Source of the DNA: Achromobacter spanius
Lineage (GTDB): Bacteria > Pseudomonadota > Gammaproteobacteria > Burkholderiales > Burkholderiaceae_B
Length of the DNA: 64,000 bases
NCBI RefSeq assembly: GCF_029637605.1
Contig: NZ_CP121261.1
Location: 1,116,001 to 1,180,000, forward strand
Direction of reading: 5' to 3'
Under the pieces are notes generated by a model. That model was not told where the DNA came from, did not search any database, and was given only the letters and a program-made list of their open reading frames with translations. The translations under genes were made by a program, and so were the position numbers. Positions 1 to 64,000 of this stretch are shown piece after piece. How positions within the stretch are numbered: position 1 is the stretch's first letter; each line of letters opens with the position of its first letter.

Positions 1-3000
1 CTCACCACCATCGGCCAACAGCAGTTGGTCAGCGCTGACTCGGTATTGATCCAATCAGTGGCCGAACCGGTGCTGGACATCAAGCACGGGGTGGTGGCGT
101 CCACGGGCGGAACGGTCACCGGCACGACCGGCACCTGGTCCGGCGCGGGCACCACGGGCTCGGCCTTCACGGGTAGCGTCACGGACCTGGACGCGCTGGA
201 GGGCACGGTGGCGGGCATGGACGCGGGCGATATCCTGCGCCTGGCGACCGGCATCGAGAACAGCGGCGGTGGCGGCGCCTACGACGTGGCCACCACGCTG
301 CAATTGCCGCCTGGCCTGGATTTCCTGGGCGGCAGCCTGGCCGCCGCCAACCTGCGCTTGGCCCGGGGCGACGGCACGCTGCTGCAACTGAATGTGGACT
401 ACGCCGTTTCCGGCAACACCATCACCTTTCTGGACGCGGGCGGGCAGGCCACGCTGCTCGCCGGGCGCGCCGGCTCGGCGGCCGACCTTGCCGGGCAGAA
501 CGTCGTCATCATTACCTATGACACCGTCGCCAGCGCCACCGTCAACGCCAGCCAGAACCTGCAAAGCACCGCCATCCTGACCCGCTACGCCAGCGTCGAA
601 GGCGGCACCGACTTCACCCCCACCGACCTGACCGACACGGCCGACGCCGTGGTTGCCGCGCCCACCGTCTCCATCGGTTATGCCGGCGGCTCGCTGGACG
701 CGGGCGACTCCAACGCGCCCCACACGTCCGGCAGCAACCTGGTGGTGGGCGAGCGCATGCTCTACGACATCATCGTGACGCTGCCCGAAGGCGTCACGCA
801 GAACCTGCGCCTGGAAGACCTGATTCCCGCCGGCATGGGCCTGGACGCGAGCTTTGGCAACGGCGGCTATCAACTCATCACCACCACGGCCGGTAGCACC
901 GCGCTGACGGCGGACTTCGCCGGCACGGTGGCGGTGGCGTCCCTGACGGGCATTGGCGGCACGGCCGGTGTGGATGGCACGGACGTGCGTCTGAGCTTCA
1001 GCGCCAGCTCCGCCGCCGGCAACAACATCGCGGGCGACAACCGCTTTGTGATCCGCGTGGCCCTGGTGGCGCTGGACGTGTCGTCCAACCAGACGGGTGC
1101 GGTGCGCACGCACGACGCACAACTGGTCTACAGCGACCCCGACACCGACACCCCAAACGGCGCTACGCCGTCCGACCGCAATGTGGCCGCGCAGGGCACG
1201 CGGCCCTCGATCAACATTGTTGAGCCCACCTTGAACCTGACACAGTCTGCGGTCAGCTCAGGCTCGGCGGTGGGCGTGGACCGGGGCGATGTGCTGACCT
1301 ATACCGTCACCATCGGCAACGGCACGGCAGCCACCGACGTCGACGCCTTTGACGTGACCGTGCAAAACGTGTTGCCCTCTGAACTGTCCGGCGCACAGAT
1401 ACTGGGCGTCACGCTGTACGGCGGCGCCACCTTGACCGGCGGGGATTTCGTCATCGTCAACGGCGTGTTGCAAACCACCGATGGCGCCAAGCTTGATATT
1501 CCCAAGGGCGCGACGGTGGTGCTGCGCTTCTCGGGCACGCTGGATGCCACCACCGGCATCACCGGGTCTGTCGACAACCAGGTGAGCGTGCAGTGGACCA
1601 GCATGGACGGGGCCGCGGCGAACGAACGCACGGGCACGGGCGGCGTGAATGACTACGCCCTTACCAACACCTTGTCCGAGCGCGTGGCGGCGGACGCCAC
1701 CATCAGCCACGTGGGCGGGCTGGCGGATACGGCGGCCGGTTCCCCGTCCACCGCCGATCCGCAAGACGTGGCCGTGGGCGAGATCATCCACTACCGCGTG
1801 GCCTTCGTGGTGCCGGAAGGCACCGACCCGAACGCCGCCATCCGCGTGGTCTTGCCACAAGGCCTGACCTTCATGAACGACGGCTCCGCCACCTTGGCCT
1901 TCATTGCCGACGCGCTGGCCGGTGGCGGCTCTGGCATACAGACCGACCTGGCCGGGCTGATCGTGTCCGGCAACGCCTACCTGCAGGGCGGCTTCACGGA
2001 CGAAGCGCAAACCCTGCTGGCGCCGGACCTGTCCGGCGTGCGCGCGCAAGGTGTCATCAACCAGTCGAGCATCGACGTCACCGACCCGCGCGCAGTGATG
2101 CTGCAACTGGGCACGCTGGTCAATGGCAACAACGATGCGGACTTCGAAGTCGTGTATTTCGAATTCAACGTCCGCGTGGACAATGCGGCGGGCGTGGTGG
2201 CGGGCCAGCAGTTGGCGGTCAAGGCAGACTTCCTGAGCGGTGGCGAGGTGCGCACCAGCACGGATTCCGCGGTCGAGCGCGTGGTGGAACCCAAGATCGA
2301 CAATCTGGACAAGACGGTCACGGCATTCGATCCCGGCGTGGGCGGCGCGACCGGCCAGGCCACCTATGGCGTGTCGTTCAGCAATACCGGCAGCGCCACC
2401 GCCTACGACGTCAGGCTGACCGACACCTTGCCCGCGGGCGGGCAGAACCTGGCCGTGATCGGGCTCACCATCGATGGCACCACGTATGCGCCGGGCGGCT
2501 ATCCCGCCGGCGTCAGCGTCACGGTAACGGGCGGGCAGGTCACCGTCACGATGGACCAATTAGCGGCGGGCCAAACCGTCAGCCTGGCCTACACGGCCGA
2601 CTTGCCCAACAGCGTGCTGCTTGCCGACACCACGGCCTCGGTGTCCTACACCAGCCTGCCGGACAGCTTCCAGAGCTATGCCGGCACCAACGTGGGCACA
2701 GCCGGTTCCACGGGCGGCGAGCGCACCGGCGCAGGCGCCGCGCCCAACGTCTATCTGGACAGCGATGGCGCGGGCGTCAGCCTGGTCAGCGGCACCTTGT
2801 GGAACGATACCGACAGCGCCAGTTCCAGCGCGGCGCCGGACGGCCCTGGGCTGCAAGGCCAGGACGTGACCTTGACCTGGGGCGGGGCGGACAACGACCT
2901 GTCGACAGCGGCCGACAACCAAAGCTGGACCGTCACCACCGACGCCAACGGGTATTACTACTTTGGTGTTCTGGGTGCAGGCGTGTTCCGCATCGACGCC

Positions 3001-6000
3001 GCGCCCAGCATCACCTTGTCCACGCCGACCGGCGTCGTGGCGGCTCGGGTCGACAGCGACGGCGGTTCGCCCCTGGCGCAAGTGGTCGTGCAACTGGGCG
3101 ACCAGGGCACGGGCGCGGCCGGCAACATCGGTTATGTTGAACGCAACGACGGCCCCACCGTGGCGGCGCCGGCCACGCAGACCGTTGATGAAGACACCAC
3201 GCTGGCCATCTCGGGCCTGGGCATCACGGACCCCGATGCGGCTGGCGGCGTCATGCAGGTGCTGCTGTCGGTCGAGCACGGCGTGCTGAACCTGACGCTG
3301 GGCAGCGCCGTGGTGGTGGGCGGTGGCTTGAACGGCCGCACGGTGACGCTGCAAGGCAGCCAGGCCGCGCTGAACGCCGCGCTGGCCACGCTGCAATACA
3401 CGCCCGACGCCAACTACAACGGCAACGACACACTGACCATCCGCACCGATGACCTGGGCCAACGTGGCGACGCGGACGGTGACGGCATCCCGTTTGAACC
3501 CGTCGACGACAACCTCAGTGCCAGCGGTGCCACGGACATCACCATCAACGCCATCAACGATGCGCCGCTAGGGGTGAACGACAGCGCCACGGCCGTCGAA
3601 GCCGGCGGCACCGGCAATGGCACCCCCGGCGTCGACCCGCGCGGCAATGTGCTGAGCAATGATCGGGATGTCGACATCCAGACCAACGATGACAGGCTGA
3701 GCGTGACGCAGATCGGGCAGGGCGGCGCCACGCAGGCCGTGACGCCGGGCACGTCCGGCACGCTGGTCGGCCAGTACGGCACCCTGGTCATGAATGCGCA
3801 AGGCTCGTACGAATACGTGCTGGACAACGACAACCCGCTGGTGCAGCAGTTGCTGGCGTCCAGCGCGCCGCTATCCGAGTCGTTCACCTACAACCTGCGC
3901 GACGTGGCGGGGGCCGTCAGTTCGGCCACGCTGGTCATCACCATCCAGGGCGCCAACGACGCGCCGGTGGCGGACGCCGACGTTAGCCAGGCCACCGAAC
4001 AGGGCGGCACAAACAACGGCACGGCCGGCAGCGACGCGGTGGGCTCCGTGCTGGACAACGACACCGACGTGGACGCGGGCGATACCCGCACCGTCACCTT
4101 GTCGCGCCCGGTGTTGGCGGGCGGCTTTGGCGACATCGTGGCAGTGCCCGTGGGCAGCACGTCGGCCAATGGCGCGACCGTGACCGGCCGCTACGGCGTC
4201 TTGACGCTGGGCGCGGACGGCACCTACCGCTACGTGCTGAACAATGCCGACCCCACCGTGCAGGCGTTGAACGTGGGCCAGACGCTGACCGAAGTGTTCC
4301 AGTACGCCGCCACCGACGCGGGCGGCCTGGACGGCGTGGCCAGCATCATCATCACCATCAACGGCGCCAACGACAACCCGGTTGCCGTGGACAACGTCCA
4401 GGACGGCTACACCGCGCGCGTGGACACGGTCACCAATACCGTGATCGGCACGGCGCTGAACCCAAGCGGCAACGTCATCCTTGACCAGACCGACCCGGAC
4501 AGCGACGGCTCCGTGGACAGCGATATCGACAACGAGATATCGACAGCCATCGTCAGCCTGATCCGTGGCGAGAGCGGCACGGACCAAGCCGTGCCCACGG
4601 TGGGCGATCAGGCCATCGTGGGCCAGTACGGCACGCTCTACATCAGCCAGTCGGGCGAATACCGCTACGAGATCGACAGCCTGAACCCCGCGCTGATCGC
4701 CCTGGGACCGAACGCCACGGTGTCCGAGAACTTCATCTACACCTTGCAGGATGCCGTGGGCGGGCAGTCCAGCGCCACCTTGTCCATCGTCATCCATGGC
4801 GTACAGGACGCGCCCGTGGCCAAGACGGTGATTGGTGTCGCCGTTGAAAAGGGCGGCACCAGCAATGGCACCGCCGGGCAGGACGCCAGCGGCGATGTCA
4901 CGGTCAATGACATTGACCCGGACGGCGACACGCTGAACGTCATCAACGTGCGCACCGGACGCGAAGCCGGCTCTGGCGCGGGTGGCACCGTGGGTGACGC
5001 ACTTCAGGGGCTATACGGCACGCTGACGCTGAACGCCGACGGCTCGTACAACTACGTCGTGAACGACGCGGACCCCGCCGTGCAGGCCTTGCGCGCCGCC
5101 GGCAATACGCTCGTCGACTATTTCACGTACACCATCAACGACGGCGGCCTGAGCGACGCGGCCGAATTGCGCATCCGCATCCTGGGGCAAAACGACGCGC
5201 CGGACGCGGTTGACGAAACGGGCTTTGCCGTGGAAGCCGGCGGCACCGGCAATACCAGCGGCGGCCAGCCGGCCGTGGGCGACCTGCTGCAGAACGCGAC
5301 GGATGTGGACAGCCCCGCGTTCGGTGAAACGCTGACGGTGACCGGGGCCCGCACGGGCGGCGGTAACGCGGCGGTGCCTGATGGTGGCGGCACGGCGATC
5401 ACGGTGGTGGGCACCTACGGCACCTTGACCATCCTGCCCAACGGCCAATACGCCTATGTGGCGGACAACGCCAACCCCACGGTGCAGGCCCTGGCGCCGG
5501 GCGAAACCCTGGACGAGACCTTCACCTATCAGGTGACCGACGCGGGCGGCTTGTTCGACACCGCCTTGCTGACCATCACCATCCGTGGCGCCAACGACGC
5601 GCCCACGTCCGACAACGAAACCGCCGTAGCCATTGAAGCGGGCGGCACGGCCAACGGCACCGGCGCGGTCAACCCAAGCGGCAACCTGCTGGACGCGGGC
5701 GACACCGACCCCGACAACAACGACGTGCTGCAGATCGATGGCGTGCGCGCGGGCGGTGCGTCGGGCTCCGGCGCCATGGCCGCCACCGGCACCGATGTGG
5801 CCGGCCTGTTCGGCACCTTGCGCGTGGAAGCCGACGGCACCTATACCTACACCCTGAACAACGACCTGGACGCCGTCCAGCGCCTGCGCTTGGCCACAGA
5901 CACGCTGACCGATACCTTCACGTTCCGCGTTGCCGACACGGGCGGCCTCACCAGCGATTCCACGCTGACCATCACCATACGCGGCGCCAACGACGCGCCA

Positions 6001-8565
6001 GTCGCCAGGCCCGACACGGGTGCCGCCATCGAAGCCGGCGGCGTTGAAAACGGCACCGACGGCGCGCCGGCAAGCGGCAATGTATTGACCAACGACACGG
6101 ACGTGGACGCGGGGGACACCAAGCAGGTCAGCGCCGTGGTCAACAGCGCGTCGGCAGCGGGCGTGGTCGGCGGCAACACCGCCGGCCTGTACGGCACGCT
6201 GGTGCTGGGCGCCGATGGCGCCTACACCTATGTGGTCGACGACAGCCTGGCCGCCGTTCAGCAACTGCGCACCGGCCAGTCGCTGGACGACACCTTCACC
6301 TACACGGTGCGTGATGCGGGCGGGCTGACCAGCACCGCCACGCTGACCATCACCATCGCCGGCCGCTACGACACGCCCAAGGCGGTGAACGACACCGCCA
6401 CCGCAACGGCGGGTTCGTCGGTCAGCGCGCCCATCGACGCGACCGGCCTCGTGCTGGACAACGACGAAGACGTGGATGCCGGTGACACCAAGACGGTCAA
6501 CGGCGTGCGCGCCGGCACCGAACTTCCCGATGCGCCAATGATCGCCGTGGGCGGGCTGACGCGCATCGACGGCGCTTACGGCTGGCTGGAGATCGCGCCG
6601 GACGGCAGCTTCACGTATCACGCGGACGACACCAACGAGGCCGTGGCGGCGCTGGCGGCGGGCGAGCAATTGCTGGACCGCTTCACCTACCAGGTCGTGG
6701 ACAGCGGCGGCCTGACGGACCAGGCCGAGCTGACGATCACCGTGGTGGGCGTGAATGACCCACCCATCGCCGCGCCTATCATCACCGTGGCGATCGAGCA
6801 GGGGGATGAAGTGGGGCGCGTGGGCGGACGCAACCCCAGCGGCGACGTCACCTTGCGCGACACCGATGCCGAAGGGCGTCCCTTGACGGTCGTGGAGATA
6901 CGCACGGGCCTGGAAATCGGCACCGGCACGCCGGGCACGGTGGGCGTGCCGCTGCAAGGCCGGTACGGCACCTTGCTGCTGCAAGCCGACGGCACATTCC
7001 TCTATACGCTGGACAACAGCCTGCCCGAAGTCCAGGCGCTGCGCACCCTGCGCAACGTCTTGACCGATACCTTCACCTACACCATCGGCGACGACCAGGG
7101 CGCGCGCGACCAGGCGTCGATCGCCATTCTTATCGTGGGCCAGAACGACGCGCCGGTGGCCTTGCCCGACCATGCCGTCGCCATCGAGGCAGGTGGCCGC
7201 GACAACAGCGCACCGGGCTTGAACCCGGCCGGCAACGTGCTGGACAACGACACCGATGTGGACGCGGGCGATACGAAAGCCGTGACGGCGGTGCGGACAG
7301 GCACAGGCGCCGGCACGGGCACAAGCGGCGTCGTCGACGGCGTCACCGTCGGCCTGTTCGGCACCTTGACCTTGTCCGCCGATGGCAGCTACCGCTACGT
7401 GGTGGACAACGACAACGCCCAGGTCCAGGCGCTGCGCAACGCCAACGACACGCTGACCGAAGTTTTCACCTACACCATGCGGGACACGGCGGGCGCGATG
7501 GTGCAGGCCGAGCTCACCATCACCATCGTCGGCCGGGACGACACGCCCATGGCCCAGGACGACACGGCAAGCGTGAACGACATCGAAGGGCCGCCCGTCA
7601 CGCAGGGCAACGTGTTGGACAACGATGCCGACGTCGACGCGCAAGAGCAACTGACCGTGGTCGGCATCCGCACAGCGGGCGAGGGCGGCAGCGCCGTCAT
7701 CACCGGCGTGGTCGGCGAACGGCTGGCGGGGCGCTACGGCTTCCTGGTGCTGAATGCAGACGGTTCCTATACCTACGAGATCGACCTCACCAACCCCGCC
7801 GTCAACGCCGCCCGAGGCCAGGGCCCGTTGCTGCAAGACGTGTTCGTCTACACGGTGGGCGACCGCACCGGCCGCACGGACCAGGCGCTGCTGACCGTCA
7901 CCCTGGACATGGACGCGGTGTATGTCGCCAGCCCGAACCCGCACGGTTTGTTTGACGACACCTCCAGCCTGCGCCCGCTCAGCGATCTGTCGGTAGACCC
8001 GGTGGTCTTCGTCACGCCGGCCGTGCGTGATGCGCTGCACCTGCAACAGTGGCTGACCGCCGTGATACGCGGCGAACGTCCCGGCATGGTCTTGCCGCCC
8101 GTGGTCACGGCCGAATCCATCGGCGAAGGCTTGGGGCTGGACCCGTCTGTCATGCTGACGCCGACGATCCAGGCCTTGCAGTTGTTGTCGCGCTATGAAG
8201 ACGCGCGCCTGCAAGCGCGGCACGGGGTCATGTCGCTGACCGCCGACGGCTTGCTGCCCGATGTGTCGGTGTTCGCGCGCAAGGAAATCGAGCTGCAACG
8301 GCCCGCCGCCAAGCCGGCCGGGCAGGACAAGCCCGCGCCGCAAAAAGAGGCAGCGCCGCCGCAGCCGCAGCCGCAACCGGAAACACAGCCCCAACCGCAA
8401 CCGCAACCGCAATCGCAAGCCCCCGCGCAACCCGCCGAGGCCCGCGCGGTGCACCTGGCTTCCCTGGACCGGCCCGCCGCCACGTCCTTGGGCTCGTTCA
8501 GCCAACAGATCGACCGCCTTTCCATGCGCCGCAATTTTGGTGCCGCACCCACGCCAGAACGTTAA
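1..8565 (+). CDS. Giant VCBS-repeat surface/adhesin-like protein, 5' end outside window
   Basis: The reading frame is open from the first base, so the true start and any signal or retention module lie upstream; about 2854 residues are visible. The first third has DUF11-like beta-sandwich repeats (segments such as GDVLTYTVTIGNG and TGQATYGVSFSNTGSATAYD). Around residues 910-1010 is an SdrD-B-like segment, then a cadherin-like segment, then about eleven VCBS-type repeats with ANDAPVA-like and VLDNDTDVDAGD-like signatures. The last 230 residues are non-repetitive and include a Pro/Gln-rich tract. I see no RTX nonapeptides (GGxGxD) and no autotransporter barrel. The gene directly precedes a TolC-like protein, two HlyD-like adaptors and an M50-HlyD fusion, so it is probably their export substrate. 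The adhesion role is inferred from family and size. Confidence 0.85.
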   Translation, partial: LTTIGQQQLVSADSVLIQSVAEPVLDIKHGVVASTGGTVTGTTGTWSGAGTTGSAFTGSVTDLDALEGTVAGMDAGDILRLATGIENSGGGGAYDVATTLQLPPGLDFLGGSLAAANLRLARGDGTLLQLNVDYAVSGNTITFLDAGGQATLLAGRAGSAADLAGQNVVIITYDTVASATVNASQNLQSTAILTRYASVEGGTDFTPTDLTDTADAVVAAPTVSIGYAGGSLDAGDSNAPHTSGSNLVVGERMLYDIIVTLPEGVTQNLRLEDLIPAGMGLDASFGNGGYQLITTTAGSTALTADFAGTVAVASLTGIGGTAGVDGTDVRLSFSASSAAGNNIAGDNRFVIRVALVALDVSSNQTGAVRTHDAQLVYSDPDTDTPNGATPSDRNVAAQGTRPSINIVEPTLNLTQSAVSSGSAVGVDRGDVLTYTVTIGNGTAATDVDAFDVTVQNVLPSELSGAQILGVTLYGGATLTGGDFVIVNGVLQTTDGAKLDIPKGATVVLRFSGTLDATTGITGSVDNQVSVQWTSMDGAAANERTGTGGVNDYALTNTLSERVAADATISHVGGLADTAAGSPSTADPQDVAVGEIIHYRVAFVVPEGTDPNAAIRVVLPQGLTFMNDGSATLAFIADALAGGGSGIQTDLAGLIVSGNAYLQGGFTDEAQTLLAPDLSGVRAQGVINQSSIDVTDPRAVMLQLGTLVNGNNDADFEVVYFEFNVRVDNAAGVVAGQQLAVKADFLSGGEVRTSTDSAVERVVEPKIDNLDKTVTAFDPGVGGATGQATYGVSFSNTGSATAYDVRLTDTLPAGGQNLAVIGLTIDGTTYAPGGYPAGVSVTVTGGQVTVTMDQLAAGQTVSLAYTADLPNSVLLADTTASVSYTSLPDSFQSYAGTNVGTAGSTGGERTGAGAAPNVYLDSDGAGVSLVSGTLWNDTDSASSSAAPDGPGLQGQDVTLTWGGADNDLSTAADNQSWTVTTDANGYYYFGVLGAGVFRIDAAPSITLSTPTGVVAARVDSDGGSPLAQVVVQLGDQGTGAAGNIGYVERNDGPTVAAPATQTVDEDTTLAISGLGITDPDAAGGVMQVLLSVEHGVLNLTLGSAVVVGGGLNGRTVTLQGSQAALNAALATLQYTPDANYNGNDTLTIRTDDLGQRGDADGDGIPFEPVDDNLSASGATDITINAINDAPLGVNDSATAVEAGGTGNGTPGVDPRGNVLSNDRDVDIQTNDDRLSVTQIGQGGATQAVTPGTSGTLVGQYGTLVMNAQGSYEYVLDNDNPLVQQLLASSAPLSESFTYNLRDVAGAVSSATLVITIQGANDAPVADADVSQATEQGGTNNGTAGSDAVGSVLDNDTDVDAGDTRTVTLSRPVLAGGFGDIVAVPVGSTSANGATVTGRYGVLTLGADGTYRYVLNNADPTVQALNVGQTLTEVFQYAATDAGGLDGVASIIITINGANDNPVAVDNVQDGYTARVDTVTNTVIGTALNPSGNVILDQTDPDSDGSVDSDIDNEISTAIVSLIRGESGTDQAVPTVGDQAIVGQYGTLYISQSGEYRYEIDSLNPALIALGPNATVSENFIYTLQDAVGGQSSATLSIVIHGVQDAPVAKTVIGVAVEKGGTSNGTAGQDASGDVTVNDIDPDGDTLNVINVRTGREAGSGAGGTVGDALQGLYGTLTLNADGSYNYVVNDADPAVQALRAAGNTLVDYFTYTINDGGLSDAAELRIRILGQNDAPDAVDETGFAVEAGGTGNTSGGQPAVGDLLQNATDVDSPAFGETLTVTGARTGGGNAAVPDGGGTAITVVGTYGTLTILPNGQYAYVADNANPTVQALAPGETLDETFTYQVTDAGGLFDTALLTITIRGANDAPTSDNETAVAIEAGGTANGTGAVNPSGNLLDAGDTDPDNNDVLQIDGVRAGGASGSGAMAATGTDVAGLFGTLRVEADGTYTYTLNNDLDAVQRLRLATDTLTDTFTFRVADTGGLTSDSTLTITIRGANDAPVARPDTGAAIEAGGVENGTDGAPASGNVLTNDTDVDAGDTKQVSAVVNSASAAGVVGGNTAGLYGTLVLGADGAYTYVVDDSLAAVQQLRTGQSLDDTFTYTVRDAGGLTSTATLTITIAGRYDTPKAVNDTATATAGSSVSAPIDATGLVLDNDEDVDAGDTKTVNGVRAGTELPDAPMIAVGGLTRIDGAYGWLEIAPDGSFTYHADDTNEAVAALAAGEQLLDRFTYQVVDSGGLTDQAELTITVVGVNDPPIAAPIITVAIEQGDEVGRVGGRNPSGDVTLRDTDAEGRPLTVVEIRTGLEIGTGTPGTVGVPLQGRYGTLLLQADGTFLYTLDNSLPEVQALRTLRNVLTDTFTYTIGDDQGARDQASIAILIVGQNDAPVALPDHAVAIEAGGRDNSAPGLNPAGNVLDNDTDVDAGDTKAVTAVRTGTGAGTGTSGVVDGVTVGLFGTLTLSADGSYRYVVDNDNAQVQALRNANDTLTEVFTYTMRDTAGAMVQAELTITIVGRDDTPMAQDDTASVNDIEGPPVTQGNVLDNDADVDAQEQLTVVGIRTAGEGGSAVITGVVGERLAGRYGFLVLNADGSYTYEIDLTNPAVNAARGQGPLLQDVFVYTVGDRTGRTDQALLTVTLDMDAVYVASPNPHGLFDDTSSLRPLSDLSVDPVVFVTPAVRDALHLQQWLTAVIRGERPGMVLPPVVTAESIGEGLGLDPSVMLTPTIQALQLLSRYEDARLQARHGVMSLTADGLLPDVSVFARKEIELQRPAAKPAGQDKPAPQKEAAPPQPQPQPETQPQPQPQPQSQAPAQPAEARAVHLASLDRPAATSLGSFSQQIDRLSMRRNFGAAPTPER
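3550..7905 (+). repeat. Eleven tandem VCBS-type protein repeats
   Basis: Repeat units of roughly 380-430 bases begin at a GxNDAP-like motif near 3555, 3955, 4366, 4804, 5191, 5590, 5989, 6366, 6754, 7144 and 7537. Each unit contains an EAGGxxNGT-like segment, a VLxNDTDVDAGD-like segment, a GxYGTLxLxxDGxYxYxxDN segment and a DTFTYTxxDxxG segment. The units are diverged at DNA level, so they look like an old array rather than a recent expansion. Confidence 0.85.
8361..8420 (+). repeat. Pro/Gln-rich low-complexity tract in adhesin C-terminus
   Basis: Repeated CCGCAA/CCGCAG hexamers encode alternating Pro-Gln residues about 60 residues before the end of the giant protein. Such tracts often span periplasm or cell wall as stiff linkers (compare the Pro-rich part of TonB); that role here is inference. 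Confidence 0.8.
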
Positions 8566-8580
8566 TACGGAGCGAGCAGG

Positions 8581-10158
8581 ATGACAGTGAAGCGAAACCG
8601 GACTCATGCCGTTGTGCTTGCCACGGTGACCTGCTTTGGGCTGGCGGCGTGTTCGTCGCCGCAGGTGCCCAAGGGCTACACCAAGGATGAAGTGCGCCAG
8701 CGCGTGGAAGACGACCGGCGCATGATGTATGCGGACCAGGAGCCCATCAAGGGTCCCATCACCTTCTACGACGCGGCGGCGCGCGCGCTGAAATACAACC
8801 TGGACTATCGGCTCAAGCTGATGGAAACCGCGCTGTCGCGCAACCTGGTCGACGTGACCCGGCACGAGATGCTGCCCCGGCTGGTGGCGTCCGCGGGCTA
8901 CACGTCGCGCTCCAACGATTCGGGCGGCACCTCGGTGGGTATTGAAGACGGCGAAGTCAGCTTGCGGCCGTCGACGTCAGAACAGCGCTATCACCGCCTG
9001 GCCGACCTGGAGCTGACCTGGAGCACGCTGGATTTCTTTGTGGCCTACGAGCGCACCCAGCAAAAGGCGGACCAGGTGCTGATGGCCGAAGAGCGCCGCC
9101 GCAAGGTGGTGCAGAACGTCTTGCAGGACGTGCGCAACGCCTATTGGCGGGCCTTGGGCGCGCAGCGGCTGATCGCCTCCGTCGATACGCTGATGGTGCA
9201 GGTGCGCAGCGGCATCAAGTCGGCGCAGGAAGCCGAGAAGCGCGGCCTGTTGCCGCGCCAGCAGGCGCTGGCCTATCAGCGCGCGCTGCTGGACGCGGTG
9301 GGCCTGTTGTCCACGCGGCGGCAAGACCTGGAGTTGGCGCGCGCCGAGCTGGCGGCGCTGATGTCCTTGCCGCCCGGCACGGAATTCCAGGTGGCCGACG
9401 ACGTCGAGGAAAAGATCCCCGAGCCCAACTTCAACATCGAAGCGCTGGAGCGCCTGGCGCTGGAGAACCGCCCCGAGATCATGGAAGAGTGGTATCGCAA
9501 GCGCGTCACCGAAAACGACATCAAGATCGCCAAGGCGGAGCTGTGGCCCAACATCAGCTTCAGCGCGGGCACGCATTACGACTCCAACGACTATCTGTAC
9601 AACAACAGTTGGTCGTCGGTGGGGCTGCGGATTTCCTGGAACCTGCTCAACATCCTGAAGGCACCCGCGCTGGACGCGGCCGGCGAAAGCCAGAGCAAGG
9701 TGGCCGACCTGCGCCGGATGGCGCTGTCGATGGCGGTGCTGACCCAGTTGCGCGTGGCCGCGCAGCGCTATTACCTGGCGCGCGAACAACTGGAATTTGC
9801 CGACCAGAGCATGCAGGTGGATGGCCGGTTGCGTGACTACGCCAAGGCCAGCGCCAGCATTTCCGCCGATTCAAAGCTTGAATACATTCGGGCGGATGCG
9901 CGCTGGCTCTTGTCGCAGTACCAGCGCTATGCGGCCTATTCGGACGCCCAGGCCGCCTGGGGCCGTCTGTACAACTCCGTGGGCCTGGACGTGATGCCGG
10001 AAACCATCGCCAACCATGACCTGACCACGTTGGCGGCTCAAATCAAGACCACCATGCAAGGCTGGGAACGCACGGCGCTGCAGGCCCAGGCCCAAGCGCA
10101 AATTCCAACCCCGACCCAAACCTTGACCCAAACCCCAACCACGGGACCCGTCCAATGA
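8581..10158 (+). CDS. TolC/NodT-family outer membrane efflux lipoprotein
   Basis: This 525-residue protein is predicted to form the outer membrane channel of the adhesin export system. The N-terminus is a lipoprotein signal with lipobox LAAC and acylated Cys at residue 24. The rest has the alternating long helices and short strands of the OEP family, including the usual ALKYNLDYRLK-like helix near residue 60 and NRPEIMEEWYRKRV-like helix near residue 300. The tail is Gln/Pro/Thr-rich. It starts 15 bases after the adhesin stop, with GGAG upstream. Its stop overlaps the start of the following adaptor gene by four bases (ATGA), so the genes are coupled. Substrate specificity is inferred from this context. 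Confidence 0.85.
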   Translation: MTVKRNRTHAVVLATVTCFGLAACSSPQVPKGYTKDEVRQRVEDDRRMMYADQEPIKGPITFYDAAARALKYNLDYRLKLMETALSRNLVDVTRHEMLPRLVASAGYTSRSNDSGGTSVGIEDGEVSLRPSTSEQRYHRLADLELTWSTLDFFVAYERTQQKADQVLMAEERRRKVVQNVLQDVRNAYWRALGAQRLIASVDTLMVQVRSGIKSAQEAEKRGLLPRQQALAYQRALLDAVGLLSTRRQDLELARAELAALMSLPPGTEFQVADDVEEKIPEPNFNIEALERLALENRPEIMEEWYRKRVTENDIKIAKAELWPNISFSAGTHYDSNDYLYNNSWSSVGLRISWNLLNILKAPALDAAGESQSKVADLRRMALSMAVLTQLRVAAQRYYLAREQLEFADQSMQVDGRLRDYAKASASISADSKLEYIRADARWLLSQYQRYAAYSDAQAAWGRLYNSVGLDVMPETIANHDLTTLAAQIKTTMQGWERTALQAQAQAQIPTPTQTLTQTPTTGPVQ

Positions 10159-10997
10159 CGCGGCGACTGGTGTTGTCAGCAGTTCTCTTGTCGGCATGGG
10201 CGGGGATGTTCCTGACGCCTGTTGCGCATGGCCAAATCCAGCCGCAATCTCAAGCCGAACCCCCTTTGCCCGGGCCAGGTCAGGCCCAGCCCGGCCTGAC
10301 CTGGCCGGGCCTGAACGACCCTAACGCCATACGCGTGTTGTTGAGCGCCAATCCGGAAAGCACGATTTCGGCGCCAATGACGGGCCGGCTGGAAAAACTG
10401 GACGCTGCGCTGGGCCAGAAGGTGGACAAGGACGCCGTGCTGGTCAAACTGGATTGCGGCGAACCCCGCGCAAGGTTGCGGATGGCGAACGCAGAACTTG
10501 CCGGCGCGCGTGAAACCCTGAAAGCCAAGGTCGGCCTGCGCAAGCTGGACGCGGCGGGCGATACCGAAGTGAACCTGGCGCGCGCCGCCACCGACCGCGC
10601 CGCCGCCGCCACGGCCCTGGCCCAGGCGCAGGTGGACTATTGCACGGTGGCCGCGCCGTACTCGGGCCGCGTGGCAAAGGTGTATGTGCGGCCGCATGAA
10701 AGCGTGGCGGCCGGTGCGCCGCTGTTTGACCTGGTGGGCGACGGGCCGGTCAAGGTGCGCATGAACGTGCCGTCCCTGTTCCTGAAAGACATCAAGATCG
10801 GCACACCGTTCCAGATCAACGTCAGCGAAACCGGCAAGACCTATGGCGCAACCGTGTCGGCGGTGAGTGCGCGCGTGGACGCGGTGGCGCAGTCGATCGA
10901 ACTGGAAGGCCAGGTGCGCGACCCCAACGGCGAATTGCTGCCCGGCATGAGCGGCATCGCGGACTTCCAGGCAGCCACCCAAAACGATGCAAAATGA
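10155..10997 (+). CDS. Periplasmic HlyD/RND-type adaptor, short form
   Basis: A 280-residue adaptor with a Sec-type signal (MTRRLVLSAVLLSAWAGMFL, then an Ala-rich cleavage region) and no obvious membrane anchor after it. The barrel-sandwich halves are visible as STISAPMTGRLEKLDAALGQ near residue 75 and CTVAAPYSGRVAKVYVRPHE near residue 165. They flank a short helical hairpin of about 70 residues, and a beta-barrel domain follows. It should bridge an inner membrane component to the TolC-like channel. It overlaps the TolC-like gene by four bases and the next gene by eleven, so all are cotranslated. The protein is short for the family because the C-terminal membrane-proximal domain is missing or reduced. 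Confidence 0.8.
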   Translation: MTRRLVLSAVLLSAWAGMFLTPVAHGQIQPQSQAEPPLPGPGQAQPGLTWPGLNDPNAIRVLLSANPESTISAPMTGRLEKLDAALGQKVDKDAVLVKLDCGEPRARLRMANAELAGARETLKAKVGLRKLDAAGDTEVNLARAATDRAAAATALAQAQVDYCTVAAPYSGRVAKVYVRPHESVAAGAPLFDLVGDGPVKVRMNVPSLFLKDIKIGTPFQINVSETGKTYGATVSAVSARVDAVAQSIELEGQVRDPNGELLPGMSGIADFQAATQNDAK

Positions 10998-12324
10998 CCT
11001 GCTGCTGTTGTTGCAGTTGGCCGAGGTGGAAAGCCTGGCGCGCCAGGCCGACAACGTCCAGCAACTGAGTTTTCACATTGCCAACGACGCGCATCCCTTG
11101 CTGGGCTACCGCCAGGCGCTGGTCTTCGAGGACACAGGCGCCGACTGGAAGCTGCTGAACATTTCCGGCCTGGTGTCGGTGGACGAGCAATCCCCCTACA
11201 TCGTGTGGCTGGCGCAGGCGCGCAAGTGGCTGCGGCTGCGGGTGGCGGACGGGCAAGCGCAGTGGATCGACGCCGACGCGCTGGACAGCGCCAGCCCGCT
11301 GGTGCGCGATGGCTGGCGGGAATGGTGGCCGGCAGGCGCCTGGGCCTTGCCGTTGAAGTCGCGCGCGGGCGCCGTGCTGGGCTGGGTGCTGTACCTGATG
11401 GAACAACCGCCCACCCCCGGGCACGCCACGCTGATGGGTCGGCTCTGCCAGGCCTGGGCCTACAGTTGGGAACTGCTGGCCCGGCGCCGCAAGCCCCTGC
11501 GGCGAAGCTGGAAGCGGCGCTTGCGCATCCTGATTCCGCTGGCGCTGTTGGCGTTGTGTTTTCTGCCCATCCGGCAAAGCGCGCTTGCGCCCGCCGAAGT
11601 CACGTCGCTGGACCTGCAAGTGATCAGCGCGCCGCTGGATGGCGTTGTGCAGACCATCCACGTATCGCCCAACCAGGCGGTCAAGGCGGGGCAGGCGCTG
11701 TTTTCATTGGACGACACCACGCTCAGCCATCGGCTGGAAGTGGCGGTGCAGGCGGTGGCGGTGGCCGACGCCGAGCTGATGGCGGCCCGTCAAAGCGCTT
11801 TCCGTAACGACGAAAGCCGCATCAAGCTGACGACGCTGCAAAGCCGCGCACAAGAGCGGCGCGCCGAGCTGGCGTCGATACGGTCGCAACTGGACCGACT
11901 GGATGTGAGCGCGCCGCGCGATGGCATCGCTGTGTTCGCGGATGTGAATGATTGGCTGGGCAAGCCGGTGGTCACGGGCGAACGCATCATGCAATTGGCC
12001 GACCCCGCCAAGCCGGCCATGCTGATACAACTGCCCGTGTCCGACGCCATGTCGCTGGAGGTGGGCGCGCCGGTCAGCCTGTTCCTGACGGTGCGGCCGC
12101 TGCACCCGCTGGCCGGTGAAATCATCGAAACCAGCTACCAGTCGGCGCTGACACCCGAAGGGGTGCCCAGTTATCGGCTGCGCGCCAGCATCGGCCAGCA
12201 AGATGCCGACGACGCGCGCATTGGCCTGAAAGGCACGGCGCGCATCCAGGGCGGGCAATCGTTCCTGGGCTACGAAATCATTCGCCGTCCCTTGGCCACG
12301 CTGCGCGCGTTGACCGGGCTCTAG
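10987..12324 (+). CDS. GAF-like domain fused to membrane-anchored HlyD-type adaptor
   Basis: The 445-residue product has an unusual order. Residues 1-165 form a cytosolic GAF-like module (HPLLGYRQALVFE, then LLNISGLVSVDEQSPYIVWL). A basic stretch and one transmembrane helix follow at about 181-194, and then a HlyD-type periplasmic part. The lipoyl-like halves are visible as ISAPLDGVVQTIHVSPNQAV near 213 and VSAPRDGIAVFADVNDWLG near 308. It is the second adaptor in the operon and could couple a cytosolic signal or substrate to the export machine; that is inference. It overlaps the preceding gene by eleven bases and lies 17 bases before the M50 gene. Confidence 0.75.
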   Translation: MQNDLLLLLQLAEVESLARQADNVQQLSFHIANDAHPLLGYRQALVFEDTGADWKLLNISGLVSVDEQSPYIVWLAQARKWLRLRVADGQAQWIDADALDSASPLVRDGWREWWPAGAWALPLKSRAGAVLGWVLYLMEQPPTPGHATLMGRLCQAWAYSWELLARRRKPLRRSWKRRLRILIPLALLALCFLPIRQSALAPAEVTSLDLQVISAPLDGVVQTIHVSPNQAVKAGQALFSLDDTTLSHRLEVAVQAVAVADAELMAARQSAFRNDESRIKLTTLQSRAQERRAELASIRSQLDRLDVSAPRDGIAVFADVNDWLGKPVVTGERIMQLADPAKPAMLIQLPVSDAMSLEVGAPVSLFLTVRPLHPLAGEIIETSYQSALTPEGVPSYRLRASIGQQDADDARIGLKGTARIQGGQSFLGYEIIRRPLATLRALTGL

Positions 12325-12341
12325 GCACGGGGAGGGCGGCC

Positions 12342-14438
12342 ATGGACGACATGCTGACGCAGCCCTTGCCCGCCTTGCGGGAAGACCTGCGCCTGTTCGC
12401 GGGTGCGCCGCACCCCGACGGCAGCCCGGCCTGGATTATTGAAGACCCCGTGCGCAACCGGCATTTCCGCATCGGCTGGCTGGAGTTCGAATGCCTGGCG
12501 CGTTGGCACATGCTGCCCGGCGCGCTGCTGGAAGACATCCGCGCCCAGACCTCGCTGGAACCCGATGCCAGCCAGGTGTTCGGGTTTGCGGGCTTCTTGC
12601 AGCAGAACCACTTGCTGCGGCCGCATCCCTCGCGCAGCCAGGGCATGGCGCTTGCCGCGCCGGGACGCGAATGGCTGACGCTGAAATGGTGGCTGCACCA
12701 CTACCTGTTCTTTCGCGTGCCCTTGCTGCGGCCCACGTATTGGCTAAGCCGCATCTATCCGTATCTGCGCTGGCTGTTCAGCCCCGCCACCGCCTGGACC
12801 GTCGTCGTCCTAAGTCTGCTGGGCCTGTTCCTGACCCTGCGCCAATGGGACACCTTCCGCCACACGCTCTTTGAATCGGTGTCCTGGGAAGGCGCGCTGG
12901 GCTTTGCCTGCGCGCTGGTGGTGGCCAAGACGCTGCACGAATTCGGCCATGCGCTGGTCGCCACGCACATGGGCGTCAGGGTGGGCCACATGGGCGTGGC
13001 CTTCCTGGTGATGTGGCCCATGCTCTACACCGACACCAGCGAGTCCTGGCGGCTGGCGGATTCGCGCAAGCGGCTGATGATCGCCAGCGCCGGCATCATC
13101 ACCGAGCTGGCCATCGCGGGCCTGGCGACGCTGTGCTGGGCGCTGCTGCCACCGGGCGTGCCGCGCCAGGCCTGCTTTTACCTGGCCACCACCAGTTGGG
13201 TGCTGTCGCTGTTGCTGAACGCCAGCCCCTTCATGCGCTTCGACGGCTATTTCATTCTGTCGGATTTGCTGGACATGCCCAATCTGCACGAACGCGCTGG
13301 CGCCATGACGCGCACCGCGATCCGGCGCCGCTTGTGGGGCTTTGCGGATCCGTGGCCCGAAGACCTGCCCACGCGCGTCAGGCGCAGGATGATTGTGTTC
13401 GCCTGCGTGACGTGGCTGTACCGGCTGGTGGTGTACCTGGGCATTGCGCTGGCGGTGTACCACCTGTTCTTCAAGGCGCTGGGCATATTCCTGTTCGCCG
13501 TGGAAATTCTCTACTTCATTGCCTTGCCGATCTGGCGGGAGGTGCGTATGTGGTGGCAACGCAAGACCGAAGTCGCGACCCGGCGCCGTGTCGTGCTGCT
13601 GTTGCTGCTGACGCTGTTGGTGACCGTGCTGGCCGTGCCCTGGCCCACGTCGGTGCGGGCGCCGGCCCTGGCCCGCAGCGCCAAGATGTGGACGGCCTAT
13701 GCGCCCGCGCCGGCCATGCTGCTGGAACGCCGGGCGCCAGGCGAAGTCAGCGCGGGCAGCAAACTTATCCTGCTGGACCGCCCGGAACTCAGCAGCGAAG
13801 CCTTGGCGGCGCAAGCCAACGTGGCCGGGCAGGCGGCGCGGCTGACCGGGTTGCTGGGCCAGCAGGCGGGCATTGATCAGCAGGCCGCCACCATCGAGGC
13901 GCTGGCGCACAGCCGGGCAACCGCGCGTTCGGTGGCGGCCGAACAGGCCCGCCTGGAAGTGGTGGCGCCGTTTGACGGCCAATGGCTGGACGCGCCCGCC
14001 GAGATCCAGGCCGGCACCTGGGTCAACCCGAAACAAGCGCTGGGGCGCCTGGTCGACCCTACGCATTGGATTGTTGATGCCTACGTCGGCGAAGCGGATA
14101 TTCAGTTGTTGAAGCAGGGCGGCGCGGGTTGCTTCTACATTGAACACGACCCCCGGCGCCTGTGCGGTTCCATACGCGGCATCGCGCCGTCGCGCATCCA
14201 GCAGATCAACGCGCCCATGTTGACGACGGTACACGGCGGGCCGATTCCCTCGGTGCAAAAGCAAGGCACCCTGGTGCCCGATGACGCGTTGTACGTGGTG
14301 ACGCTGGATCTGGACGACGTGCCGGCAGGGCTTAACGAGCTGCGGGGCAAGGCCTATTTCAAGGGCGAGGCCCGCAGCAGGCTGATGCAATGGATGCGTT
14401 CGTTGGCCAGTCTGGTGATTCGTGAGAGTGGGTTTTGA
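12342..14438 (+). CDS. PqqD-like / M50 site-2-type metalloprotease / HlyD-like fusion protein
   Basis: A 698-residue polytopic protein with three parts. Residues 1-95 resemble PqqD-like winged-helix domains (PAWIIEDPVRNRHFRIGWLE). Residues 120-435 are an M50 membrane metalloprotease with zinc motif HEFGH at 199-203 and the second motif NASPFMRFDG at 293-302, both intact. After a last helix at about 416-433 comes a HlyD-like periplasmic segment to the C-terminus, with EVVAPFDGQWLDAPAEIQAG-like barrel halves near 540. The family is annotated as putative peptide zinc metalloprotease, usually without known function. It starts after a strong GGGGAGGG ribosome-binding site. In this operon it occupies the place of the ABC ATPase of a type I system. 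Its role as exporter, processing protease or both is inference. Confidence 0.8.
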   Translation: MDDMLTQPLPALREDLRLFAGAPHPDGSPAWIIEDPVRNRHFRIGWLEFECLARWHMLPGALLEDIRAQTSLEPDASQVFGFAGFLQQNHLLRPHPSRSQGMALAAPGREWLTLKWWLHHYLFFRVPLLRPTYWLSRIYPYLRWLFSPATAWTVVVLSLLGLFLTLRQWDTFRHTLFESVSWEGALGFACALVVAKTLHEFGHALVATHMGVRVGHMGVAFLVMWPMLYTDTSESWRLADSRKRLMIASAGIITELAIAGLATLCWALLPPGVPRQACFYLATTSWVLSLLLNASPFMRFDGYFILSDLLDMPNLHERAGAMTRTAIRRRLWGFADPWPEDLPTRVRRRMIVFACVTWLYRLVVYLGIALAVYHLFFKALGIFLFAVEILYFIALPIWREVRMWWQRKTEVATRRRVVLLLLLTLLVTVLAVPWPTSVRAPALARSAKMWTAYAPAPAMLLERRAPGEVSAGSKLILLDRPELSSEALAAQANVAGQAARLTGLLGQQAGIDQQAATIEALAHSRATARSVAAEQARLEVVAPFDGQWLDAPAEIQAGTWVNPKQALGRLVDPTHWIVDAYVGEADIQLLKQGGAGCFYIEHDPRRLCGSIRGIAPSRIQQINAPMLTTVHGGPIPSVQKQGTLVPDDALYVVTLDLDDVPAGLNELRGKAYFKGEARSRLMQWMRSLASLVIRESGF

Positions 14439-14463
14439 ACCGGGTCGCCAAGGCAAGGCCAAG

Positions 14464-15927
14464 CTAGTTCGACGCCACCTTCGCGTCGTCCGCCGGGCGT
14501 TCCCAGCCCCCGCCCAAGGCGCGGTAAGACGCAATGGCCGCGCGCGCCGATTCGGTTTGGGCCTGCGCGCTGGCATCGCGGGTGCGTAGCACGGCGCTGT
14601 CAGCGTCCAGCACTTCTATCAGGCTGACGATGCCGTTCTGGTAGGCCACGAAAGCACTGGTTCGTGCCTGCGTCAGCGCTTGCACGCCGTCGGCCAGGTA
14701 GCGCGATTGTTGCTCACGTTTGACCAGGGCCGAGAAGGCGTTCTCCACATCTTCGGAAGCGCGCAACACAGCCAGGCGGTACGCCGCCAGCGCTTCGGCG
14801 TTGCGGCCACGGGCGTTTGCGATGTCGGCTTCGATACGGCCGAAGTCGAACAGGCGCCAACGCAGGCCAAGCACGCCTTGCAGTTGATTGGCGCTGTCGT
14901 TGAACAGATTGCCGGATAGGGTGGTGGCGGTGCCCAGCACGGCGCCTAGCGAGAATGTGGGGTAGTACTCGGCGATCGCCGCGCCAATACCGGCGTTGGT
15001 GGCGGCAAGCTGGCGTTCGGCCGCGATCAGGTCGGGGCGGCGACGCAGCAGGTCGGCCGGCGTGCCGGTGTTGGAAATCGCGGGCGGCAAGGGGATGGGC
15101 GCGCTGGCGGCCAGCAGGGCGCGGTTGCTGCCGGGCGGCTCGCCCAGCAGTACGTCCATCGCGTTCATCGCGGCCGACAGCCCGTCTTCCAGTACCGGCA
15201 CGGTGGCGCGCACTTCGGCCAGCGCGCCTGTCGATTGATGCACCTGGAGTTCCGCCGCGAGCCCGTGGTCGAATTGCAGTTGCACGGTGGCAAGCAATTG
15301 GCTGCGGGTCTTGACCTGCTCGCGGGCGATGTCCAGGCGGGTCTGCAAGCCACGAATCAAGACGTAGATGTCGGCGGTCTGTGCCGCCACGGCCAACCGA
15401 GCGGCGGCAACGCCGGCCTCGGCGCCCTGGTAGTTGGCGACGGCCGCTTCGCGTTGACGTCGCAAGCCGCCGAACAGGTCGAGCTCCCAGCCGGCATTCA
15501 AGCCCAATTCGTAATAGTCGCCGTAGCGCTTGTAGTCGGGCGTGGCGTTCAACAACCGGCCCTGCGGTGTTTCCAGCGACTGGCGCGCGCGGGCGGCCTG
15601 GCCTGCCACGGCGGCCGACGGCAGCAACGCGGCAGTGGCGTGGCCCAGGCCCGCGCGCGACTGGGCCACGCGCGCGACAGCCTGCGCGATGTCCAGGTTC
15701 TGGTCGAGCGCGCGCTCCACCAATTGGGTCAGCAGCGGGTCATGAAACCCTTGCCACCAGACCCGGGCATCGGCCGCGGCGGGCGCCTGACGCGCCTGAA
15801 TCGCGGCCTGTCCCATAAAATGCGGGGCTGACGCCGTTTCGGGCTGCTGATAATCGGGGCCGACAGCACAGCCTGTCAGAAGCAAGCTAGATAGAAACAG
15901 CGGCAGAGCATGTTTACGGGGCAGCAT
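14464..15927 (-). CDS. NodT/OprM-family outer membrane efflux lipoprotein
   Basis: The 487-residue product is the outer membrane channel of a tripartite RND system. With the ATG at 15927, which has AGGA seven bases upstream, the signal peptide ends in lipobox LTGC with Cys at residue 20. The mature start CAVGPDYQQPE is typical of NodT-family proteins, and two OEP domains follow. A TTG five codons upstream is also in frame but has a weaker site. It is divergent from the TetR gene and pairs functionally with the adaptor and pump beyond it. The TetR-type operator at 16041-16067 lies in its promoter. Confidence 0.9.
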   Translation of the reverse strand: MLPRKHALPLFLSSLLLTGCAVGPDYQQPETASAPHFMGQAAIQARQAPAAADARVWWQGFHDPLLTQLVERALDQNLDIAQAVARVAQSRAGLGHATAALLPSAAVAGQAARARQSLETPQGRLLNATPDYKRYGDYYELGLNAGWELDLFGGLRRQREAAVANYQGAEAGVAAARLAVAAQTADIYVLIRGLQTRLDIAREQVKTRSQLLATVQLQFDHGLAAELQVHQSTGALAEVRATVPVLEDGLSAAMNAMDVLLGEPPGSNRALLAASAPIPLPPAISNTGTPADLLRRRPDLIAAERQLAATNAGIGAAIAEYYPTFSLGAVLGTATTLSGNLFNDSANQLQGVLGLRWRLFDFGRIEADIANARGRNAEALAAYRLAVLRASEDVENAFSALVKREQQSRYLADGVQALTQARTSAFVAYQNGIVSLIEVLDADSAVLRTRDASAQAQTESARAAIASYRALGGGWERPADDAKVASN

Positions 15928-16040
15928 GACGGGGTCCTGCAAGACAGGTGAAAGAGAAAGTTGGCGCGTCGAACGTCCGTACCGTGGGTTGAGACGCGCC
16001 CCTGCATCGAATAAAAACGATCACGAAACCATCGCGAATG

Positions 16041-16067
16041 GTGACTATTGTACGATATGGTCATTAG
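16041..16067. promoter_or_regulatory. TetR-type operator, site 1 (outer membrane factor/tetR intergenic)
   Basis: GTGACTATTG and TGGTCATTAG are separated by seven bases, and TGAC...GTCA ends make a 22-bp imperfect palindrome. The same two decamers with the same spacing recur at 16765-16791 before the adaptor gene. The best candidate ligand is the TetR protein encoded between the two sites. Confidence 0.7.
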
Positions 16068-16101
16068 TCGTCAATCGATAAAGCTATAAGGTAGCGTTCC
16101 T

Positions 16102-16719
16102 ATGTCCGACTCGTCCCAGCAATCCCAAGGCCATCGCGGACCGACCGATCACAGCGTGCGAGACCAGATCGTGCAGGCGGCGAACGCCCACTTCAGCCAC
16201 TACGGCTACGACAAGACCACGGTGTCCGACCTGGCGCGCGAGATCGGCATTTCCAAGGCCTACATCTACAAGTTCTTCGATTCCAAGCAGTCCATCGGCG
16301 AGGCCATATGCACCAACGTGCTGGGCGAGCTGATGGCTGGCGTGGAGCAGGCCATCGCCCAGGCCGAATCGCCCACCGATCGCTTTCGCCGCTTCTTCCT
16401 TACCGCCGTGGAGCTTTCCGCCGGGCTGTTTTTCCAGGACAGAAAGCTCTATGAAATCGCGGCGTATTCCTCTATGGAAAAATGGGCATCGTCGCAGGCC
16501 TATGAGCAGCGGATGCGAGGCATGCTGACCGACATCCTGCGCGAAGGAAGAGAGCAGGGCGAGTTCGAGCGCAAGACCCCGCTGGACGAAACCGCGCGGT
16601 CGATTTATCTGGTGATGCTGCCCTTCATCAGTCCGCTTTTGCTTCAGTACAACCTGGACCGTTTGCCGGATGCCCCGCGTGAAGTGGCAAGCCTGGTGTT
16701 GCGCAGCCTGGCCCCCTGA
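16102..16719 (+). CDS. TetR/AcrR-family repressor of the flanking RND efflux genes
   Basis: This 205-residue regulator has an N-terminal TetR helix-turn-helix at about residues 20-66 (TTVSDLAREIGISKAYIYKFFDSKQ) and a C-terminal ligand-binding helical domain of the usual length. It lies between a divergent outer membrane factor and a codirectional adaptor-pump pair. Both flanking promoter regions carry one identical-spacing palindromic operator, so it very probably represses all efflux genes and itself. The inducer cannot be read from the sequence. An AAGG ribosome-binding site precedes the ATG. Confidence 0.9.
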   Translation: MSDSSQQSQGHRGPTDHSVRDQIVQAANAHFSHYGYDKTTVSDLAREIGISKAYIYKFFDSKQSIGEAICTNVLGELMAGVEQAIAQAESPTDRFRRFFLTAVELSAGLFFQDRKLYEIAAYSSMEKWASSQAYEQRMRGMLTDILREGREQGEFERKTPLDETARSIYLVMLPFISPLLLQYNLDRLPDAPREVASLVLRSLAP

Positions 16720-16764
16720 ACGCGGGCGTTGTCGTCCGAGCTAAGCAACGAGAAATCCCAATTA

Positions 16765-16791
16765 GTGACTATTGACAATATTGGTCATTAG
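16765..16791. promoter_or_regulatory. TetR-type operator, site 2 (upstream of efflux adaptor)
   Basis: It is a second copy of GTGACTATTG-N7-TGGTCATTAG, located between the tetR stop and the adaptor start. Only the seven central bases differ from site 1, which is strong evidence for one shared DNA-binding protein. Confidence 0.7.
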
Positions 16792-16832
16792 ATTCACACT
16801 GCGCGGCAATCCGATTGCCCCAGGGGTGTCTT

Positions 16833-17975
16833 ATGGTTTCCCGTCGTTCTGCCGTCATGGCAATCCCGGCCATCACGGCCGTCTTGTTGTCCGGCGCATT
16901 GGCCGGCGCATTGTCTGGTTGTAGCCCCCGCGCGGCCGATGATCCGCGTACCGGCATACCGTTGGTCAGGGTGGCCACGGTGCAAGCGCCTGCGCCCTTG
17001 ACCCATGAGTACACCGGGGTAGTGGTGGCGCGGGTGCAGAGCGATCTGGGTTTTCGGGTGAACGGCAAGGTGGCCGAACGTCTGGTCGACACGGGGCAGC
17101 AAGTCAAGCGCGGCCAGCCGCTGATGCGGCTGGATCCCACCGACCTGGCGCTGGCGGCGCGGGCCCGTTTGCAGGCGGTGCATGCCGCCCGCGCACGCGC
17201 TTCGCAAACAGCGGCTGACGAAAAGCGCTATCGCGTCCTGGTGGGCGCGGGCGCGGTGTCGGCATCCGCCTATGATCAGGCCCGCGCCGCGGCCGATACC
17301 GCCCAGGCCGACCTCAGCGCGGCGCAGGCGCAGGCCGATGTGGCGCGCAACGAAACGGGTTACGCCACCCTTTACGCGGATGCCGATGGCGTGGTCATGA
17401 GCACGCTGGCCGAACCGGGCCAGGTGGTTAGCGCGGGGCAAGCCGTGGTGCGAGTGGCGCGATCGGGTCCGCGCGAAGCGGTAATCGATCTACCCGAAAC
17501 CGTTCGGCCGGCGTTGGGTTCCACTGGCGTAGCCACGCTATATGGCGACACAAGCCAGCCCATTCCGGTGCAGTTGCGAGAGCTGTCCGACTACGCCGAT
17601 CCGCGCACGCGCACGTTTGCCGCGCGCTACGTGCTTGACCCCAAGGCTGCCCAGGCGCCGCTGGGCGCCACCATCTCGGTGTCGATTGCGGGCGCGCAGG
17701 CCAAGCCGGTGTTTCAAGTGCCCTTGGCGGCGCTGCACGATGAGGGCCGTGGGCCGGGTGTCTGGGTCTTGTCGGGCGATCCCACGCAAGTGCGCTGGCG
17801 TGCCGTCACGTTGGCGGGCCTGGGGGAAGAGACCGCCGCCGTCAGTGCGGGCCTGGCCCCGGGCGAGCGCTTCGTGGCGCTGGGCGCCCACCTGTTGCAT
17901 GAGGGCGAGACGGTGCGCGTGGCCGCGCCGCAGGGCCCGCGCGCGCTGGCCACGAATGCGGGAGCGGCGCAATGA
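16833..17975 (+). CDS. RND efflux periplasmic adaptor lipoprotein
   Basis: A 380-residue membrane fusion protein with a lipoprotein signal ending LSGC (Cys 30). The barrel-sandwich start SDLGFRVNGKVAERLVDTGQ, an alpha-hairpin rich in Ala/Gln/Asp, and the closing YATLYADADGVVMSTLAEPG follow the order of AcrA/MdtA-like adaptors. The ATG at 16833 is preferred over an upstream TTG because AGGGG lies eight bases before it. It should link the pump encoded next to the NodT-type channel. Its stop overlaps the pump start (ATGA). Confidence 0.9.
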   Translation: MVSRRSAVMAIPAITAVLLSGALAGALSGCSPRAADDPRTGIPLVRVATVQAPAPLTHEYTGVVVARVQSDLGFRVNGKVAERLVDTGQQVKRGQPLMRLDPTDLALAARARLQAVHAARARASQTAADEKRYRVLVGAGAVSASAYDQARAAADTAQADLSAAQAQADVARNETGYATLYADADGVVMSTLAEPGQVVSAGQAVVRVARSGPREAVIDLPETVRPALGSTGVATLYGDTSQPIPVQLRELSDYADPRTRTFAARYVLDPKAAQAPLGATISVSIAGAQAKPVFQVPLAALHDEGRGPGVWVLSGDPTQVRWRAVTLAGLGEETAAVSAGLAPGERFVALGAHLLHEGETVRVAAPQGPRALATNAGAAQ

Positions 17976-20900
17976 GCGGGTTCAATATCTCGGCGATCGC
18001 GGTGCGCGAGCGCGCCGTCACGCTGTTTCTCATCATCGCGATGTCGGCGGCCGGCATCTTTGCATTCCTGCAATTGGGGCGGGCGGAAGACCCCAGCTTC
18101 ACGGTCAAGACGATGACGGTGGTCACCGCCTGGCCCGGCGCCACGGCGCAGGAGATGCAGGACCTGGTGTCCGAACCGCTGGAAAAGCGGATGCAGGAAC
18201 TGAAGTGGTATGACCGCACCGAAACCTTCACGCGGCCCGGTCTTGCTTTCATGACGGTGACCTTGCAAGACAGCACGCCGCCTTCGGCCGTGGCCGAAGA
18301 GTTCTACCAGGCGCGCAAGAAGCTGGGCGACGAAGCCGCCAAGCTGCCCCCCGGCGTGCTGCCCCCGATCGTGAACGATGAGTATGGCGACGTGACCTTC
18401 GCGCTCTATGCCTTGAAGGCGCACGGCGAACCGCAGCGCAAGCTGGTGCGCGAGGCCGAAGAACTGCGGCAGCGCCTGCTCAAGGTGCAAGGGGTGAAGA
18501 AGGTCAACATCCTGGGCGAACGCCCCGAGCGCATCTTCGTGGAGTTCTCCTACGCGCGGCTGGCCACGTTGGGCGTGTCGCCGGGCGAACTCTTCGCCGC
18601 GCTCAACGCCCGCAATCAGGTGACGCCGGCCGGTTCGGTCCAGACCCACGGCCAACAGGTGCAAATCCGCCTGGATGGGGCCATTGATGATCTGGAACAA
18701 ATTCGCGCAACGCCCATCGTGGTCGGCGGGCGCACCTTGCGCGTGGGCGATGTGGCCGACGTGAAGCGCGGCTATGAAGACCCCGCCACGTTTCTGATTC
18801 GCAGCCAGGGTGAGCCCGCGTTGATGCTGGGCGTGGTCATGCGCGAAGGCCACAACGGCCTGGAACTGGGCGGCGCGCTTGCCGCCGAGGCCGACGCGAT
18901 CGCGAAGGATCTGCCGCTGGGCATGACTTTCACCAAGATCACGGATCAGGCCGTCAACATCGAGGAGGCCTACGACGAGTTCATGCTGAAGTTCTTCGTG
19001 GCGCTGGTGGTGGTGATCGTGGTGAGCCTGGTCAGCCTGGGCTGGCGCGTGGGCGTGGTGGTAGCGGCCGCCGTGCCGCTGACGCTTGCGGGGGTCTTTG
19101 TCATCATGCTTGCCACGGGCCGCGACTTCGATCGCATCACGCTAGGCGCGCTGATCCTGGCGCTGGGGCTGTTGGTGGACGACGCCATCATCGTGATCGA
19201 AACCATGGTGGTGAAGATGGAAGAGGGCATGGACCGGATTTCCGCGGCCACCTATGCCTGGGGCCACACGGCCGCGCCCATGCTTGCCGGCACGCTGGTG
19301 ACCGCCATCGGCTTGATGCCGGTGGGCTTCGCCAAATCCACGGCCGGGGAATACGCCGGCAACATCTTCTGGGTCGTGGCGTTTGCCCTGCTGACGTCCT
19401 GGGTGGTGGCGGTGGTGTTCACGCCTTACATCGGCGTCAAGCTCTTGCCCACGATCAAACCCGTGCAGGGCGGCCATGGGGCCATCTACGGCACGCCCGC
19501 TTATCAACGCCTGCGACGCGGCATCGTTTGGGCCGTGGCGCACAAGAAAAAGGTCGCGCTCAGCGTGGTCGGCTTGTTCATCCTGTCCTTCGTGGGGCTG
19601 GGCCAGGTCAAGCAGCAGTTCTTTCCGGTGTCCGATCGGCCAGAGGTGCTGCTGGAAGTGCAGATGCCAGAGGGTTCCAGTATCGAAAGCACCACCACGG
19701 CGGTCACGTCGGTGGAAAAATGGCTGGCCCAGCAACCTGAAGCGAAGCTCGTCACCAGCTACATCGGGCAGGGCGCGCCACGCTTCTATCTGGCGATGTC
19801 GCCGGAATTGCCGGACCCCTCATTCGCCAAGATCATTGTGCTGACCGGCAGCGAGAAAGACCGAGACGCGCTCAAGCTGCGCGCGCGCCAGGCGGTGGCC
19901 GATCAGCTTGCGCCGCAGGCGCGCGTGCGCGTGTCGCAACTGGTGTTCGGGCCGTATTCGCCGTTTCCGGTGGCGTTTCGCGTAGCGGGGCCGCAGGAAG
20001 AACGCGTGCGCCAGATCGCGCAACAGGTACGTCAGGTGATGCAGGAGAACCCGTCAATGCGGCAGGTCAACACCGATTGGGGCGAGCGCGCGCCCACGCT
20101 GCATTTCGTGCTGGACCAGGACCGGCTGCGCGCCATCGGCCTGAGCTCGGCCGACGCGGCGCAACAGTTGCAGTTCCTGCTGACGGGCGTCACGGTGACA
20201 CGGGTGCGCGAGGACATCCGCTCGGTGGAAGTGGTGGCGCGCAGCGCCGGGGCGCAACGCCTGGATCCCGCCCAGATCGGCGCGTTCTCGCTGGTGGGTG
20301 CGTCGGGCCAACGGGTGCCGCTGGATCAGATTGGCCGTACCGAGGTGCGGATGGAAAACCCGATCCAGCGTCGTCGCGACCGCGAGGTCACCATCACCGT
20401 GCGCGGCGACGTAGCCGAAGGCGTGCAGCCGCCGGATGTTTCCAAGCAGATCCTGCCCAAGCTGCAACCCATCATCGCGGCGCTGCCGGCCGGCTATCAC
20501 ATCGTGGCGGCGGCCGACCTGGAAGAAGCGGGCAAGGCCAATGCGGCGCTGGCCGCGGTGTTCCCGCTGATGTTCATCCTGATGCTGGTGGTGATCATCT
20601 TCCAGGTGCGTTCAATGTCGGCCATGATCATGGTCGTGCTGACCGCGCCGCTGGCGCTGGTGGGCGTGGTGCCGACGCTGCTGCTGTTCAACCAGCCGTT
20701 CGGGTTCAACGCCATCCTGGGCATGATCGGCCTGGCCGGCATCATCATGCGCAACACCTTGATTCTGATGGGCCAGATCCATACCAACGAAGCGGAAGGA
20801 TTGACGCCTTTCCACGCCGTGGTGGAAGCCACGGTGCAGCGTGCCCGGCCGGTGATTCTGACCTCGTTGGCCGCCGTGCTGGCGTTCATTCCCCTGACGT

Positions 20901-21079
20901 TCTCGGTGTTCTGGGGCTCGCTGGCCTACACCCTGATCGGCGGCACTATTGGCGGCACGATATTGACGCTGGTATTCCTGCCGGCCCTGTACGCCATCTG
21001 GTTCCGCATCAATCCGAGGCAAACGCCGGCCGTGGAAGAACCCCAGGCGGCCGGCGCCTTGCATCAGCTACACCGCTGA
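17972..21079 (+). CDS. RND-family efflux pump, inner membrane transporter
   Basis: The 1035-residue protein has the twofold RND layout: a first transmembrane helix, a large periplasmic loop, a block of helices 2-6, and the same again in the second half. Helix 4 carries LGLLVDDAIIVIE with the paired acidic residues expected for proton relay. The closest general type is the AcrB/HAE-like or AcrD/MexW group whose substrates are hydrophobic compounds; the exact substrate is unknown. It is translationally coupled to the adaptor. Its 3' end overlaps the 3' end of the opposite-strand amidase gene by 12 bases. Confidence 0.92.
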   Translation: MSGFNISAIAVRERAVTLFLIIAMSAAGIFAFLQLGRAEDPSFTVKTMTVVTAWPGATAQEMQDLVSEPLEKRMQELKWYDRTETFTRPGLAFMTVTLQDSTPPSAVAEEFYQARKKLGDEAAKLPPGVLPPIVNDEYGDVTFALYALKAHGEPQRKLVREAEELRQRLLKVQGVKKVNILGERPERIFVEFSYARLATLGVSPGELFAALNARNQVTPAGSVQTHGQQVQIRLDGAIDDLEQIRATPIVVGGRTLRVGDVADVKRGYEDPATFLIRSQGEPALMLGVVMREGHNGLELGGALAAEADAIAKDLPLGMTFTKITDQAVNIEEAYDEFMLKFFVALVVVIVVSLVSLGWRVGVVVAAAVPLTLAGVFVIMLATGRDFDRITLGALILALGLLVDDAIIVIETMVVKMEEGMDRISAATYAWGHTAAPMLAGTLVTAIGLMPVGFAKSTAGEYAGNIFWVVAFALLTSWVVAVVFTPYIGVKLLPTIKPVQGGHGAIYGTPAYQRLRRGIVWAVAHKKKVALSVVGLFILSFVGLGQVKQQFFPVSDRPEVLLEVQMPEGSSIESTTTAVTSVEKWLAQQPEAKLVTSYIGQGAPRFYLAMSPELPDPSFAKIIVLTGSEKDRDALKLRARQAVADQLAPQARVRVSQLVFGPYSPFPVAFRVAGPQEERVRQIAQQVRQVMQENPSMRQVNTDWGERAPTLHFVLDQDRLRAIGLSSADAAQQLQFLLTGVTVTRVREDIRSVEVVARSAGAQRLDPAQIGAFSLVGASGQRVPLDQIGRTEVRMENPIQRRRDREVTITVRGDVAEGVQPPDVSKQILPKLQPIIAALPAGYHIVAAADLEEAGKANAALAAVFPLMFILMLVVIIFQVRSMSAMIMVVLTAPLALVGVVPTLLLFNQPFGFNAILGMIGLAGIIMRNTLILMGQIHTNEAEGLTPFHAVVEATVQRARPVILTSLAAVLAFIPLTFSVFWGSLAYTLIGGTIGGTILTLVFLPALYAIWFRINPRQTPAVEEPQAAGALHQLHR

Positions 21080-22591
21080 CACGTTCCCCGCCGAGCCGCC
21101 CTTGGCGGCGTCCGGCGGCACCGTCACGATAGACGTCAACGACGGGTCCGCCGGCTTCAGCGCCGCCAGGTTCGGTCGCGGGCGTTGCAGTTCGGCATTG
21201 CCCGCAAAGGCCTGTTCCATGCCTTGCGCCGCCTGCAGCACCTCGCGGTCGCCTCGGAAGCGCCCCACGATCTGCATGCCAAAGGGCATGCCCAGGTGGT
21301 CGCTGCCGCAAGGCAGGGTCAGGGCAGGGTGGGTGGTCAGCGTGATCACATACGTAAGCGCCAGCCAGCGGTAGTAGTTTTCCTGGCGGCGGCCGTTGAT
21401 GGACTCGGCGTACAACTGCGTCCACGGAAACGGCGAGACGGGCGTGGTGGGCGACAGGATCAGGTCGTAGTCGTCGAAGGCGCGCTGGAAACGCTTGATC
21501 AAGCGCGTCTGTTCCGCCTGCGCCCAGGCGCAATCCTTCAGGCTCATGGCCGCGCCCATTTCGAAGTTGGCGCGGCTGTTGGGGCCAAGGCTGCTGGGGT
21601 CTTTCTCGTAGGCGTCGCGCATGCCGGCCACGAAGGCCTCGGCGCGCAGCACGTCAAAGCAGCGGTGGGCGTCGCCAAAGTCCAGGTCGATGGGATCGCA
21701 GGCGGCGAACAGGTGGCGCATGGCCGCGATCTTGGCGCGGAAGGTGGCGCGGATGCCGTCATCCACGTCGCACACCCCGAAGTCTTCGGTATAGGCCACG
21801 CGCAGGCGGCCCAGGTCGGCGGTGCCGGGGGTCAGGAATTGCAGCGGGTCCAGCGGATAGCTGAGCGGGTCGCCGGCGTCGGGGCCGGCGCTGGCCGCCA
21901 TTTGCAGGCAGGCATCGGCCACCGTGCGGCCCATCGGACCCACCACCGAGATCGGCGTCCAGCCCAGCAGCTTGCGCACGCTGGGCACCACCCCGGGCGA
22001 CGGCCGAAAGCCCACCACACCACACTTGGACGCCGGAATGCGCAACGAGCCGCCGGTGTCAGACCCCGTACACAGCGGGAACATGTCGGTGGCCAGCGCG
22101 GCCGCCGAGCCACCCGAGGACCCGCCCGCGTTCAGGTTGGGGTTGAACGGGTTGCCGGTGGCGCCCCACACGGTGTTGCGCGAATTGGCGCCCGCGCCCA
22201 TTTCGGGCACGTTGGTTTTGGCCGCCACGATGGCCCCGGCGTGGCGCAGGCGCGCCACCAGCGTCACGTCTTCCGTTGGCACGTGGTCGCGGTAGATCTG
22301 TGAGCCGAAGGTGGTGAGCAAACCGGCGGTGGGTTCCAGGTCTTTCACACCCAGCGGCAGGCCGTGCAAAAGGCCCAGCGTGTCGCCCGACATCACCGCC
22401 TGTTCGGCGGCGCGTGCTTCGGCGCGGGCCCGCTCGAACGCGGTGGCGGTCACGGCGTTGATGTAGGGGTTGACGGCCTCGACGCGCGCAATGCACGCCT
22501 CCAGCAGTTCCACGGGCGAGAGTTGGCGCGCCCCGATCAGGCGCCGCAACTCCACCGCGGACAAGGTGACGAGCGTATCGTCCAGTGCCAT
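21068..22591 (-). CDS. Amidase signature family hydrolase
   Basis: This 507-residue cytosolic enzyme has an intact amidase-signature triad: Lys83 (LPLGVKDLEP), cis-Ser158 in GGSSGGSAAAL, and the nucleophile Ser182 in GSDTGGSLRIPA. It hydrolyses an amide of unknown identity; GatA is unlikely because no gatB/gatC is nearby. AAGGAAG precedes the ATG. It is the last gene of a dsdA-Bug-amidase operon, with only 11 bases separating it from the Bug gene. This hints at an amide or amidated D-amino acid as substrate, which is inference. Confidence 0.88.
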   Translation of the reverse strand: MALDDTLVTLSAVELRRLIGARQLSPVELLEACIARVEAVNPYINAVTATAFERARAEARAAEQAVMSGDTLGLLHGLPLGVKDLEPTAGLLTTFGSQIYRDHVPTEDVTLVARLRHAGAIVAAKTNVPEMGAGANSRNTVWGATGNPFNPNLNAGGSSGGSAAALATDMFPLCTGSDTGGSLRIPASKCGVVGFRPSPGVVPSVRKLLGWTPISVVGPMGRTVADACLQMAASAGPDAGDPLSYPLDPLQFLTPGTADLGRLRVAYTEDFGVCDVDDGIRATFRAKIAAMRHLFAACDPIDLDFGDAHRCFDVLRAEAFVAGMRDAYEKDPSSLGPNSRANFEMGAAMSLKDCAWAQAEQTRLIKRFQRAFDDYDLILSPTTPVSPFPWTQLYAESINGRRQENYYRWLALTYVITLTTHPALTLPCGSDHLGMPFGMQIVGRFRGDREVLQAAQGMEQAFAGNAELQRPRPNLAALKPADPSLTSIVTVPPDAAKGGSAGNVSAV

Positions 22592-22602
22592 GAAAGCTTC
22601 CT

Positions 22603-23589
22603 TTAATCGATCTTGATGTTGGCGCGCTGCGCAACGTCACGCATCTGCGGCAGTTCTTTCTGGATCAGCGCTTCGCCGTCGGCGGCGCTGGAGAAGGCCG
22701 CTTCAAAGCCCTGCGCTTCCAGGCTCTTGCGCACGTCCGCCGAGCCGACCGTGGCGCGCAGGGCGGATTCAAGTTTAGTCTTCACGTCGGCGGGCAGGCC
22801 GCGCGGGGCGGCGATCATCAGCCAGGTGTCCATGGCCACCGACGGGTAACCCTGTTCGGCAAAGGTCGGCACGTCGGGCAGGAAGCTGGACCGGGCGGGG
22901 GCCGACACGGCCAGCACGCGCACCTTGCCTTGCTTGCTTTGCGGCAGCGCGGCCGCCACGGTGTCGACCGAGAACGGAATCTGGCCGCCGATCAGGTCGG
23001 TCATGGCGGGAGCACTGCCCTTGTAGGGCACATGGATCATCTTGATGTCGGCGGCCGACAGGAAGGCTTCGCCGACAAAGTGCGCGGTGGTGCCGGCGCC
23101 AAACGAGCCATACGCGGGCGGTTCATTGCTGCGTTCCTTGGTGTAGGCCACCAGTTCCTTCAGGTTCTTGACCGGCACCTCGGGGTTGGCCAACAGCGCC
23201 AGCCCGGTGCGGCCCACGATGCCGATCGGCTCGAAGCTCTTGACCGGGTCGTAGGGCAGCTTTTTCTGAATGGCGGGGTTGACCGTGAAGGTGGTGCCGG
23301 AGCTGACCAGCAGCGTGTAGCCGTCAGGCGCGGCCTTGGCCACGAAGCCGGCGCCGATCGCGGTGCCCGCGCCGGCGCGGTTTTCCACCACGATGGTCTG
23401 GCCCAGTTCCTGGCCGAGCTTTTGCGCGATGACGCGGCCCAGCACGTCGGTGGCGCCACCGGGCGGGAAGGGCACCACCAGGGTGACCGGGCGCGTCGGG
23501 TAGGCATTCTGCGCGCTGGCCACGGCGGGGATGGCGAAGGCGCCGGCCAGGGCGACGGAGAGGGCAATCAAGGGAGTCTTCATGGTCAT
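22603..23589 (-). CDS. Bug/TctC-family periplasmic solute receptor
   Basis: With the ATG at 23589 the product is 328 residues and starts with a Sec signal ([22 protein letters not shown]). The mature part has the family signatures [19 protein letters not shown] near the N-terminus, [12 protein letters not shown], and [16 protein letters not shown], which form the carboxylate-binding cleft. The start overlaps the stop of the dsdA gene in an ATGA arrangement, so translation is coupled. A second ATG two codons later is also possible. No TctA/TctB membrane genes are in the window. Context suggests binding of a D-serine-related carboxylate. Confidence 0.88.
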
Positions 23590-24986
23590 GCTCGACGAGA
23601 GTGGTGGAGGGAGGTCGCGTCTGTCGGCGCCTGGGGATTTGCCGCGAATCCTTGCCCGCGGTTCAGAAATCGGTCGTACTCTTCGGCCGGCACGAACAGC
23701 CCGCCGGTGGTCCAGGCCAGATGCGTGGCGCGCGGCAGGTGCGGCAGCAGCTTGCGTTGGCGCAGCCATTGCTGGCCCGCGATGCTGCCCAGCAACAGGC
23801 GCGGCCCGGAAAAACCCGCCGCGGCCGACGGCTCAATGCGCAAGCCTTCGCTGTCATGCAAGCGTGCCAGGTCGCCGTAGAGCGTGTCGTCCGCCACCGT
23901 ATAGACGCCGGCCAGCAACTGACCGACAGCTTCGTAAGCCAGTTCCGACGCGCGCGGCACGGCCAGGCCATCAGCCTCGGTCTGGTTGGTCAAGCCGATG
24001 TCGTAGACGGACGGCGGCACCGGCACACCGGGCAATTCCCCATTGCCGGCCATCATGCGTAGCAGAAAGCAGGGCGATTGCACCGGCTCGGCAAAGAAAC
24101 AATGCACGTGCGCGCCGAAAAGCAGCGATAGCCCGAAGGCGATGCCGCCCGGCGCGCCGCCCACGCCGCAGGGCAGGTACACGAACAGCGGATGTTCGGC
24201 GTCCACCACGATGCCGGCCTGCGCAAGCTGGTCACGCAGCGCCAGCGCGGCCGCCGCATAACCCAGGAATAGCGACGCTGAGCGTTCGTCGTCAACAAAA
24301 TAGCCGTGCGCGTCGGCCTCGACCTGGCGGCGTCCGGCCGCCACGGCTTTTTCGTAGTCGCCCTGATGTTCAACCACTTCGACACCCCGGGCCCGCAGGC
24401 GCGCCTTCTTCCATTCCTTGGCGTCCGACGACATGTGCACGGCGGCACGAAACCCCAGCGCCGACGCGATCACGCCGATGGACAGGCCCAGGTTGCCGGT
24501 CGAACCCACGGCCACCTGGTATTGCGCAAAGCAAGCGCGCGCCTCTGGCGTGCCTAGCTTGCGGATATCGTCGCCGGGCGCAATCAGGCCGCGTTCCAGC
24601 GCCAGCTTTTCGGTGAACTCCAACACTTCATGAATGCCGCCGCGTGCCTTGATCGAACCGGCCACGGGCAGGGCGTGATCTGCCTTCAACCACAAGCGCC
24701 CCGATGTCGCCGGCAAGCCCAGCGCCTGTTGCATCGCGGCGGCTTCCAGCAGCGGCGATTCAATCACGCCGGCGGATTCTTCCAGTTCCGGAAACAACTG
24801 CGCCAGCAAGGGCGAAAACCGCGCAAAGCGGTCATGCGCGGCTTGCACGTCGGCCAGACTGAAAGGCGCGGCGGCCAGTGCGCTGGCGCTCGTCGCGGCC
24901 TTGCCGGAACGGGTCCACAGCGTGGGCCGCGCGGCGCGCAAGGCTTGCAAGGACAAAGAGGAAACAGCAGCGTGGGACGGGGGCAT
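23586..24986 (-). CDS. dsdA: D-serine ammonia-lyase (D-serine dehydratase)
   Basis: The 466-residue PLP enzyme converts D-serine to pyruvate and ammonia. The cofactor lysine is Lys113 in [10 protein letters not shown], and the Gly-rich phosphate loop is [24 protein letters not shown] and [10 protein letters not shown] segments match DsdA. It is the first gene of an operon with a Bug receptor and an amidase, and is divergent from a LysR regulator, like the classic dsdA/dsdC arrangement though with a different transporter type. A palindrome at 25079-25093 lies in the shared promoter region. Confidence 0.9.
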
Positions 24987-25078
24987 GAATACCGTTGCAA
25001 AATGAAAAACGTCATCGAACGGTCACATCCTAGGCGGGGCTTTAGCGTTGCGGCAATATGCGTTGTTAGAATTGTTCG

Positions 25079-25093
25079 TTGCGCTTAACGCAA
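25079..25093. promoter_or_regulatory. LysR-type binding palindrome between dsdA and lysR
   Basis: TTGCG-CTTAA-CGCAA is a perfect inverted repeat with the T-N11-A form expected for LysR regulators. It ends 16 bases before the LysR start codon and about 93 bases upstream of dsdA, so it fits autorepression plus activation of the divergent operon. Confidence 0.55.
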
Positions 25094-25109
25094 ACCAAGG
25101 GGAAACCCG

Positions 25110-26018
25110 ATGAACCTGCAAGTCCTGCAAGAAATGGCCGTTCGCTACTTCCTGGAAGTGGCGCGCTGCGGCTCTGTCAGCGTGGCGGCCGAAAAGCTGG
25201 ACGTGGCGCCGTCAGCGGTCAGCCGCCAGATTGCCAGGCTGGAGCGTGAGCTGGGCACCTTGCTGTTCGAACGCCGATCGCGCGGTATGACCCTGAACGC
25301 CGCGGGCGAATTACTGGCCGCCCATGCCAAGCGCGCGCAGCAGGACGTGGAGCGTGTCTCCGGCGAAATCATGGGCCTGCGCGGCTTGCGCCAGGGCCTG
25401 GTGCGCGTCGTCTGTACCGAAGGCTTCGTGCATGACGTGGTGCCGGCCGCCATCGCGGAATTTCGCAAGCAATACGCCGGCATCCGCTTCACGCTGGAAG
25501 TGTGTTCGCAGCGCGAGGTGCCGGCCCGGGTGCGCGATGGCGCGGCCGACATCGGCATCACACTGGGCCTGACCTCGCATCGCGACATGCAAGTGGAACT
25601 GCGCATGCCCGCGCCCGTGCGCGCGGTGGTGGCCGTCGACCATCCGCTGGCGTGCCGCGCCGATGTGTCGCTGGCGCAATTGATGGCCTATCCGCTGGCC
25701 TTGCCCGAAGCCGATTCCACCTTGCGGCAATTGATCGACATCAGTTGCAGCCGCCAGCAGTTGCAGTGCGAACCGGTGTTCTCCAGCCGCAGCGTCGACG
25801 CGCTGGTGGCCTTTGCCGGGGCCGGTGGCGGCGTGGCGTTCTGCGGCGAACTGGCCATCCGCTATCGACTGCGCGGCAAGCAAGTGGTGGCCGTACCGCT
25901 GCGCGACCGCGAAATGAACGAACGCCATTTTGAGGTGCAGACGCTGGCCGGGCGCGTGCTGCCGGAAGCGGTCAAGGCGTTTATCGCCAGCTTGCGTACA
26001 CAGTTGGATGCGGAATGA
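25110..26018 (+). CDS. LysR-family regulator, probable controller of dsdA operon
   Basis: A 302-residue LysR protein with an N-terminal winged helix-turn-helix (GSVSVAAEKLDVAPSAVSRQ, residues 20-39) and a substrate-binding domain. It is divergent from dsdA, with 123 bases between the start codons and a T-N11-A palindrome just before its own start. By analogy with DsdC it would activate the D-serine genes, but its DNA-binding region is not close enough by eye to name it dsdC. Confidence 0.85.
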   Translation: MNLQVLQEMAVRYFLEVARCGSVSVAAEKLDVAPSAVSRQIARLERELGTLLFERRSRGMTLNAAGELLAAHAKRAQQDVERVSGEIMGLRGLRQGLVRVVCTEGFVHDVVPAAIAEFRKQYAGIRFTLEVCSQREVPARVRDGAADIGITLGLTSHRDMQVELRMPAPVRAVVAVDHPLACRADVSLAQLMAYPLALPEADSTLRQLIDISCSRQQLQCEPVFSSRSVDALVAFAGAGGGVAFCGELAIRYRLRGKQVVAVPLRDREMNERHFEVQTLAGRVLPEAVKAFIASLRTQLDAE

Positions 26019-26203
26019 TCCTGTAGGAACAAGCGGCGCCAGGCGTATGATTTCAGCCAGAGGACCAGCACCGGCCTGACGGCGGGCAGCAAGCCCGCGC
26101 GCCAGCTTTGCCTATCACGGCTTCGCATCGTTCCACGCGCTATCCATGCGCGGGAGCGCACAGGCGTCGCGCCATGGACCATCTGCTGCTTGCCGCATCC
26201 CCG

Positions 26204-27079
26204 TCACCGGCGGGTGATCACGACTTCAAGGTATTCACTGGGCACCACCATCGTCGCGTCGCCAGAGCGATTGAACCGGTCTATCAGCGCCATCAGATCG
26301 CTTTCCATCGCGGCTTGTGCGGTGGGTTCCAGCATGGAAAACGCCTTGAGGACCGGGCCGTAATAGCTTCTGAAGATCTGCACGAAATGCGCCGGCGAGA
26401 GATAGCGGAACACGAAGTGCCGCGCTTCCACCTGGATCGCCGAGGCATCAGCGCCAAACATCTCGTCGATGCGCGCCCGCGTGCCCCACAGCGCGGGCGA
26501 TTTGACGCCGGCCGGTGGCGGAACATGCTTGCCGATGGTCTTGAAGATCTGGCCGACGAAGCTTTCCGGCGTCCAATTGGCCAAGCCGATCTTGCCGCCC
26601 GGGCGGCACACGCGCAGCAGTTCGGCGGCGGCCTTGTCCTGGTCGGCCGTGAACATCACGCCGAAGGTGGACACGACGGCGTCAAAGCTGCCTGGCGCGA
26701 AGGGCAGGGCTTCGGCATCGGCTTCCTGGAATTCAATCTTCAGCCGTTCGGCGGCGGCGCGTTCGCGGCCACGGCTCAGCAGCGCGGGCACATAGTCGGT
26801 CGACACCACCTCGCACCAACGTCGCGCGGCGGCCAGCGATGCGTTGCCGTTACCGGCCGCCACATCAAGCACTTTTTGACCGGCACGGACATCAAGAGCC
26901 TCGCAAAGTTGTTCGCCCACGATTTGAAGCGTGGTGCCGATCACGGCATAGTCTCCGGAAGACCAGGTGGCTTGCTGGCGGGTTTTGACGGCGGCAAGTG
27001 TGGGGGGAGCGGAAGGCGGGGCGGAAGCTGGCGCGGAAGTCGGCGCGTCGGGAACGGCGGCAATATCGGATGCGGACAT
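26204..27079 (-). CDS. Class I SAM-dependent methyltransferase
   Basis: This 291-residue protein has motif I VLDVAAGNGNASLAAARR near residue 69 and the post-motif pattern FDAVVSTFGVMFTADQ, with RVCRPGGKIGLANW, typical of UbiE/Methyltransf_11-like enzymes. The first 30 residues are Ala/Pro-rich and probably disordered. The substrate is unknown. It is a monocistronic gene divergent from a SARP-type regulator, which may control it. The 185 bases between it and the preceding LysR gene hold only a small GC-rich inverted repeat. Confidence 0.82.
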   Translation of the reverse strand: MSASDIAAVPDAPTSAPASAPPSAPPTLAAVKTRQQATWSSGDYAVIGTTLQIVGEQLCEALDVRAGQKVLDVAAGNGNASLAAARRWCEVVSTDYVPALLSRGRERAAAERLKIEFQEADAEALPFAPGSFDAVVSTFGVMFTADQDKAAAELLRVCRPGGKIGLANWTPESFVGQIFKTIGKHVPPPAGVKSPALWGTRARIDEMFGADASAIQVEARHFVFRYLSPAHFVQIFRSYYGPVLKAFSMLEPTAQAAMESDLMALIDRFNRSGDATMVVPSEYLEVVITRR

Positions 27080-27204
27080 GTTCTGTCTCCATCAAGGCTG
27101 GGGGATAGCGCCGGCGGACATCGGCGGCACCGTGCCGATGCGCGGGCAGGGGCCCAAGAGCTTGCGCGGTTCGTGCAATCGGCACTCAACCGTAGAGCGG
27201 GCAC

Positions 27205-29292
27205 GTGGAGGCAAGCGTGGTAGCCGGCGTGGAATCCGACGCGGCTGGCGGGGAGGGGTTTCCCCAGGGCGGCGGTGTCATTCGTATTCAACTGCTGGGG
27301 CCAACCGCCATCAGCCGGGCGGGCGTGGCCTTGCCCTTGCCGCCATCCCGCAAGCTGCGCGCGCTGGTGGCTTACCTGGCGCTCGCGACGCACCCCGTTT
27401 CCCGCGCGCATCTGTGTGAACTGCTTTGGGACATCCCCAATGATCCGCGCGGTGAACTTCGATGGTGTCTCAGCAAGGCAAGAACCCTGCTGGACGATCC
27501 GGGCCGCCATCGCGTTCAGGCGGCGCAAGACAGCGTGACGCTGGACCTGCACGATTGCCGTGTGGATGTCTTCGACATAGAACAGGCGATGCGGCAGGGC
27601 ATCAATAACGTCGGCACCGAGCGGCTACGCACGCTGGCGGCGCTGTTTGTCGGAGATTTCCTGGACGGGTTGCAGATCCGATCCTGTCCGATGTTCGATA
27701 GCTGGCTGGTGGCGCAGCGGCGGCGATTCAGAGCCTGCCAGGCGGCGGTGCTGGAACACCTGGCCGCGACGCTGCCCGACGGATCCGAAGAGCGCTACGA
27801 CTGCCTGGACAAGTGGCTGCGGCTGGCGCCGTTCGACCGGCACGCGCACGTGCGGATGCTGCAATCGCTGCACGCGCGTCAGCAACTGCGCGAAGGCGAA
27901 GAACACCTGGCCGCCGCAGTTCGGGCGTTTGAAGACGAAGGGCTGGATTGGCGTCCGTTGCGGGATGCTTGGCGGCAGTTACGGCTGGCGCCGGCCGATT
28001 TTCCTCAGTCGCCCAATTCACCCGCGCCGCCCGAGCCCCCTGACCCGGCAGCAGCGCCCCACATCACAACGCTCGCGGCGGCGCCAGAAGCCGGCCAAGG
28101 CCAAACCCGGCGCGCGTCGATCGCGGTCATGCCTTTCGCGGATGCATCGGCGCGCAACGGGGTGCGGGGAGGGCTGGGCGATGGCTTGGCCTACGACATC
28201 ATCACCCGCCTGGCCAAGCTGCGCAGCCTGTTCGTCATTGCGCAGGGCACCGTGTTCGCCCTGGACCAACGCAGCGTGGGGCCGGAAGAGGCCGGCCGGA
28301 CGTTGAACGTGGACTTCGTGGTCAGCGGCTTGTTGCGCCGGCACGCCAGGCGGATCATCGTTGACGTGGCGCTTGTCCAAGCCCGGACCGCCCGCATCGT
28401 GTGGGCGGAAACCTTCGACCATGCGCTGGACGACGCCTTCGTGGCGCTGGACGACATAGGCAACCGGATCGTTGCCTCGGTGGAAATCGAAGTGGAATCC
28501 GCCGAGCGCGAGCGCGCCATCCTCACGCCACCCAATTCGCTGGACGCCTGGTCGGCGCATCATCGCGGCCTGTGGCACATGTACCGCTTCAACCAAGCTG
28601 ACAACGCGCAGGCAAGACGTTTCTTTCAGATGGCGGTGCGGCTGGACCCGACGTATTCCCGCGCGTACGCCGGGCTGTCGTTCACGCATTGGCAGGACGC
28701 TTTTCAACGCTGGGGCGAGCAGAACCCGGCTATGGATCTGGCGTACCAAGCCGCAAGCCAGAGCTTGACCGCCGACGACCGCGACCCCGCCGCGCATTGG
28801 GCCATGGGGCGGGCCTTGTGGCTACGCGGCAGCCAGGAACCATCGCTGGCGGAATTGCAGCGCGCGGTGGACCTGAGCCCGAATTTTGCACTGGGGCATT
28901 ACACCCTGGGCTTCGTGCATTGCCAGTCGGGCGACGCGCAGGCGGCAATCGGGTCGTCCGATCATTCACGCCATCTAAGCCCCTTTGACCCCTTGCTGTT
29001 CGGCATGCTGGCCGTGCGCGCGCTGGCGCTGGTGCGGTTGGGGCGCGTTGAGGAAGCCGCTGACTGGGCGGTGAAGGCAGCCATGCGGCCCAACGCCCAC
29101 CTGCACATTCTGGCGATTGCCGCGCATTGTCTGGCGCTGGCTGACAGGTTGGACGAGGCGCTGGGGTTTGTGGCGTTGATTCATCAGGCAAATCCGGCGT
29201 ACCGGTTGGCGGATCTTCTGAATGCGTTCCGGCTGACGGTGGATGCGGAGGGCTTGTTCAGGGTCGCGGCTGGGCGGATTGGGTTGGGCTGA
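27205..29292 (+). CDS. SARP/BTAD-type regulator with TolB-like and TPR domains
   Basis: The 695-residue protein begins with an OmpR/SARP-like winged helix (IRIQLLGPTAISRAG, then KLRALVAYLALATHPVSRAHL; residues 25-115) and a BTAD helical domain to about 270. A Pro/Ala linker is followed by a TolB-N-like domain at about 308-430 (IAVMPFADASARNGVRGGLGDGLA) and TPR-like helices to the end. No membrane segment is visible, so it is soluble, unlike CadC. Proteins of this order are sometimes mis-named adenylate cyclases, but no cyclase domain is visible. The start is a GTG and several downstream starts are possible. It is divergent from a methyltransferase gene. Confidence 0.75.
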   Translation: MEASVVAGVESDAAGGEGFPQGGGVIRIQLLGPTAISRAGVALPLPPSRKLRALVAYLALATHPVSRAHLCELLWDIPNDPRGELRWCLSKARTLLDDPGRHRVQAAQDSVTLDLHDCRVDVFDIEQAMRQGINNVGTERLRTLAALFVGDFLDGLQIRSCPMFDSWLVAQRRRFRACQAAVLEHLAATLPDGSEERYDCLDKWLRLAPFDRHAHVRMLQSLHARQQLREGEEHLAAAVRAFEDEGLDWRPLRDAWRQLRLAPADFPQSPNSPAPPEPPDPAAAPHITTLAAAPEAGQGQTRRASIAVMPFADASARNGVRGGLGDGLAYDIITRLAKLRSLFVIAQGTVFALDQRSVGPEEAGRTLNVDFVVSGLLRRHARRIIVDVALVQARTARIVWAETFDHALDDAFVALDDIGNRIVASVEIEVESAERERAILTPPNSLDAWSAHHRGLWHMYRFNQADNAQARRFFQMAVRLDPTYSRAYAGLSFTHWQDAFQRWGEQNPAMDLAYQAASQSLTADDRDPAAHWAMGRALWLRGSQEPSLAELQRAVDLSPNFALGHYTLGFVHCQSGDAQAAIGSSDHSRHLSPFDPLLFGMLAVRALALVRLGRVEEAADWAVKAAMRPNAHLHILAIAAHCLALADRLDEALGFVALIHQANPAYRLADLLNAFRLTVDAEGLFRVAAGRIGLG

Positions 29293-29328
29293 GGCAACGC
29301 CGCTGGCGCTGCCTTGCCCTTGGCCATG

Positions 29329-30288
29329 CTACTTCCTTGCGGCCGCTTCGTCCTGGAACGCGCGCGTCTGGCGATCCAGGCTTGCTTTCCACTCATCGCC
29401 CGGTTGGAACGCGAGCACCTGGGCGTCGCGCCCCGATGCCGCGAGGAAGGCGGGGTCCTTGAGCATGTCCTGGAGCGCCTGCTCGAGCTTGTCGCGAATG
29501 GCGTCCGGCAGGGTGGCCGGCCCGCCCATGCCGCGCTCGGAGGAGTATCGCAGGGCAATGCCGGACTCCGCCGCCGTGGGGATCGTGTCATTGTGCCGCT
29601 TGTCGCTGGTGATCGCGATCGCTTGAAAGGGGCCTTTCGGGTCGTTCAGCTCCGGAACCTCGGTCACGGTGATCAAGCCGTAGTCGATGTGATCGCCCAG
29701 CACCCCCAGGCGGATGTCGCCGCCTCCCTTGAACGGCACACTGTTGCCTTTCACGCTCTGGCTGCGTTCCATGTCCATCAGGGCCAGGTGGCCCGTCGTG
29801 CCGTCGCCGCTATGGCCGAACGACAGCGATTCTGGCGTTTGCTTGAGCTTCGCGACGAGCTGCGTCAGGTCGTCAGGCGCGTTCGAACCCCGGCGCTTGA
29901 TGAAGAGCAGCGGGTCATCGACCAGGCGGGCGATGAGCCGGATGTCCTCGGGCTTGTACTTTGCGCCCTTGCTGACGGGCAGGTACACGAAACCGGGCGC
30001 ATTGATCATGCCCAGCGTGTAGCCGTCCGGCTTGGCGGCGGCAACATAGCGGACCGCGATTTCCCCGCCCGCGCCGGGCTTGTTGACCACGATGATCCGA
30101 GCCTTGTCGCCCAGACGCTTTTCCATGTGCTGCGCCACCAGGCGCGCCATGACGTCGGTGCCGCCGCCGGGCGCGAAGCCCACGACCAGTTCGATCGGGC
30201 GGTCATCCGGCCAGGCCGCATGAGCTGACCCAACCGTCAGTGCCAATGCCCCGGCCATCAGAAACCGCTGCAATGCGCTTGCTTTCAT
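29329..30288 (-). CDS. Bug/TctC-family periplasmic solute receptor
   Basis: The 319-residue protein starts at an ATG with GGGGAG upstream and has a Sec signal ending SAHA. Family signatures are DDRPIELVVGFAPGGGTDVM, AKPDGYTLGMINAP and VPFKGGGDIRLGVLGDHI. It is the second gene of a two-receptor operon, 38 bases after the first. The reading frame continues upstream through the neighbouring Bug gene in another frame, but that extension is not coding. Together with the adjacent split decarboxylase it may serve uptake of a 2-oxo or sulfo/phosphono carboxylate; that is inference from shared regulation. Confidence 0.87.
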   Translation of the reverse strand: MKASALQRFLMAGALALTVGSAHAAWPDDRPIELVVGFAPGGGTDVMARLVAQHMEKRLGDKARIIVVNKPGAGGEIAVRYVAAAKPDGYTLGMINAPGFVYLPVSKGAKYKPEDIRLIARLVDDPLLFIKRRGSNAPDDLTQLVAKLKQTPESLSFGHSGDGTTGHLALMDMERSQSVKGNSVPFKGGGDIRLGVLGDHIDYGLITVTEVPELNDPKGPFQAIAITSDKRHNDTIPTAAESGIALRYSSERGMGGPATLPDAIRDKLEQALQDMLKDPAFLAASGRDAQVLAFQPGDEWKASLDRQTRAFQDEAAARK

Positions 30289-30326
30289 GTTTGTCTCCCC
30301 GATTGGCTGTCGCGCGCAATCGCGCG

Positions 30327-31295
30327 CTAGTTGACCTGGATGCCGGCCGATTGGACGAGCTGGCGGTAGCGTTCCAATTCCTGCGCCCAGAATGTGGTGA
30401 AGGCTGCCGGCGTGCTTTGCCGCAGCTCCGCGCCCATGGCAATGAGGCGCTGCGCGTACGCGGGATCGGACATGACGGCGTTCAGCGTGCTGCTCAGCTT
30501 GTCCACAATGGGCCCGGGTGTGCCGGCCGGCGCCGCCAGGCCGAACCACGTCGTCAGCTGCATGCCGGCCATGCCCAGTTCCTCGAACGTGGGCACGTCG
30601 GGAATGGCCTTGAGCCGGGCGTCGGCGGCAACGGCCAACGCGCTCACGCGCTGGCTCTGGATGTGTCCGATGGCGCCGTTGTCGAACATGTAGTCCAGCC
30701 GTCCTCCCATCAGGTCGGTCAAGGCAGGGTTGTTGCCCTTGTACGGCACATGCGTGACCTCGATCTTGTTGATTGCGCGGAAGAGTTCGCCGGACAGATG
30801 TCCCGAGTTGCCGATGCCGCCGGACCCGTAGGTCAGTTTGCCGGGCTGCTTGCGCGCCGCCGCCACGATGTCGGCCGGACGTTTGAACGGCGAGTGCTCG
30901 GGAACGATGAGCACGCTGGGCACCAGCGCGACTTCTCCAATCGGCGCGAAGTCCTTGATCGGGTCGAAGTGCACCTTGGCATACAGATTGGGCGCCGAGA
31001 CGTTGGCCGAGCTGCTGGCCAGCAGGAGGGTGTAGCCGTCCGGCGCGGCGCGGGCAAATTGGGTGGTTGCGATGGTGCCGGAAGCGCCCGCCATGTTTTC
31101 GACCACAACCGTCGCATTCAGGTGTTTGCCCAAGGCATCGCCCAGCGAGCGGCCAATGGTGTCCGCCGAGCCGCCCGCCGGCCAAGGCACGATGAGGCGT
31201 ATCGGTTTGTCCGGGTACGGCGCGGCCGCCATGACGGCCGCGCTGCACGCGGATGCGAGGGCGCCGCACGCCCAACGCCTGATGGGAAAGCGCAT
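30327..31295 (-). CDS. Bug/TctC-family periplasmic solute receptor
   Basis: A 322-residue receptor with a signal peptide (MRFPIRRWACGALASACSAA) and the family motifs [36 protein letters not shown] and YKGNNPALTDLMGGRLDYM. It is the first gene of the two-receptor operon. Its promoter region (31296-31559) carries a LysR-type operator at 31500-31529 that is repeated before the divergent decarboxylase genes. The two receptors are clearly different in sequence, so they are not a recent duplication. Confidence 0.88.
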   Translation of the reverse strand: MRFPIRRWACGALASACSAAVMAAAPYPDKPIRLIVPWPAGGSADTIGRSLGDALGKHLNATVVVENMAGASGTIATTQFARAAPDGYTLLLASSSANVSAPNLYAKVHFDPIKDFAPIGEVALVPSVLIVPEHSPFKRPADIVAAARKQPGKLTYGSGGIGNSGHLSGELFRAINKIEVTHVPYKGNNPALTDLMGGRLDYMFDNGAIGHIQSQRVSALAVAADARLKAIPDVPTFEELGMAGMQLTTWFGLAAPAGTPGPIVDKLSSTLNAVMSDPAYAQRLIAMGAELRQSTPAAFTTFWAQELERYRQLVQSAGIQVN

Positions 31296-31499
31296 GTTTG
31301 TCTCCTTGTTGAACCCTCCCTCTTGCTCGATGGCGTGTCGGGGAGGTGTGAAAAGGCGCCGCGATCAATCTGTACGAGCCTTGGCGGCCTCCTTGGGATA
31401 TGCGCAAGGACGAGGGCAGCAGCAGGTCCTGCGGGTGGGACATGTCGGCCAGATTGCGCTGTAAGGTGCCCCAGATTAATCCGTTATGAAAAAGCCGAA

Positions 31500-31529
31500 T
31501 AAATAGAATTTCGTGATGGAATTCATCAC
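31500..31529 (-). promoter_or_regulatory. LysR-type operator, copy facing the Bug operon
   Basis: A 30-base element with TAAATAGAATTTCG followed by the dyad GTGATGGAATTCATCAC. It matches the element at 32517-32546 on the opposite strand at 29 of 30 positions. Relative to its downstream genes it has the same orientation as the other copy, so both transcription units should answer to the LysR protein encoded between them. Confidence 0.7.
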
Positions 31530-31559
31530 GACGGGACATGGCGCGGCCGGCGCGCGGGG

Positions 31560-32492
31560 CTACTTGGCCAACCAGCGGGCTGAGGGCCAGCGTGCATTGC
31601 GCACCGCCTCGCGCGCGCATTGGATCAGCTCGTTCATGACGCAACGCACGGAATTGGCGATGGGACGGGTGGCCGGTTGCGCCAACACGATGCGCCGCAC
31701 CAGCAACGGATCAACGACCGGGGCAGCGGCCAGGATTGAGCGATCCACGTCGTCGGCCACGGCGATCGAGGGCAGGATGGTGTAGCCGTGCCCGTCCAGC
31801 ACCAGGCGCTTCTGCACGCTCATCGCATTGGTCTCGGCCACGATGTGCAGCTCGGTCTCTTGCATGCGCGCGGCCTGTTCGACCAGCGAGCGCAGGCCAT
31901 GCGGCGCGCCCGGCAATACCAGGGGCCGGCCGATGATGTTGGCCATGCGGACAGGCGTGCGGGTGTCGAGTCCGCTGTCCGGCGGACCCACGAACCACAG
32001 GCTCTCTTCCAGCAAGGTGCGGAATTTCAGCGCGGGATTCGGCTTGGAGTCGTACAGCAGCGCGATGTCCACGTCGCCGGTTTCCAGCCACGACTGCAGG
32101 TGCCCGGCATACCCCGCCGTCAACCGCAGGCGGATGCCGGGATAGTGGGCCGCCACGGCGGACAGCAGCGCGCTGGACAGCATGTCGGCCGTGCTGGGTA
32201 GTAGCCCCACGGTGACGATGCCGCCCACCGTGCCGCTGGACGGCCGGATCTCGGCGCGGGCGCGGTCCAGTTCGTTCAGGGCACGGCGGGCGTAATCCTC
32301 GAGCGTCTTGCCGGCGTCGGTCAGTTCCATGCCGAGGCGGCCGCGCGTGAAGAGCGCCGTGCCGATATCGTCTTCCAGCAGCTTCAATTGCCGCGAGACC
32401 GCTGGCTGCACGATGTTCAGCAGGCGGGCCGCGCTGGTCACGCTGCCCGTCTCGGCCACGGTCACGAACGCCTTCAGTTGCTTCAAGTCCAT
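31560..32492 (-). CDS. LysR-family regulator of Bug operon and TPP decarboxylase genes
   Basis: The 310-residue LysR protein has the winged helix-turn-helix at residues 1-60 (GSVTSAARLLNIVQPAVSRQ) and a periplasmic-binding-like effector domain resembling NAC/Cbl-like and other catabolic regulators. It is bracketed by two near-identical 30-base operators, one before the Bug operon and one before its own start and the divergent decarboxylase. This predicts autoregulation and joint control of uptake and decarboxylation. A GGAG site lies nine bases upstream of the ATG. Confidence 0.87.
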   Translation of the reverse strand: MDLKQLKAFVTVAETGSVTSAARLLNIVQPAVSRQLKLLEDDIGTALFTRGRLGMELTDAGKTLEDYARRALNELDRARAEIRPSSGTVGGIVTVGLLPSTADMLSSALLSAVAAHYPGIRLRLTAGYAGHLQSWLETGDVDIALLYDSKPNPALKFRTLLEESLWFVGPPDSGLDTRTPVRMANIIGRPLVLPGAPHGLRSLVEQAARMQETELHIVAETNAMSVQKRLVLDGHGYTILPSIAVADDVDRSILAAAPVVDPLLVRRIVLAQPATRPIANSVRCVMNELIQCAREAVRNARWPSARWLAK

Positions 32493-32516
32493 CAGCGGCT
32501 CCGGGTATGCGCAAGG

Positions 32517-32546
32517 GTGATGATTTCCATCACGAAATTCTATTTA
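32517..32546 (+). promoter_or_regulatory. LysR-type operator, copy facing the decarboxylase genes
   Basis: It reads GTGATGATTTCCATCAC then GAAATTCTATTTA in the direction of the decarboxylase genes, and lies 62 bases before their first start codon and 24 bases upstream of the LysR start. Only one base differs from the copy at 31500-31529. Confidence 0.7.
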
Positions 32547-32608
32547 GTTGGCGATTCTATAGCGATATAAGATGCCTCGCAGCACTTAGCCACCCGGGAA
32601 ATCCACTC

Positions 32609-33145
32609 ATGACTACAACCACCACCGAGGCGCCTGCTTGGCAGCAAGCCGTGTTCGACGCGCTGAAAGCCGGCGGCATCCGCCAGATCGCCTACGTGCC
32701 GGACGCCGGCCATTCCTACGCCATCCGGCAGGCGCAACTAGATCCGGAAATCATCGACGTCGTCCTGACCACCGAAGAAGAGGGCGTCGCCGTCGTCAGC
32801 GGCGCGTGGCTGGGGGGCCAGCGCGCCGCGTTGCTGATGCAAAGCAGCGGCGTGGGCAATTGCGTGAACATGTTCTCGCTGCTGCGCAGCTGCAACTTTC
32901 CCTTTCTCACGCTGGTGACGATGCGGGGCGAGTACGCGGAATTCAATCCCTGGCAGGGGCCGATGGGCAAGACCACCCAGCAGGCGCTTGAACTGATGGG
33001 CATCACCGTGCTGCGGGTGTCGAACCCCGACGAGGTCGGAGAGATCGTCAGTGCCGCTGCCGATTCCGCATTTTTTGCTGGCGAGCAGGTTGCCGTCCTG
33101 CTGTCGCAGACCTTGATTGGACGTAAGAAGTGGGAGCGCAACTGA
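32609..33145 (+). CDS. Thiamine-diphosphate decarboxylase, N-terminal (alpha) subunit, sulfopyruvate/phosphonopyruvate type
   Basis: This 178-residue protein corresponds to the pyrimidine-binding half of ThDP enzymes. It contains the activating glutamate in LTTEEEGVAVVSGAWLGG and the QSSGVGNCVNMFSLL segment typical of sulfopyruvate decarboxylase ComD and phosphonopyruvate decarboxylase N-domains. The following gene supplies the cofactor-binding half. The ATG at 32609 is chosen because it starts the conserved part. The substrate is unknown: sulfopyruvate, phosphonopyruvate or another 2-oxo acid are candidates. Control by the adjacent LysR together with two solute receptors suggests a catabolic role. 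Confidence 0.78.
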   Translation: MTTTTTEAPAWQQAVFDALKAGGIRQIAYVPDAGHSYAIRQAQLDPEIIDVVLTTEEEGVAVVSGAWLGGQRAALLMQSSGVGNCVNMFSLLRSCNFPFLTLVTMRGEYAEFNPWQGPMGKTTQQALELMGITVLRVSNPDEVGEIVSAAADSAFFAGEQVAVLLSQTLIGRKKWERN

Positions 33146-33744
33146 TGTCGGCCACCTTGAATGCTTCGGGCGCCGTGGACCGCCGCGCCTTCGTGTCGCA
33201 ACTGATCGCGGCCTCGCCCGACGCGCTGATCGTCTCGGGCCTGGGGTCTCCGTCCTATGACGTTTTTGCCGCGGGCGACCGGGACCAGAATTTCTATCTA
33301 TGGGGCGCCATGGGCGGCGCCGTGGCGCTTGGCCTGGGCTTGGCGCTTGCGCAACCGGACCAGCCTGTGCTCGTCATCACGGGTGACGGTGAACAGCTGA
33401 TGGGTGTGGGTACGCTGGGCACCGTCGGCGCCAGGCAGCCCAGGAACCTGACTATCGTGGTGCTGGACAACGGCCACTTCGGCGAGACCGGCATGCAGCG
33501 CAGCCATACCTCCCTGGGAACGGATCTGGTGGCCGTGGCGCAGGGGTTCGGTATCAAGGACGCGTTTGCCGTCAAAGAAACAGGCAGGGCGGGCGAGGTC
33601 GCCGAGCGCGTGATGGCGCGGCGGGGCGTGAGCTTCGCCCAGGTGTTCATCAACCCGGACGAACCGCCGCGCGCGCTGCCGCCGCGTGATGGTGTGTACG
33701 TCAAGAACCGCTTCCGGGCCGCCCTGGGGTTTTCGACGTTCTGA
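33145..33744 (+). CDS. Thiamine-diphosphate decarboxylase, C-terminal (beta) subunit
   Basis: The 199-residue product carries the diphosphate/Mg-binding motif GDGEQLMGVGTLGTV...NLTIVVLDNGHFGETG, that is GDG followed about 27 residues later by the DN pair. LWGAMGGAVALGLGLALAQP precedes it, as in ComE. It forms the other half of the split enzyme and starts one base inside the alpha-subunit stop (TGATG), so the two are made in a fixed ratio. A strong hairpin follows five bases after its stop. Confidence 0.8.
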   Translation: MSATLNASGAVDRRAFVSQLIAASPDALIVSGLGSPSYDVFAAGDRDQNFYLWGAMGGAVALGLGLALAQPDQPVLVITGDGEQLMGVGTLGTVGARQPRNLTIVVLDNGHFGETGMQRSHTSLGTDLVAVAQGFGIKDAFAVKETGRAGEVAERVMARRGVSFAQVFINPDEPPRALPPRDGVYVKNRFRAALGFSTF

Positions 33745-33749
33745 GCAGA

Positions 33750-33768
33750 GGCAGCCCCTTGGGCTGCC
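33750..33768 (+). terminator. Hairpin after decarboxylase operon, possible terminator
   Basis: GGCAGCCC-CTT-GGGCTGCC forms an 8-bp perfect stem with a 3-base loop directly after the stop codon. There is no clear T-run, so it may be a Rho-assisted end or an mRNA 3' stabiliser. Confidence 0.45.
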
Positions 33769-33911
33769 ATGCTGCATTCAGGCAGGAGGCTGTGATGAAG
33801 ACGTCGATGTGGCGGTGCAGGCCGCCCATTTCGCGTTTTTGAAGGACCGTGGGCGGAACTGACTGCCACCGAGCGCGGCTGGTTGCTGTTTGACTGGCCG
33901 CGCATATCGTA

Positions 33912-33939
33912 AAATCGCATAATGTGTATTATGTAAAGT
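33912..33939 (+). other. dif: dif-like XerC/XerD recombination site (probable chromosome dimer resolution site)
   Basis: The 28-base site has the XerC-side arm AAATCGCATAA, the central hexamer TGTGTA and the XerD-side arm TTATGTAAAGT. It follows the E. coli dif layout (GGTGCGCATAA, TGTATA, TTATGTTAAAT): the inner CGCATAA and TTATGT are identical and the spacing is exact, with one change in the centre and two in the XerD arm. It lies in a 244-base intergenic region that is otherwise empty. GGGNAGGG octamers change strand at this point, which supports the terminus rather than a chance match. Confidence 0.75.
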
Positions 33940-33988
33940 ACGAGTTATGCGTTTCCGGGCACTTACACCCGCCCGCTCGACCTTCCTG

Positions 33989-34330
33989 TCATTCAACAGC
34001 CCCCTCAATCTTGTTCTGCAGCGGCAACTCGGCCTCTCGCCACGCCTCTATTCCACCCTGGATGTATCGCACCGGAATTCCGCCCGCATTCAGCGCCATG
34101 GCGACGCCCTGACTGACTTCATGGCCGTGGACGCAGTAGACGATCGTTGGAATGGTCGGGTCCAACTCGCGCAGCCATTGGCTTACCTCAGCGGGATCTC
34201 GCCATGTCGATCCTGCGATCTGGTCGGTCGCGGCCTTGAATACCGGGCGCCTGCGCACGTCCAGGATGACGGATCCGACTGCGTCAGCCGCCTCCTGGGC
34301 CTGTACCGCTAAATCACTAATCTGCTTCAT
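33989..34330 (-). CDS. Rhodanese-like sulfurtransferase of the chromate-resistance operon
   Basis: A single-domain 113-residue rhodanese with the active-site Cys66 in the loop YCVHGHEVSQG and the domain start SVILDVRRRPVF. It lies ten bases after the chrA stop and is the last gene of a chrB-chrA-rhodanese operon. Rhodanese-like genes (called chrE in some chromate clusters) occur in such operons with unclear function, possibly thiol or sulfur repair. The active-site loop is six residues, as expected for a sulfurtransferase. Confidence 0.85.
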   Translation of the reverse strand: MKQISDLAVQAQEAADAVGSVILDVRRRPVFKAATDQIAGSTWRDPAEVSQWLRELDPTIPTIVYCVHGHEVSQGVAMALNAGGIPVRYIQGGIEAWREAELPLQNKIEGAVE

Positions 34331-34340
34331 GGCACCACCT

Positions 34341-35723
34341 CTATAAGCTGAGTTTCACGACCAGGCCAACGACGGCGCAGGCCGCAATGACTTCGATGAC
34401 ACCGCGCTTGAACTTGAAGAGCGCGATGGCGGCGCCCAGCGCGATCAACGCCGAACCCAGGTCAAATCGCCCTGCCAGGCCTTCCGGCCACAGGACGTGA
34501 TACCCGAAGAACACCGCCAAATTGAGGATGACGCCGACTACCGCTGCGGTAATGGCCGTCAGTGGCGCTGTGAATTTCAGGTCTTCCTTTGTCGCCTCTA
34601 CCAGCGGGCCGCCCGCCAGAATGAACAGAAACGATGGCAGAAAGGTGAACCAGGTGACGATAATCGCAGCCAGCGCACCGGCCAGGAACAAGGCGTCGGG
34701 GCCCAGAAGCGCTTTGGCGTATCCCCCAACAAACCCCACGAAGGCGACCACCATGATGAGCGGTCCTGGCGTGGTCTCGCCCAGCGCCAAGCCGTCAATC
34801 ATCTGAATCGGCGTCAGCCAGGCATGGCTGTCGACAGCGCCTTGATAGATGTACGGCAGCACCGCGTATGCCCCGCCGAACGTCAGAAAAGCCGCCTTGG
34901 TGAAGAACCAGGCCATCTGCGTATATGCGCCCTGCCAGCCGTACAAAACGGTCAATATTCCCATCGGCACGGCCCACAGCAAGCCCCCTATCGCCACAAT
35001 GACCGCCAATCGTGACCAGCGAAATCTGGCGTGCTCAGGGGTGGGCGTGTTGTCATCGACCAATGCGGGGCCAAAGCCCGGTGCGCCGGAGCTGTGGCGA
35101 GCCCCAACGCGGAAGTACGCCGGCCATTTCCTGCCACCGATGAAGCCGATCAATGCGGCGGCTGCGACGATCAAGGGAAATGGCACATTCATGGCGAAGA
35201 TCGCCACGAACGCTGCCGCCGCAATACTCCAGAGCGCTGGATTCTTCAACGCGCGCGAGCCGATTCGATGCGCGGCATGCAAGACGATGGCCGTCACGGC
35301 GGGTTTGATTCCATAGAACAACCCTGCGATGACAGGCACATCGCCCCAGGAGATATACACCCACGACAAGCCGATCAGGATGAACAACGAGGGAAGCACG
35401 AAAAGCCCCCCTGCTATCACCCCTCCCCAGGTTCTGTGCAGCAGCCATCCGATATAGGTGGCCAGTTGCTGGGCTTCCGGACCGGGCAGCAGCATGCAGT
35501 AGTTCAGGGCATGCAGAAACCGGCGTTCACTGAGCCAGCGCCGTCGCTCCACGAGTTCGGTGTGCATGATGGCGATTTGCCCGGCGGGTCCGCCAAAGCT
35601 GATAAATCCCAGTTTCAGCCAGAACCAGAACGCTTGGCGAAAGCTGACGGGCGGTGGCGCTTCCGTTGACACCAAGGAGGGCTCCGGAGATGGTGCCGTG
35701 CCCTCCTGTATTTGCGTGTTCAT
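34341..35723 (-). CDS. chrA: Chromate efflux transporter ChrA
   Basis: The 460-residue membrane protein has two homologous halves of about six helices, the long-chain CHR form. The first half has FGGPAGQIAIMH and LLPGPEAQQLATYIGW; the second has TFGGAYAVLPYI and GETTPGPLIMVVAFVGF. These are the paired CHR signatures. It expels chromate across the inner membrane. Its start overlaps the chrB stop by four bases, so it is coupled to the regulator gene. The rhodanese gene follows immediately. Confidence 0.93.
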   Translation of the reverse strand: MNTQIQEGTAPSPEPSLVSTEAPPPVSFRQAFWFWLKLGFISFGGPAGQIAIMHTELVERRRWLSERRFLHALNYCMLLPGPEAQQLATYIGWLLHRTWGGVIAGGLFVLPSLFILIGLSWVYISWGDVPVIAGLFYGIKPAVTAIVLHAAHRIGSRALKNPALWSIAAAAFVAIFAMNVPFPLIVAAAALIGFIGGRKWPAYFRVGARHSSGAPGFGPALVDDNTPTPEHARFRWSRLAVIVAIGGLLWAVPMGILTVLYGWQGAYTQMAWFFTKAAFLTFGGAYAVLPYIYQGAVDSHAWLTPIQMIDGLALGETTPGPLIMVVAFVGFVGGYAKALLGPDALFLAGALAAIIVTWFTFLPSFLFILAGGPLVEATKEDLKFTAPLTAITAAVVGVILNLAVFFGYHVLWPEGLAGRFDLGSALIALGAAIALFKFKRGVIEVIAACAVVGLVVKLSL

Positions 35724-36661
35724 GTCGCACCTTCTTTCTCGAAGCTGGCCAGCAGGCCGTCGAAAACGCTACCCGCTAAAGCCAGCAAGCGGTCGTCATC
35801 GGAGACTGTCTCGCGCAAGCCCGCCAAGACCTGCTCCACGCCCGCGGCTTCCGCCGGCTGCACGCCGCCTGCGTCCAGGTAATGAACGATCGATCCCAGG
35901 CGGTCCAATGCGGGACTTTGCAAGCGAAAGGCGGCCACCAGCGTTTCGAACGTGACCTTGGCGCCCACATGGGAGAACGCTGCCCCATCAAAGTCGAACC
36001 CCAAGGCGTCGCTGGGGCAATCCGCCGGCGATTGCAGCCACAGGAAGCGGGCGTGGGGATCGATGGATCTACGAATCAACCAGGCGCTAGCCAAGCGATC
36101 CACCCACGGGCGTGCGCGGGTTGCCCAGGCGCGGCCTTGATACTCAGCGACGGACAAGTGAGGAATGGCGCTATCCGCCGCGTGGGGTTCGTCTGGCGAC
36201 AGCGCCCTGTTCGCGCCCTCTTCCAGGTCTTTCAGTGCGTAATCCGCTTGCTTTTGCGCCTCGCCCGAGAAGAAGTCGATAAGCGATATCTGAACGAACC
36301 GTTTGCGTAGCTTGCGCGCTTGCTTGAGGGTGTCCATGGCGCTGTCGGGCGTCAACACGCTGTGCACCCGTGCTACCTCTTTCATCAATTCGGCGTAGTC
36401 AGCCGAACGGTCGAAAAGCCCCTGATACCCGCCCTGCTCGTCCGCGTCCACCTCTGCGCGCAGCAAGTGGGCATTGCCCCCGTTATCGCGTACGTCTTGC
36501 GCAATCGCGGCCAGACGGGAGTCGTTGCCGTCCTGCCTGGGCAAGAGGTAGACCCCGTCGCGCAGCACGGCTGCGCCACAGGATTTCAGCGCTCGCCAGG
36601 CGCGCATGCGTGCCGTGGCGTTTTCAGTGGGCATCGAGAGGACAAGAGTGAGCCAGTTCAT
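35720..36661 (-). CDS. chrB: Chromate-resistance regulator/protein ChrB
   Basis: The 313-residue protein starts at the ATG at 36661 (NWLTLVLSMPTENATARMRAW, the conserved ChrB N-terminus). The ORF could be extended 37 codons upstream, but those run through AT-rich promoter DNA. The C-terminal half has the WATRARPWVDRLASAWLIRRSIDP and FSHVGAKVTFETL segments of ChrB. Family members sense chromate and control chrBA expression. It is the first gene of the operon, and several short inverted repeats lie just upstream. Confidence 0.9.
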   Translation of the reverse strand: MNWLTLVLSMPTENATARMRAWRALKSCGAAVLRDGVYLLPRQDGNDSRLAAIAQDVRDNGGNAHLLRAEVDADEQGGYQGLFDRSADYAELMKEVARVHSVLTPDSAMDTLKQARKLRKRFVQISLIDFFSGEAQKQADYALKDLEEGANRALSPDEPHAADSAIPHLSVAEYQGRAWATRARPWVDRLASAWLIRRSIDPHARFLWLQSPADCPSDALGFDFDGAAFSHVGAKVTFETLVAAFRLQSPALDRLGSIVHYLDAGGVQPAEAAGVEQVLAGLRETVSDDDRLLALAGSVFDGLLASFEKEGAT

Positions 36662-36693
36662 GAGCAAAGCGTACTGCTTTGTAGAAACAGCTG

Positions 36694-36707
36694 CTACATA
36701 AATGTAG
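36694..36707. promoter_or_regulatory. Candidate operator upstream of chrB (divergent rcnA side)
   Basis: CTACAT-AA-ATGTAG is a perfect 6-bp inverted repeat in an AT-rich divergent promoter region. A second nearby dyad, CAAAGC-N5-GCTTTG at 36665-36681, sits next to the chrB start. ChrB autoregulation is the simplest reading; the site is unproven. Confidence 0.4.
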
Positions 36708-36824
36708 AGATAACTACGTAAAAATACTAAAAAGAAGCAGAGGGTGACGCAACCAGGAGCGTCGCCGCACAATCGACGGGTTCAACGAAATTCGAAGTCC
36801 TTCTGACCTTTAGCCGGAACATCC

Positions 36825-37724
36825 ATGCTTTCCTTCTCAGACCTCCTTGCCCAGGGAGCGGCCCACGCGTGGTTGTTCATTCCAAGCGCCATACTGCTTG
36901 GGGCGTTGCATGGGCTTGAGCCCGGTCATTCCAAGACGATGATGGCCGCGTTCATCGTGGCCATTCGAGGCACCGTCGGCCAAGCCGTGCTGCTTGGTAT
37001 TACGGCAACGATCTCGCACACCTTGATCGTGTGGGGAATCGGGCTTGGCGGGATGTACTTGTGGCAGGGGGTGGACGCCGAAGGTTTGGAGCCCTACTTT
37101 CAGTTGGCGTCAGGCGTGATCATCGTGTTGACTGCCGCCTGGATGTTCTGGCGCACCTGGCGCGAACAGTACGCGCACGACCATGATCATGACCATGAGC
37201 ACGGTCACAATCATGACCACAGTCACGATCACCATCACCATCACGGCCAAAACCACGACCACAGTCACGATCACCATCACGGCCATAACCATCGCCACAA
37301 GGAACCCCGTGGCTTGGACGTGTCCGAGGAAGGCTTCCAGGATGCCCATCAGTTGGCGCATGCGAACGACATCCGGCGTCGCTTCGCGGACAAGCACGTC
37401 ACCAACTGGCAGATCGCGCTGTTCGGTCTGACGGGAGGGCTGATTCCCTGCCCTGCCGCCATCACGGTGCTGCTGCTTTGCCTTCAGTTAAAGGAATTCA
37501 CGCTGGGCGCAGTCCTGGTACTGTGTTTTTCCATCGGTCTGGCGATCACGCTGGCCACCGTCGGCGCCATCGCGGCGTTGAGCGTGCGTCACGCCACCAC
37601 GCGGTACCGCTGGTTTTCGACCGTTGCACGGCGCGCGCCCTACTTGTCCAGCCTGTTGATCATCGCGGTGGGGATATATGTGGGGTTAAACGGCTGGCTT
37701 GGAGTGCGGGCGTTGCAGGCTTAA
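36825..37724 (+). CDS. rcnA: Nickel/cobalt efflux protein RcnA
   Basis: This 299-residue inner membrane protein has about six helices and the RcnA/NicO signatures LGALHGLEPGHSKTMMAAF near residue 25 and GLTGGLIPCPAAITVLL near residue 207. Between them is a cytosolic His/Asp loop at residues 118-158 with about two dozen histidines, typical of RcnA. It exports Ni(II) and Co(II). No rcnR gene is present in the window, so the regulator is either distant or shared with the divergent chromate genes. Confidence 0.93.
   Translation: MLSFSDLLAQGAAHAWLFIPSAILLGALHGLEPGHSKTMMAAFIVAIRGTVGQAVLLGITATISHTLIVWGIGLGGMYLWQGVDAEGLEPYFQLASGVIIVLTAAWMFWRTWREQYAHDHDHDHEHGHNHDHSHDHHHHHGQNHDHSHDHHHGHNHRHKEPRGLDVSEEGFQDAHQLAHANDIRRRFADKHVTNWQIALFGLTGGLIPCPAAITVLLLCLQLKEFTLGAVLVLCFSIGLAITLATVGAIAALSVRHATTRYRWFSTVARRAPYLSSLLIIAVGIYVGLNGWLGVRALQA
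37176..37298 (+). repeat. His-codon-rich repeat within rcnA
   Basis: Tandem CAY/GAY codons encode the metal-binding loop. A longer unit, beginning GACCACAGTCACGATCACCA, occurs twice about 40 bases apart (near 37217 and 37257), which points to a slippage or duplication origin. Confidence 0.75.
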
Positions 37725-37756
37725 CAAAACGAGCTTGTCCACGACCGTTCCTACAT

Positions 37757-37783
37757 AAAAAAAGCCCGGACACCTGTCCGGGC
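37757..37783 (-). terminator. Rho-independent terminator of the ribB-flavin reductase operon
   Basis: On the minus strand, GCCCGGACA-GG-TGTCCGGGC (9-bp perfect stem) is followed by seven Ts. It lies 48 bases beyond the stop of the flavin reductase fusion gene. On the plus strand there is no T-run, so it is not a good terminator for rcnA. Confidence 0.85.
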
Positions 37784-37831
37784 GATTCGAATCAGCAACA
37801 ACGTTGGGCCAAGAAACGCTCGTTTCACCGC

Positions 37832-38905
37832 TTAGCGCTGATACCCCAACTGCCTGGACAACTCCGCGGCGCATGTCAGTAGCGCGCGCGGCACCTCGCC
37901 GTCCCAGTCGGGTGCCAGCCGATCCGCTTCGCAGGTGGTCGACAGCGCCACCACCATGTCCCCGTTGGCGTCGAACACGGGTGCTGAGAATGCGTTGACG
38001 GTCACTTTGTGGCGTGGTGACGGCGCGCTACCGACCACGCGCGCCAGGCCCTGGACGCGCGCATCCTCTACGCGCTGTGCAAAGTCTCCGGTGTCGGGAT
38101 GCCCTTGCGCCGCCCGGGCATCCAGTTCATGCGCTACGACGGACTGCACGACTTCCGGCGGCATGAAGGCGGCGAAGACCGCGCCCGTTGCCGACTGCGT
38201 CAGGCTGACGACCACGCCCGTCTGCAAGTACGGGCTGACCGGTGTGGATGACGGCTCCCACCGGATGATCGTGGCCCCCTGGTTGCCCCAGACTGCCAAA
38301 CCCACGGTGCGCTGTCCGATGCGGGCGCAAATGTCTGGCAGCGCAGCCGTTGCATAGCGCACGGCTCGCAAGACGGCGAGTCCTGAGCCGGGTTCGGTCG
38401 CCGTGCCGGAGGATTCACCCAGATCATGAGCGAAGGTCAGCCGGTAGGCTCCGTCGCCAAACGCCAGCGGCCGCTGGCCCGCGCGGTGCAGGTTATGAAC
38501 CTGCCCCAGGTAGATGACGTGGTCTCCACCGGGATAGGCCGCGATTTTCTCGCATTCCAGATAGGCCGCGCACTCGTCCAGGATGGGTACACCGCCCTCG
38601 CCCGCCCGGTACGCCACGCCTTCGAATTTGTCGCCGCCTGATTTGGCGAAGCGGTTCGAAACGGGCACCTGGTGATCCGCCAGAATGTTGACGACAAAGC
38701 GCGGCGCGTCGCGAAACGCCGGATAGCTGCTGGACTTGAGCGACTGGCTCCACAAGATCAGCGGCGGGTCCAACGAGACGGAGCTGAAGGAGTTAGCGGT
38801 GACACCAAACGGCCGGCCTTCGGCGTCCAGCGTGGTCACCACCGTGACGCCGGTGGTGAAAGCGCCCAGCGTGCGACGCAATTCGCGTGAGTCAAACGAG
38901 TTCAT
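37832..38905 (-). CDS. Flavin reductase fused to an IclR-type effector-binding domain
   Basis: The 357-residue protein has a flavin reductase-like domain (about 1-160: RRTLGAFTTGVTVVTTLD, then GVTANSFSSVSLDPPLILW) of the HpaC/two-component monooxygenase type. It is followed by about 180 residues resembling the IclR effector domain (AVRYATAALPDICARIGQRTVGLAVWGNQG, then KVTVNAFSAPVFDANGDMVVALS). No helix-turn-helix is present. It probably supplies reduced FMN to the LLM monooxygenase at 40706, with the second domain perhaps sensing the substrate. It is cotranslated with ribB (ATGA overlap) and is followed by a clear terminator. Confidence 0.8.
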   Translation of the reverse strand: MNSFDSRELRRTLGAFTTGVTVVTTLDAEGRPFGVTANSFSSVSLDPPLILWSQSLKSSSYPAFRDAPRFVVNILADHQVPVSNRFAKSGGDKFEGVAYRAGEGGVPILDECAAYLECEKIAAYPGGDHVIYLGQVHNLHRAGQRPLAFGDGAYRLTFAHDLGESSGTATEPGSGLAVLRAVRYATAALPDICARIGQRTVGLAVWGNQGATIIRWEPSSTPVSPYLQTGVVVSLTQSATGAVFAAFMPPEVVQSVVAHELDARAAQGHPDTGDFAQRVEDARVQGLARVVGSAPSPRHKVTVNAFSAPVFDANGDMVVALSTTCEADRLAPDWDGEVPRALLTCAAELSRQLGYQR

Positions 38906-39573
38906 GCCCTACCCTCCTTGTCTTTCCGATAGTCCATCAGTTGCGCGACAGAAATGATGCTCAACGCGTGATGCAGCGCGAAGCGGACGAGGTCTTCGCG
39001 GCGCGCCATGGCGCCGTCGTCGCGGACGATTTCACACAGTACGCCGCAGTCGCCCCGGCCCGCCAGGCGAGCCAGGTCCATGGCGGCTTCGGTATGACCG
39101 GGGCGCGCCAATACGCCGTCGGCGCGTGCGCGTAGCGGGAAAATGTGTCCTGGGCGCACGAAGTCTTCGGCGCGCGATGCCGGGTCGCCCAGTGCGCGCA
39201 AGGTGGCGGCGCGGTCGGCGGCGGAGATGCCCGTTGAGATGCCGTGGCGCAGGTCGACGCTGACGGTGAATGCCGTCTGAAAGGATTCGGCATTGTCTTG
39301 CACCATCAACGGCAGCGCCAGGCGGTCGAGCGCGGCGCCGGGCATCGCCACGCAGATCAAACCGCTGGTGTGGCGGCGCATGAAAGCCAGCGCTTGCGGC
39401 GTCATGGCGTCCGCGGCCATGATCAGGTCACCCTCGTTTTCCCGGCCTTCGTCGTCGACGACGATGACGAACTCACCACGTGCAATGGCGGCGATAGCGC
39501 CATCAACCGAATCCAGCACGCATTCCGGCCGGTGGGCCGTGACATCGCATAGATCTGCCTGCAGAACCTCCAT
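38902..39573 (-). CDS. ribB: 3,4-dihydroxy-2-butanone 4-phosphate synthase
   Basis: The 223-residue enzyme makes the four-carbon precursor of riboflavin from ribulose 5-phosphate. Conserved segments are VVDDEGRENEGDLIMAA, MRRHTSGLICVAMPG, STGISAADRAATLRAL and ARPGHTEAAMDLARLAG. It has no RibA domain. It is probably an extra copy dedicated to flavin supply for the adjacent flavin-dependent monooxygenase, because it is operonic with a flavin reductase and has no room for an FMN riboswitch in its 100-base leader. Instead it carries a promoter element shared with the monooxygenase operon. Confidence 0.92.
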   Translation of the reverse strand: MEVLQADLCDVTAHRPECVLDSVDGAIAAIARGEFVIVVDDEGRENEGDLIMAADAMTPQALAFMRRHTSGLICVAMPGAALDRLALPLMVQDNAESFQTAFTVSVDLRHGISTGISAADRAATLRALGDPASRAEDFVRPGHIFPLRARADGVLARPGHTEAAMDLARLAGRGDCGVLCEIVRDDGAMARREDLVRFALHHALSIISVAQLMDYRKDKEGRA

Positions 39574-39626
39574 GGTCCCTCTCCTTCTGACTGAACAAGC
39601 GCAGTCTAGGAGCGGCTACCGGCAGC

Positions 39627-39657
39627 CACAATTTGCAGAAATGAATGGGCCTATAAC
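39627..39657 (-). promoter_or_regulatory. Shared promoter element upstream of ribB (GTTATA-N17-AAATTGTG)
   Basis: Read toward ribB, GTTATA and AAATTGTG are separated by exactly 17 bases. The same words at the same spacing occur at 40614-40644 toward the monooxygenase operon. The LysR gene between them is the likely regulator. Confidence 0.5.
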
Positions 39658-39673
39658 GATCGGAAATAAATCA

Positions 39674-40609
39674 CTAGCCCAGGGCTTCCAGGCGTCCCCG
39701 GAAATGCTGGCGCAAATAGGCGCGGAAGTTTTGCGCGGCCGCGCTCAATTCGGCCTTGCTGCGCACGACGCTGCCGTATCGGCGCGAGGCGTCCAGGTCT
39801 TGCACCTGAACTGTGGTGCGTGTGCGGCGGGCGTTGTTCTGCGCCATGGAACGTGGCAGGAACGTGATGCCGTTGCCGGCGTCGATCATGCCCAGAAGCA
39901 CCGGCAGTGTTGAAATTATTTCCGGATTGAACGCCAGGCGGCGTCGCCCGAACTCGTCGGCCAGCCGCTTGCGCAAGGTGGCATAGCGGTCCAGGAACAT
40001 CAGGGGATGATGGCGCACCATGTCCAGAGTGACGACACCCGCGTCGGCCAGGGGATGGTTGGCTGGCACCACCAGCAGCATTTCCTCTTCGGCCAGGAGC
40101 TGAAAGCGGAGCCCGCGCGGCGTGCCGTCCAGCGCGGCCACGCCCATGTCGGCCTTGCCGTCAACCACGCTGCGCACCACTTGTTCGTAAGGCAGATCGC
40201 GCAGCACGACGCGCACGTCGGGATAGCGTTCCTGATAGGCGTGGATGATAGCGGGCATGACGGTGGCGGAAATCATCGGGGTGACGGCGACGATCACGCG
40301 GTTGCGGTCGTTGTCTGCGGCGCTTTGGAAACGCGAGAGCGCCGCGCGCAAACCGGACACCGCCTGCTCGGCCGCATCGCGCAGAAACACGCCGTCCTCG
40401 GTGGGCTCCACATGGCGCGTTGTACGCAGAAGCAGCTTCACGCGCAGCTTGTCTTCCAGGCGCTTGACGCGGTTGGTAACCGCGGGCTGAGACAGGTGCA
40501 GCTTGCGAGCGGCCACGCTGAAGCTGCCCTCTTGGACCACCCATAGAAACGTTTCGAGCTCGTCGAGTTCGATCCGGGTCAGCGAGGGGCGCTCCGTCGA
40601 TTTATTCAT
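39674..40609 (-). CDS. LysR-family regulator of the monooxygenase/flavin genes
   Basis: A 311-residue LysR protein with helix-turn-helix GSFSVAARKLHLSQPAVTNR near residue 28 and a standard effector domain. It lies between the ribB-flavin reductase operon and the divergent monooxygenase operon, with 96 bases to the latter. The shared element GTTATA-N17-AAATTGTG on both sides suggests that it coordinates flavin supply with the oxygenase. The inducer is presumably the unknown substrate of the pathway. Confidence 0.87.
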   Translation of the reverse strand: MNKSTERPSLTRIELDELETFLWVVQEGSFSVAARKLHLSQPAVTNRVKRLEDKLRVKLLLRTTRHVEPTEDGVFLRDAAEQAVSGLRAALSRFQSAADNDRNRVIVAVTPMISATVMPAIIHAYQERYPDVRVVLRDLPYEQVVRSVVDGKADMGVAALDGTPRGLRFQLLAEEEMLLVVPANHPLADAGVVTLDMVRHHPLMFLDRYATLRKRLADEFGRRRLAFNPEIISTLPVLLGMIDAGNGITFLPRSMAQNNARRTRTTVQVQDLDASRRYGSVVRSKAELSAAAQNFRAYLRQHFRGRLEALG

Positions 40610-40613
40610 GGTG

Positions 40614-40644
40614 GTTATAAAAGTATCACGCTAGGGAAATTGTG
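40614..40644 (+). promoter_or_regulatory. Shared promoter element upstream of LLM monooxygenase (GTTATA-N17-AAATTGTG)
   Basis: It is the second copy of the element, located 61 bases before the monooxygenase start. Both copies are in the same orientation relative to the gene they precede. Confidence 0.5.
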
Positions 40645-40705
40645 TGGGTGGCGGCGCGACGTCAATACTTCCTGACAGTTTTCGAACCCTGCCGATGGAT
40701 AAAAC

Positions 40706-42070
40706 ATGACAACCAAGACGCCGCGCCAAATGACTCTCGTCGCATTTCTGCAAGCCCAAAACTGCTCGAACTATGTGGGCTCGTGGCGACATCCGTCAAG
40801 CATGAACGACTACCTGTCGCCGGAATACTACCAACGCATTGCCCGCACGCTCGAAGACGGAAAATTCGATATGGCGTTCTTCGACGACCGCCTGGCAATG
40901 CCCGACATCTATGGCGCCAGCCACCGCGAAACGGTGGCCCATGGCGTGCGCGCCATCAAGCTGGAACCCACGTCGGTGCTGATGGCCATGGCCATGGTCA
41001 CGTCGCACCTGGGCCTGGGCGCCACCTACTCCACCACTTATTACGAACCGTTCCATGTGGCGCGGCTGTTCGCCACGCTGGACTTGATGACCAAGGGCCG
41101 GGTTGCCTGGAACGTGGTCACGTCCATGAATGATTCGGAAGCAGCTAACTTCGGACATTCCGAACATCTGGAACACGATCTACGGTACGACCGCGCGGAT
41201 GAGTTCATGGAAGTGGTGATGGGCCACTGGGACACCTGGGCCGAAGGCGCCATTGTGGCCGACAAGGAAGCCGACCACTTCGCCGACCCCGACATGGTGC
41301 GCCGTCTGGACCACGCGGGTCGCTTCTTCCAGTCACGCGGGCCGTTGACCGTGCCGCGTTCGCGCCAAGGACATCCGGTGGTGCTGCAAGCCGGCCAAAG
41401 TGGGCGCGGGCTGGCGTTCGCCGCGCGCTGGGCCGAAGTGGTGTTCGCCAAATACCCCACGCTGGACAACGGCAAGAAGCAGTACAAGGCCTTGAAGGAC
41501 GGCGTGGAAAGCGCGGGCCGAGACCCGGGCAGCGTGAAAATCTGCCCCGAGCTGAAAATCATCGTGGCGGATTCGCAGGCACAGGCCGAAGAACAGCGTG
41601 ATCTGGTCGCCAGCCTGTCTCGCCCCATCGATGGCCTGACCATGATCGGGGAAACCCTGAACATCGATTTCTCCGGCCGTCCGTACGAACAGCCGTTTAC
41701 GGACGAAGAGCTGGCGGCGGTGTCCTGGCAAAGTCTGCGCGATAAGGTCGTGCAAGTCAGCGGCAAGCGCAATCCGTCGGTCAAAGACTTTGTTGAAGCG
41801 TCGGGGCGTGGCACGTTGAATGACGGGCCGGTCTTCTGCGGCACCGGCAAACAAGTCGCCGACCAGATGGAGGAATGGTTCAACACGGCCTGCGACGGCT
41901 TCGTGCTATCGGCCACCTCTGTCCCCGGCACCTATGAAGACATCGTGCGCCTTGTGGTTCCCGAGCTGCAAAAGCGTGGCCTGTTTCGCAAGGAATATGG
42001 CGACGGCACGCTGCGCGGCACGCTGGGCCTGACCGTTCCCCGCGCCGGCGATTGGCGCGCTGCCCGTTGA
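40706..42070 (+). CDS. LLM-class flavin-dependent monooxygenase (NtaA/SnaA/DszA family)
   Basis: This 454-residue enzyme belongs to the bacterial luciferase-like FMNH2-dependent monooxygenases that act on nitrilotriacetate, dibenzothiophene sulfone, pristinamycin and similar substrates. Typical segments are HLGLGATYSTTYYEPFHVARLFATLD, GRVAWNVVTSMNDSEAANFG, RYDRADEFMEVV and HPVVLQAGQSGRGLAFAARWAEVVF. It needs reduced FMN from a separate reductase, supplied here by the neighbouring flavin reductase fusion. It is the first gene of a ten-gene operon. The substrate cannot be read from the sequence. Confidence 0.88.
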   Translation: MTTKTPRQMTLVAFLQAQNCSNYVGSWRHPSSMNDYLSPEYYQRIARTLEDGKFDMAFFDDRLAMPDIYGASHRETVAHGVRAIKLEPTSVLMAMAMVTSHLGLGATYSTTYYEPFHVARLFATLDLMTKGRVAWNVVTSMNDSEAANFGHSEHLEHDLRYDRADEFMEVVMGHWDTWAEGAIVADKEADHFADPDMVRRLDHAGRFFQSRGPLTVPRSRQGHPVVLQAGQSGRGLAFAARWAEVVFAKYPTLDNGKKQYKALKDGVESAGRDPGSVKICPELKIIVADSQAQAEEQRDLVASLSRPIDGLTMIGETLNIDFSGRPYEQPFTDEELAAVSWQSLRDKVVQVSGKRNPSVKDFVEASGRGTLNDGPVFCGTGKQVADQMEEWFNTACDGFVLSATSVPGTYEDIVRLVVPELQKRGLFRKEYGDGTLRGTLGLTVPRAGDWRAAR

Positions 42071-42078
42071 GCCCCGCC

Positions 42079-43449
42079 ATGACGACGACAACCGTACGCA
42101 TGATGTCGGCAAGCGGCATCTTGGGCTATGGCTTTCCTGAAGCCTCGCTGGCCGCGGCATTGCGGCTGAAACCCCACATGATAGGCGTGGACGGAGGCAG
42201 CAGCGACCCCGGCCCGCATTACCTGGGTTCAGGTAAGACGCTGAATTCCCGGATGGCCATGAAGCGCGACCTGTCATTGCTGCTGCGCGGCGCCATCGCC
42301 AACAACATTCCGCTGATGGTAGGCACGTGCGGCGGTGCGGGCGGCACACCCCATCTGGAGGCATGCGCCGACATCATTCGCGATATCGCCGCCGAACATG
42401 GGCTGCATTTCAAAATGGCGCTGATTCATGCCGAACAGGACAAGGGCTGGCTGATTGAGCAACTGCGGGCGGGGCGCATCGAGCCACTGGACAACGCCCC
42501 GGCGCTGACCGCAGGGGCCATCGACAACGCCGCTCGCATCGTTGGCATGATGGGCCCCGAACCGTATCTGCATGCCTTGAAGGCCGGTGCGCAGGTGATT
42601 CTGGGCGGACGGGGCACCGATCCCGCGCCTTGGGCCGCGCTTGCCATGCATCACGGTTTGCCGCCTGCACCCGCCTGGTACGCCGGCAAGATGTTGGAGT
42701 GCGCGTGCAATGCCGCCATACCGAAAAAGCATGATTGCCTGATGGTGACGGTGGGCGAAGACTACGTTGAAGCCGAGCCGTTGAACCCCGACTTGCGCTG
42801 CACGCCGCTGTCTGTCGCGGTGCAGGCGCTGCATGAAACAGCCAGCCCCGTGCTGCGGCATGAGCCGGGCGGCATGGCCGACGCAAGCGCGTGCCGGCTG
42901 GAGGCAATGACGGACCGCCGCGTGCGGATCACGGGTATGCAATGGCATCCGGCGCCCTATACCGTGAAGCTGGAAGGCGCACGGCTGGCCGGCTATAGCG
43001 CCATTGCGTTCGCGGCCACGCGGGACCCCGGCCTGATCGCGCAGATAGACAGCTTTCTGGCCTTTGTGCGCGAGTCCGTCGCCACCAAGGTGCAGGCACT
43101 GGGTATCGACCCCTCGGGCTATCAGTTGGTGTTGCGGCACTACGGCCGCGATGGCGTCATGGGCCAATGGGAACCCGACACCGAAACCGTTCCACAAGAG
43201 GTGGCCATCATCGCTGAAGTGGTGGCGCCGACGCAGGAAGTGGCCAACGCGGCGTTGTCGCTGGCGCGTGTGACGTTGCTGCATTCCGACTTCCCCGGCC
43301 GCATGTGCCGCGAGGGCAACATGGCTTTTCCGTTTTCGCCATCGGACATTGAGCGCGGTGCGATCTACGAATTCATGTTGCAGCACGTCGTCCGCGTGGA
43401 CGATCCGCTGGCCATGTTTCCCATCGAATACGAAGAGGTCTCGTCATGA
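42079..43449 (+). CDS. AtuA-like protein (DUF1446 family)
   Basis: The 456-residue protein starts at the ATG at 42079, eight bases after the monooxygenase stop. Conserved family segments include MMSASGILGYGFPEASLAAAL, GVDGGSSDPGPHYLGSGKT and VGTCGGAGGTPHLEA. The family takes its name from an acyclic terpene utilisation gene, but its biochemical activity is unproven. It is followed by a DUF4387 gene, a common partner; the two may form one enzyme. Here it probably acts downstream of the monooxygenase. Confidence 0.83.
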   Translation: MTTTTVRMMSASGILGYGFPEASLAAALRLKPHMIGVDGGSSDPGPHYLGSGKTLNSRMAMKRDLSLLLRGAIANNIPLMVGTCGGAGGTPHLEACADIIRDIAAEHGLHFKMALIHAEQDKGWLIEQLRAGRIEPLDNAPALTAGAIDNAARIVGMMGPEPYLHALKAGAQVILGGRGTDPAPWAALAMHHGLPPAPAWYAGKMLECACNAAIPKKHDCLMVTVGEDYVEAEPLNPDLRCTPLSVAVQALHETASPVLRHEPGGMADASACRLEAMTDRRVRITGMQWHPAPYTVKLEGARLAGYSAIAFAATRDPGLIAQIDSFLAFVRESVATKVQALGIDPSGYQLVLRHYGRDGVMGQWEPDTETVPQEVAIIAEVVAPTQEVANAALSLARVTLLHSDFPGRMCREGNMAFPFSPSDIERGAIYEFMLQHVVRVDDPLAMFPIEYEEVSS

Positions 43450-43769
43450 TCAAGTTGAAACACATCGCCCGCGCGTGCAAGAGCAAGAACGCCGGTCCAT
43501 TCCACATTACGTTGGACATCATGTTCGACAAACCCGCGCTGTTCGAGGCGGTGCGCGCAACTGGCGTCATCAATGCCGAACTGATCGCCGAGCTATATCA
43601 CGTGCGCCGCGAGGACGTGCTGTTCACCGAGTACCCGCCTGCACTGGCGTGGAAAGCCACGCTGCGCCGCCGTATCCCTTCGGGCGCGGTCGGCGATGCC
43701 GATGTGTATGGCGCACAGCAGCACGCGCCGTTGCTGGATATTGAAGTGCCGCTGGACATCGCAGCATAG
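43446..43769 (+). CDS. DUF4387-family small protein, partner of AtuA-like protein
   Basis: A 107-residue soluble protein with the family core KLKHIARACKSKNAGPFHIT, LDIMFDKPALFEAV and YPPALAWKATLRRRIPSGAVGD. It overlaps the AtuA-like gene by four bases (ATGA). Fixed coupling suggests a two-subunit complex. The function is unknown. A 69-base spacer with an AAGGAG site separates it from the next gene. Confidence 0.82.
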   Translation: MIKLKHIARACKSKNAGPFHITLDIMFDKPALFEAVRATGVINAELIAELYHVRREDVLFTEYPPALAWKATLRRRIPSGAVGDADVYGAQQHAPLLDIEVPLDIAA

Positions 43770-43838
43770 CGACGCCCGCCGGGGTGCTGCCGCCCTGGTC
43801 TCAACCAAAAAATCAGAATTGCCCCCAAGGAGACAACC

Positions 43839-45020
43839 ATGAGAAAACCCCTATTGCTGTCCGCCCTGCTGCTAGCGTCCGGCATTGTGCCAGGCCTGTC
43901 GCAGGCCCAGGAAACGCTGAAGATCGGCGCGCTCGTCACTTTGTCCGGTGCCGGCGCGGCCTGGGGCCAGGCCATGCTGTACGCCGCCGAACTTGCCGCC
44001 GATGACGTCAACGCCAAAGGCGGCCTGGACGTCGCGGGCAAGCGCTATAAAGTGCAGGTCATTCCGTACGACGACAAGTACCAGTCCAACGATGCGGTCA
44101 CGGCCGCCAATCGGCTGATTTCGGACGACAAGGTCAAGTACATCATCGGGCCCACCGGCTCGGCACCTGCACTGGCGGTGTCGCCGCTGACCGAGCGTGA
44201 AAAGGTCATCACGATGACGCTGGGGTTCACCGCCAAGGCCCTGAGCCCGGAAAAGCCGTTTTCATTCCGCCCCAATCTGACTACCGAGGAAACGTCCTAC
44301 CCGGCCATTGCATGGATGGTCAAGGAATACAAGCTGAAGAAAGTAGGCGCCCTCTTCCCCAACGACGAATCGGGTCAACAGATTTCACGCGATCTGGAGA
44401 AGGCGTATGAAAAGGCCGGCTCGCAGATGTCGTCCAAGGAATTCTTCGAACGCCAACGGGTCGACATGGTGCCGCTGCTGACCCGCATGCTGGCCTCGGG
44501 CATCGACGCCATTGAGCTGGACGGCAATTCACCCGCAACGGCGGGCCTGATTGTGCGGCAAGCCCGCGAGCTAGGCTTCAAGGGCCGCATCGTGCGCAAC
44601 GGCGGGCCGGCCACGCCGGAAATCGTGGCGGTGGCGGGCAAGGCGGCAACCGAAGGCATGCTGGTCGGTTCGCTGACGGACCCGGACAGCAAGGCGGTGG
44701 CCGACTACGCGCAGCGCTACCAGGACAAGTACAAGAAAAAGATGAATGGCTTCAGCCCGGCCTTCTACGATGCCACGCACATGTTGTTCGCGGCGATGCA
44801 GACGGCGGGCACGGTGGCCGACTCCGACAAGGTGAGGCAGGCGCTTGAGCAGTTGAAGGACTACCCGGGCATCCAGGGCAAGCTGAACTGGGGCGGCAAG
44901 GCGCGCTATGGCATCGACCACCAGGTGGAAGCGCCGTTCTTCATCTCGGAGGTCAAGGACGGGCAGGAAGTGATCCGCGCCCGTTGCTCGGTCAAGGCTT
45001 GCGAAACCATCAACCGGTAG
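43839..45020 (+). CDS. ABC transporter substrate-binding protein, branched-chain amino acid (LivJ-like) type
   Basis: A 393-residue periplasmic protein with a Sec signal ending SQAQ and the type-1 periplasmic fold of HAAT receptors (LKIGALVTLSGAGAAWGQAM, then NRLISDDKVKYIIGPTGSA). It binds the ligand for the permease encoded by the next four genes. Receptors of this family in catabolic operons bind amino acids, aromatic acids, urea or amides, so the ligand is likely the pathway substrate. AAGGAG precedes the ATG. Confidence 0.88.
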   Translation: MRKPLLLSALLLASGIVPGLSQAQETLKIGALVTLSGAGAAWGQAMLYAAELAADDVNAKGGLDVAGKRYKVQVIPYDDKYQSNDAVTAANRLISDDKVKYIIGPTGSAPALAVSPLTEREKVITMTLGFTAKALSPEKPFSFRPNLTTEETSYPAIAWMVKEYKLKKVGALFPNDESGQQISRDLEKAYEKAGSQMSSKEFFERQRVDMVPLLTRMLASGIDAIELDGNSPATAGLIVRQARELGFKGRIVRNGGPATPEIVAVAGKAATEGMLVGSLTDPDSKAVADYAQRYQDKYKKKMNGFSPAFYDATHMLFAAMQTAGTVADSDKVRQALEQLKDYPGIQGKLNWGGKARYGIDHQVEAPFFISEVKDGQEVIRARCSVKACETINR

Positions 45021-45026
45021 ACGGCC

Positions 45027-45896
45027 ATGAGCGTATCCACCCTACTTGCCCAGGCGTTGGTCAACGGCGTCATCATCGGCCTCTTGTATTTATTGATGGC
45101 CGTGGGCTTCACGCTGGTGTTCGGCGTCATGCGCATCGTGAACTTCGCCCATGGTGAGTTCTATATGCTGGGCGCCTTCTCCGCCTATCTGCTGGTATCG
45201 CACTGGCAGATGCCCTTCATCGCCGCTGTTGGCCTGGCCTTTGTCATTGCCTTGGCGCTGGGGTGGCTCATCGAGGAACTGGTGCTCAAGCCGTTCCGCC
45301 ACGATGAGCTGAACGGCATGATCGCCACCATCGGCCTGGCCATGATCCTGCAGGCCGGCGCGCTGATGCTCTATGGCCCCGATCCGCAATTCATGCCAGC
45401 CGTCGCCGAGGGCATCGTCAGCATCGGCGGCGTCGTGTTGCCGATGTCACGGCTGTACGTCGTGGTGTTCTCGGTGGCGGTGCTGGTGGCCTTGTACGTG
45501 TTCCTGGGCCATAGCCGCAATGGTCGGGCGCTGCGCGCCGTGGTGCAGGACATGGAGATCGCTACCGCGCAAGGCATCCGGGCGCGGCTGATCTATCCGT
45601 TGGGATTCGGCATCGGGGTCGGTCTGGCCGCCATTGCCGGAGCGCTGATGGCGCCGCTCTTCTCCGTATCGCCATTCATTGGCGCGACGCCGCTGCTCAA
45701 GGCGTTCGTCGTGGTCATCCTGGGCGGCCTGGGCAGCATTCCCGGCGCGGCGCTGGCCAGCTTGCTGCTGGGCGTGACCGAGAGCGTGGCCAGCACCTTC
45801 ATGAACAACAGCATTGCCGAGATCCTGATCCTGGTGCTCGTGATGCTTGTCCTGGTCTTGCGCCCTTCCGGGTTGCTGGGCCGGGCGGAGGCTTGA
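45027..45896 (+). CDS. Branched-chain-type ABC permease, LivH-like
   Basis: The 289-residue protein has about eight transmembrane helices and the LivH signature GFTLVFGVMRIVNFAHGEFYMLGAF near residue 28. It also has GVGLAAIAGALMAPLFSV and VVILGGLGSIPGAALASLLLGV near the C-terminus. It forms the permease dimer with the LivM-like protein. It starts six bases after the receptor gene. Confidence 0.9.
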   Translation: MSVSTLLAQALVNGVIIGLLYLLMAVGFTLVFGVMRIVNFAHGEFYMLGAFSAYLLVSHWQMPFIAAVGLAFVIALALGWLIEELVLKPFRHDELNGMIATIGLAMILQAGALMLYGPDPQFMPAVAEGIVSIGGVVLPMSRLYVVVFSVAVLVALYVFLGHSRNGRALRAVVQDMEIATAQGIRARLIYPLGFGIGVGLAAIAGALMAPLFSVSPFIGATPLLKAFVVVILGGLGSIPGAALASLLLGVTESVASTFMNNSIAEILILVLVMLVLVLRPSGLLGRAEA

Positions 45897-45897
45897 C

Positions 45898-46878
45898 ATG
45901 AATAACAGCAAAGCCCTGCTTTCGCTTGCCGTGACGGCGCCGCGCCGTCCCGCGCGCCCTGTCCTCATCGTCGGCATGCTTGCGCTGGCGGCCCTGGCTG
46001 CCCTGCCGCTGGCGTTGAACGACGCGTTCTATCTGCACCTGGCCATCTTCATCTGCCTGAATGCCATCCAGGTCAGCGGCTTGTCGCTGCTGGCCCGGAC
46101 CGGGCAAATCTCGTTGTGCCAGGGCGCATTCGCTGGCGTGGGCGCCTATGCCTCGGTGGCCGTGGTGATGGGCGCCGGCCTACCGTTCGCGGCAGGCCTG
46201 CTGGCGGCGGTGGCCGTCAGCGCGGCGCTTGCCTGGCTGCTGGGTGCCATCGTGTTGCGCTTGCGTGGGGTGTACTTCGTGCTGGTGACCTTCGCCTTCG
46301 GCGAACTGGTGCGTCTCTGCCTCCTGGAAGGCGACACCGTGACAGGCGGCGCCAACGGCATCACCGGTATCCCGCCTGCTTCATTGTTCGGCTATGCCTT
46401 TTCGTCCAAGGCGTCGTTCTACTGCCTGGCCGTCGCCGTGACCGCCATCGTGTTCTTCCTGCTGCACAGGCTCTATCGCTCACCCGCCGGCAATGCGGTC
46501 GACGCAGTGGGTGAAAACGCCAACCTGGCCGAAGCCAGCGGCCTGGGCGTGCGTACGACGCAGACGTTCGCCTTCACGTTGGGTAGTGCGCTCGCCGGCT
46601 TGGGTGGCGCGTTGACGGCGCACTACCTGGGTTATGTGTCGCCCGAGTCCTTCAACATGCACCTGTCGGTCGCGCTGATCATCATGATGGTCGTGGGTGG
46701 GCGGACCTACTTGTTTGGGCCGTTGGTGGGCGCGCTGGTCATGACGCCGTTGCCCGAACTGTTCCGAGGCGCAGTGGAAACCCAGAATATTTTCTATGGC
46801 GCGGCGCTGATCCTGATGCTGCGCTTCCTACCCCAAGGCTTGAGCAGCCTGGGACGTCGCGCGGGAGACAAACGATGA
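45898..46878 (+). CDS. Branched-chain-type ABC permease, LivM-like
   Basis: A 326-residue membrane protein starting at the ATG at 45898, one base after the LivH-like stop. An earlier in-frame start would overlap the upstream gene and lacks the conserved beginning. LivM features are SLLARTGQISLCQGAFAGVGAYAS, RLRGVYFVLVTFAFGELVRL and VVGGRTYLFGPLVGALVM. Its stop overlaps the LivG-like start (ATGA). Confidence 0.9.
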   Translation: MNNSKALLSLAVTAPRRPARPVLIVGMLALAALAALPLALNDAFYLHLAIFICLNAIQVSGLSLLARTGQISLCQGAFAGVGAYASVAVVMGAGLPFAAGLLAAVAVSAALAWLLGAIVLRLRGVYFVLVTFAFGELVRLCLLEGDTVTGGANGITGIPPASLFGYAFSSKASFYCLAVAVTAIVFFLLHRLYRSPAGNAVDAVGENANLAEASGLGVRTTQTFAFTLGSALAGLGGALTAHYLGYVSPESFNMHLSVALIIMMVVGGRTYLFGPLVGALVMTPLPELFRGAVETQNIFYGAALILMLRFLPQGLSSLGRRAGDKR

Positions 46879-47654
46879 CACCGCTTCTGCATGTGGAGGG
46901 ACTCTCTAAACACTTCGGTGGATTGAAGGCTGTTTCGGGGTTGAGCTTTTCGGTGAACCGGGATGAGGTCGTCGGGCTGATCGGCCCCAACGGCGCGGGT
47001 AAAAGCACTGCCTTCAACCTGATCACGGGCACGCTGCGGCCCAGCTCGGGCAGAGTGAGCCTGGACGGCCGCGACATCACCGGGATGACGCCCAGCCGCG
47101 TCGTGCGCCACGGACTGGCGCGCACCTTTCAGTCTGCGTCCGTTTATCCGGCGGCTACGGTCGCTGAAAACATCCATCGCGGCGCGCTGGCCACCCTGCC
47201 CGGCTCGATCTGGACGCAGGGGATCAGCACGGCGGCGCAACGCCACGGCCTGGCGCGCATCCACCGAGAAGTGGACGAGGTGCTGGAGCTTACCGGCCTG
47301 GGCCCTTTCCGCGATGTGCTGGCAGGCGGGCTGGCCTATGGGCATCAGAAAAAACTGGGCGTGGCTGTCGGTATCGCGACGCGTCCCAGTGTCTTGCTGC
47401 TGGACGAACCCGCCGCGGGCCTGAACGGTGAGGAATGCGCCGAGTTCGGCCGCCTTCTCAAGCGCCTGCAACAAGAACGCCACTTGTCCTTGCTGCTGGT
47501 GGAACACCATATGGCGCTGGTCATGGACCTGTGCCAGCGCATCGTCGTGCTGGTGCAAGGCGAAAAGGTGGCGGAAGGCACGCCGGAAGCCATCCGCCAG
47601 GACCCCGCCGTCATCGAAGCCTACTTGGGAGCCCCCGACTATGCCCACTCTTGA
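46875..47654 (+). CDS. Branched-chain-type ABC ATPase, LivG-like
   Basis: The 259-residue ATPase has Walker A GPNGAGKST near residue 37 and Walker B VLLLDEPAAGLN. The long insert with TFQSASVYPAATVAENI is typical of LivG. The signature loop reads LAYGHQKKL instead of the usual LSYGQQRRL, a conservative variation. It overlaps the preceding gene by four bases and the following one by fourteen. Confidence 0.9.
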   Translation: MTPLLHVEGLSKHFGGLKAVSGLSFSVNRDEVVGLIGPNGAGKSTAFNLITGTLRPSSGRVSLDGRDITGMTPSRVVRHGLARTFQSASVYPAATVAENIHRGALATLPGSIWTQGISTAAQRHGLARIHREVDEVLELTGLGPFRDVLAGGLAYGHQKKLGVAVGIATRPSVLLLDEPAAGLNGEECAEFGRLLKRLQQERHLSLLLVEHHMALVMDLCQRIVVLVQGEKVAEGTPEAIRQDPAVIEAYLGAPDYAHS

Positions 47655-48369
47655 AGCACGGGAATTGGCCGTCAGCTACGGACCGCTGACCGCCGTGCAC
47701 GACGTGTCGTTTACCGTGGACAACGGCCAGATCCTGGCCTTGGTCGGTTCCAACGGCGCGGGCAAAAGCTCAACGCTGAAGGCGTTGATGGGATTGAAAT
47801 CACTGACGCGAGGCACGTTGCATTGGGACGGCCAGGCCATCACCACCTTGCCGGCGGCTGCCCGCGTGCGCAACGGCATTGCGTTGTCACCAGAAGGCCG
47901 GCGCTTGTTTCCCCGCATGTCGGTGCTGGAAAACCTGCAGGTCGGCGCGCATACCGTGGGATGCGCCACCACGCGCCGCCGCGCGATGGACCAGGTGTAC
48001 ACACTGTTCCCCCGCGTGGCCGAACGGCGTGCGCAGATGGCCGGGTCGTTGTCGGGCGGTGAGCAGCAGATGGTGGCAATCAGCCGCGCCCTGATGGCGC
48101 AGCCGCGCTTGCTGATGCTGGATGAGCCCACGCTGGGCCTTGCGCCGAAGATCATCGCGGAAATTGCGCAGGCCATTCTGACGCTGAATCGCGAGGCGGG
48201 CCTGTCGATCATTCTGGTCGAGCAGAACGCCCGGCTGGCCTTGCGCCTATCGCATCATGCCTGCGTGCTGGAGCAGGGAAAGGTGGTGCGCACCGGGACG
48301 GGCGAGGCCTTGCTGCAAGACGACTTCATCCGAAAGTCCTATCTAGGCGCAGAGGCCCGACATGATTGA
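47641..48369 (+). CDS. Branched-chain-type ABC ATPase, LivF-like
   Basis: The 242-residue ATPase starts at the ATG at 47641. It contains Walker A GSNGAGKSS, signature LSGGEQQMVAISRAL and Walker B LLMLDEPTLGLAP. PEGRRLFPRMSVLENLQVGA is the LivF-type Q-loop segment. It pairs with the LivG-like ATPase. It overlaps the following hydrolase gene by eight bases. Confidence 0.9.
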   Translation: MPTLEARELAVSYGPLTAVHDVSFTVDNGQILALVGSNGAGKSSTLKALMGLKSLTRGTLHWDGQAITTLPAAARVRNGIALSPEGRRLFPRMSVLENLQVGAHTVGCATTRRRAMDQVYTLFPRVAERRAQMAGSLSGGEQQMVAISRALMAQPRLLMLDEPTLGLAPKIIAEIAQAILTLNREAGLSIILVEQNARLALRLSHHACVLEQGKVVRTGTGEALLQDDFIRKSYLGAEARHD

Positions 48370-49171
48370 AAGCACTCTTCCCCACTACGAGGTGTACGCC
48401 CTGCGCTTTGCAGGCATGACGCGGCGGCAGACCGAGAATTTCATATTCCGTGACGAGCACGATGGCATCGTCGAAATGGACTTCTTCGTCTGGCTGATCC
48501 GCCACGGCAAGACGGCCATCCTGGTTGACACCGGCTTTGGCGAACGCAGCGCCACGGCGCGCAAGCGTCCACTGGACTGCTGCCCGATCGACGCGTTGCG
48601 CCACCTGGACGTGGACCCGGATGCGATCCGCGACGTGGTGCTGACCCATCTGCACTGGGACCACGCGGGCAATCTGGACAAACTGCCAAACGCCACCTTT
48701 CACGTTCAGGACACCGAAATGGCCTTCGCCACTGGCCGCTGCATGTGCGAACCGGTGCTGCGACGTGCCTTCGCCGTGGAAGATGTCTGTGACGTGTTGC
48801 GCCGTGTGTATGAAGAACGGGTGCGCTTCCATGACGGCGATGACGAGCTTGCTCCAGGCGTGCAACTGTTGCACGTGGGCGGCCACACGAAGGGCCTGCA
48901 GGCGGTGCGAGTGCACACCGCGCGCGGCTGGGTGGTGCTGGCATCCGACGCCGCGCACTACTACGCGAACGTGACGCGGCGCGTTCCCTTTCCCGTGGTG
49001 ATTGACGTGGAGCAGATGCTGGCAGGCCACGCCCGTTTGCTCAAATGCGCCACCACGCCCGACCATTTCGTACCGGGGCATGACCCGCTGGTGCTGGCGC
49101 GCTATCCTCACGTCGAAGGCGTGCCCGTGCCTATTGCCTGCCTGCACCGTGAACCGGCTCCCTTGCGTTGA
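48362..49171 (+). CDS. Metallo-beta-lactamase-fold hydrolase (lactonase-like)
   Basis: The 269-residue protein has the dinuclear metal motif HLHWDH at residues 96-101. The further ligands are His in VGGHTKGLQAV, Asp in LASDAAHYY and His in VPGHDPLVL. The family includes N-acyl-homoserine lactonases and other lactone or ester hydrolases. In this operon it most likely opens a lactone or hydrolyses an ester intermediate, which is inference. Translation is coupled to the LivF-like gene. Confidence 0.83.
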   Translation: MIESTLPHYEVYALRFAGMTRRQTENFIFRDEHDGIVEMDFFVWLIRHGKTAILVDTGFGERSATARKRPLDCCPIDALRHLDVDPDAIRDVVLTHLHWDHAGNLDKLPNATFHVQDTEMAFATGRCMCEPVLRRAFAVEDVCDVLRRVYEERVRFHDGDDELAPGVQLLHVGGHTKGLQAVRVHTARGWVVLASDAAHYYANVTRRVPFPVVIDVEQMLAGHARLLKCATTPDHFVPGHDPLVLARYPHVEGVPVPIACLHREPAPLR

Positions 49172-49196
49172 CCTTCCGATTCAGGAACCTCACCCC

Positions 49197-50600
49197 ATGC
49201 ATCACGCTTCTACACTGACACCGCCTTCGATCAACCCCGCCGAGGCCTTGGCCCGTTTTGCGCATGCGCTCACGCCCGCCGCGCTGCCCGACACCGTGCG
49301 CGACAAGTCCACGCGACACATCCTGGACGCCATCGGCCTGGCCTTCGCCTCCAATACGTTTCCGTTCTCTGGCCCCGCGCTTGCCGGCATCCGCGCGGCC
49401 GGCTCGCCGGGCGATGCGACCGTGGTCGGCGCTGGCATGGCGCTGGCCCCGCGCGACGCCGCGCTGGCGAACGGGTATTTGATGCACGGTCTGGATTTCG
49501 ACGACACCCACCCCGCCGCCATCGTCCACCCGACCGTCGCCTGCCTGCCGGCTGCGCTGGCCATCGGCCAGGCCACCGATGCACGCTGGGGCGACGTGCT
49601 GGCGGCCTACGCCGCCGGCATGGAAACCGCCATCCGGTTGGGCCGCGCGGTCAAGGGCGGCTTTCATCACGTGGGTTTTCACGCGACGGGCGTGGTGTCC
49701 CACTTCAGTTCGGCGATCGTTGCCGGCAAGCTGCTGGGCTTGACCGTGCCGCAACTGGTCGCTGCCCAAGGCATCACCGCCAGTACCGCGTCCGGTGTCC
49801 AGGTATTCCTGGAAACCGGCGCGTGGACCAAGCGCATGCATCCGGGCTGGGGCGCCATGGCGGGCATCACCGCCGCGCACATGGCAGCCGCGGGCTTTCA
49901 TGGGCCCGATCGGCCCTATGAAGGCAAGTTCGGCTTCTTCGACGCCTACCTGCAAGGGCACGCGGCGAACGTCGATGCCGACTCCATCGCGCAGGACCTG
50001 GGCAAGCACTGGACCCTGCTGGAAACCGCGATCAAGCCGTATCCGGTGTGCCACTTCATCCACGGCGCCGCCGAGGCCGCGCTGGCATTGCGCACCGACC
50101 TGAGGGACCTCGATCAGATCACGCGCATTGAATGCGAGTTGCCTGCGCAAACCTTGCCCATCGTGGCTGAGCCCCATGCGTCAAAGATCTTGCCGCGTTC
50201 GGACTACGAAGCCAAGTTCAGCGCACAGTTCGTCGTTGCGGCCAGCCTCTTGCGTGGCCGCTTCACGCTGGCTGAGCTGGATGACGCCAGTTTGGCCGAC
50301 CCCGCGATTCTGGCGCTGGCGGCCAAGGTGCGATGCGGGGTCCAGGCTGACACCGAATTCCCGAAATATTTCTCGGGGGCCCTCCACGTGCACCTGAAGA
50401 ACGGTTCCGTATTGCACCACCACGTGCCGATGAACCTGGGCAGCGGCGAACGCGCGCTCAGCCTGGATGACATTGCGGCCAAGTTCCGCGCCAACGCCGC
50501 GCTGCGACTACCCGCCGATCGCGTCGAGGCGATTCTGCAAGCGCTGCTTGCGGCCGATGACGACACGCCGGTGCGCGACCTGGCCCGTCTGCTGGGTTGA
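49197..50600 (+). CDS. MmgE/PrpD-family protein
   Basis: A 467-residue protein starting at the ATG at 49197. It has the family segments HGLDFDDTHPAAIVHPTVACLPAALA, GFHATGVVSHFSSAIVAGKLLGL and MHPGWGAMAGITAAHMAAAGFHGP. Characterised members are 2-methylcitrate dehydratase, cis-aconitate decarboxylase and iminodisuccinate epimerase, so a dehydratase, decarboxylase or epimerase step on a tricarboxylate or aminocarboxylate is likely. It is the last gene of the ten-gene operon. Confidence 0.87.
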   Translation: MHHASTLTPPSINPAEALARFAHALTPAALPDTVRDKSTRHILDAIGLAFASNTFPFSGPALAGIRAAGSPGDATVVGAGMALAPRDAALANGYLMHGLDFDDTHPAAIVHPTVACLPAALAIGQATDARWGDVLAAYAAGMETAIRLGRAVKGGFHHVGFHATGVVSHFSSAIVAGKLLGLTVPQLVAAQGITASTASGVQVFLETGAWTKRMHPGWGAMAGITAAHMAAAGFHGPDRPYEGKFGFFDAYLQGHAANVDADSIAQDLGKHWTLLETAIKPYPVCHFIHGAAEAALALRTDLRDLDQITRIECELPAQTLPIVAEPHASKILPRSDYEAKFSAQFVVAASLLRGRFTLAELDDASLADPAILALAAKVRCGVQADTEFPKYFSGALHVHLKNGSVLHHHVPMNLGSGERALSLDDIAAKFRANAALRLPADRVEAILQALLAADDDTPVRDLARLLG

Positions 50601-50740
50601 TGGGATGGGTCGCCGGCTTGTCACGCGCTTCGCCTCGGGTAATTGCTAAGGCGCCGCCAAGTGGCCAGGGGCTATGCTGCGCCACATCCCAACGGGATGG
50701 GCGCTGGCCCGTCTCGCCCTGAACCACGAGGCAAGCCGTC

Positions 50741-51628
50741 ATGGACATGAAGCAGTTGCGTTACTTCGTCATGGTCGCGGAAGAACTGAGTTTCAGCCGC
50801 GCCGCCGAAAAACTCAATATGTCCCAGCCCCCACTGTCGCAGCACATCAAGTTGCTGGAGGAAGAGCTGGGCGTGCAGTTATTGAACCGCACGCGACGCG
50901 AGGTCAAGTTGACCGACGCCGGCGCAGTATTCCTGCGGGAAAGCCGGCTGTTGTTGGGGCAGATGCGCACGGCGGTCGGCGCGACCGTGCGGGCAGCGCA
51001 GAGCGACGCCGGCGTGCTGCGGCTGGGTGTGGCGACTTCAGCCTTGTTCAATGTGCTGCCCCGCTTCCTGGCCATGATCAAGACGGCGTACCCCGGTGTG
51101 GAAGTCTCGGTGGTGGACATGCAGTCGCACGATCAAGTGTCGGCGGTGACACATGGCCAGATGGACATCGGCATCGTGCATGTGCGCCCGGACCGCAGCA
51201 AGCTCATGCGCGTGGCGATCCTGCGTGAACCGCTTGCCGTGGTGCTACCCCAGGGGCATCCGCTTGCCAGTGGTGATTTCGCGTTGTCGGAACTGGCCGA
51301 AGAACCCATGGTGGCCTTGGCGCGCGAGAGCGGCCCGGCCGTCTTCGACGCCATTGTTGCGTCGTGTTATGGGGCCGGCTTCAGCCCGTCGTTCAAGCAC
51401 ACCGCCCGTAGTCCATTGACTATTTTCCAGATGGTCAGGCTGGGCTTTGGCGTGGCGCTGGTGCCCCGCGCGTATGCGTCCAGCGCCTATCCCGGCGTGT
51501 GTTTTCGCGAGCTGGCCGACACGGCGGGCCAGGTGCGCATGGAGGCCATCTGGAGCGACAAGCACGCCTCGGACCTGACGCGGCGCATCGCCGTGGAATT
51601 GTTGCCGCGTCTGGCCGAGCCGGCCTAG
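50741..51628 (+). CDS. LysR-family regulator
   Basis: The 295-residue LysR protein has helix-turn-helix LSFSRAAEKLNMSQPPLSQH near residue 16 and resembles the BenM/CatM-like group in its N-terminus (MDMKQLRYFVMVAEELSF). It lies 140 bases after the catabolic operon and convergent to the hydroxyacid dehydrogenase gene, with a four-base 3' overlap. It may control either flanking operon. No clear T-N11-A palindrome was recognised in the upstream 140 bases. Confidence 0.86.
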   Translation: MDMKQLRYFVMVAEELSFSRAAEKLNMSQPPLSQHIKLLEEELGVQLLNRTRREVKLTDAGAVFLRESRLLLGQMRTAVGATVRAAQSDAGVLRLGVATSALFNVLPRFLAMIKTAYPGVEVSVVDMQSHDQVSAVTHGQMDIGIVHVRPDRSKLMRVAILREPLAVVLPQGHPLASGDFALSELAEEPMVALARESGPAVFDAIVASCYGAGFSPSFKHTARSPLTIFQMVRLGFGVALVPRAYASSAYPGVCFRELADTAGQVRMEAIWSDKHASDLTRRIAVELLPRLAEPA

Positions 51629-52503
51629 CCCCGTCCGTCGATCAGCTTGACCGTGACCGGATGGTAGTTCTGCGCATATCCGGCATCGCGAGCCTGGCAC
51701 ATCAGGTCGTGCGCATACTGGGCAATGTGCGGCTTGAAAGCCGCGCTATCGGCCAACGCCAGCGCCAGGCTCGCGTCCTTGATGGCGTAGGTCAATGGAA
51801 AGGTCTTCTCGGGAAATTCATCCTTGGCCATCGACTTCATGCCATGGTTGCGCAGCACGAAGCTATCGGCGGACCCCTGGGACAGCAACTCGAAGAGCTT
51901 TTCTCCGTCCATGCCGCTGCGCCGCCCGATCGTCAACACTTCCGCCAACGCATTGACCGTCATGAAGACCATCATGTTGTTCAGGATCTTCAGGATCTGA
52001 CCGCTACCGATCTCGCCGCAATGCAGCACGTCCGACCCCATGCATTCCAGCATTGGGCGCAGGCGTGCTACGTCCCCTTCGCTGCCACCAACGCTGATCA
52101 TCAAGGTGCCGGCGACGGCCGCCTGCTTGGTGCGCGCGACCGGCGCGTCCACGAATCCGATCCCGGCCTCGCGCAGCCGGCCTGCCAAGGCTCGTGTGCG
52201 CGCCACGTCGCTCGTGCTCATGTCTACGATCATGCCCGGCCGTTTGGGTGACGCCAGGATCTCATCCACCACCGACTCCACCTGGTCAATCGACGGCAAG
52301 GACAGGAACACAATGTCGGCGCGAGCAGCCACTTCGGCCGCCGACGCCGACGCCAGGCCGCCCTGCTCCACTACGCGCGCCATCGCGTCGGACGCACGGT
52401 CATACACGTGCAGGGGCTGACCCGACTTGCGGGCCAGATTGATGCTCATGGGTTCGCCCATCACGCCCAGGCCGATAAAGCCCAAGTTCAATTGCTCTTT
52501 CAT
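51625..52503 (-). CDS. 3-hydroxyisobutyrate dehydrogenase-like NAD(P)-dependent oxidoreductase
   Basis: A 292-residue beta-hydroxyacid dehydrogenase with Rossmann motif GFIGLGVMGEPMSINLARKSG and substrate loop VDAPVARTKQAAVAGTLMISVGG. The catalytic lysine is in GSGQILKILNNMM. The ATG at 52503 is preferred over a TTG one codon upstream because AGGAG is six bases before it. It is the last gene of an aldehyde dehydrogenase-Bug-dehydrogenase operon and probably oxidises a 3-hydroxy acid or reduces a tartronate-like semialdehyde. Confidence 0.88.
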   Translation of the reverse strand: MKEQLNLGFIGLGVMGEPMSINLARKSGQPLHVYDRASDAMARVVEQGGLASASAAEVAARADIVFLSLPSIDQVESVVDEILASPKRPGMIVDMSTSDVARTRALAGRLREAGIGFVDAPVARTKQAAVAGTLMISVGGSEGDVARLRPMLECMGSDVLHCGEIGSGQILKILNNMMVFMTVNALAEVLTIGRRSGMDGEKLFELLSQGSADSFVLRNHGMKSMAKDEFPEKTFPLTYAIKDASLALALADSAAFKPHIAQYAHDLMCQARDAGYAQNYHPVTVKLIDGRG

Positions 52504-52544
52504 CAAATGCTCCTGTTTCTAAATGGAAAACGCGCCGTATGGCG

Positions 52545-53555
52545 TCAATCCGCCTTGATGCGCGCAGCGCTGATCAAGGTCTTGTATTTGTTGAATTCGC
52601 GCGACGCGTATTGGCCGAACTCATCGGGGGATGAACCCACGGACTGAAATGAAATGGACGCCAGCTTTTCCGCCACGATCGGGTCGCGCAGCGCCAGGCG
52701 CACTTCTTTCTGCACCCGGTTGACGACGCTTTGCGGGGTGCCTGCCGGCGCCCACAAGCCGTACCAACTGGGCATGTCGAAACCAGGGAAACCGCTTTCG
52801 GCCATGGTGGGCAGGTCAGGCAAGGACGCCAGGCGCCGTTCGCTTGTGACGGCCAGTGCGCGCAGCCGACCGCTTTGTACATGCGGGTAGGCGGAAGCCA
52901 TTGGTTCGATCATGGCCGACACGTGTCCGCCCATAAGGTCGACCAGCGCTGGTCCGCCACCCTTGTACGGGATGATCGGCATGTCGACCTTGGCTTCGAC
53001 GTTCACAAGCTCGCAGGCCAGATGGCCTGCCGCGCCGAACGCCGCGATGGCCCACTGCACTTCGCGCGGACGCTTGCGTGCATCGGAGATCAGGTCAGCC
53101 ACCGTCCGATACGGGCTATCGGCTCTGACCACCAGCAGTTGCGGCAGCGCGCCGATTTCGGTGATTGGCATGAAATCGTTCAAGGCGTCGTAGGTGGCCG
53201 TCGTCAACAAGGACGGGTTGGCCATCTGCAAGGAGGCATTGAGCAGCAAGGTGTAGCCGTCCGGCTTGGATTGTTTGACGTGCTGTGCGCCGATAACGCT
53301 GCTGGCGCCCGGCCGGTTCTCGATGACAACCGGCTGGCCGAACTGCTTTTCCAATTGGGGCGCGAGCGTGCGCGCCACCGTGTCCACCGAGCCACCCGGG
53401 GGGAACGGCACCACCAGCCGGATAGGGCCACCCGGATACGTCGGGCCGGTGTTGGCCCAGGATGGCGCCACGATGGCCAGCGCCATTGCGCCCGCCGCCG
53501 ACATCAGGGAGCGGCGTGTCAATCTTGTGCGAAGAATCTGTCGTTCGATTTTCAT
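52545..53555 (-). CDS. Bug/TctC-family receptor with Tat-like signal
   Basis: The 336-residue receptor starts at 53555, after AAGGAAGAG. Its signal contains a twin-arginine pattern (RLTRRSLMSAAGAMALAI) where most Bug proteins have a plain Sec signal. Mature motifs are [38 protein letters not shown] and YKGGGPALVDLMGGHVSAM. It lies between an aldehyde dehydrogenase gene and a hydroxyacid dehydrogenase gene in one operon, so the ligand may be the acid substrate or precursor of these enzymes. Confidence 0.87.
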   Translation of the reverse strand: MKIERQILRTRLTRRSLMSAAGAMALAIVAPSWANTGPTYPGGPIRLVVPFPPGGSVDTVARTLAPQLEKQFGQPVVIENRPGASSVIGAQHVKQSKPDGYTLLLNASLQMANPSLLTTATYDALNDFMPITEIGALPQLLVVRADSPYRTVADLISDARKRPREVQWAIAAFGAAGHLACELVNVEAKVDMPIIPYKGGGPALVDLMGGHVSAMIEPMASAYPHVQSGRLRALAVTSERRLASLPDLPTMAESGFPGFDMPSWYGLWAPAGTPQSVVNRVQKEVRLALRDPIVAEKLASISFQSVGSSPDEFGQYASREFNKYKTLISAARIKAD

Positions 53556-53583
53556 TGTCTCTTCCTTGGGGGAGGCGGTGCGG

Positions 53584-55062
53584 CTAAGTCCGTATGGCGA
53601 ACGGATCGCGCACATCGTTGGAATAGTCGATCATCACGTTGCGGGTCGTCAGGTATTCCCGAAGGCCCGCCTCGCCGCGCTCGCGGCCAATGCCAGATTC
53701 CTTGAAGCCGCCGAATGGCGCCTGAGCGCCAAGCGCGCGATAGGTATTGACCCAGACGGTGCCGCTTTGCATGGCGCGCGAAACGCGCAGTGCCCGATTC
53801 AGGTCGCGCGTCCACAACCCCGCTGCGAGGCCATAGCGGCTGTCGTTGGCCATGCGGATGGCGTCGGCTTCCGTGTCGAAGGCAATGATGGCCAGCACCG
53901 GGCCGAAAATTTCTTCCTGTGCCAGATGGCTGGCGTTGTCCACATCGGCAAAGATGGTGGGCTCGATGAAGTAGCCCGATTCCAGGCCCGGCCCGTGTGC
54001 CCGCGCCCCGCCACACACCAGCCGCGCGCCTGCGCCACGGGCAGTCTCGATGGCGTCCAGAATGCGACGGAATTGCGGTTCGTTGGCGACCGTGCCCATC
54101 TCCGTCGTCGGGTCGGCGGGGTTACCCAGTCGGATGCGCCCCGCGCGTTCGGTCAACCGCGTGACCACCTCGTCGTACACGCCGCGTTGCACCAGCAAAC
54201 GAGAGCCGGCCACGCAGGTCTGCCCCGTGGCGCCAAAGATGCCGGCCAGCGCGCCAACCACGGCGCGGTCCAGGTCTGCATCGTCGAAGATGATGTTGGG
54301 CGATTTACCGCCCAGTTCCAACTTGACGGGAACCAGCCGACGCCCCGCCATGGCTGCGATGTCGCGGCCTACCGACGGGCTGCCGGTGAAACTGACCAGC
54401 GACACGCCGGGGTCTTCCACCAATGCGCGGCCGGTACGCGCGCCGCCCGTCACCACATTGAATACGCCCGGCGGAAAGCCCGCTTCTTCCACTAGCGCGG
54501 CAAACTCCAGTGTGGAGGCCGATGCGTGCTCTGAGGGTTTGACTACCACGCAGTTGCCCGCCGCAAGTGCTGGCGCCAGCTTGTTGGCCAAGAGCGCCAG
54601 CGGCGAATTCCAGGCAGTGATCAGGGCCACCACGCCGTAGGGCTCCATCGACACATAGTCCAGCGTGTTGGGCTGGTCCAGGGGCACATGCTGACCAAAA
54701 AGCTTGTCGGCATAGCCGGCAAAATAGCGCAGTTGCCGCCCGACCCACAGCATCTGCGGTCGGGTTTCACGCACGATCTTGCCGTTGTCGCGGCTTTCGA
54801 TGGCGGACATGCGGTCGGCCGACGTTTCGATCAGCGTCGCCAACTGATGCATCAGCGCGGCGCGCTTGACGCCGGGAGTGTCACGCCAGACCGTCTGAAA
54901 ACAGCGACTGGCGGCCTGCACCGCCAATGCCACGTCGTCCGGCCCGGCATCGGGAATTTCGGCCCAGACTTCGCCGGTATAGGGGTTGGTGCTTTGCAGC
55001 ACCCGACCCTCTGATGCCGGCATGCGACGGCCGCCCACAAACAACTGGTATCGCTGTATCAC
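53584..55062 (-). CDS. NAD(P)-dependent aldehyde dehydrogenase
   Basis: The 492-residue enzyme has the catalytic Cys in GATGQTCVAGSRL, the Glu in KLELGGKSPNI and the NAD-binding FTGSPSVGRDIAAMAG. Its length is typical of the ALDH superfamily. It is the first gene of an operon with a Bug receptor and a beta-hydroxyacid dehydrogenase; together they could oxidise a hydroxy-aldehyde or semialdehyde. The substrate is unknown. A 118-base region upstream separates it from the P-type ATPase gene. Confidence 0.9.
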   Translation of the reverse strand: MIQRYQLFVGGRRMPASEGRVLQSTNPYTGEVWAEIPDAGPDDVALAVQAASRCFQTVWRDTPGVKRAALMHQLATLIETSADRMSAIESRDNGKIVRETRPQMLWVGRQLRYFAGYADKLFGQHVPLDQPNTLDYVSMEPYGVVALITAWNSPLALLANKLAPALAAGNCVVVKPSEHASASTLEFAALVEEAGFPPGVFNVVTGGARTGRALVEDPGVSLVSFTGSPSVGRDIAAMAGRRLVPVKLELGGKSPNIIFDDADLDRAVVGALAGIFGATGQTCVAGSRLLVQRGVYDEVVTRLTERAGRIRLGNPADPTTEMGTVANEPQFRRILDAIETARGAGARLVCGGARAHGPGLESGYFIEPTIFADVDNASHLAQEEIFGPVLAIIAFDTEADAIRMANDSRYGLAAGLWTRDLNRALRVSRAMQSGTVWVNTYRALGAQAPFGGFKESGIGRERGEAGLREYLTTRNVMIDYSNDVRDPFAIRT

Positions 55063-55180
55063 GCTTGTCTCCTGAATGTATTACGTCGGCGTTTTGCGCC
55101 GCGTCCCCGGCTAGGGGGGCAAAAGGAGTATGTAAGGCGTGCGTCCCAGCGTCTAATACTGTTTTCAGACTTCTGTTATT

Positions 55181-57910
55181 TCAAAGTGGCGATTGTCGTG
55201 ACATCTGCCATTTGATCCCCAACCGAATCTGCTTCTCGATCTCCAACAAAGCAAACAGCACCACGCCCACCCCCACGATCAGCATCCCATCCCACACCGG
55301 CACCGACGCCGTCCCAAACACCGCCTGCATCGGCGGCAAATACGTCACCGCGAACTGCGCCGCCGTCACGGCGACAACCATCGCCCAAACCACCTTCGTA
55401 CCCGCCACGGCCTTCCACGTCAGCGACGTCCCGTAGATGTTCCGGACGAAGAACAGATGGAATATCTCCATGACCACCAATGTGTTGAACGCCATGGTGT
55501 GCGCCAGCGCCATTGAGTAGCCACGCGCGGTGGCGTAGTGAAAGACGCCGAACACGGCGATCAGGAACAAGCCGCTTACCAACAGGATGTGCCAGGCCAG
55601 TTCGCCGCCGATCAGCGGTGTGCTGGGCGCACGCGGCGGTCGGCGCATGGTGTTGTCTTCCGTGGGTTCAAAGGCCAGGGCCAGGCCCAGCGTGACGCCG
55701 GTCACCAGGTTGATCCAAAGAATCTGGATCGGTGTCACGGGCAGGCTTGTGCCGGCCAGCAATGCCACGATGACCGTCAGGGCTTCGCCCGTGTTGGTGG
55801 GCAGCGTCCAGCTCACCACCTTTTTGATGTTGTCGTAGACGGTTCGGCCCTCGCGCACGGCGGCGACGATGGACGCGAAGTTCTCGTCCACCAGCACCAC
55901 CTCGGCCGCCTCTTTGGCGGCTTCACTTCCCTTCTCTCCCATGGCGATGCCCACGTCGGCGCGCCGTAGCGCCGGGGCGTCGTTGACGCCGTCGCCGGTC
56001 ATCGCGACGATCATGCCTTGGGATTGCAGGGCCATCACCAGGCGCAACTTATGTTCGGGGCTGGTGCGGGCGAAGATGTCGCAATCCTGGGCGGCCTGCC
56101 GCAATGCGGCGTCGCTCAGGTCGTCGAGGTCGGCGCCGGTCAACACGGTGCGGGTGTCTTGCAGACCGATCTGCGCGCCGATGGCGGCGGCGGTCTTGGC
56201 GTGGTCGCCGGTAATCATCTTGACGCGAATGCCGGCTTCGCGGCAGGCGCGCACCGCCTCAATGGCCTCGGCTCTGGGCGGGTCGATCATTCCCACCACG
56301 CCCAACAGCGTCAAGGTTCCGTCAACATCGCTGTTCTCAAGCACGGTATGCGTAGGCTTTACGGACCGTACCGCAATACCCAGCAGGCGCTGCCCGCTGG
56401 CGGCGATGCGGTCGGATTGCGCGTGCCAATACGCGGTGTTCAGCGGCTCCACGCCACCATCGGCCGCGCGCTGGTTGGCGCACATGGCCAGTATGCGTTC
56501 CGGCGCGCCCTTCACATAGATGAATGCTTGACGCTCATGGTCGTGGCACAGCGTTGCCATGAACCGCGTCTGCGAATCGAAGGCGATGGCGTCGGTGCGC
56601 GTCCAGCCCGCCCGAAGCTTCTGGACGTCCGCCCCGGCTTTCTCCGCGAACGCCAGCAGCGCGCCTTCCATCGGATCGCCCTCCACCGCCCAGCCGCCGT
56701 CGTGTTGGCGCAGCGCCGCGTCGTTGCACAACGTGCTGGCGCGCGCCAGTTCCTGCAGCACGCCGTGGTCTTCCGCATCCACGACCGAACCATCAAGCAG
56801 AATGCGCCCTTTGGGTTCGTAGCCCACCCCGTCCAGCGCCAGGACGTGATGCGGAGTCAAGGTCGTGGCCACGACCATTTCATTGCGGGTCAAGGTGCCG
56901 GTCTTGTCCGTGCAGATAACGGACACGGCGCCTATCGTCTCGATGGCGGGCAGACGCCGCACGATGGTGTTTCGCCTGGCCATTGCCTGCACGCCGATGG
57001 CCAGGGTGATGGTCAGCACCGCCGGCAGCCCCTCTGGAATCGCTGCGACCGACAGGCCGACCACTGCCATGAACAAGGCGTCGAAGTCGTAGCCGCGAAC
57101 GAAATAGCCATGGACAAGCAACAGCCCGGCAACGGCCAGTATCAAGGCGGTGAGCCACCTGCCGAATGCATCCATCTGCTTGACCAAGGGCGTGGTAAGC
57201 GTTTGAACCGTCGACAGCAACGTGCTGATCCGCCCAATTTCCGTGTGCAGCCCGGTTGCCACCACGACCCCTCTGCCCTGCCCGGCCGCTACCAGCGTTC
57301 CGCAATAGGCCATGGGTGTTCTGTCGCCCAGCTCGGCACCTCTGGCGACAGGGTCTGTGTGCTTTTCCACGGGCACGGATTCCCCGGTCAGCACGGCTTC
57401 CTGCACGCGCATGGAATGGGCCGACAGCAGGCGCATGTCCGCCGGCACCCGGTCGCCCGCCTCCAGCAGCACGATATCGCCGGGCACCAGGGCTTCGCCC
57501 GCGATGCTGCGGCGCGCGCCGTCGCGCAGCACATTCGCGCGCGGCGCCAGCATTTGGCGGATGGCCGTCATTGCCTTCTCTGCCTTGCCTTCCTGAAGAA
57601 AGCCGATGACGGCGTTGGCCACCACAACCGCCAGGATGACGCCGGTATCGATGCCATGTCCCAGGAACGCGGTGATGGCGGCCGAGCCCAGCAGCACGTA
57701 GATGAGAACGTTGTGGAACTGCGCAAGAAAGCGGCTGACCAGGCCGCGCTGGCGCGCGATCGGCAGCCGGTTGGGGCCAAAGGTGGCCAGCCTGGCTTCG
57801 GCGTCGGCCTGGTCCAGGCCCATGGGCGTGGCCTTCAATTCGGCCAGCACCTGGTCGCCTGCTTGTGCGTGCCAGGGGGAACCGTTCTGGGCTTGCGCGG
57901 AGTCTTGCAT
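55181..57910 (-). CDS. P-type cation-transporting ATPase (PacL/MgtA-like, P2)
   Basis: The 909-residue protein has an N-terminal cation-ATPase domain, the TGES dephosphorylation loop (AVLTGESVPVEKH) and the helix-4 motif AAIPEGLPAVLTI. The phosphorylation site is ICTDKTGTLTRNE and the hinge GDGVNDAPALRRADVGIAMG. The PEGL motif fits Ca2+ or other divalent/monovalent cation pumps of P2A type rather than heavy-metal P1B. The start at 57910 is chosen because the open frame beyond it overlaps the opposite-strand stress genes. An Fnr box lies 61 bases upstream in the divergent promoter. Confidence 0.9.
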   Translation of the reverse strand: MQDSAQAQNGSPWHAQAGDQVLAELKATPMGLDQADAEARLATFGPNRLPIARQRGLVSRFLAQFHNVLIYVLLGSAAITAFLGHGIDTGVILAVVVANAVIGFLQEGKAEKAMTAIRQMLAPRANVLRDGARRSIAGEALVPGDIVLLEAGDRVPADMRLLSAHSMRVQEAVLTGESVPVEKHTDPVARGAELGDRTPMAYCGTLVAAGQGRGVVVATGLHTEIGRISTLLSTVQTLTTPLVKQMDAFGRWLTALILAVAGLLLVHGYFVRGYDFDALFMAVVGLSVAAIPEGLPAVLTITLAIGVQAMARRNTIVRRLPAIETIGAVSVICTDKTGTLTRNEMVVATTLTPHHVLALDGVGYEPKGRILLDGSVVDAEDHGVLQELARASTLCNDAALRQHDGGWAVEGDPMEGALLAFAEKAGADVQKLRAGWTRTDAIAFDSQTRFMATLCHDHERQAFIYVKGAPERILAMCANQRAADGGVEPLNTAYWHAQSDRIAASGQRLLGIAVRSVKPTHTVLENSDVDGTLTLLGVVGMIDPPRAEAIEAVRACREAGIRVKMITGDHAKTAAAIGAQIGLQDTRTVLTGADLDDLSDAALRQAAQDCDIFARTSPEHKLRLVMALQSQGMIVAMTGDGVNDAPALRRADVGIAMGEKGSEAAKEAAEVVLVDENFASIVAAVREGRTVYDNIKKVVSWTLPTNTGEALTVIVALLAGTSLPVTPIQILWINLVTGVTLGLALAFEPTEDNTMRRPPRAPSTPLIGGELAWHILLVSGLFLIAVFGVFHYATARGYSMALAHTMAFNTLVVMEIFHLFFVRNIYGTSLTWKAVAGTKVVWAMVVAVTAAQFAVTYLPPMQAVFGTASVPVWDGMLIVGVGVVLFALLEIEKQIRLGIKWQMSRQSPL

Positions 57911-57970
57911 GGCTGAGTTTCCAGGGGCCAGGGATGGCCCACAAGCATCGCACGGCCCGCTTGAAGAAGG

Positions 57971-57984
57971 TTGACGTGGATCAA
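57971..57984. promoter_or_regulatory. Fnr/Anr box between P-type ATPase and usp genes
   Basis: TTGAC-GTGG-ATCAA matches the Fnr consensus TTGAT-N4-ATCAA in nine of ten positions. It lies 61 bases upstream of the ATPase start and 83 bases upstream of the usp start, so it can serve both. Confidence 0.75.
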
Positions 57985-58066
57985 TACATTGCCTGAGCGC
58001 TGCGTCATGCTGATAGCAGGCGCTCAGTCTCACTACGCCAAGACCCCATTCACGCTTGGAGACACC

Positions 58067-58492
58067 ATGAAGAATGTACTCATCCCCGTCGACGGCTCGG
58101 AGAATTCCCTGCGAGCCGTCCGCTACATGATCGACCGCGTGCGCGAGTATGGTCCTTGCACCATCCACTTGCTGAACGTGCAACTTCCGATTGTGTCCGG
58201 CACGGTACTGACCTTCATTTCGGCGGACGCCATCCAGGAATACTACGAAGACGAATCCAAAACCGCCCTGGCGAAAGCGAAAGACATCCTGGATGCCGCC
58301 GGCGTCATGTACCAGGCCGAACTGCGGGTGGGCAATGTGGCCGACACCATCAAGGCCTACGCTACTGAACAGCACTGCGACCATATCGTGATGGGCTCGC
58401 GCGGGCTGGGCGCGGCGGGCAGCCTGCTGCTGGGATCGGTGGCGATGAAGGTGCTGCACACCATCCATATTCCGGTGGTGCTTATCAACTAG
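58067..58492 (+). CDS. Universal stress protein, UspA family
   Basis: A 141-residue single-domain Usp starting at 58067 with GGAG upstream (MKNVLIPVDGSENSLRAVRY). The nucleotide loop reads MGSRGLGAAGSLLLGSVAMKVL, close to the G-x2-G-x9-G-S/T ATP-binding motif. It is encoded divergently from the P-type ATPase behind an Fnr box, and 42 bases before a second Usp gene. Such Usp proteins are commonly induced in energy stress or low oxygen. Confidence 0.88.
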   Translation: MKNVLIPVDGSENSLRAVRYMIDRVREYGPCTIHLLNVQLPIVSGTVLTFISADAIQEYYEDESKTALAKAKDILDAAGVMYQAELRVGNVADTIKAYATEQHCDHIVMGSRGLGAAGSLLLGSVAMKVLHTIHIPVVLIN

Positions 58493-58534
58493 CGTGCGGA
58501 CATCGCCCGCGCCCTGCTTAGCCGGAGACTCAAC

Positions 58535-58987
58535 ATGTACAAACGTATCCTGGTACCCATCGATGGCAGCGCCACCGCCGAGGCGGGCTTGAAGGAAGCC
58601 ATACGCATGGCGCAACTGATGCAAGCAAGCCTGCGCATGATTCATGTTGTGGATGAGCTATCGTTCGCGCTGACCGTGGATGCCTACCGCTATCACGCGG
58701 GCGAACTCCTGGACCTGACGCGAAAGAACGGCGCCAAGCTGCTTGAGACCGCCGTGGCCACCGCGCGCGCGGCTGGCGTTGAGGCCGACAGCGTGCTGTA
58801 CGAGAACCTGGACCGCACCGTCCACCAGCGCGTCATGGACGAAGCCGACGATTGGAAGGCGGACTTGATCGTCCTGGGCACCCACGGGCGTCGCGGGGTG
58901 CGCCGGGCGGTGCTGGGCAGCAGCGCCGAGACCATCATGCGCGGCGCGGCCGTGCCGGTGTTGCTGGTGCGGGCGCCGGAAGCTTAG
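58535..58987 (+). CDS. Universal stress protein, UspA family
   Basis: The 150-residue Usp begins MYKRILVPIDGSATAEAGLKEA and ends with the ATP-binding loop GTHGRRGVRRAVLGSSAETIM, the complete G-x2-G-x9-G-S form. It is the second gene of a likely two-gene operon behind the Fnr box at 57971. It differs clearly from the first Usp, so they are not recent duplicates. It is convergent with the beta-CASP RNase gene. Confidence 0.9.
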   Translation: MYKRILVPIDGSATAEAGLKEAIRMAQLMQASLRMIHVVDELSFALTVDAYRYHAGELLDLTRKNGAKLLETAVATARAAGVEADSVLYENLDRTVHQRVMDEADDWKADLIVLGTHGRRGVRRAVLGSSAETIMRGAAVPVLLVRAPEA

Positions 58988-59020
58988 CCAGGGTGGGCCG
59001 CGGACCGTTGCGGACGGCGC

Positions 59021-60394
59021 CTATTTCAGCTCCACGTCCTCGCCCTGCTCCACCGCATGGCAGCGCCAGCCCAGCTCATCCTTGATGCGCAGCCGCAGCG
59101 CGTCCGCCGCCGCGGGCTCGCCATGCACAATGTAGGTGTCTTTCGGTGGCCGGGTAAATCCGCCCAGCCACCGTAGGATCTCATCGGCGTCGGCATGGGC
59201 GGACAGCATCGACAAATTGTCCAGCTCTGCCCTGACGGGTACGTATTCTCCATGGATCTTGACGCTGCGCGCGCCGTCCAGCATGGCCGCGCCGCGCGTT
59301 CCCGCCGCCTGGAAACCCGCGAGCAGGATGGTGTTGCGAGGATCGTTCACGTAGTGCTTCAGATGATGGATGACGCGCCCTCCCGTTGCCATGCCGCTGG
59401 CCGAGACGATGATTTTCGGCATCGGTGAGCGGTCCAGCGCCTTGGACGCTTCGACGTCGCTGACGCAGGTGGCCACGCGGTAGGCGGCTTCGGCCTCGCC
59501 TTGCGGGAGGCACTGGTCGTCGTCGTGCTGAAGATAGGTTTCCACGGCTGCGCTGGCCATCGGGCTATCCAGATAGATGGGCAGGCTTGCGGGGATGCGG
59601 CCGCTGGCCTTCAGCCTGTGCAGGTGCAGCAATAGCAACTGCGCACGTCCCACGGCAAATGAGGGAATGATGACGGTGCCGCCGCGCGCGATCGTGCGGC
59701 CGATGATGTCCGCCAAGGTGTCGAGCACGTCTTGCGTGTCGTGCAGCCGGTTGCCGTAGGTGGATTCAATGATCAGATAGTCCGCGTCGCCCACCGCCTG
59801 AGGGGGCGGCATCAGCGGGTCGTTGTAGCGGCCCAGGTCACCCGAAAACACCAGCTTGCCGCCGTCATAGGCAATTTGCACCACCGCCGCGCCCAGGATG
59901 TGCCCCGCGCGCGTCAAGGTAAAGCGCAGCCCCGCCGGCAAGTCATGAGGAGTATCGAACTCAACCGGGCACAAGGCGGCAATGGCCCGCTGCGCGTCGG
60001 CGACGGTGTACAGCGGCAGCGCGGGCTTGTGCTGCGAGATGCCGTGGCGGTTGAGGTAGTCGGCGTCTGCCTCTTGCAGATGCGCGCTGTCCAGCAGCAG
60101 GATGCGGCATAGATCGCGCGTGGCCTCAGAACAATAGATCGGCCCGCGAAACCCTTCACGTACCAGCCTGGGCAAGTAACCGGAATGGTCCAGGTGCGCG
60201 TGCGACAGCACGACGGCGTCGATGTCTGTGGGCGGCACGGGAAACGGCGCCCAGTTGCGCAGCCGCAAGGGCTTGACGCCCTGAAAAAGCCCGCAGTCGA
60301 GCAGGACGCGCCGCCCCTGCACATCAAGTAGATGGCGCGAGCCGGTGACGGTTCCGGCTGCGCCCAGAAAGCGCAATCTTGGGTTGGACTGCAT
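59021..60394 (-). CDS. Beta-CASP metallo-beta-lactamase RNase (CPSF-like)
   Basis: The 457-residue protein starts at 60394 after a perfect AGGAGG. Motifs are FLGAAGTVTGSRHLLD, the metal site SHAHLDH (65-70), IIESTYGNRLH and the beta-CASP features SASGMATGGRVIHHLKHY and LSAHADADEILRWL. The C-terminal RMMBL-like part ends VHGEPAAADALRLRI. It is predicted to be an RNA endo/exonuclease of the archaeal/eukaryotic CPSF type that is common near Usp and CBS genes in betaproteobacteria. An Fnr box is 76 bases upstream. Confidence 0.88.
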   Translation of the reverse strand: MQSNPRLRFLGAAGTVTGSRHLLDVQGRRVLLDCGLFQGVKPLRLRNWAPFPVPPTDIDAVVLSHAHLDHSGYLPRLVREGFRGPIYCSEATRDLCRILLLDSAHLQEADADYLNRHGISQHKPALPLYTVADAQRAIAALCPVEFDTPHDLPAGLRFTLTRAGHILGAAVVQIAYDGGKLVFSGDLGRYNDPLMPPPQAVGDADYLIIESTYGNRLHDTQDVLDTLADIIGRTIARGGTVIIPSFAVGRAQLLLLHLHRLKASGRIPASLPIYLDSPMASAAVETYLQHDDDQCLPQGEAEAAYRVATCVSDVEASKALDRSPMPKIIVSASGMATGGRVIHHLKHYVNDPRNTILLAGFQAAGTRGAAMLDGARSVKIHGEYVPVRAELDNLSMLSAHADADEILRWLGGFTRPPKDTYIVHGEPAAADALRLRIKDELGWRCHAVEQGEDVELK

Positions 60395-60469
60395 CAGGCC
60401 TCCTGATCGGCATGGGTAATCAGGTTCGCACGGCGCACTGCCGCCCGGGCCGGGAACATGCGTGCTTGC

Positions 60470-60483
60470 TTGACCAAAATCAA
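60470..60483. promoter_or_regulatory. Fnr/Anr box between beta-CASP RNase and CBS genes
   Basis: TTGAC-CAAA-ATCAA matches the Fnr consensus in nine of ten positions. It is the second such site in 2.5 kb, again in a divergent promoter region, 81 bases before the CBS protein start. Confidence 0.75.
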
Positions 60484-60563
60484 TATCAACCGCGCGCGAC
60501 GGAACAAGATGGAGGCGACGATACAGTGGACAGGCTTGGACGCTGGCGTTCAGGAGAAACATC

Positions 60564-61019
60564 ATGCTGGCACGCGACCTGATGACCCAAGATCCTTTTT
60601 GTGTGAGTGCGAGTACGCCGGTGTCGACCATTATTCGAGCGATGCTGGACAAGAACATCAGCGCCGTCATGATTACCGGCGACGACGGCGAACTGATCGG
60701 CTTGGTCAGCGAGGGGGACCTGGTGCGTCGCCAAGACAGCGTGCACCAGAAGAAGAAGGACCATTGGCTGTCGTTGCTGGCGCAAGGCGAGGCATTGAAC
60801 CTGGAATTCCTGCACAGTTTGCAGTTGGGGGAACGCACCGCCGCCGCGGTGATGAGCCGCCCGGTCATTACCCAGGACGACACCGCCGACCTGGCCCAGA
60901 TTGCCGACGTGATGCTTAAACATGGCATCAAGCGGGTTCCCATCACCCGCGACGGCAAGCTGGTGGGCGTGGTCAGCCGCCGCGACATCCTTCGCGCCGT
61001 GCTGGCGCAGGAAACATGA
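60564..61019 (+). CDS. Tandem CBS-domain protein
   Basis: A 151-residue protein made of two CBS domains (DLMTQDPFCVSASTPVSTI... and MSRPVITQDDTADLAQIADV...), ending GKLVGVVSRRDILRAV. These Bateman modules bind adenine nucleotides and sense energy charge. It is encoded behind an Fnr box and overlaps a flavodoxin-like gene, which fits a low-oxygen energy-stress role. Confidence 0.88.
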   Translation: MLARDLMTQDPFCVSASTPVSTIIRAMLDKNISAVMITGDDGELIGLVSEGDLVRRQDSVHQKKKDHWLSLLAQGEALNLEFLHSLQLGERTAAAVMSRPVITQDDTADLAQIADVMLKHGIKRVPITRDGKLVGVVSRRDILRAVLAQET

Positions 61020-61045
61020 GCGTGCCGCTCGAACAAGGAGCCATG

Positions 61046-61567
61046 ATGTCGCGCACAGGCATTGTTTTCTATTCGCGTTCCGGAACGGGGCGAACCGTGG
61101 CCGAACGCCTGGCCACGGTGTCGGGTTGGCCGGCCTGGGAAGTGCGGGACGCCGAAGCCCGGTCCGGACTGTCCGGCGACCTGCGCTGTGTCGTCGACAG
61201 CCTGTTCAAGCGGAGCCCGGCGTACCGGTATGACGGCCCCGAGCTGGATGTGCTTGACCACGTGGTGCTGGTGACGCCGGTGTGGCTGCGTTCCCTTGCC
61301 GCGCCTATGCGTGCGTTCTTGAGGGCCGAAGGGTCCTTGTTGCCCGCTTACTCCGTGATCTGCGTCATGTCGGGGGTGGGCGGGTTTCGTGCTGTCGACG
61401 ATATCGCCACCTTGGCGGACAAGAAGCCGCTATCGATCCTGCTGTTGAAACAGGCGGACGTGCTGGCGGAAGAATGCGATGCGTCCCTTTTCCGCTTCAA
61501 GGAGCAGGTGGCCGCGGCGACCCCGGCAGGCCGCGACGATGGCCAGGTGATACCTGCCGTGGATTAA
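61046..61567 (+). CDS. Flavodoxin-like / NAD(P)H:quinone reductase-like protein
   Basis: With the ATG at 61046, the product is 173 residues and begins SRTGIVFYSRSGTGRTVAERLA, whose SRSGTGRT is the FMN phosphate loop. VVLVTPVWLRSLAAPMRAFL and CVMSGVGGFRAVDDI match flavodoxin-fold reductases. AAGGAG lies five bases upstream of this ATG. An alternative ATG at 61016 overlaps the CBS stop and cannot be excluded. It may act in electron transfer or quinone reduction. Confidence 0.75.
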   Translation: MSRTGIVFYSRSGTGRTVAERLATVSGWPAWEVRDAEARSGLSGDLRCVVDSLFKRSPAYRYDGPELDVLDHVVLVTPVWLRSLAAPMRAFLRAEGSLLPAYSVICVMSGVGGFRAVDDIATLADKKPLSILLLKQADVLAEECDASLFRFKEQVAAATPAGRDDGQVIPAVD

Positions 61568-61568
61568 G

Positions 61569-61609
61569 CGCCCCAGCCAATCGCCCTAACCCTCCCGGGG
61601 CGGTCTTTT
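61569..61609 (+). terminator. Possible weak terminator after flavodoxin-like gene
   Basis: CGCCCC pairs with GGGGCG across a 22-base loop and is followed by GTCTTTTG. The stem is short and the loop long, so support is weak. Confidence 0.3.
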
Positions 61610-61691
61610 GCGATCTGGATTCGCCTGGCAATGTGTGCTGCAATGACTCGTCGCTGGTTGTCGCAGCCCCGATTCAGGGCCACGCTACACA

Positions 61692-62792
61692 ATGGGAAAC
61701 TCGTCGAGCGCGCCTCCGCTGATCGACATCATCCAGTCCGCCACCGAGCCGATCATCACGATTGATGAACAGCAGCGTATCGTGATGTTCAACGCCGCGG
61801 CGGAACGTGTATTTCTTCGCGATGCGGCAAGTGCCCTCGGCGCCAAGCTGGACATGTTGATTCCCGTGCGCTTCCGCCAGGTACACGCCAAGCATGTCGA
61901 CCGTTTCAAGCACACGGGCATCTCTGACCGCCAGATGGGCCTGGGCGCGCCGTTGTGGGGCCTGCGATCCAATGGCGAAGAATTTCCCATGGAAGCGTCG
62001 ATCTCGCAGACGCACACGGACACTGGCGTGTTCCTATCGATTTTCCTGCGCGACATCACCGAACGCCAGCGGATCGATCAAGCGCTGCGCGCGTCACGCG
62101 ATGAACTCACCCGCTTGTCCAACGCCTTGCTGCATGTGCGCGAACAAGAGAAGAAGCACATTGCCCGTGAGCTGCACGACGACCTGGGCCAGAGCCTGAC
62201 GGCGTTGACCATGGAACTGTCGCAACTGGAATCCAGCATCGGCGTCAACGATCCAAAGGCGCGCGAGCGTGTCCGTGAACGGGTGCGTGTAATGCGCGCC
62301 TTGGTCAAAAGCACGTTCGCGTCGTTGCGGCGCATTGCGTCTGACCTGCGCCCGGTCATGTTGGACGACCTGGGCCTGGCGGCCGCCGTGGAATGGCTGG
62401 TGGCGGGGTTCGTGTCGCGATATGGCATCGACACCGACGCCCGCATCGACGTCGGCCCGGCCGAACCCTCCAAGCGGGTGGCCACCACCCTCTTCCGGGT
62501 TGTGCAGGAAGCCTTGACCAACATCGTCAAGCACGCGCAGGCCACCAAGGTGCAGATACACCTGTCCTGTACCACTACCCATTGCAGCCTGACCGTGCAG
62601 GACAACGGCGTGGGCACGACTCCCGACAGCATTTCCAAGAAGCTGCCCATGGCGCTGGGCTTGCAAGGCATCCGCGAGCGCGTGCGGCTGCTCAATGGCG
62701 AGGTCACGATCACCACGCGCAAACACGGCGGGTTCCGGCTGGAGGCCAAACTGCCCGTTGAACATCCCTTATTGCCGGGGGAAATGAATTGA
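61692..62792 (+). CDS. PAS-containing NarL-type sensor histidine kinase
   Basis: The 366-residue protein has a PAS domain at residues 8-125 (EPIITIDEQQRIVMFNAAAERVF) and a HisKA_3 dimerisation domain with phospho-accepting His162 in ARELHDDLGQSLTAL. The HATPase domain contains VVQEALTNIVKHAQA and VQDNGVGTTP. There are no membrane helices, so it is cytosolic and the PAS domain is the likely sensor, possibly of redox or oxygen. No heme-coordinating signature was identified. It overlaps the response regulator gene. Confidence 0.9.
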   Translation: MGNSSSAPPLIDIIQSATEPIITIDEQQRIVMFNAAAERVFLRDAASALGAKLDMLIPVRFRQVHAKHVDRFKHTGISDRQMGLGAPLWGLRSNGEEFPMEASISQTHTDTGVFLSIFLRDITERQRIDQALRASRDELTRLSNALLHVREQEKKHIARELHDDLGQSLTALTMELSQLESSIGVNDPKARERVRERVRVMRALVKSTFASLRRIASDLRPVMLDDLGLAAAVEWLVAGFVSRYGIDTDARIDVGPAEPSKRVATTLFRVVQEALTNIVKHAQATKVQIHLSCTTTHCSLTVQDNGVGTTPDSISKKLPMALGLQGIRERVRLLNGEVTITTRKHGGFRLEAKLPVEHPLLPGEMN

Positions 62793-63442
62793 TCACCCTG
62801 ATGCTTGCCGACGACCACACCTTGCTGCGCGAGGGGCTCCGGCGCCTGCTTGAGCAAGCGGGCGACATCTCGGTTGCAGGGGAAGCGCGCGACGGCTCGG
62901 AAGCGCTGCGGCAGCTTGCGCTTCGGTCTTGGGATCTGATTGTGCTGGACATGTCGATGCCCGGCCGCGATGGGGTGGACCTGATACGCCAGATAAAGAC
63001 GGACTTTCCCAAGGTGCCGATCCTGGTGCTGACCATGCATGGCGAGCAGCAATATGCCGTGCAGGCAATCAAGGCCGGCGCGGCGGGTTACCTGACCAAG
63101 GACAGCGCGGCCGACGAGCTGGTGCAGGCCGTGCGCAAGGTGGCGGCGGGCGGCCGCTACCTGAGCCGTTCGCTGGCCGAGAGCATCGTGTTTGAACGGC
63201 ACGGCGACGTCAGCGGCCTGCCTCATCTGTTGCTGTCCGATCGGGAATTGTCTGTATTTCGGTACCTGGCGTCGGGCATGAATAATTCGGATATTGCGCG
63301 GCTGCTGTGCCTGAGCATCAAGACCGTCAGTACCTACAAGGGCAGAATCCTGGTGAAGATGCAACTGCGCAACCAAGCCGACCTGGTGCGCTACGCCATC
63401 AAGCACGGCTTGTTTGACGACGCCGACGGCCCCGACAAGTAA
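62789..63442 (+). CDS. NarL/FixJ-family response regulator
   Basis: A 217-residue regulator with receiver Asp54 (LIVLDMSMPG) and Lys104 (YLTKDSAADE). The LuxR-type helix-turn-helix is near residues 150-205 (LSDRELSVFRYLASGMNNSDIAR, then LSIKTVSTYKGRI). It starts at a TTG that overlaps the kinase stop, with a G-rich site upstream; an ATG four codons later is an alternative. It is the partner of the preceding kinase. A palindrome at 63487-63502 downstream, before the Fnr-type gene, is a candidate target. Confidence 0.9.
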   Translation: MITLMLADDHTLLREGLRRLLEQAGDISVAGEARDGSEALRQLALRSWDLIVLDMSMPGRDGVDLIRQIKTDFPKVPILVLTMHGEQQYAVQAIKAGAAGYLTKDSAADELVQAVRKVAAGGRYLSRSLAESIVFERHGDVSGLPHLLLSDRELSVFRYLASGMNNSDIARLLCLSIKTVSTYKGRILVKMQLRNQADLVRYAIKHGLFDDADGPDK

Positions 63443-63486
63443 TGCCGGGCCCCGCCCATGGCGCAGTCGCCCCGGCAGTCTTGCCC

Positions 63487-63502
63487 GTAGGAATACGCCT
63501 AC
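63487..63502. promoter_or_regulatory. Candidate response-regulator site upstream of the Fnr-type gene
   Basis: GTAGG-AATACG-CCTAC is a perfect inverted repeat with a six-base spacer, the same geometry as the GacA/UvrY box TGTAAG-N6-CTTACA used by NarL-family proteins. It lies about 150 bases before the Fnr-type start codon. No other copy was noticed nearby. Confidence 0.4.
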
Positions 63503-63654
63503 AGCTGTAGCCCGTTTCCTCTGAAATCTGGCGGACTACGCTGATAGTGCAAGCCTGAGGGATCATGCAGACTTGGCGTTGGAGTGTGCCAGATGGCCCG
63601 TGAAACCTCCATTTTTCACCCGGCGGCCATCTTCACCTGACGTGAGGCGCAGCC

Positions 63655-64000
63655 ATGGATTCTTCCCTTCCCCCTTCGCTTATCCCCTACCCAGGAAACG
63701 GATCCCGTAGCGCCGCGCGGCGCGGCAGCGGCATCCACAATGGGCCGGCGCGGTTGCCGGCCGATTGCGACTTCTGCGGCATGGCGCGCATCTGCCAGCC
63801 TGGCCGGAACAACAACCTTCAACCACTCCACGACACGGCGCGCAACTGGCGCCTGGTCCACCGTGGCGAATCCGTTTACCGGGCCGGCGATGCCTTGTTG
63901 AATCTGTATTACCTGCGCGCCGGTTCCATGAAGATCCGCGTCACCAACCCCTCTGGTTCCGAGCAGATCGTGGCGTTTCCGATTGCTGGCGCGTTGTTGG
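63655..64000 (+). CDS. Fnr/Anr-type oxygen-sensing regulator, N-terminal part (runs off window)
   Basis: The ATG at 63655 opens a frame that continues to the window end, giving 115 residues. The N-terminus has Cys38, Cys41 and Cys47 in CDFCGMARIC, the C-x2-C-x5-C spacing of Fnr for [4Fe-4S] binding. A cyclic-nucleotide-binding-like domain follows (GESVYRAGDALLNLYYLRAGSMKI). The fourth Cys and the helix-turn-helix lie beyond the window. It is the probable ligand of the two Fnr boxes at 57971 and 60470. Confidence 0.85.
   Translation, partial: MDSSLPPSLIPYPGNGSRSAARRGSGIHNGPARLPADCDFCGMARICQPGRNNNLQPLHDTARNWRLVHRGESVYRAGDALLNLYYLRAGSMKIRVTNPSGSEQIVAFPIAGALL

Follow-up and report, generated by a model that had tools for sequence, protein, structure and literature searches.

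A probable ABC-independent export system for giant repeat proteins bearing an N-terminal LExR leader in Achromobacter spanius

Main finding

The window analysed in this work, a stretch of 64,000 nucleotides from Achromobacter spanius (NZ_CP121261.1, positions 1,116,001 to 1,180,000), opens with an operon that probably encodes machinery dedicated to exporting giant proteins with an N-terminal LExR leader independently of an ABC exporter. The evidence for such a system comes from the leader itself, from a fusion protein that joins a domain with the fold of RiPP leader-recognition domains to an M50 protease core and a HlyD-type adaptor, from the lack of exporter ABC genes in the fetched loci of this kind, and from the observation that leader and machinery vary in step in two branches of the family.

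Organization and distribution of the locus

The initial annotation had described a giant adhesin followed by a TolC-like lipoprotein, two HlyD-like adaptors and an M50-HlyD fusion, and all five genes lie where it placed them. They are near-contiguous, with spacings of +15, -4, -11 and +17 bases in the order giant/OEP/HlyD1/HlyD2/M50-HlyD. Their features in the window are as follows.

1..8565, + strand: giant protein with cadherin/Ig repeats, its last 2854 residues out of 3761 aa (start 2720 bases upstream of the window)
8497..8511, + strand: C-terminal motif FSQQI of the giant, a [FL]x[EDQ]Q[LIV]-type tail, 22 residues before the end
8581..10158, + strand: OEP/TolC-family outer-membrane channel, predicted lipoprotein (PF02321, E 4e-39)
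10155..10997, + strand: HlyD1 periplasmic adaptor, 280 aa (PF13437; TIGR01730 above its cut-off)
10987..12324, + strand: HlyD2, GAF + predicted TM helix + MacA-like adaptor
12342..14438, + strand: RRE - M50 site-2 protease - HlyD fusion, 698 aa
12363..12626, + strand: PqqD/RRE-like N-terminal domain of the fusion (residues 8-95), predicted cytosolic leader reader
12936..12950, + strand: HEFGH zinc site of the M50 core (HExxH in 101/101 homologues)
13638..14429, + strand: MacA-like adaptor domain of the fusion (residues 433-696)

The giant protein starts at C1:1113280 and carries a DUF4347 domain close to its N-terminus. Its repeats match Cadherin_4/Big_9, a fold class often annotated as VCBS. 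The [FL]x[EDQ]Q[LIV] motif of its tail recurs in 39 of 74 giant tails (mean 0.7 and maximum 3 in 200 shuffles; 0/74 in an internal control); type I secretion signals are C-terminal and uncleaved. The lipobox of the channel protein (LAAC) and the signal peptide of HlyD1 were both recognized by eye, and HlyD2 combines an N-terminal part with a GAF fold (residues 1-169), a predicted transmembrane helix (172-190) and the adaptor. The HlyD-family adaptor and the TolC-family channel that type I secretion requires are both present. Downstream of the operon lie NodT/TetR/RND pump genes; no RND or MFS pump was found as a member of the operon, the RND pump at 17972-21079 having its own adaptor and adjoining the TetR/NodT genes.

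Three DUF4347 giants and three M50-HlyD fusions are encoded in this genome and every giant adjoins one fusion, a recurrence which suggests that the arrangement is more than chance. At the third of these loci (L051), genes for SecA, M50-HlyD, GAF-HlyD2 and an HlyD part lie beside a DUF4347 open frame of 10,774 aa. The M50-HlyD family has thousands of members. Among 398 genomes of the phylum, 89 carry the fusion, 95 carry DUF4347, 75 carry both and 289 neither (Fisher p 2e-47, with genomes counted as independent despite kinship), a genome being scored as carrying the fusion on a match of at least 300 bits (89 of the 283 genomes with any match; two partial, G064 and G137). In a set of 61 relatives the fusion was found in 20/20 DUF4347 genomes, and further loci on plasmids preserve the same gene order in E. 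coli and Kosakonia. In Cupriavidus metallidurans CH34, an environmental laboratory strain, an M50 fusion of 68% identity occurs together with a giant of 3750 aa whose leader reads LEPRLLYDAA.

The N-terminal leader

The leader of the window's giant, ALEPRLLFDAAG, is encoded upstream of the window and has its motif at residue 18. In giants generally the pattern is an N-terminal LExRx[LM][FLY], with a longer form LExRx[LM][FLY]D[GA]A. This leader is present in 51 of the 55 DUF4347 loci of fusion-bearing genomes (27 from the search among relatives and 28 of 30 phylum loci, the latter being the best match per top-scoring genome) and missing from the other 4, as opposed to 0/9 loci from 7 genomes without the fusion. 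The comparison set of nine covers 7 of the 20 genomes with DUF4347 and no fusion, draws four loci from two incomplete genomes (G220 and G239), includes one locus (L234) that opens inside DUF4347 and has an unsure true start, counts L207 and L240 as one protein and excludes L237 for its cut N-terminus; since it was assembled through DUF4347, it is silent on giants without that domain. These counts follow a widening of the pattern after misses and a reselection of loci by DUF4347 similarity, and they supersede those from earlier, narrower patterns (27/56), which had picked up shadow ORFs on the wrong strand.

Approached from the M50 loci, the leader is found in 26 of 29 giant-like ORFs with a complete N-terminus (missing in 3/29), against a base rate of 5/678 in other ORFs, one of those five being actually a giant. 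It also occurs on three giants without DUF4347, while 18/101 M50 loci have no giant-like ORF. Five of eight further plasmid loci examined carry it, the leaderless ones being those of Magnetospirillum (a 492-aa remnant), Phyllobacterium (no motif) and Caballeronia (N-terminus outside the open frame). The leader is weakly hydrophobic, with a maximum 19-residue hydropathy of 1.06, and is not a classical signal peptide; by the same measure, no Sec-type hydrophobic segment was found at the leader of the giants. By name, we take it to be LEPR-XLL, a designation mentioned in the literature; the N-terminal parts of two giants matched no LEPR model in NCBIfam.

The fusion protein and its SecA-linked sister branch

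At its N-terminus (~95 residues) the M50 fusion has a fold like that of RiPP leader-recognition (PqqD/RRE) domains. The beta3-alpha3 winged fold expected of such domains is present and matches leader-bound lasso B1 proteins; the domain is predicted to bind the leader. In the M50 core, HExxH and R[FY]D[GA][YF] occur in 101/101 homologues, N, P and D residues are invariant, and the hallmarks of site-2 proteases (HExxH and a distal Asp ligand in membrane helices) are in place. The protease site is intact and proteolytic activity is predicted. The inner-membrane position assigned to the fusion by the initial annotation is borne out, and the HEFGH it pointed to is the M50 motif. The closest named families, all below cut-off, are RiPP maturation proteases (daptide, YydH/LiaK), with NF041824 matching at E 3e-48 and 165 bits against a model cut-off of 300 bits. 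A profile of the fusion matches MacA/EmrA/MexA and, weakly, MJ0392 and RseP.

A sister branch of these fusions (branch B) has a stripped-down SecA encoded beside the M50 gene. In the 61 relatives, accessory SecA accompanies 16/17 branch-B fusions and all 16 accessory SecA matches lie, by their coordinates, at most 0.4 kb from the fusion; these relatives define the scope of the adjacency, partial matches to accessory SecA not being separable in the whole-phylum listing. Leader type, FDGA or LSAD, varies in step with machine type, in 14/14 cases for branch B versus 11/11, where branch B spans four genera and Achromobacter orthologues contribute ten of its 14 leaders. The four accessory SecAs that were scanned lack the wing-scaffold and SEC-C, both present in the genome's own SecA, and a standard SecA role is therefore doubtful for them. 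The M50 protein of the window is not a member of the SecA-linked branch. Of the genome's SecA_DEAD matches above cut-off, the canonical one lies at 5287342 and that of the third locus at 1716088, with none at the window's locus, and the window's branch showed no gene for a motor.

Search for an ABC exporter

Type I secretion requires an ABC exporter (TMD+NBD) as its inner-membrane motor, and none was found in the locus. Such a gene immediately upstream had been named by the initial annotation as a finding that would refute its proposal; it was looked for and not found. Pfam models detect no ABC in ten ORFs scanned over the ~9 kb that precede the giant gene, of which three match biotin carboxylase, carboxyltransferase and GntR/FCD. 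The remainder of the 15.3 kb upstream holds nothing similar to a set of seven ORFs from PF00664 loci of this genome, a set that included one ORF (L067) which turned out not to be ABC. A search for the gene set, as the same annotation had suggested, finds that the set recurs, and no exporter ABC was found in the 101 fetched M50 loci; as many of these are of limited length or truncated at the end of a contig, this absence holds only for 3.4-22 kb each. Thirteen ABC-like ORFs in these loci were rejected as exporters, all of them matching NBD-sized stretches only.

Proposed mechanism and alternative explanations

We propose that the cytosolic PqqD/RRE-like domain of the fusion binds the LExR leader, that its membrane protease would cleave or release the leader, and that the HlyD domains of the fusion, GAF-HlyD2 and HlyD1 may form a periplasmic conduit to the TolC-like lipoprotein, by which the giant would travel outwards, presumably to the cell surface. 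GAF-HlyD2 is probably the sensor of a cytosolic signal. Passage across the inner membrane would most likely be powered by SecA, as suggested by the dedicated, stripped-down SecA of the sister branch, and in the window's branch most likely by the housekeeping Sec machinery; the weak hydrophobicity of the leader is a point against the Sec route. The idea that the protease itself drives export finds no support, no energy source having been found in the M50 fusion and the sister branch having a SecA motor instead. The fuller picture would be of a categorically distinct secretion system in which a membrane protease-adaptor fusion reads the LExR leader through its RRE domain, in the manner of peptide natural-product pathways, cleaves it and feeds the protein into the TolC conduit, SecA (dedicated or housekeeping) or the proton motive force replaces the ABC motor, and two co-evolved leader/machine sub-types exist, plasmid-borne forms in E. 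coli included. We advance it tentatively, at slightly short of an even chance.

Export might instead be type I secretion in trans, with an LssB-, HlyB- or PrtD-type ABC encoded elsewhere as the motor and the operon supplying adaptors, channel and processing protease. The genome does carry an LssB-type ABC (C1:154270-156351, about 957 kb from the window locus), such ABCs occur in 127/398 genomes, many fusion-bearing ones among them, and in one Phyllobacterium locus a T1SS ABC with an adaptor of its own lies at a distance of ~5 kb. Against this, no exporter ABC was found in the fetched M50 loci, and the leader sits at the N-terminus, unlike the signal of type I substrates, which is C-terminal, though the giants do have a C-terminal motif. 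Above all, 12/89 fusion-bearing genomes have no ABC passing three curated type I models, among them G142, a single contig listed as 100% complete; G200, also one of the 12, does have a full-length match of 382 bits below cut-off. An LssB-level match is missing from 17 fusion-bearing genomes, 5 of them with a PrtD-type ABC, where missing means a best E above 1e-120 (chosen from a non-T1SS ABC score of 358 bits), two candidates were scored per genome and the ABC classes covered are those of the three T1SS models. With the HlyB model, the genome's own LssB scores 456 bits and the best protein of the 12 genomes 437 (in G142, without the N-terminal domain), among the 20-41 matches per genome listed as scored. 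Mainly on account of the 12/89 genomes, we consider the use of an ABC in trans unlikely.

A rather unlikely alternative, put forward by the initial annotation, is that the M50-HlyD complex itself forms the inner-membrane gate, with the proton motive force, folding outside the cell and, in loci that have it, the stripped SecA as driving forces. A single chain does unite RRE, M50 core and adaptor, and no other inner-membrane channel gene was seen to recur in the fetched loci among the seed families tagged; yet the M50 core belongs to a protease family, is not known to act as a protein channel and keeps its active site invariant here, and the window's branch yielded no energy source. The scanned accessory SecAs, without a wing-scaffold, may bypass the usual use of SecYEG (PMC4452313), which also favours a gate. 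Such a gate is close to the pore that Kamneva and coworkers proposed for the SecA-linked form (PMC4452313). Restricting M50 and RRE to maturation, that is, to trimming or modifying a giant exported otherwise while TolC and HlyD export something small, would agree with the RiPP maturation proteases being the nearest named families, albeit below cut-off. It is nonetheless highly improbable: the genes for the giant, the TolC protein and the three adaptor proteins recur as a nearly contiguous set, the leader region of the giants lacks a hydrophobic segment of the Sec type, and the leader co-varies with the machine.

Comparison with known systems

If a dedicated export system for leader-bearing giants is indeed at work, it would identify the cargo of a widespread gene set, the label that addresses this cargo and the domain that reads the label, extend the SecA-linked gene set to a branch without SecA, tie RiPP-type leader recognition to the secretion of proteins thousands of residues long, and provide a way out through TolC that needs no ABC motor. 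It predicts leader cleavage, RRE binding and leader swapping between the two branches.

The nearest precedent is the secondary SecA_DEAD / HlyD module of Kamneva, Poudel and Ward (2015), with M50-like/HlyD, GAF/HlyD and HlyD proteins, sometimes OEP, and no ABC (PMC4452313). The broader role of this SecA-linked gene set was then called completely unknown (PMC4452313), the abstract, sections 15-17 and further passages of that paper name no substrate, leader or RRE, and its main text contains none of the terms DUF4347, LEPR, giant and cadherin. The window has M50/HlyD, GAF/HlyD and HlyD proteins together, as has the third locus, which shows the composition of the module including SecA; the window's locus differs in that no secondary SecA_DEAD gene was found there. 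The initial claim that no system of this composition had been characterised thus stands for function, a literature search on M50-HlyD export machinery having returned this paper, the LEPR-XLL name and nothing else, but not for the SecA-linked gene set, which had been published (PMC4452313). New here are the leader of the giants, the RRE fold, the protease site in 101/101 homologues, the co-variation of leaders with the SecA branch and the ABC census (12/89).

LEPR-XLL is a domain name in use (PMC10868602, PMC9611531), and the giants share its N-terminal LEPR-xLL motif; a passage of PMC10868602 mentions no export machinery, and its connection with RRE-M50-HlyD is a proposal of this work. With type I secretion (HlyB/HlyD/TolC; LapA/LssB-type) the window shares a giant repeat protein, HlyD adaptors and a TolC channel in one operon, whereas it has RRE-M50-HlyD as the inner-membrane part instead of an ABC exporter, an N-terminal leader and three different adaptor proteins. 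The window's M50 is related to RiPP M50 peptidases (daptide, YydH/LiaK) through NF041824, and its RRE fold matches the leader-bound lasso B1 proteins among RRE/PqqD leader-binding domains. As opposed to those systems, its protease shares one chain with a MacA-like adaptor, and the substrate encoded next to it is a giant protein rather than a small modified peptide.

Operon structure and recurrence

The initial annotation had claimed a five-gene operon at this locus, and its open reading frames and family matches establish it as real.

Genes of the operon (window positions)
3' end at 8565: giant, a DUF4347 repeat protein (open reading frame)
8581-10158: TolC-like channel (OEP; PF02321, E 4e-39)
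10155-10997: HlyD1, adaptor (HlyD_3 match)
10987-12324: HlyD2, GAF-TM-HlyD adaptor (HlyD_3 match)
12342-14438: M50-HlyD fusion (Peptidase_M50, 34 bits, and HlyD_3)

The window corresponds to C1:1116001-1180000 in a 6.47 Mb single-contig genome, and the giant, 3761 aa long, starts 2720 bases 5' of it. The fusion, which unites a PqqD-like predicted leader-reader domain (RRE), an M50 protease and HlyD in one chain, is 83% identical to the M50 protein of A. kerstersii. A Pfam scan of ten ORFs upstream of the giant revealed no ABC protein, the three with matches being a biotin carboxylase, a carboxyltransferase and a GntR/FCD regulator, and a similarity search with the ABC exporters of this genome detected none in the fetched 15.3 kb 5' of the giant. 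A type I (LssB-class) exporter is encoded far from the operon, at C1:154270-156351. Directly 3' of the operon (window 14464-21079), genes for a NodT-type OEP, a TetR regulator, an RND adaptor and an RND pump apparently constitute a separate efflux system.

The genome harbors three M50-HlyD fusions (1128342, 4798171 and 1717399) and three DUF4347 giants (1113478, 4800644 and 1752681, with open frames of 3776, 7264 and 10774 aa, respectively), and every giant adjoins one fusion. The third locus additionally encodes a GAF-HlyD2 and an accessory SecA in frame with an HlyD part; the stretch C1:1709000-1754900 displays the 10,774-aa frame beside M50-HlyD and a 925-aa single-frame SecA+HlyD ORF.

Across 101 fetched M50-fusion loci (21 from this genome and its relatives, plus 80 named), component counts are lower bounds because many stretches stop at a contig edge: at least 94 contain a GAF-HlyD2-type adaptor, 71 HlyD1, 66 an OEP, 64 all three and 5 an accessory SecA. 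A giant-like ORF is present in 83. Among 61 relatives, the 20 with DUF4347 all possess the fusion, three (G005, G029 and G034) carry the fusion without DUF4347, and the match in G057 is an adaptor only. In 398 genomes of the phylum, raw counts that ignore kinship give 75 with both, 20 with DUF4347 alone, 14 with the fusion alone and 289 with neither.

Leader and tail of the giants

The giants bear the motif LExRx[LM][FLMY] close to the N-terminus. This leader occurs in 51 of 55 DUF4347 loci read from genomes with the fusion (exceptions L089, L092, L202 and L204) and in none of nine loci from seven genomes lacking it. Of those nine, four belong to two genomes that are incomplete, and L234 opens inside DUF4347. 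Most of the proteins in these nine loci start near that domain; in L232 and L233 a Sec-like signal, as read by eye, stands at the start. LEPRFLLDAA is present in the giants of G005, G029 and G034, which lack DUF4347. In M50 loci, 26 of 29 giant-like ORFs with a complete N-terminus have the leader, some being near-copies, and its base rate in other ORFs is 5/678, one of these actually being a giant. In hydropathy the leader falls short of a signal peptide (1.06 for the window giant versus 1.92 for the signal of HlyD1). In Micavibrio sp. DHS20C02 (L137), two ~965-aa proteins 5' of the M50 operon each show LEKRLMLDAS near the N-terminus.

At the opposite end, [FL]x[EDQ]Q[LIV] lies within the last 90 residues of 39/74 tails (FSQQI in the window giant), against a mean of 0.7 and a maximum of 3 in 200 shuffles and 0/74 in the preceding 60 residues.

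Search for a dedicated ABC exporter

No exporter ABC was found in the 101 M50 loci, where all 13 matches are NBD-sized only. Genome-wide, an LssB-type ABC exceeds the cut-off in 127/398 genomes, and 17 of 89 fusion-bearing genomes have no LssB-model match better than 1e-120, with two candidates per genome scored. None of the 17 passes the HlyB cut-off and five pass that of PrtD. Judged on these three type I models, 12/89 contain no passing ABC (G142, G083, G271, G355, G064, G108, G124, G148, G200, G203, G234 and G261). G142 is a single contig listed as 100% complete; completeness falls below 90% in G200, G234 and G261, and G200 has a full-length match under the HlyB cut-off (382 bits). G050, which has the M50 system, encodes two additional leaderless DUF4347 proteins (L242 and L092) and a PrtD-type ABC that could be their export route.

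Two branches and accessory SecA

In a tree of 33 fusions, the six of branch B, sister to the window's branch A, form a single group (support 100/100), and an accessory SecA lies in the fetched stretch of five. Judged by coordinates, each of the 16 non-canonical SecA_DEAD matches above cut-off in the 61 relatives has a fusion no more than 0.4 kb away, once a partial match taken as canonical SecA (G033:C428) and a weak helicase-like match (24.9 bits, G050) are set aside. Fusions at most 29% identical to the window's have an accessory SecA beside them in 16/17 cases (exception G051:C2). The nine branch-A-only genomes (G005, G009, G021, G029, G032, G034, G035, G047 and G050) have one full-length SecA match each and otherwise at most weak matches (<=25 bits). 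Four scanned accessory SecAs lack SecA_SW and SEC-C, both present in the genome's own SecA; loss of the wing-scaffold domain in secondary SecA was noted by Kamneva et al. (PMC4452313).

Leader type follows machine branch: LExRx[LM][LMY][SA]A[DE] in 14/14 branch-B leaders, ten of them orthologues from one genus, and LExRx[LM][FLY]D[GA] in 11/11 of branch A.

Spread and plasmids

At least 4855 homologues were found, with branch A in Pseudomonadota, Thermodesulfobacteriota, Nitrospirota and Bdellovibrionota. The complete operon, gene order kept, resides on one E. coli and one Kosakonia plasmid, with leaders LESRQLFDGAA and LEPRMLFDGA, respectively. Machinery genes match in 24/5426 complete E. coli genomes (22 covering >=80% of the query), 21 of 25 places being on plasmids. 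On the IncHI1B-typed E. coli plasmid NZ_CP060066.1 (L254), the five genes lie near IS elements and lac and fec genes. The leader was also found in C. metallidurans CH34, B. anthina and Azospirillum, and was absent from the Magnetospirillum (a remnant), Phyllobacterium and Caballeronia loci examined. On Phyllobacterium plasmid NZ_CP050303.1 (L259), an HlyD2/M50-HlyD pair neighbors a 1412-aa leaderless protein, neither TolC nor HlyD1 is listed beside it, and a T1SS ABC with its adaptor sits ~5 kb away on the opposite strand.

Mechanism and comparison with known systems

What computation shows is the make-up of the gene set, the leader, the folds of the RRE and GAF domains, an intact protease site, ABC-free loci and leader/machine co-variation. 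In the scheme we propose, the leader would be bound by the RRE and cut by M50, adaptors and TolC would form the conduit, and SecA, possibly the housekeeping one in the window's branch, would be the motor. This energy step is the weakest part, and we advance SecA as motor only tentatively.

Among the matches listed in open-licence PMC papers, none links LEPR leaders to M50 machinery, and a term search of the main text of Kamneva et al. (2015; PMC4452313) returned no match for DUF4347, LEPR, giant or cadherin. That study described secondary SecA together with M50/HlyD, GAF/HlyD and HlyD proteins, called their broader role "completely unknown", and proposed SecA as the ATPase and M50 as the pore.
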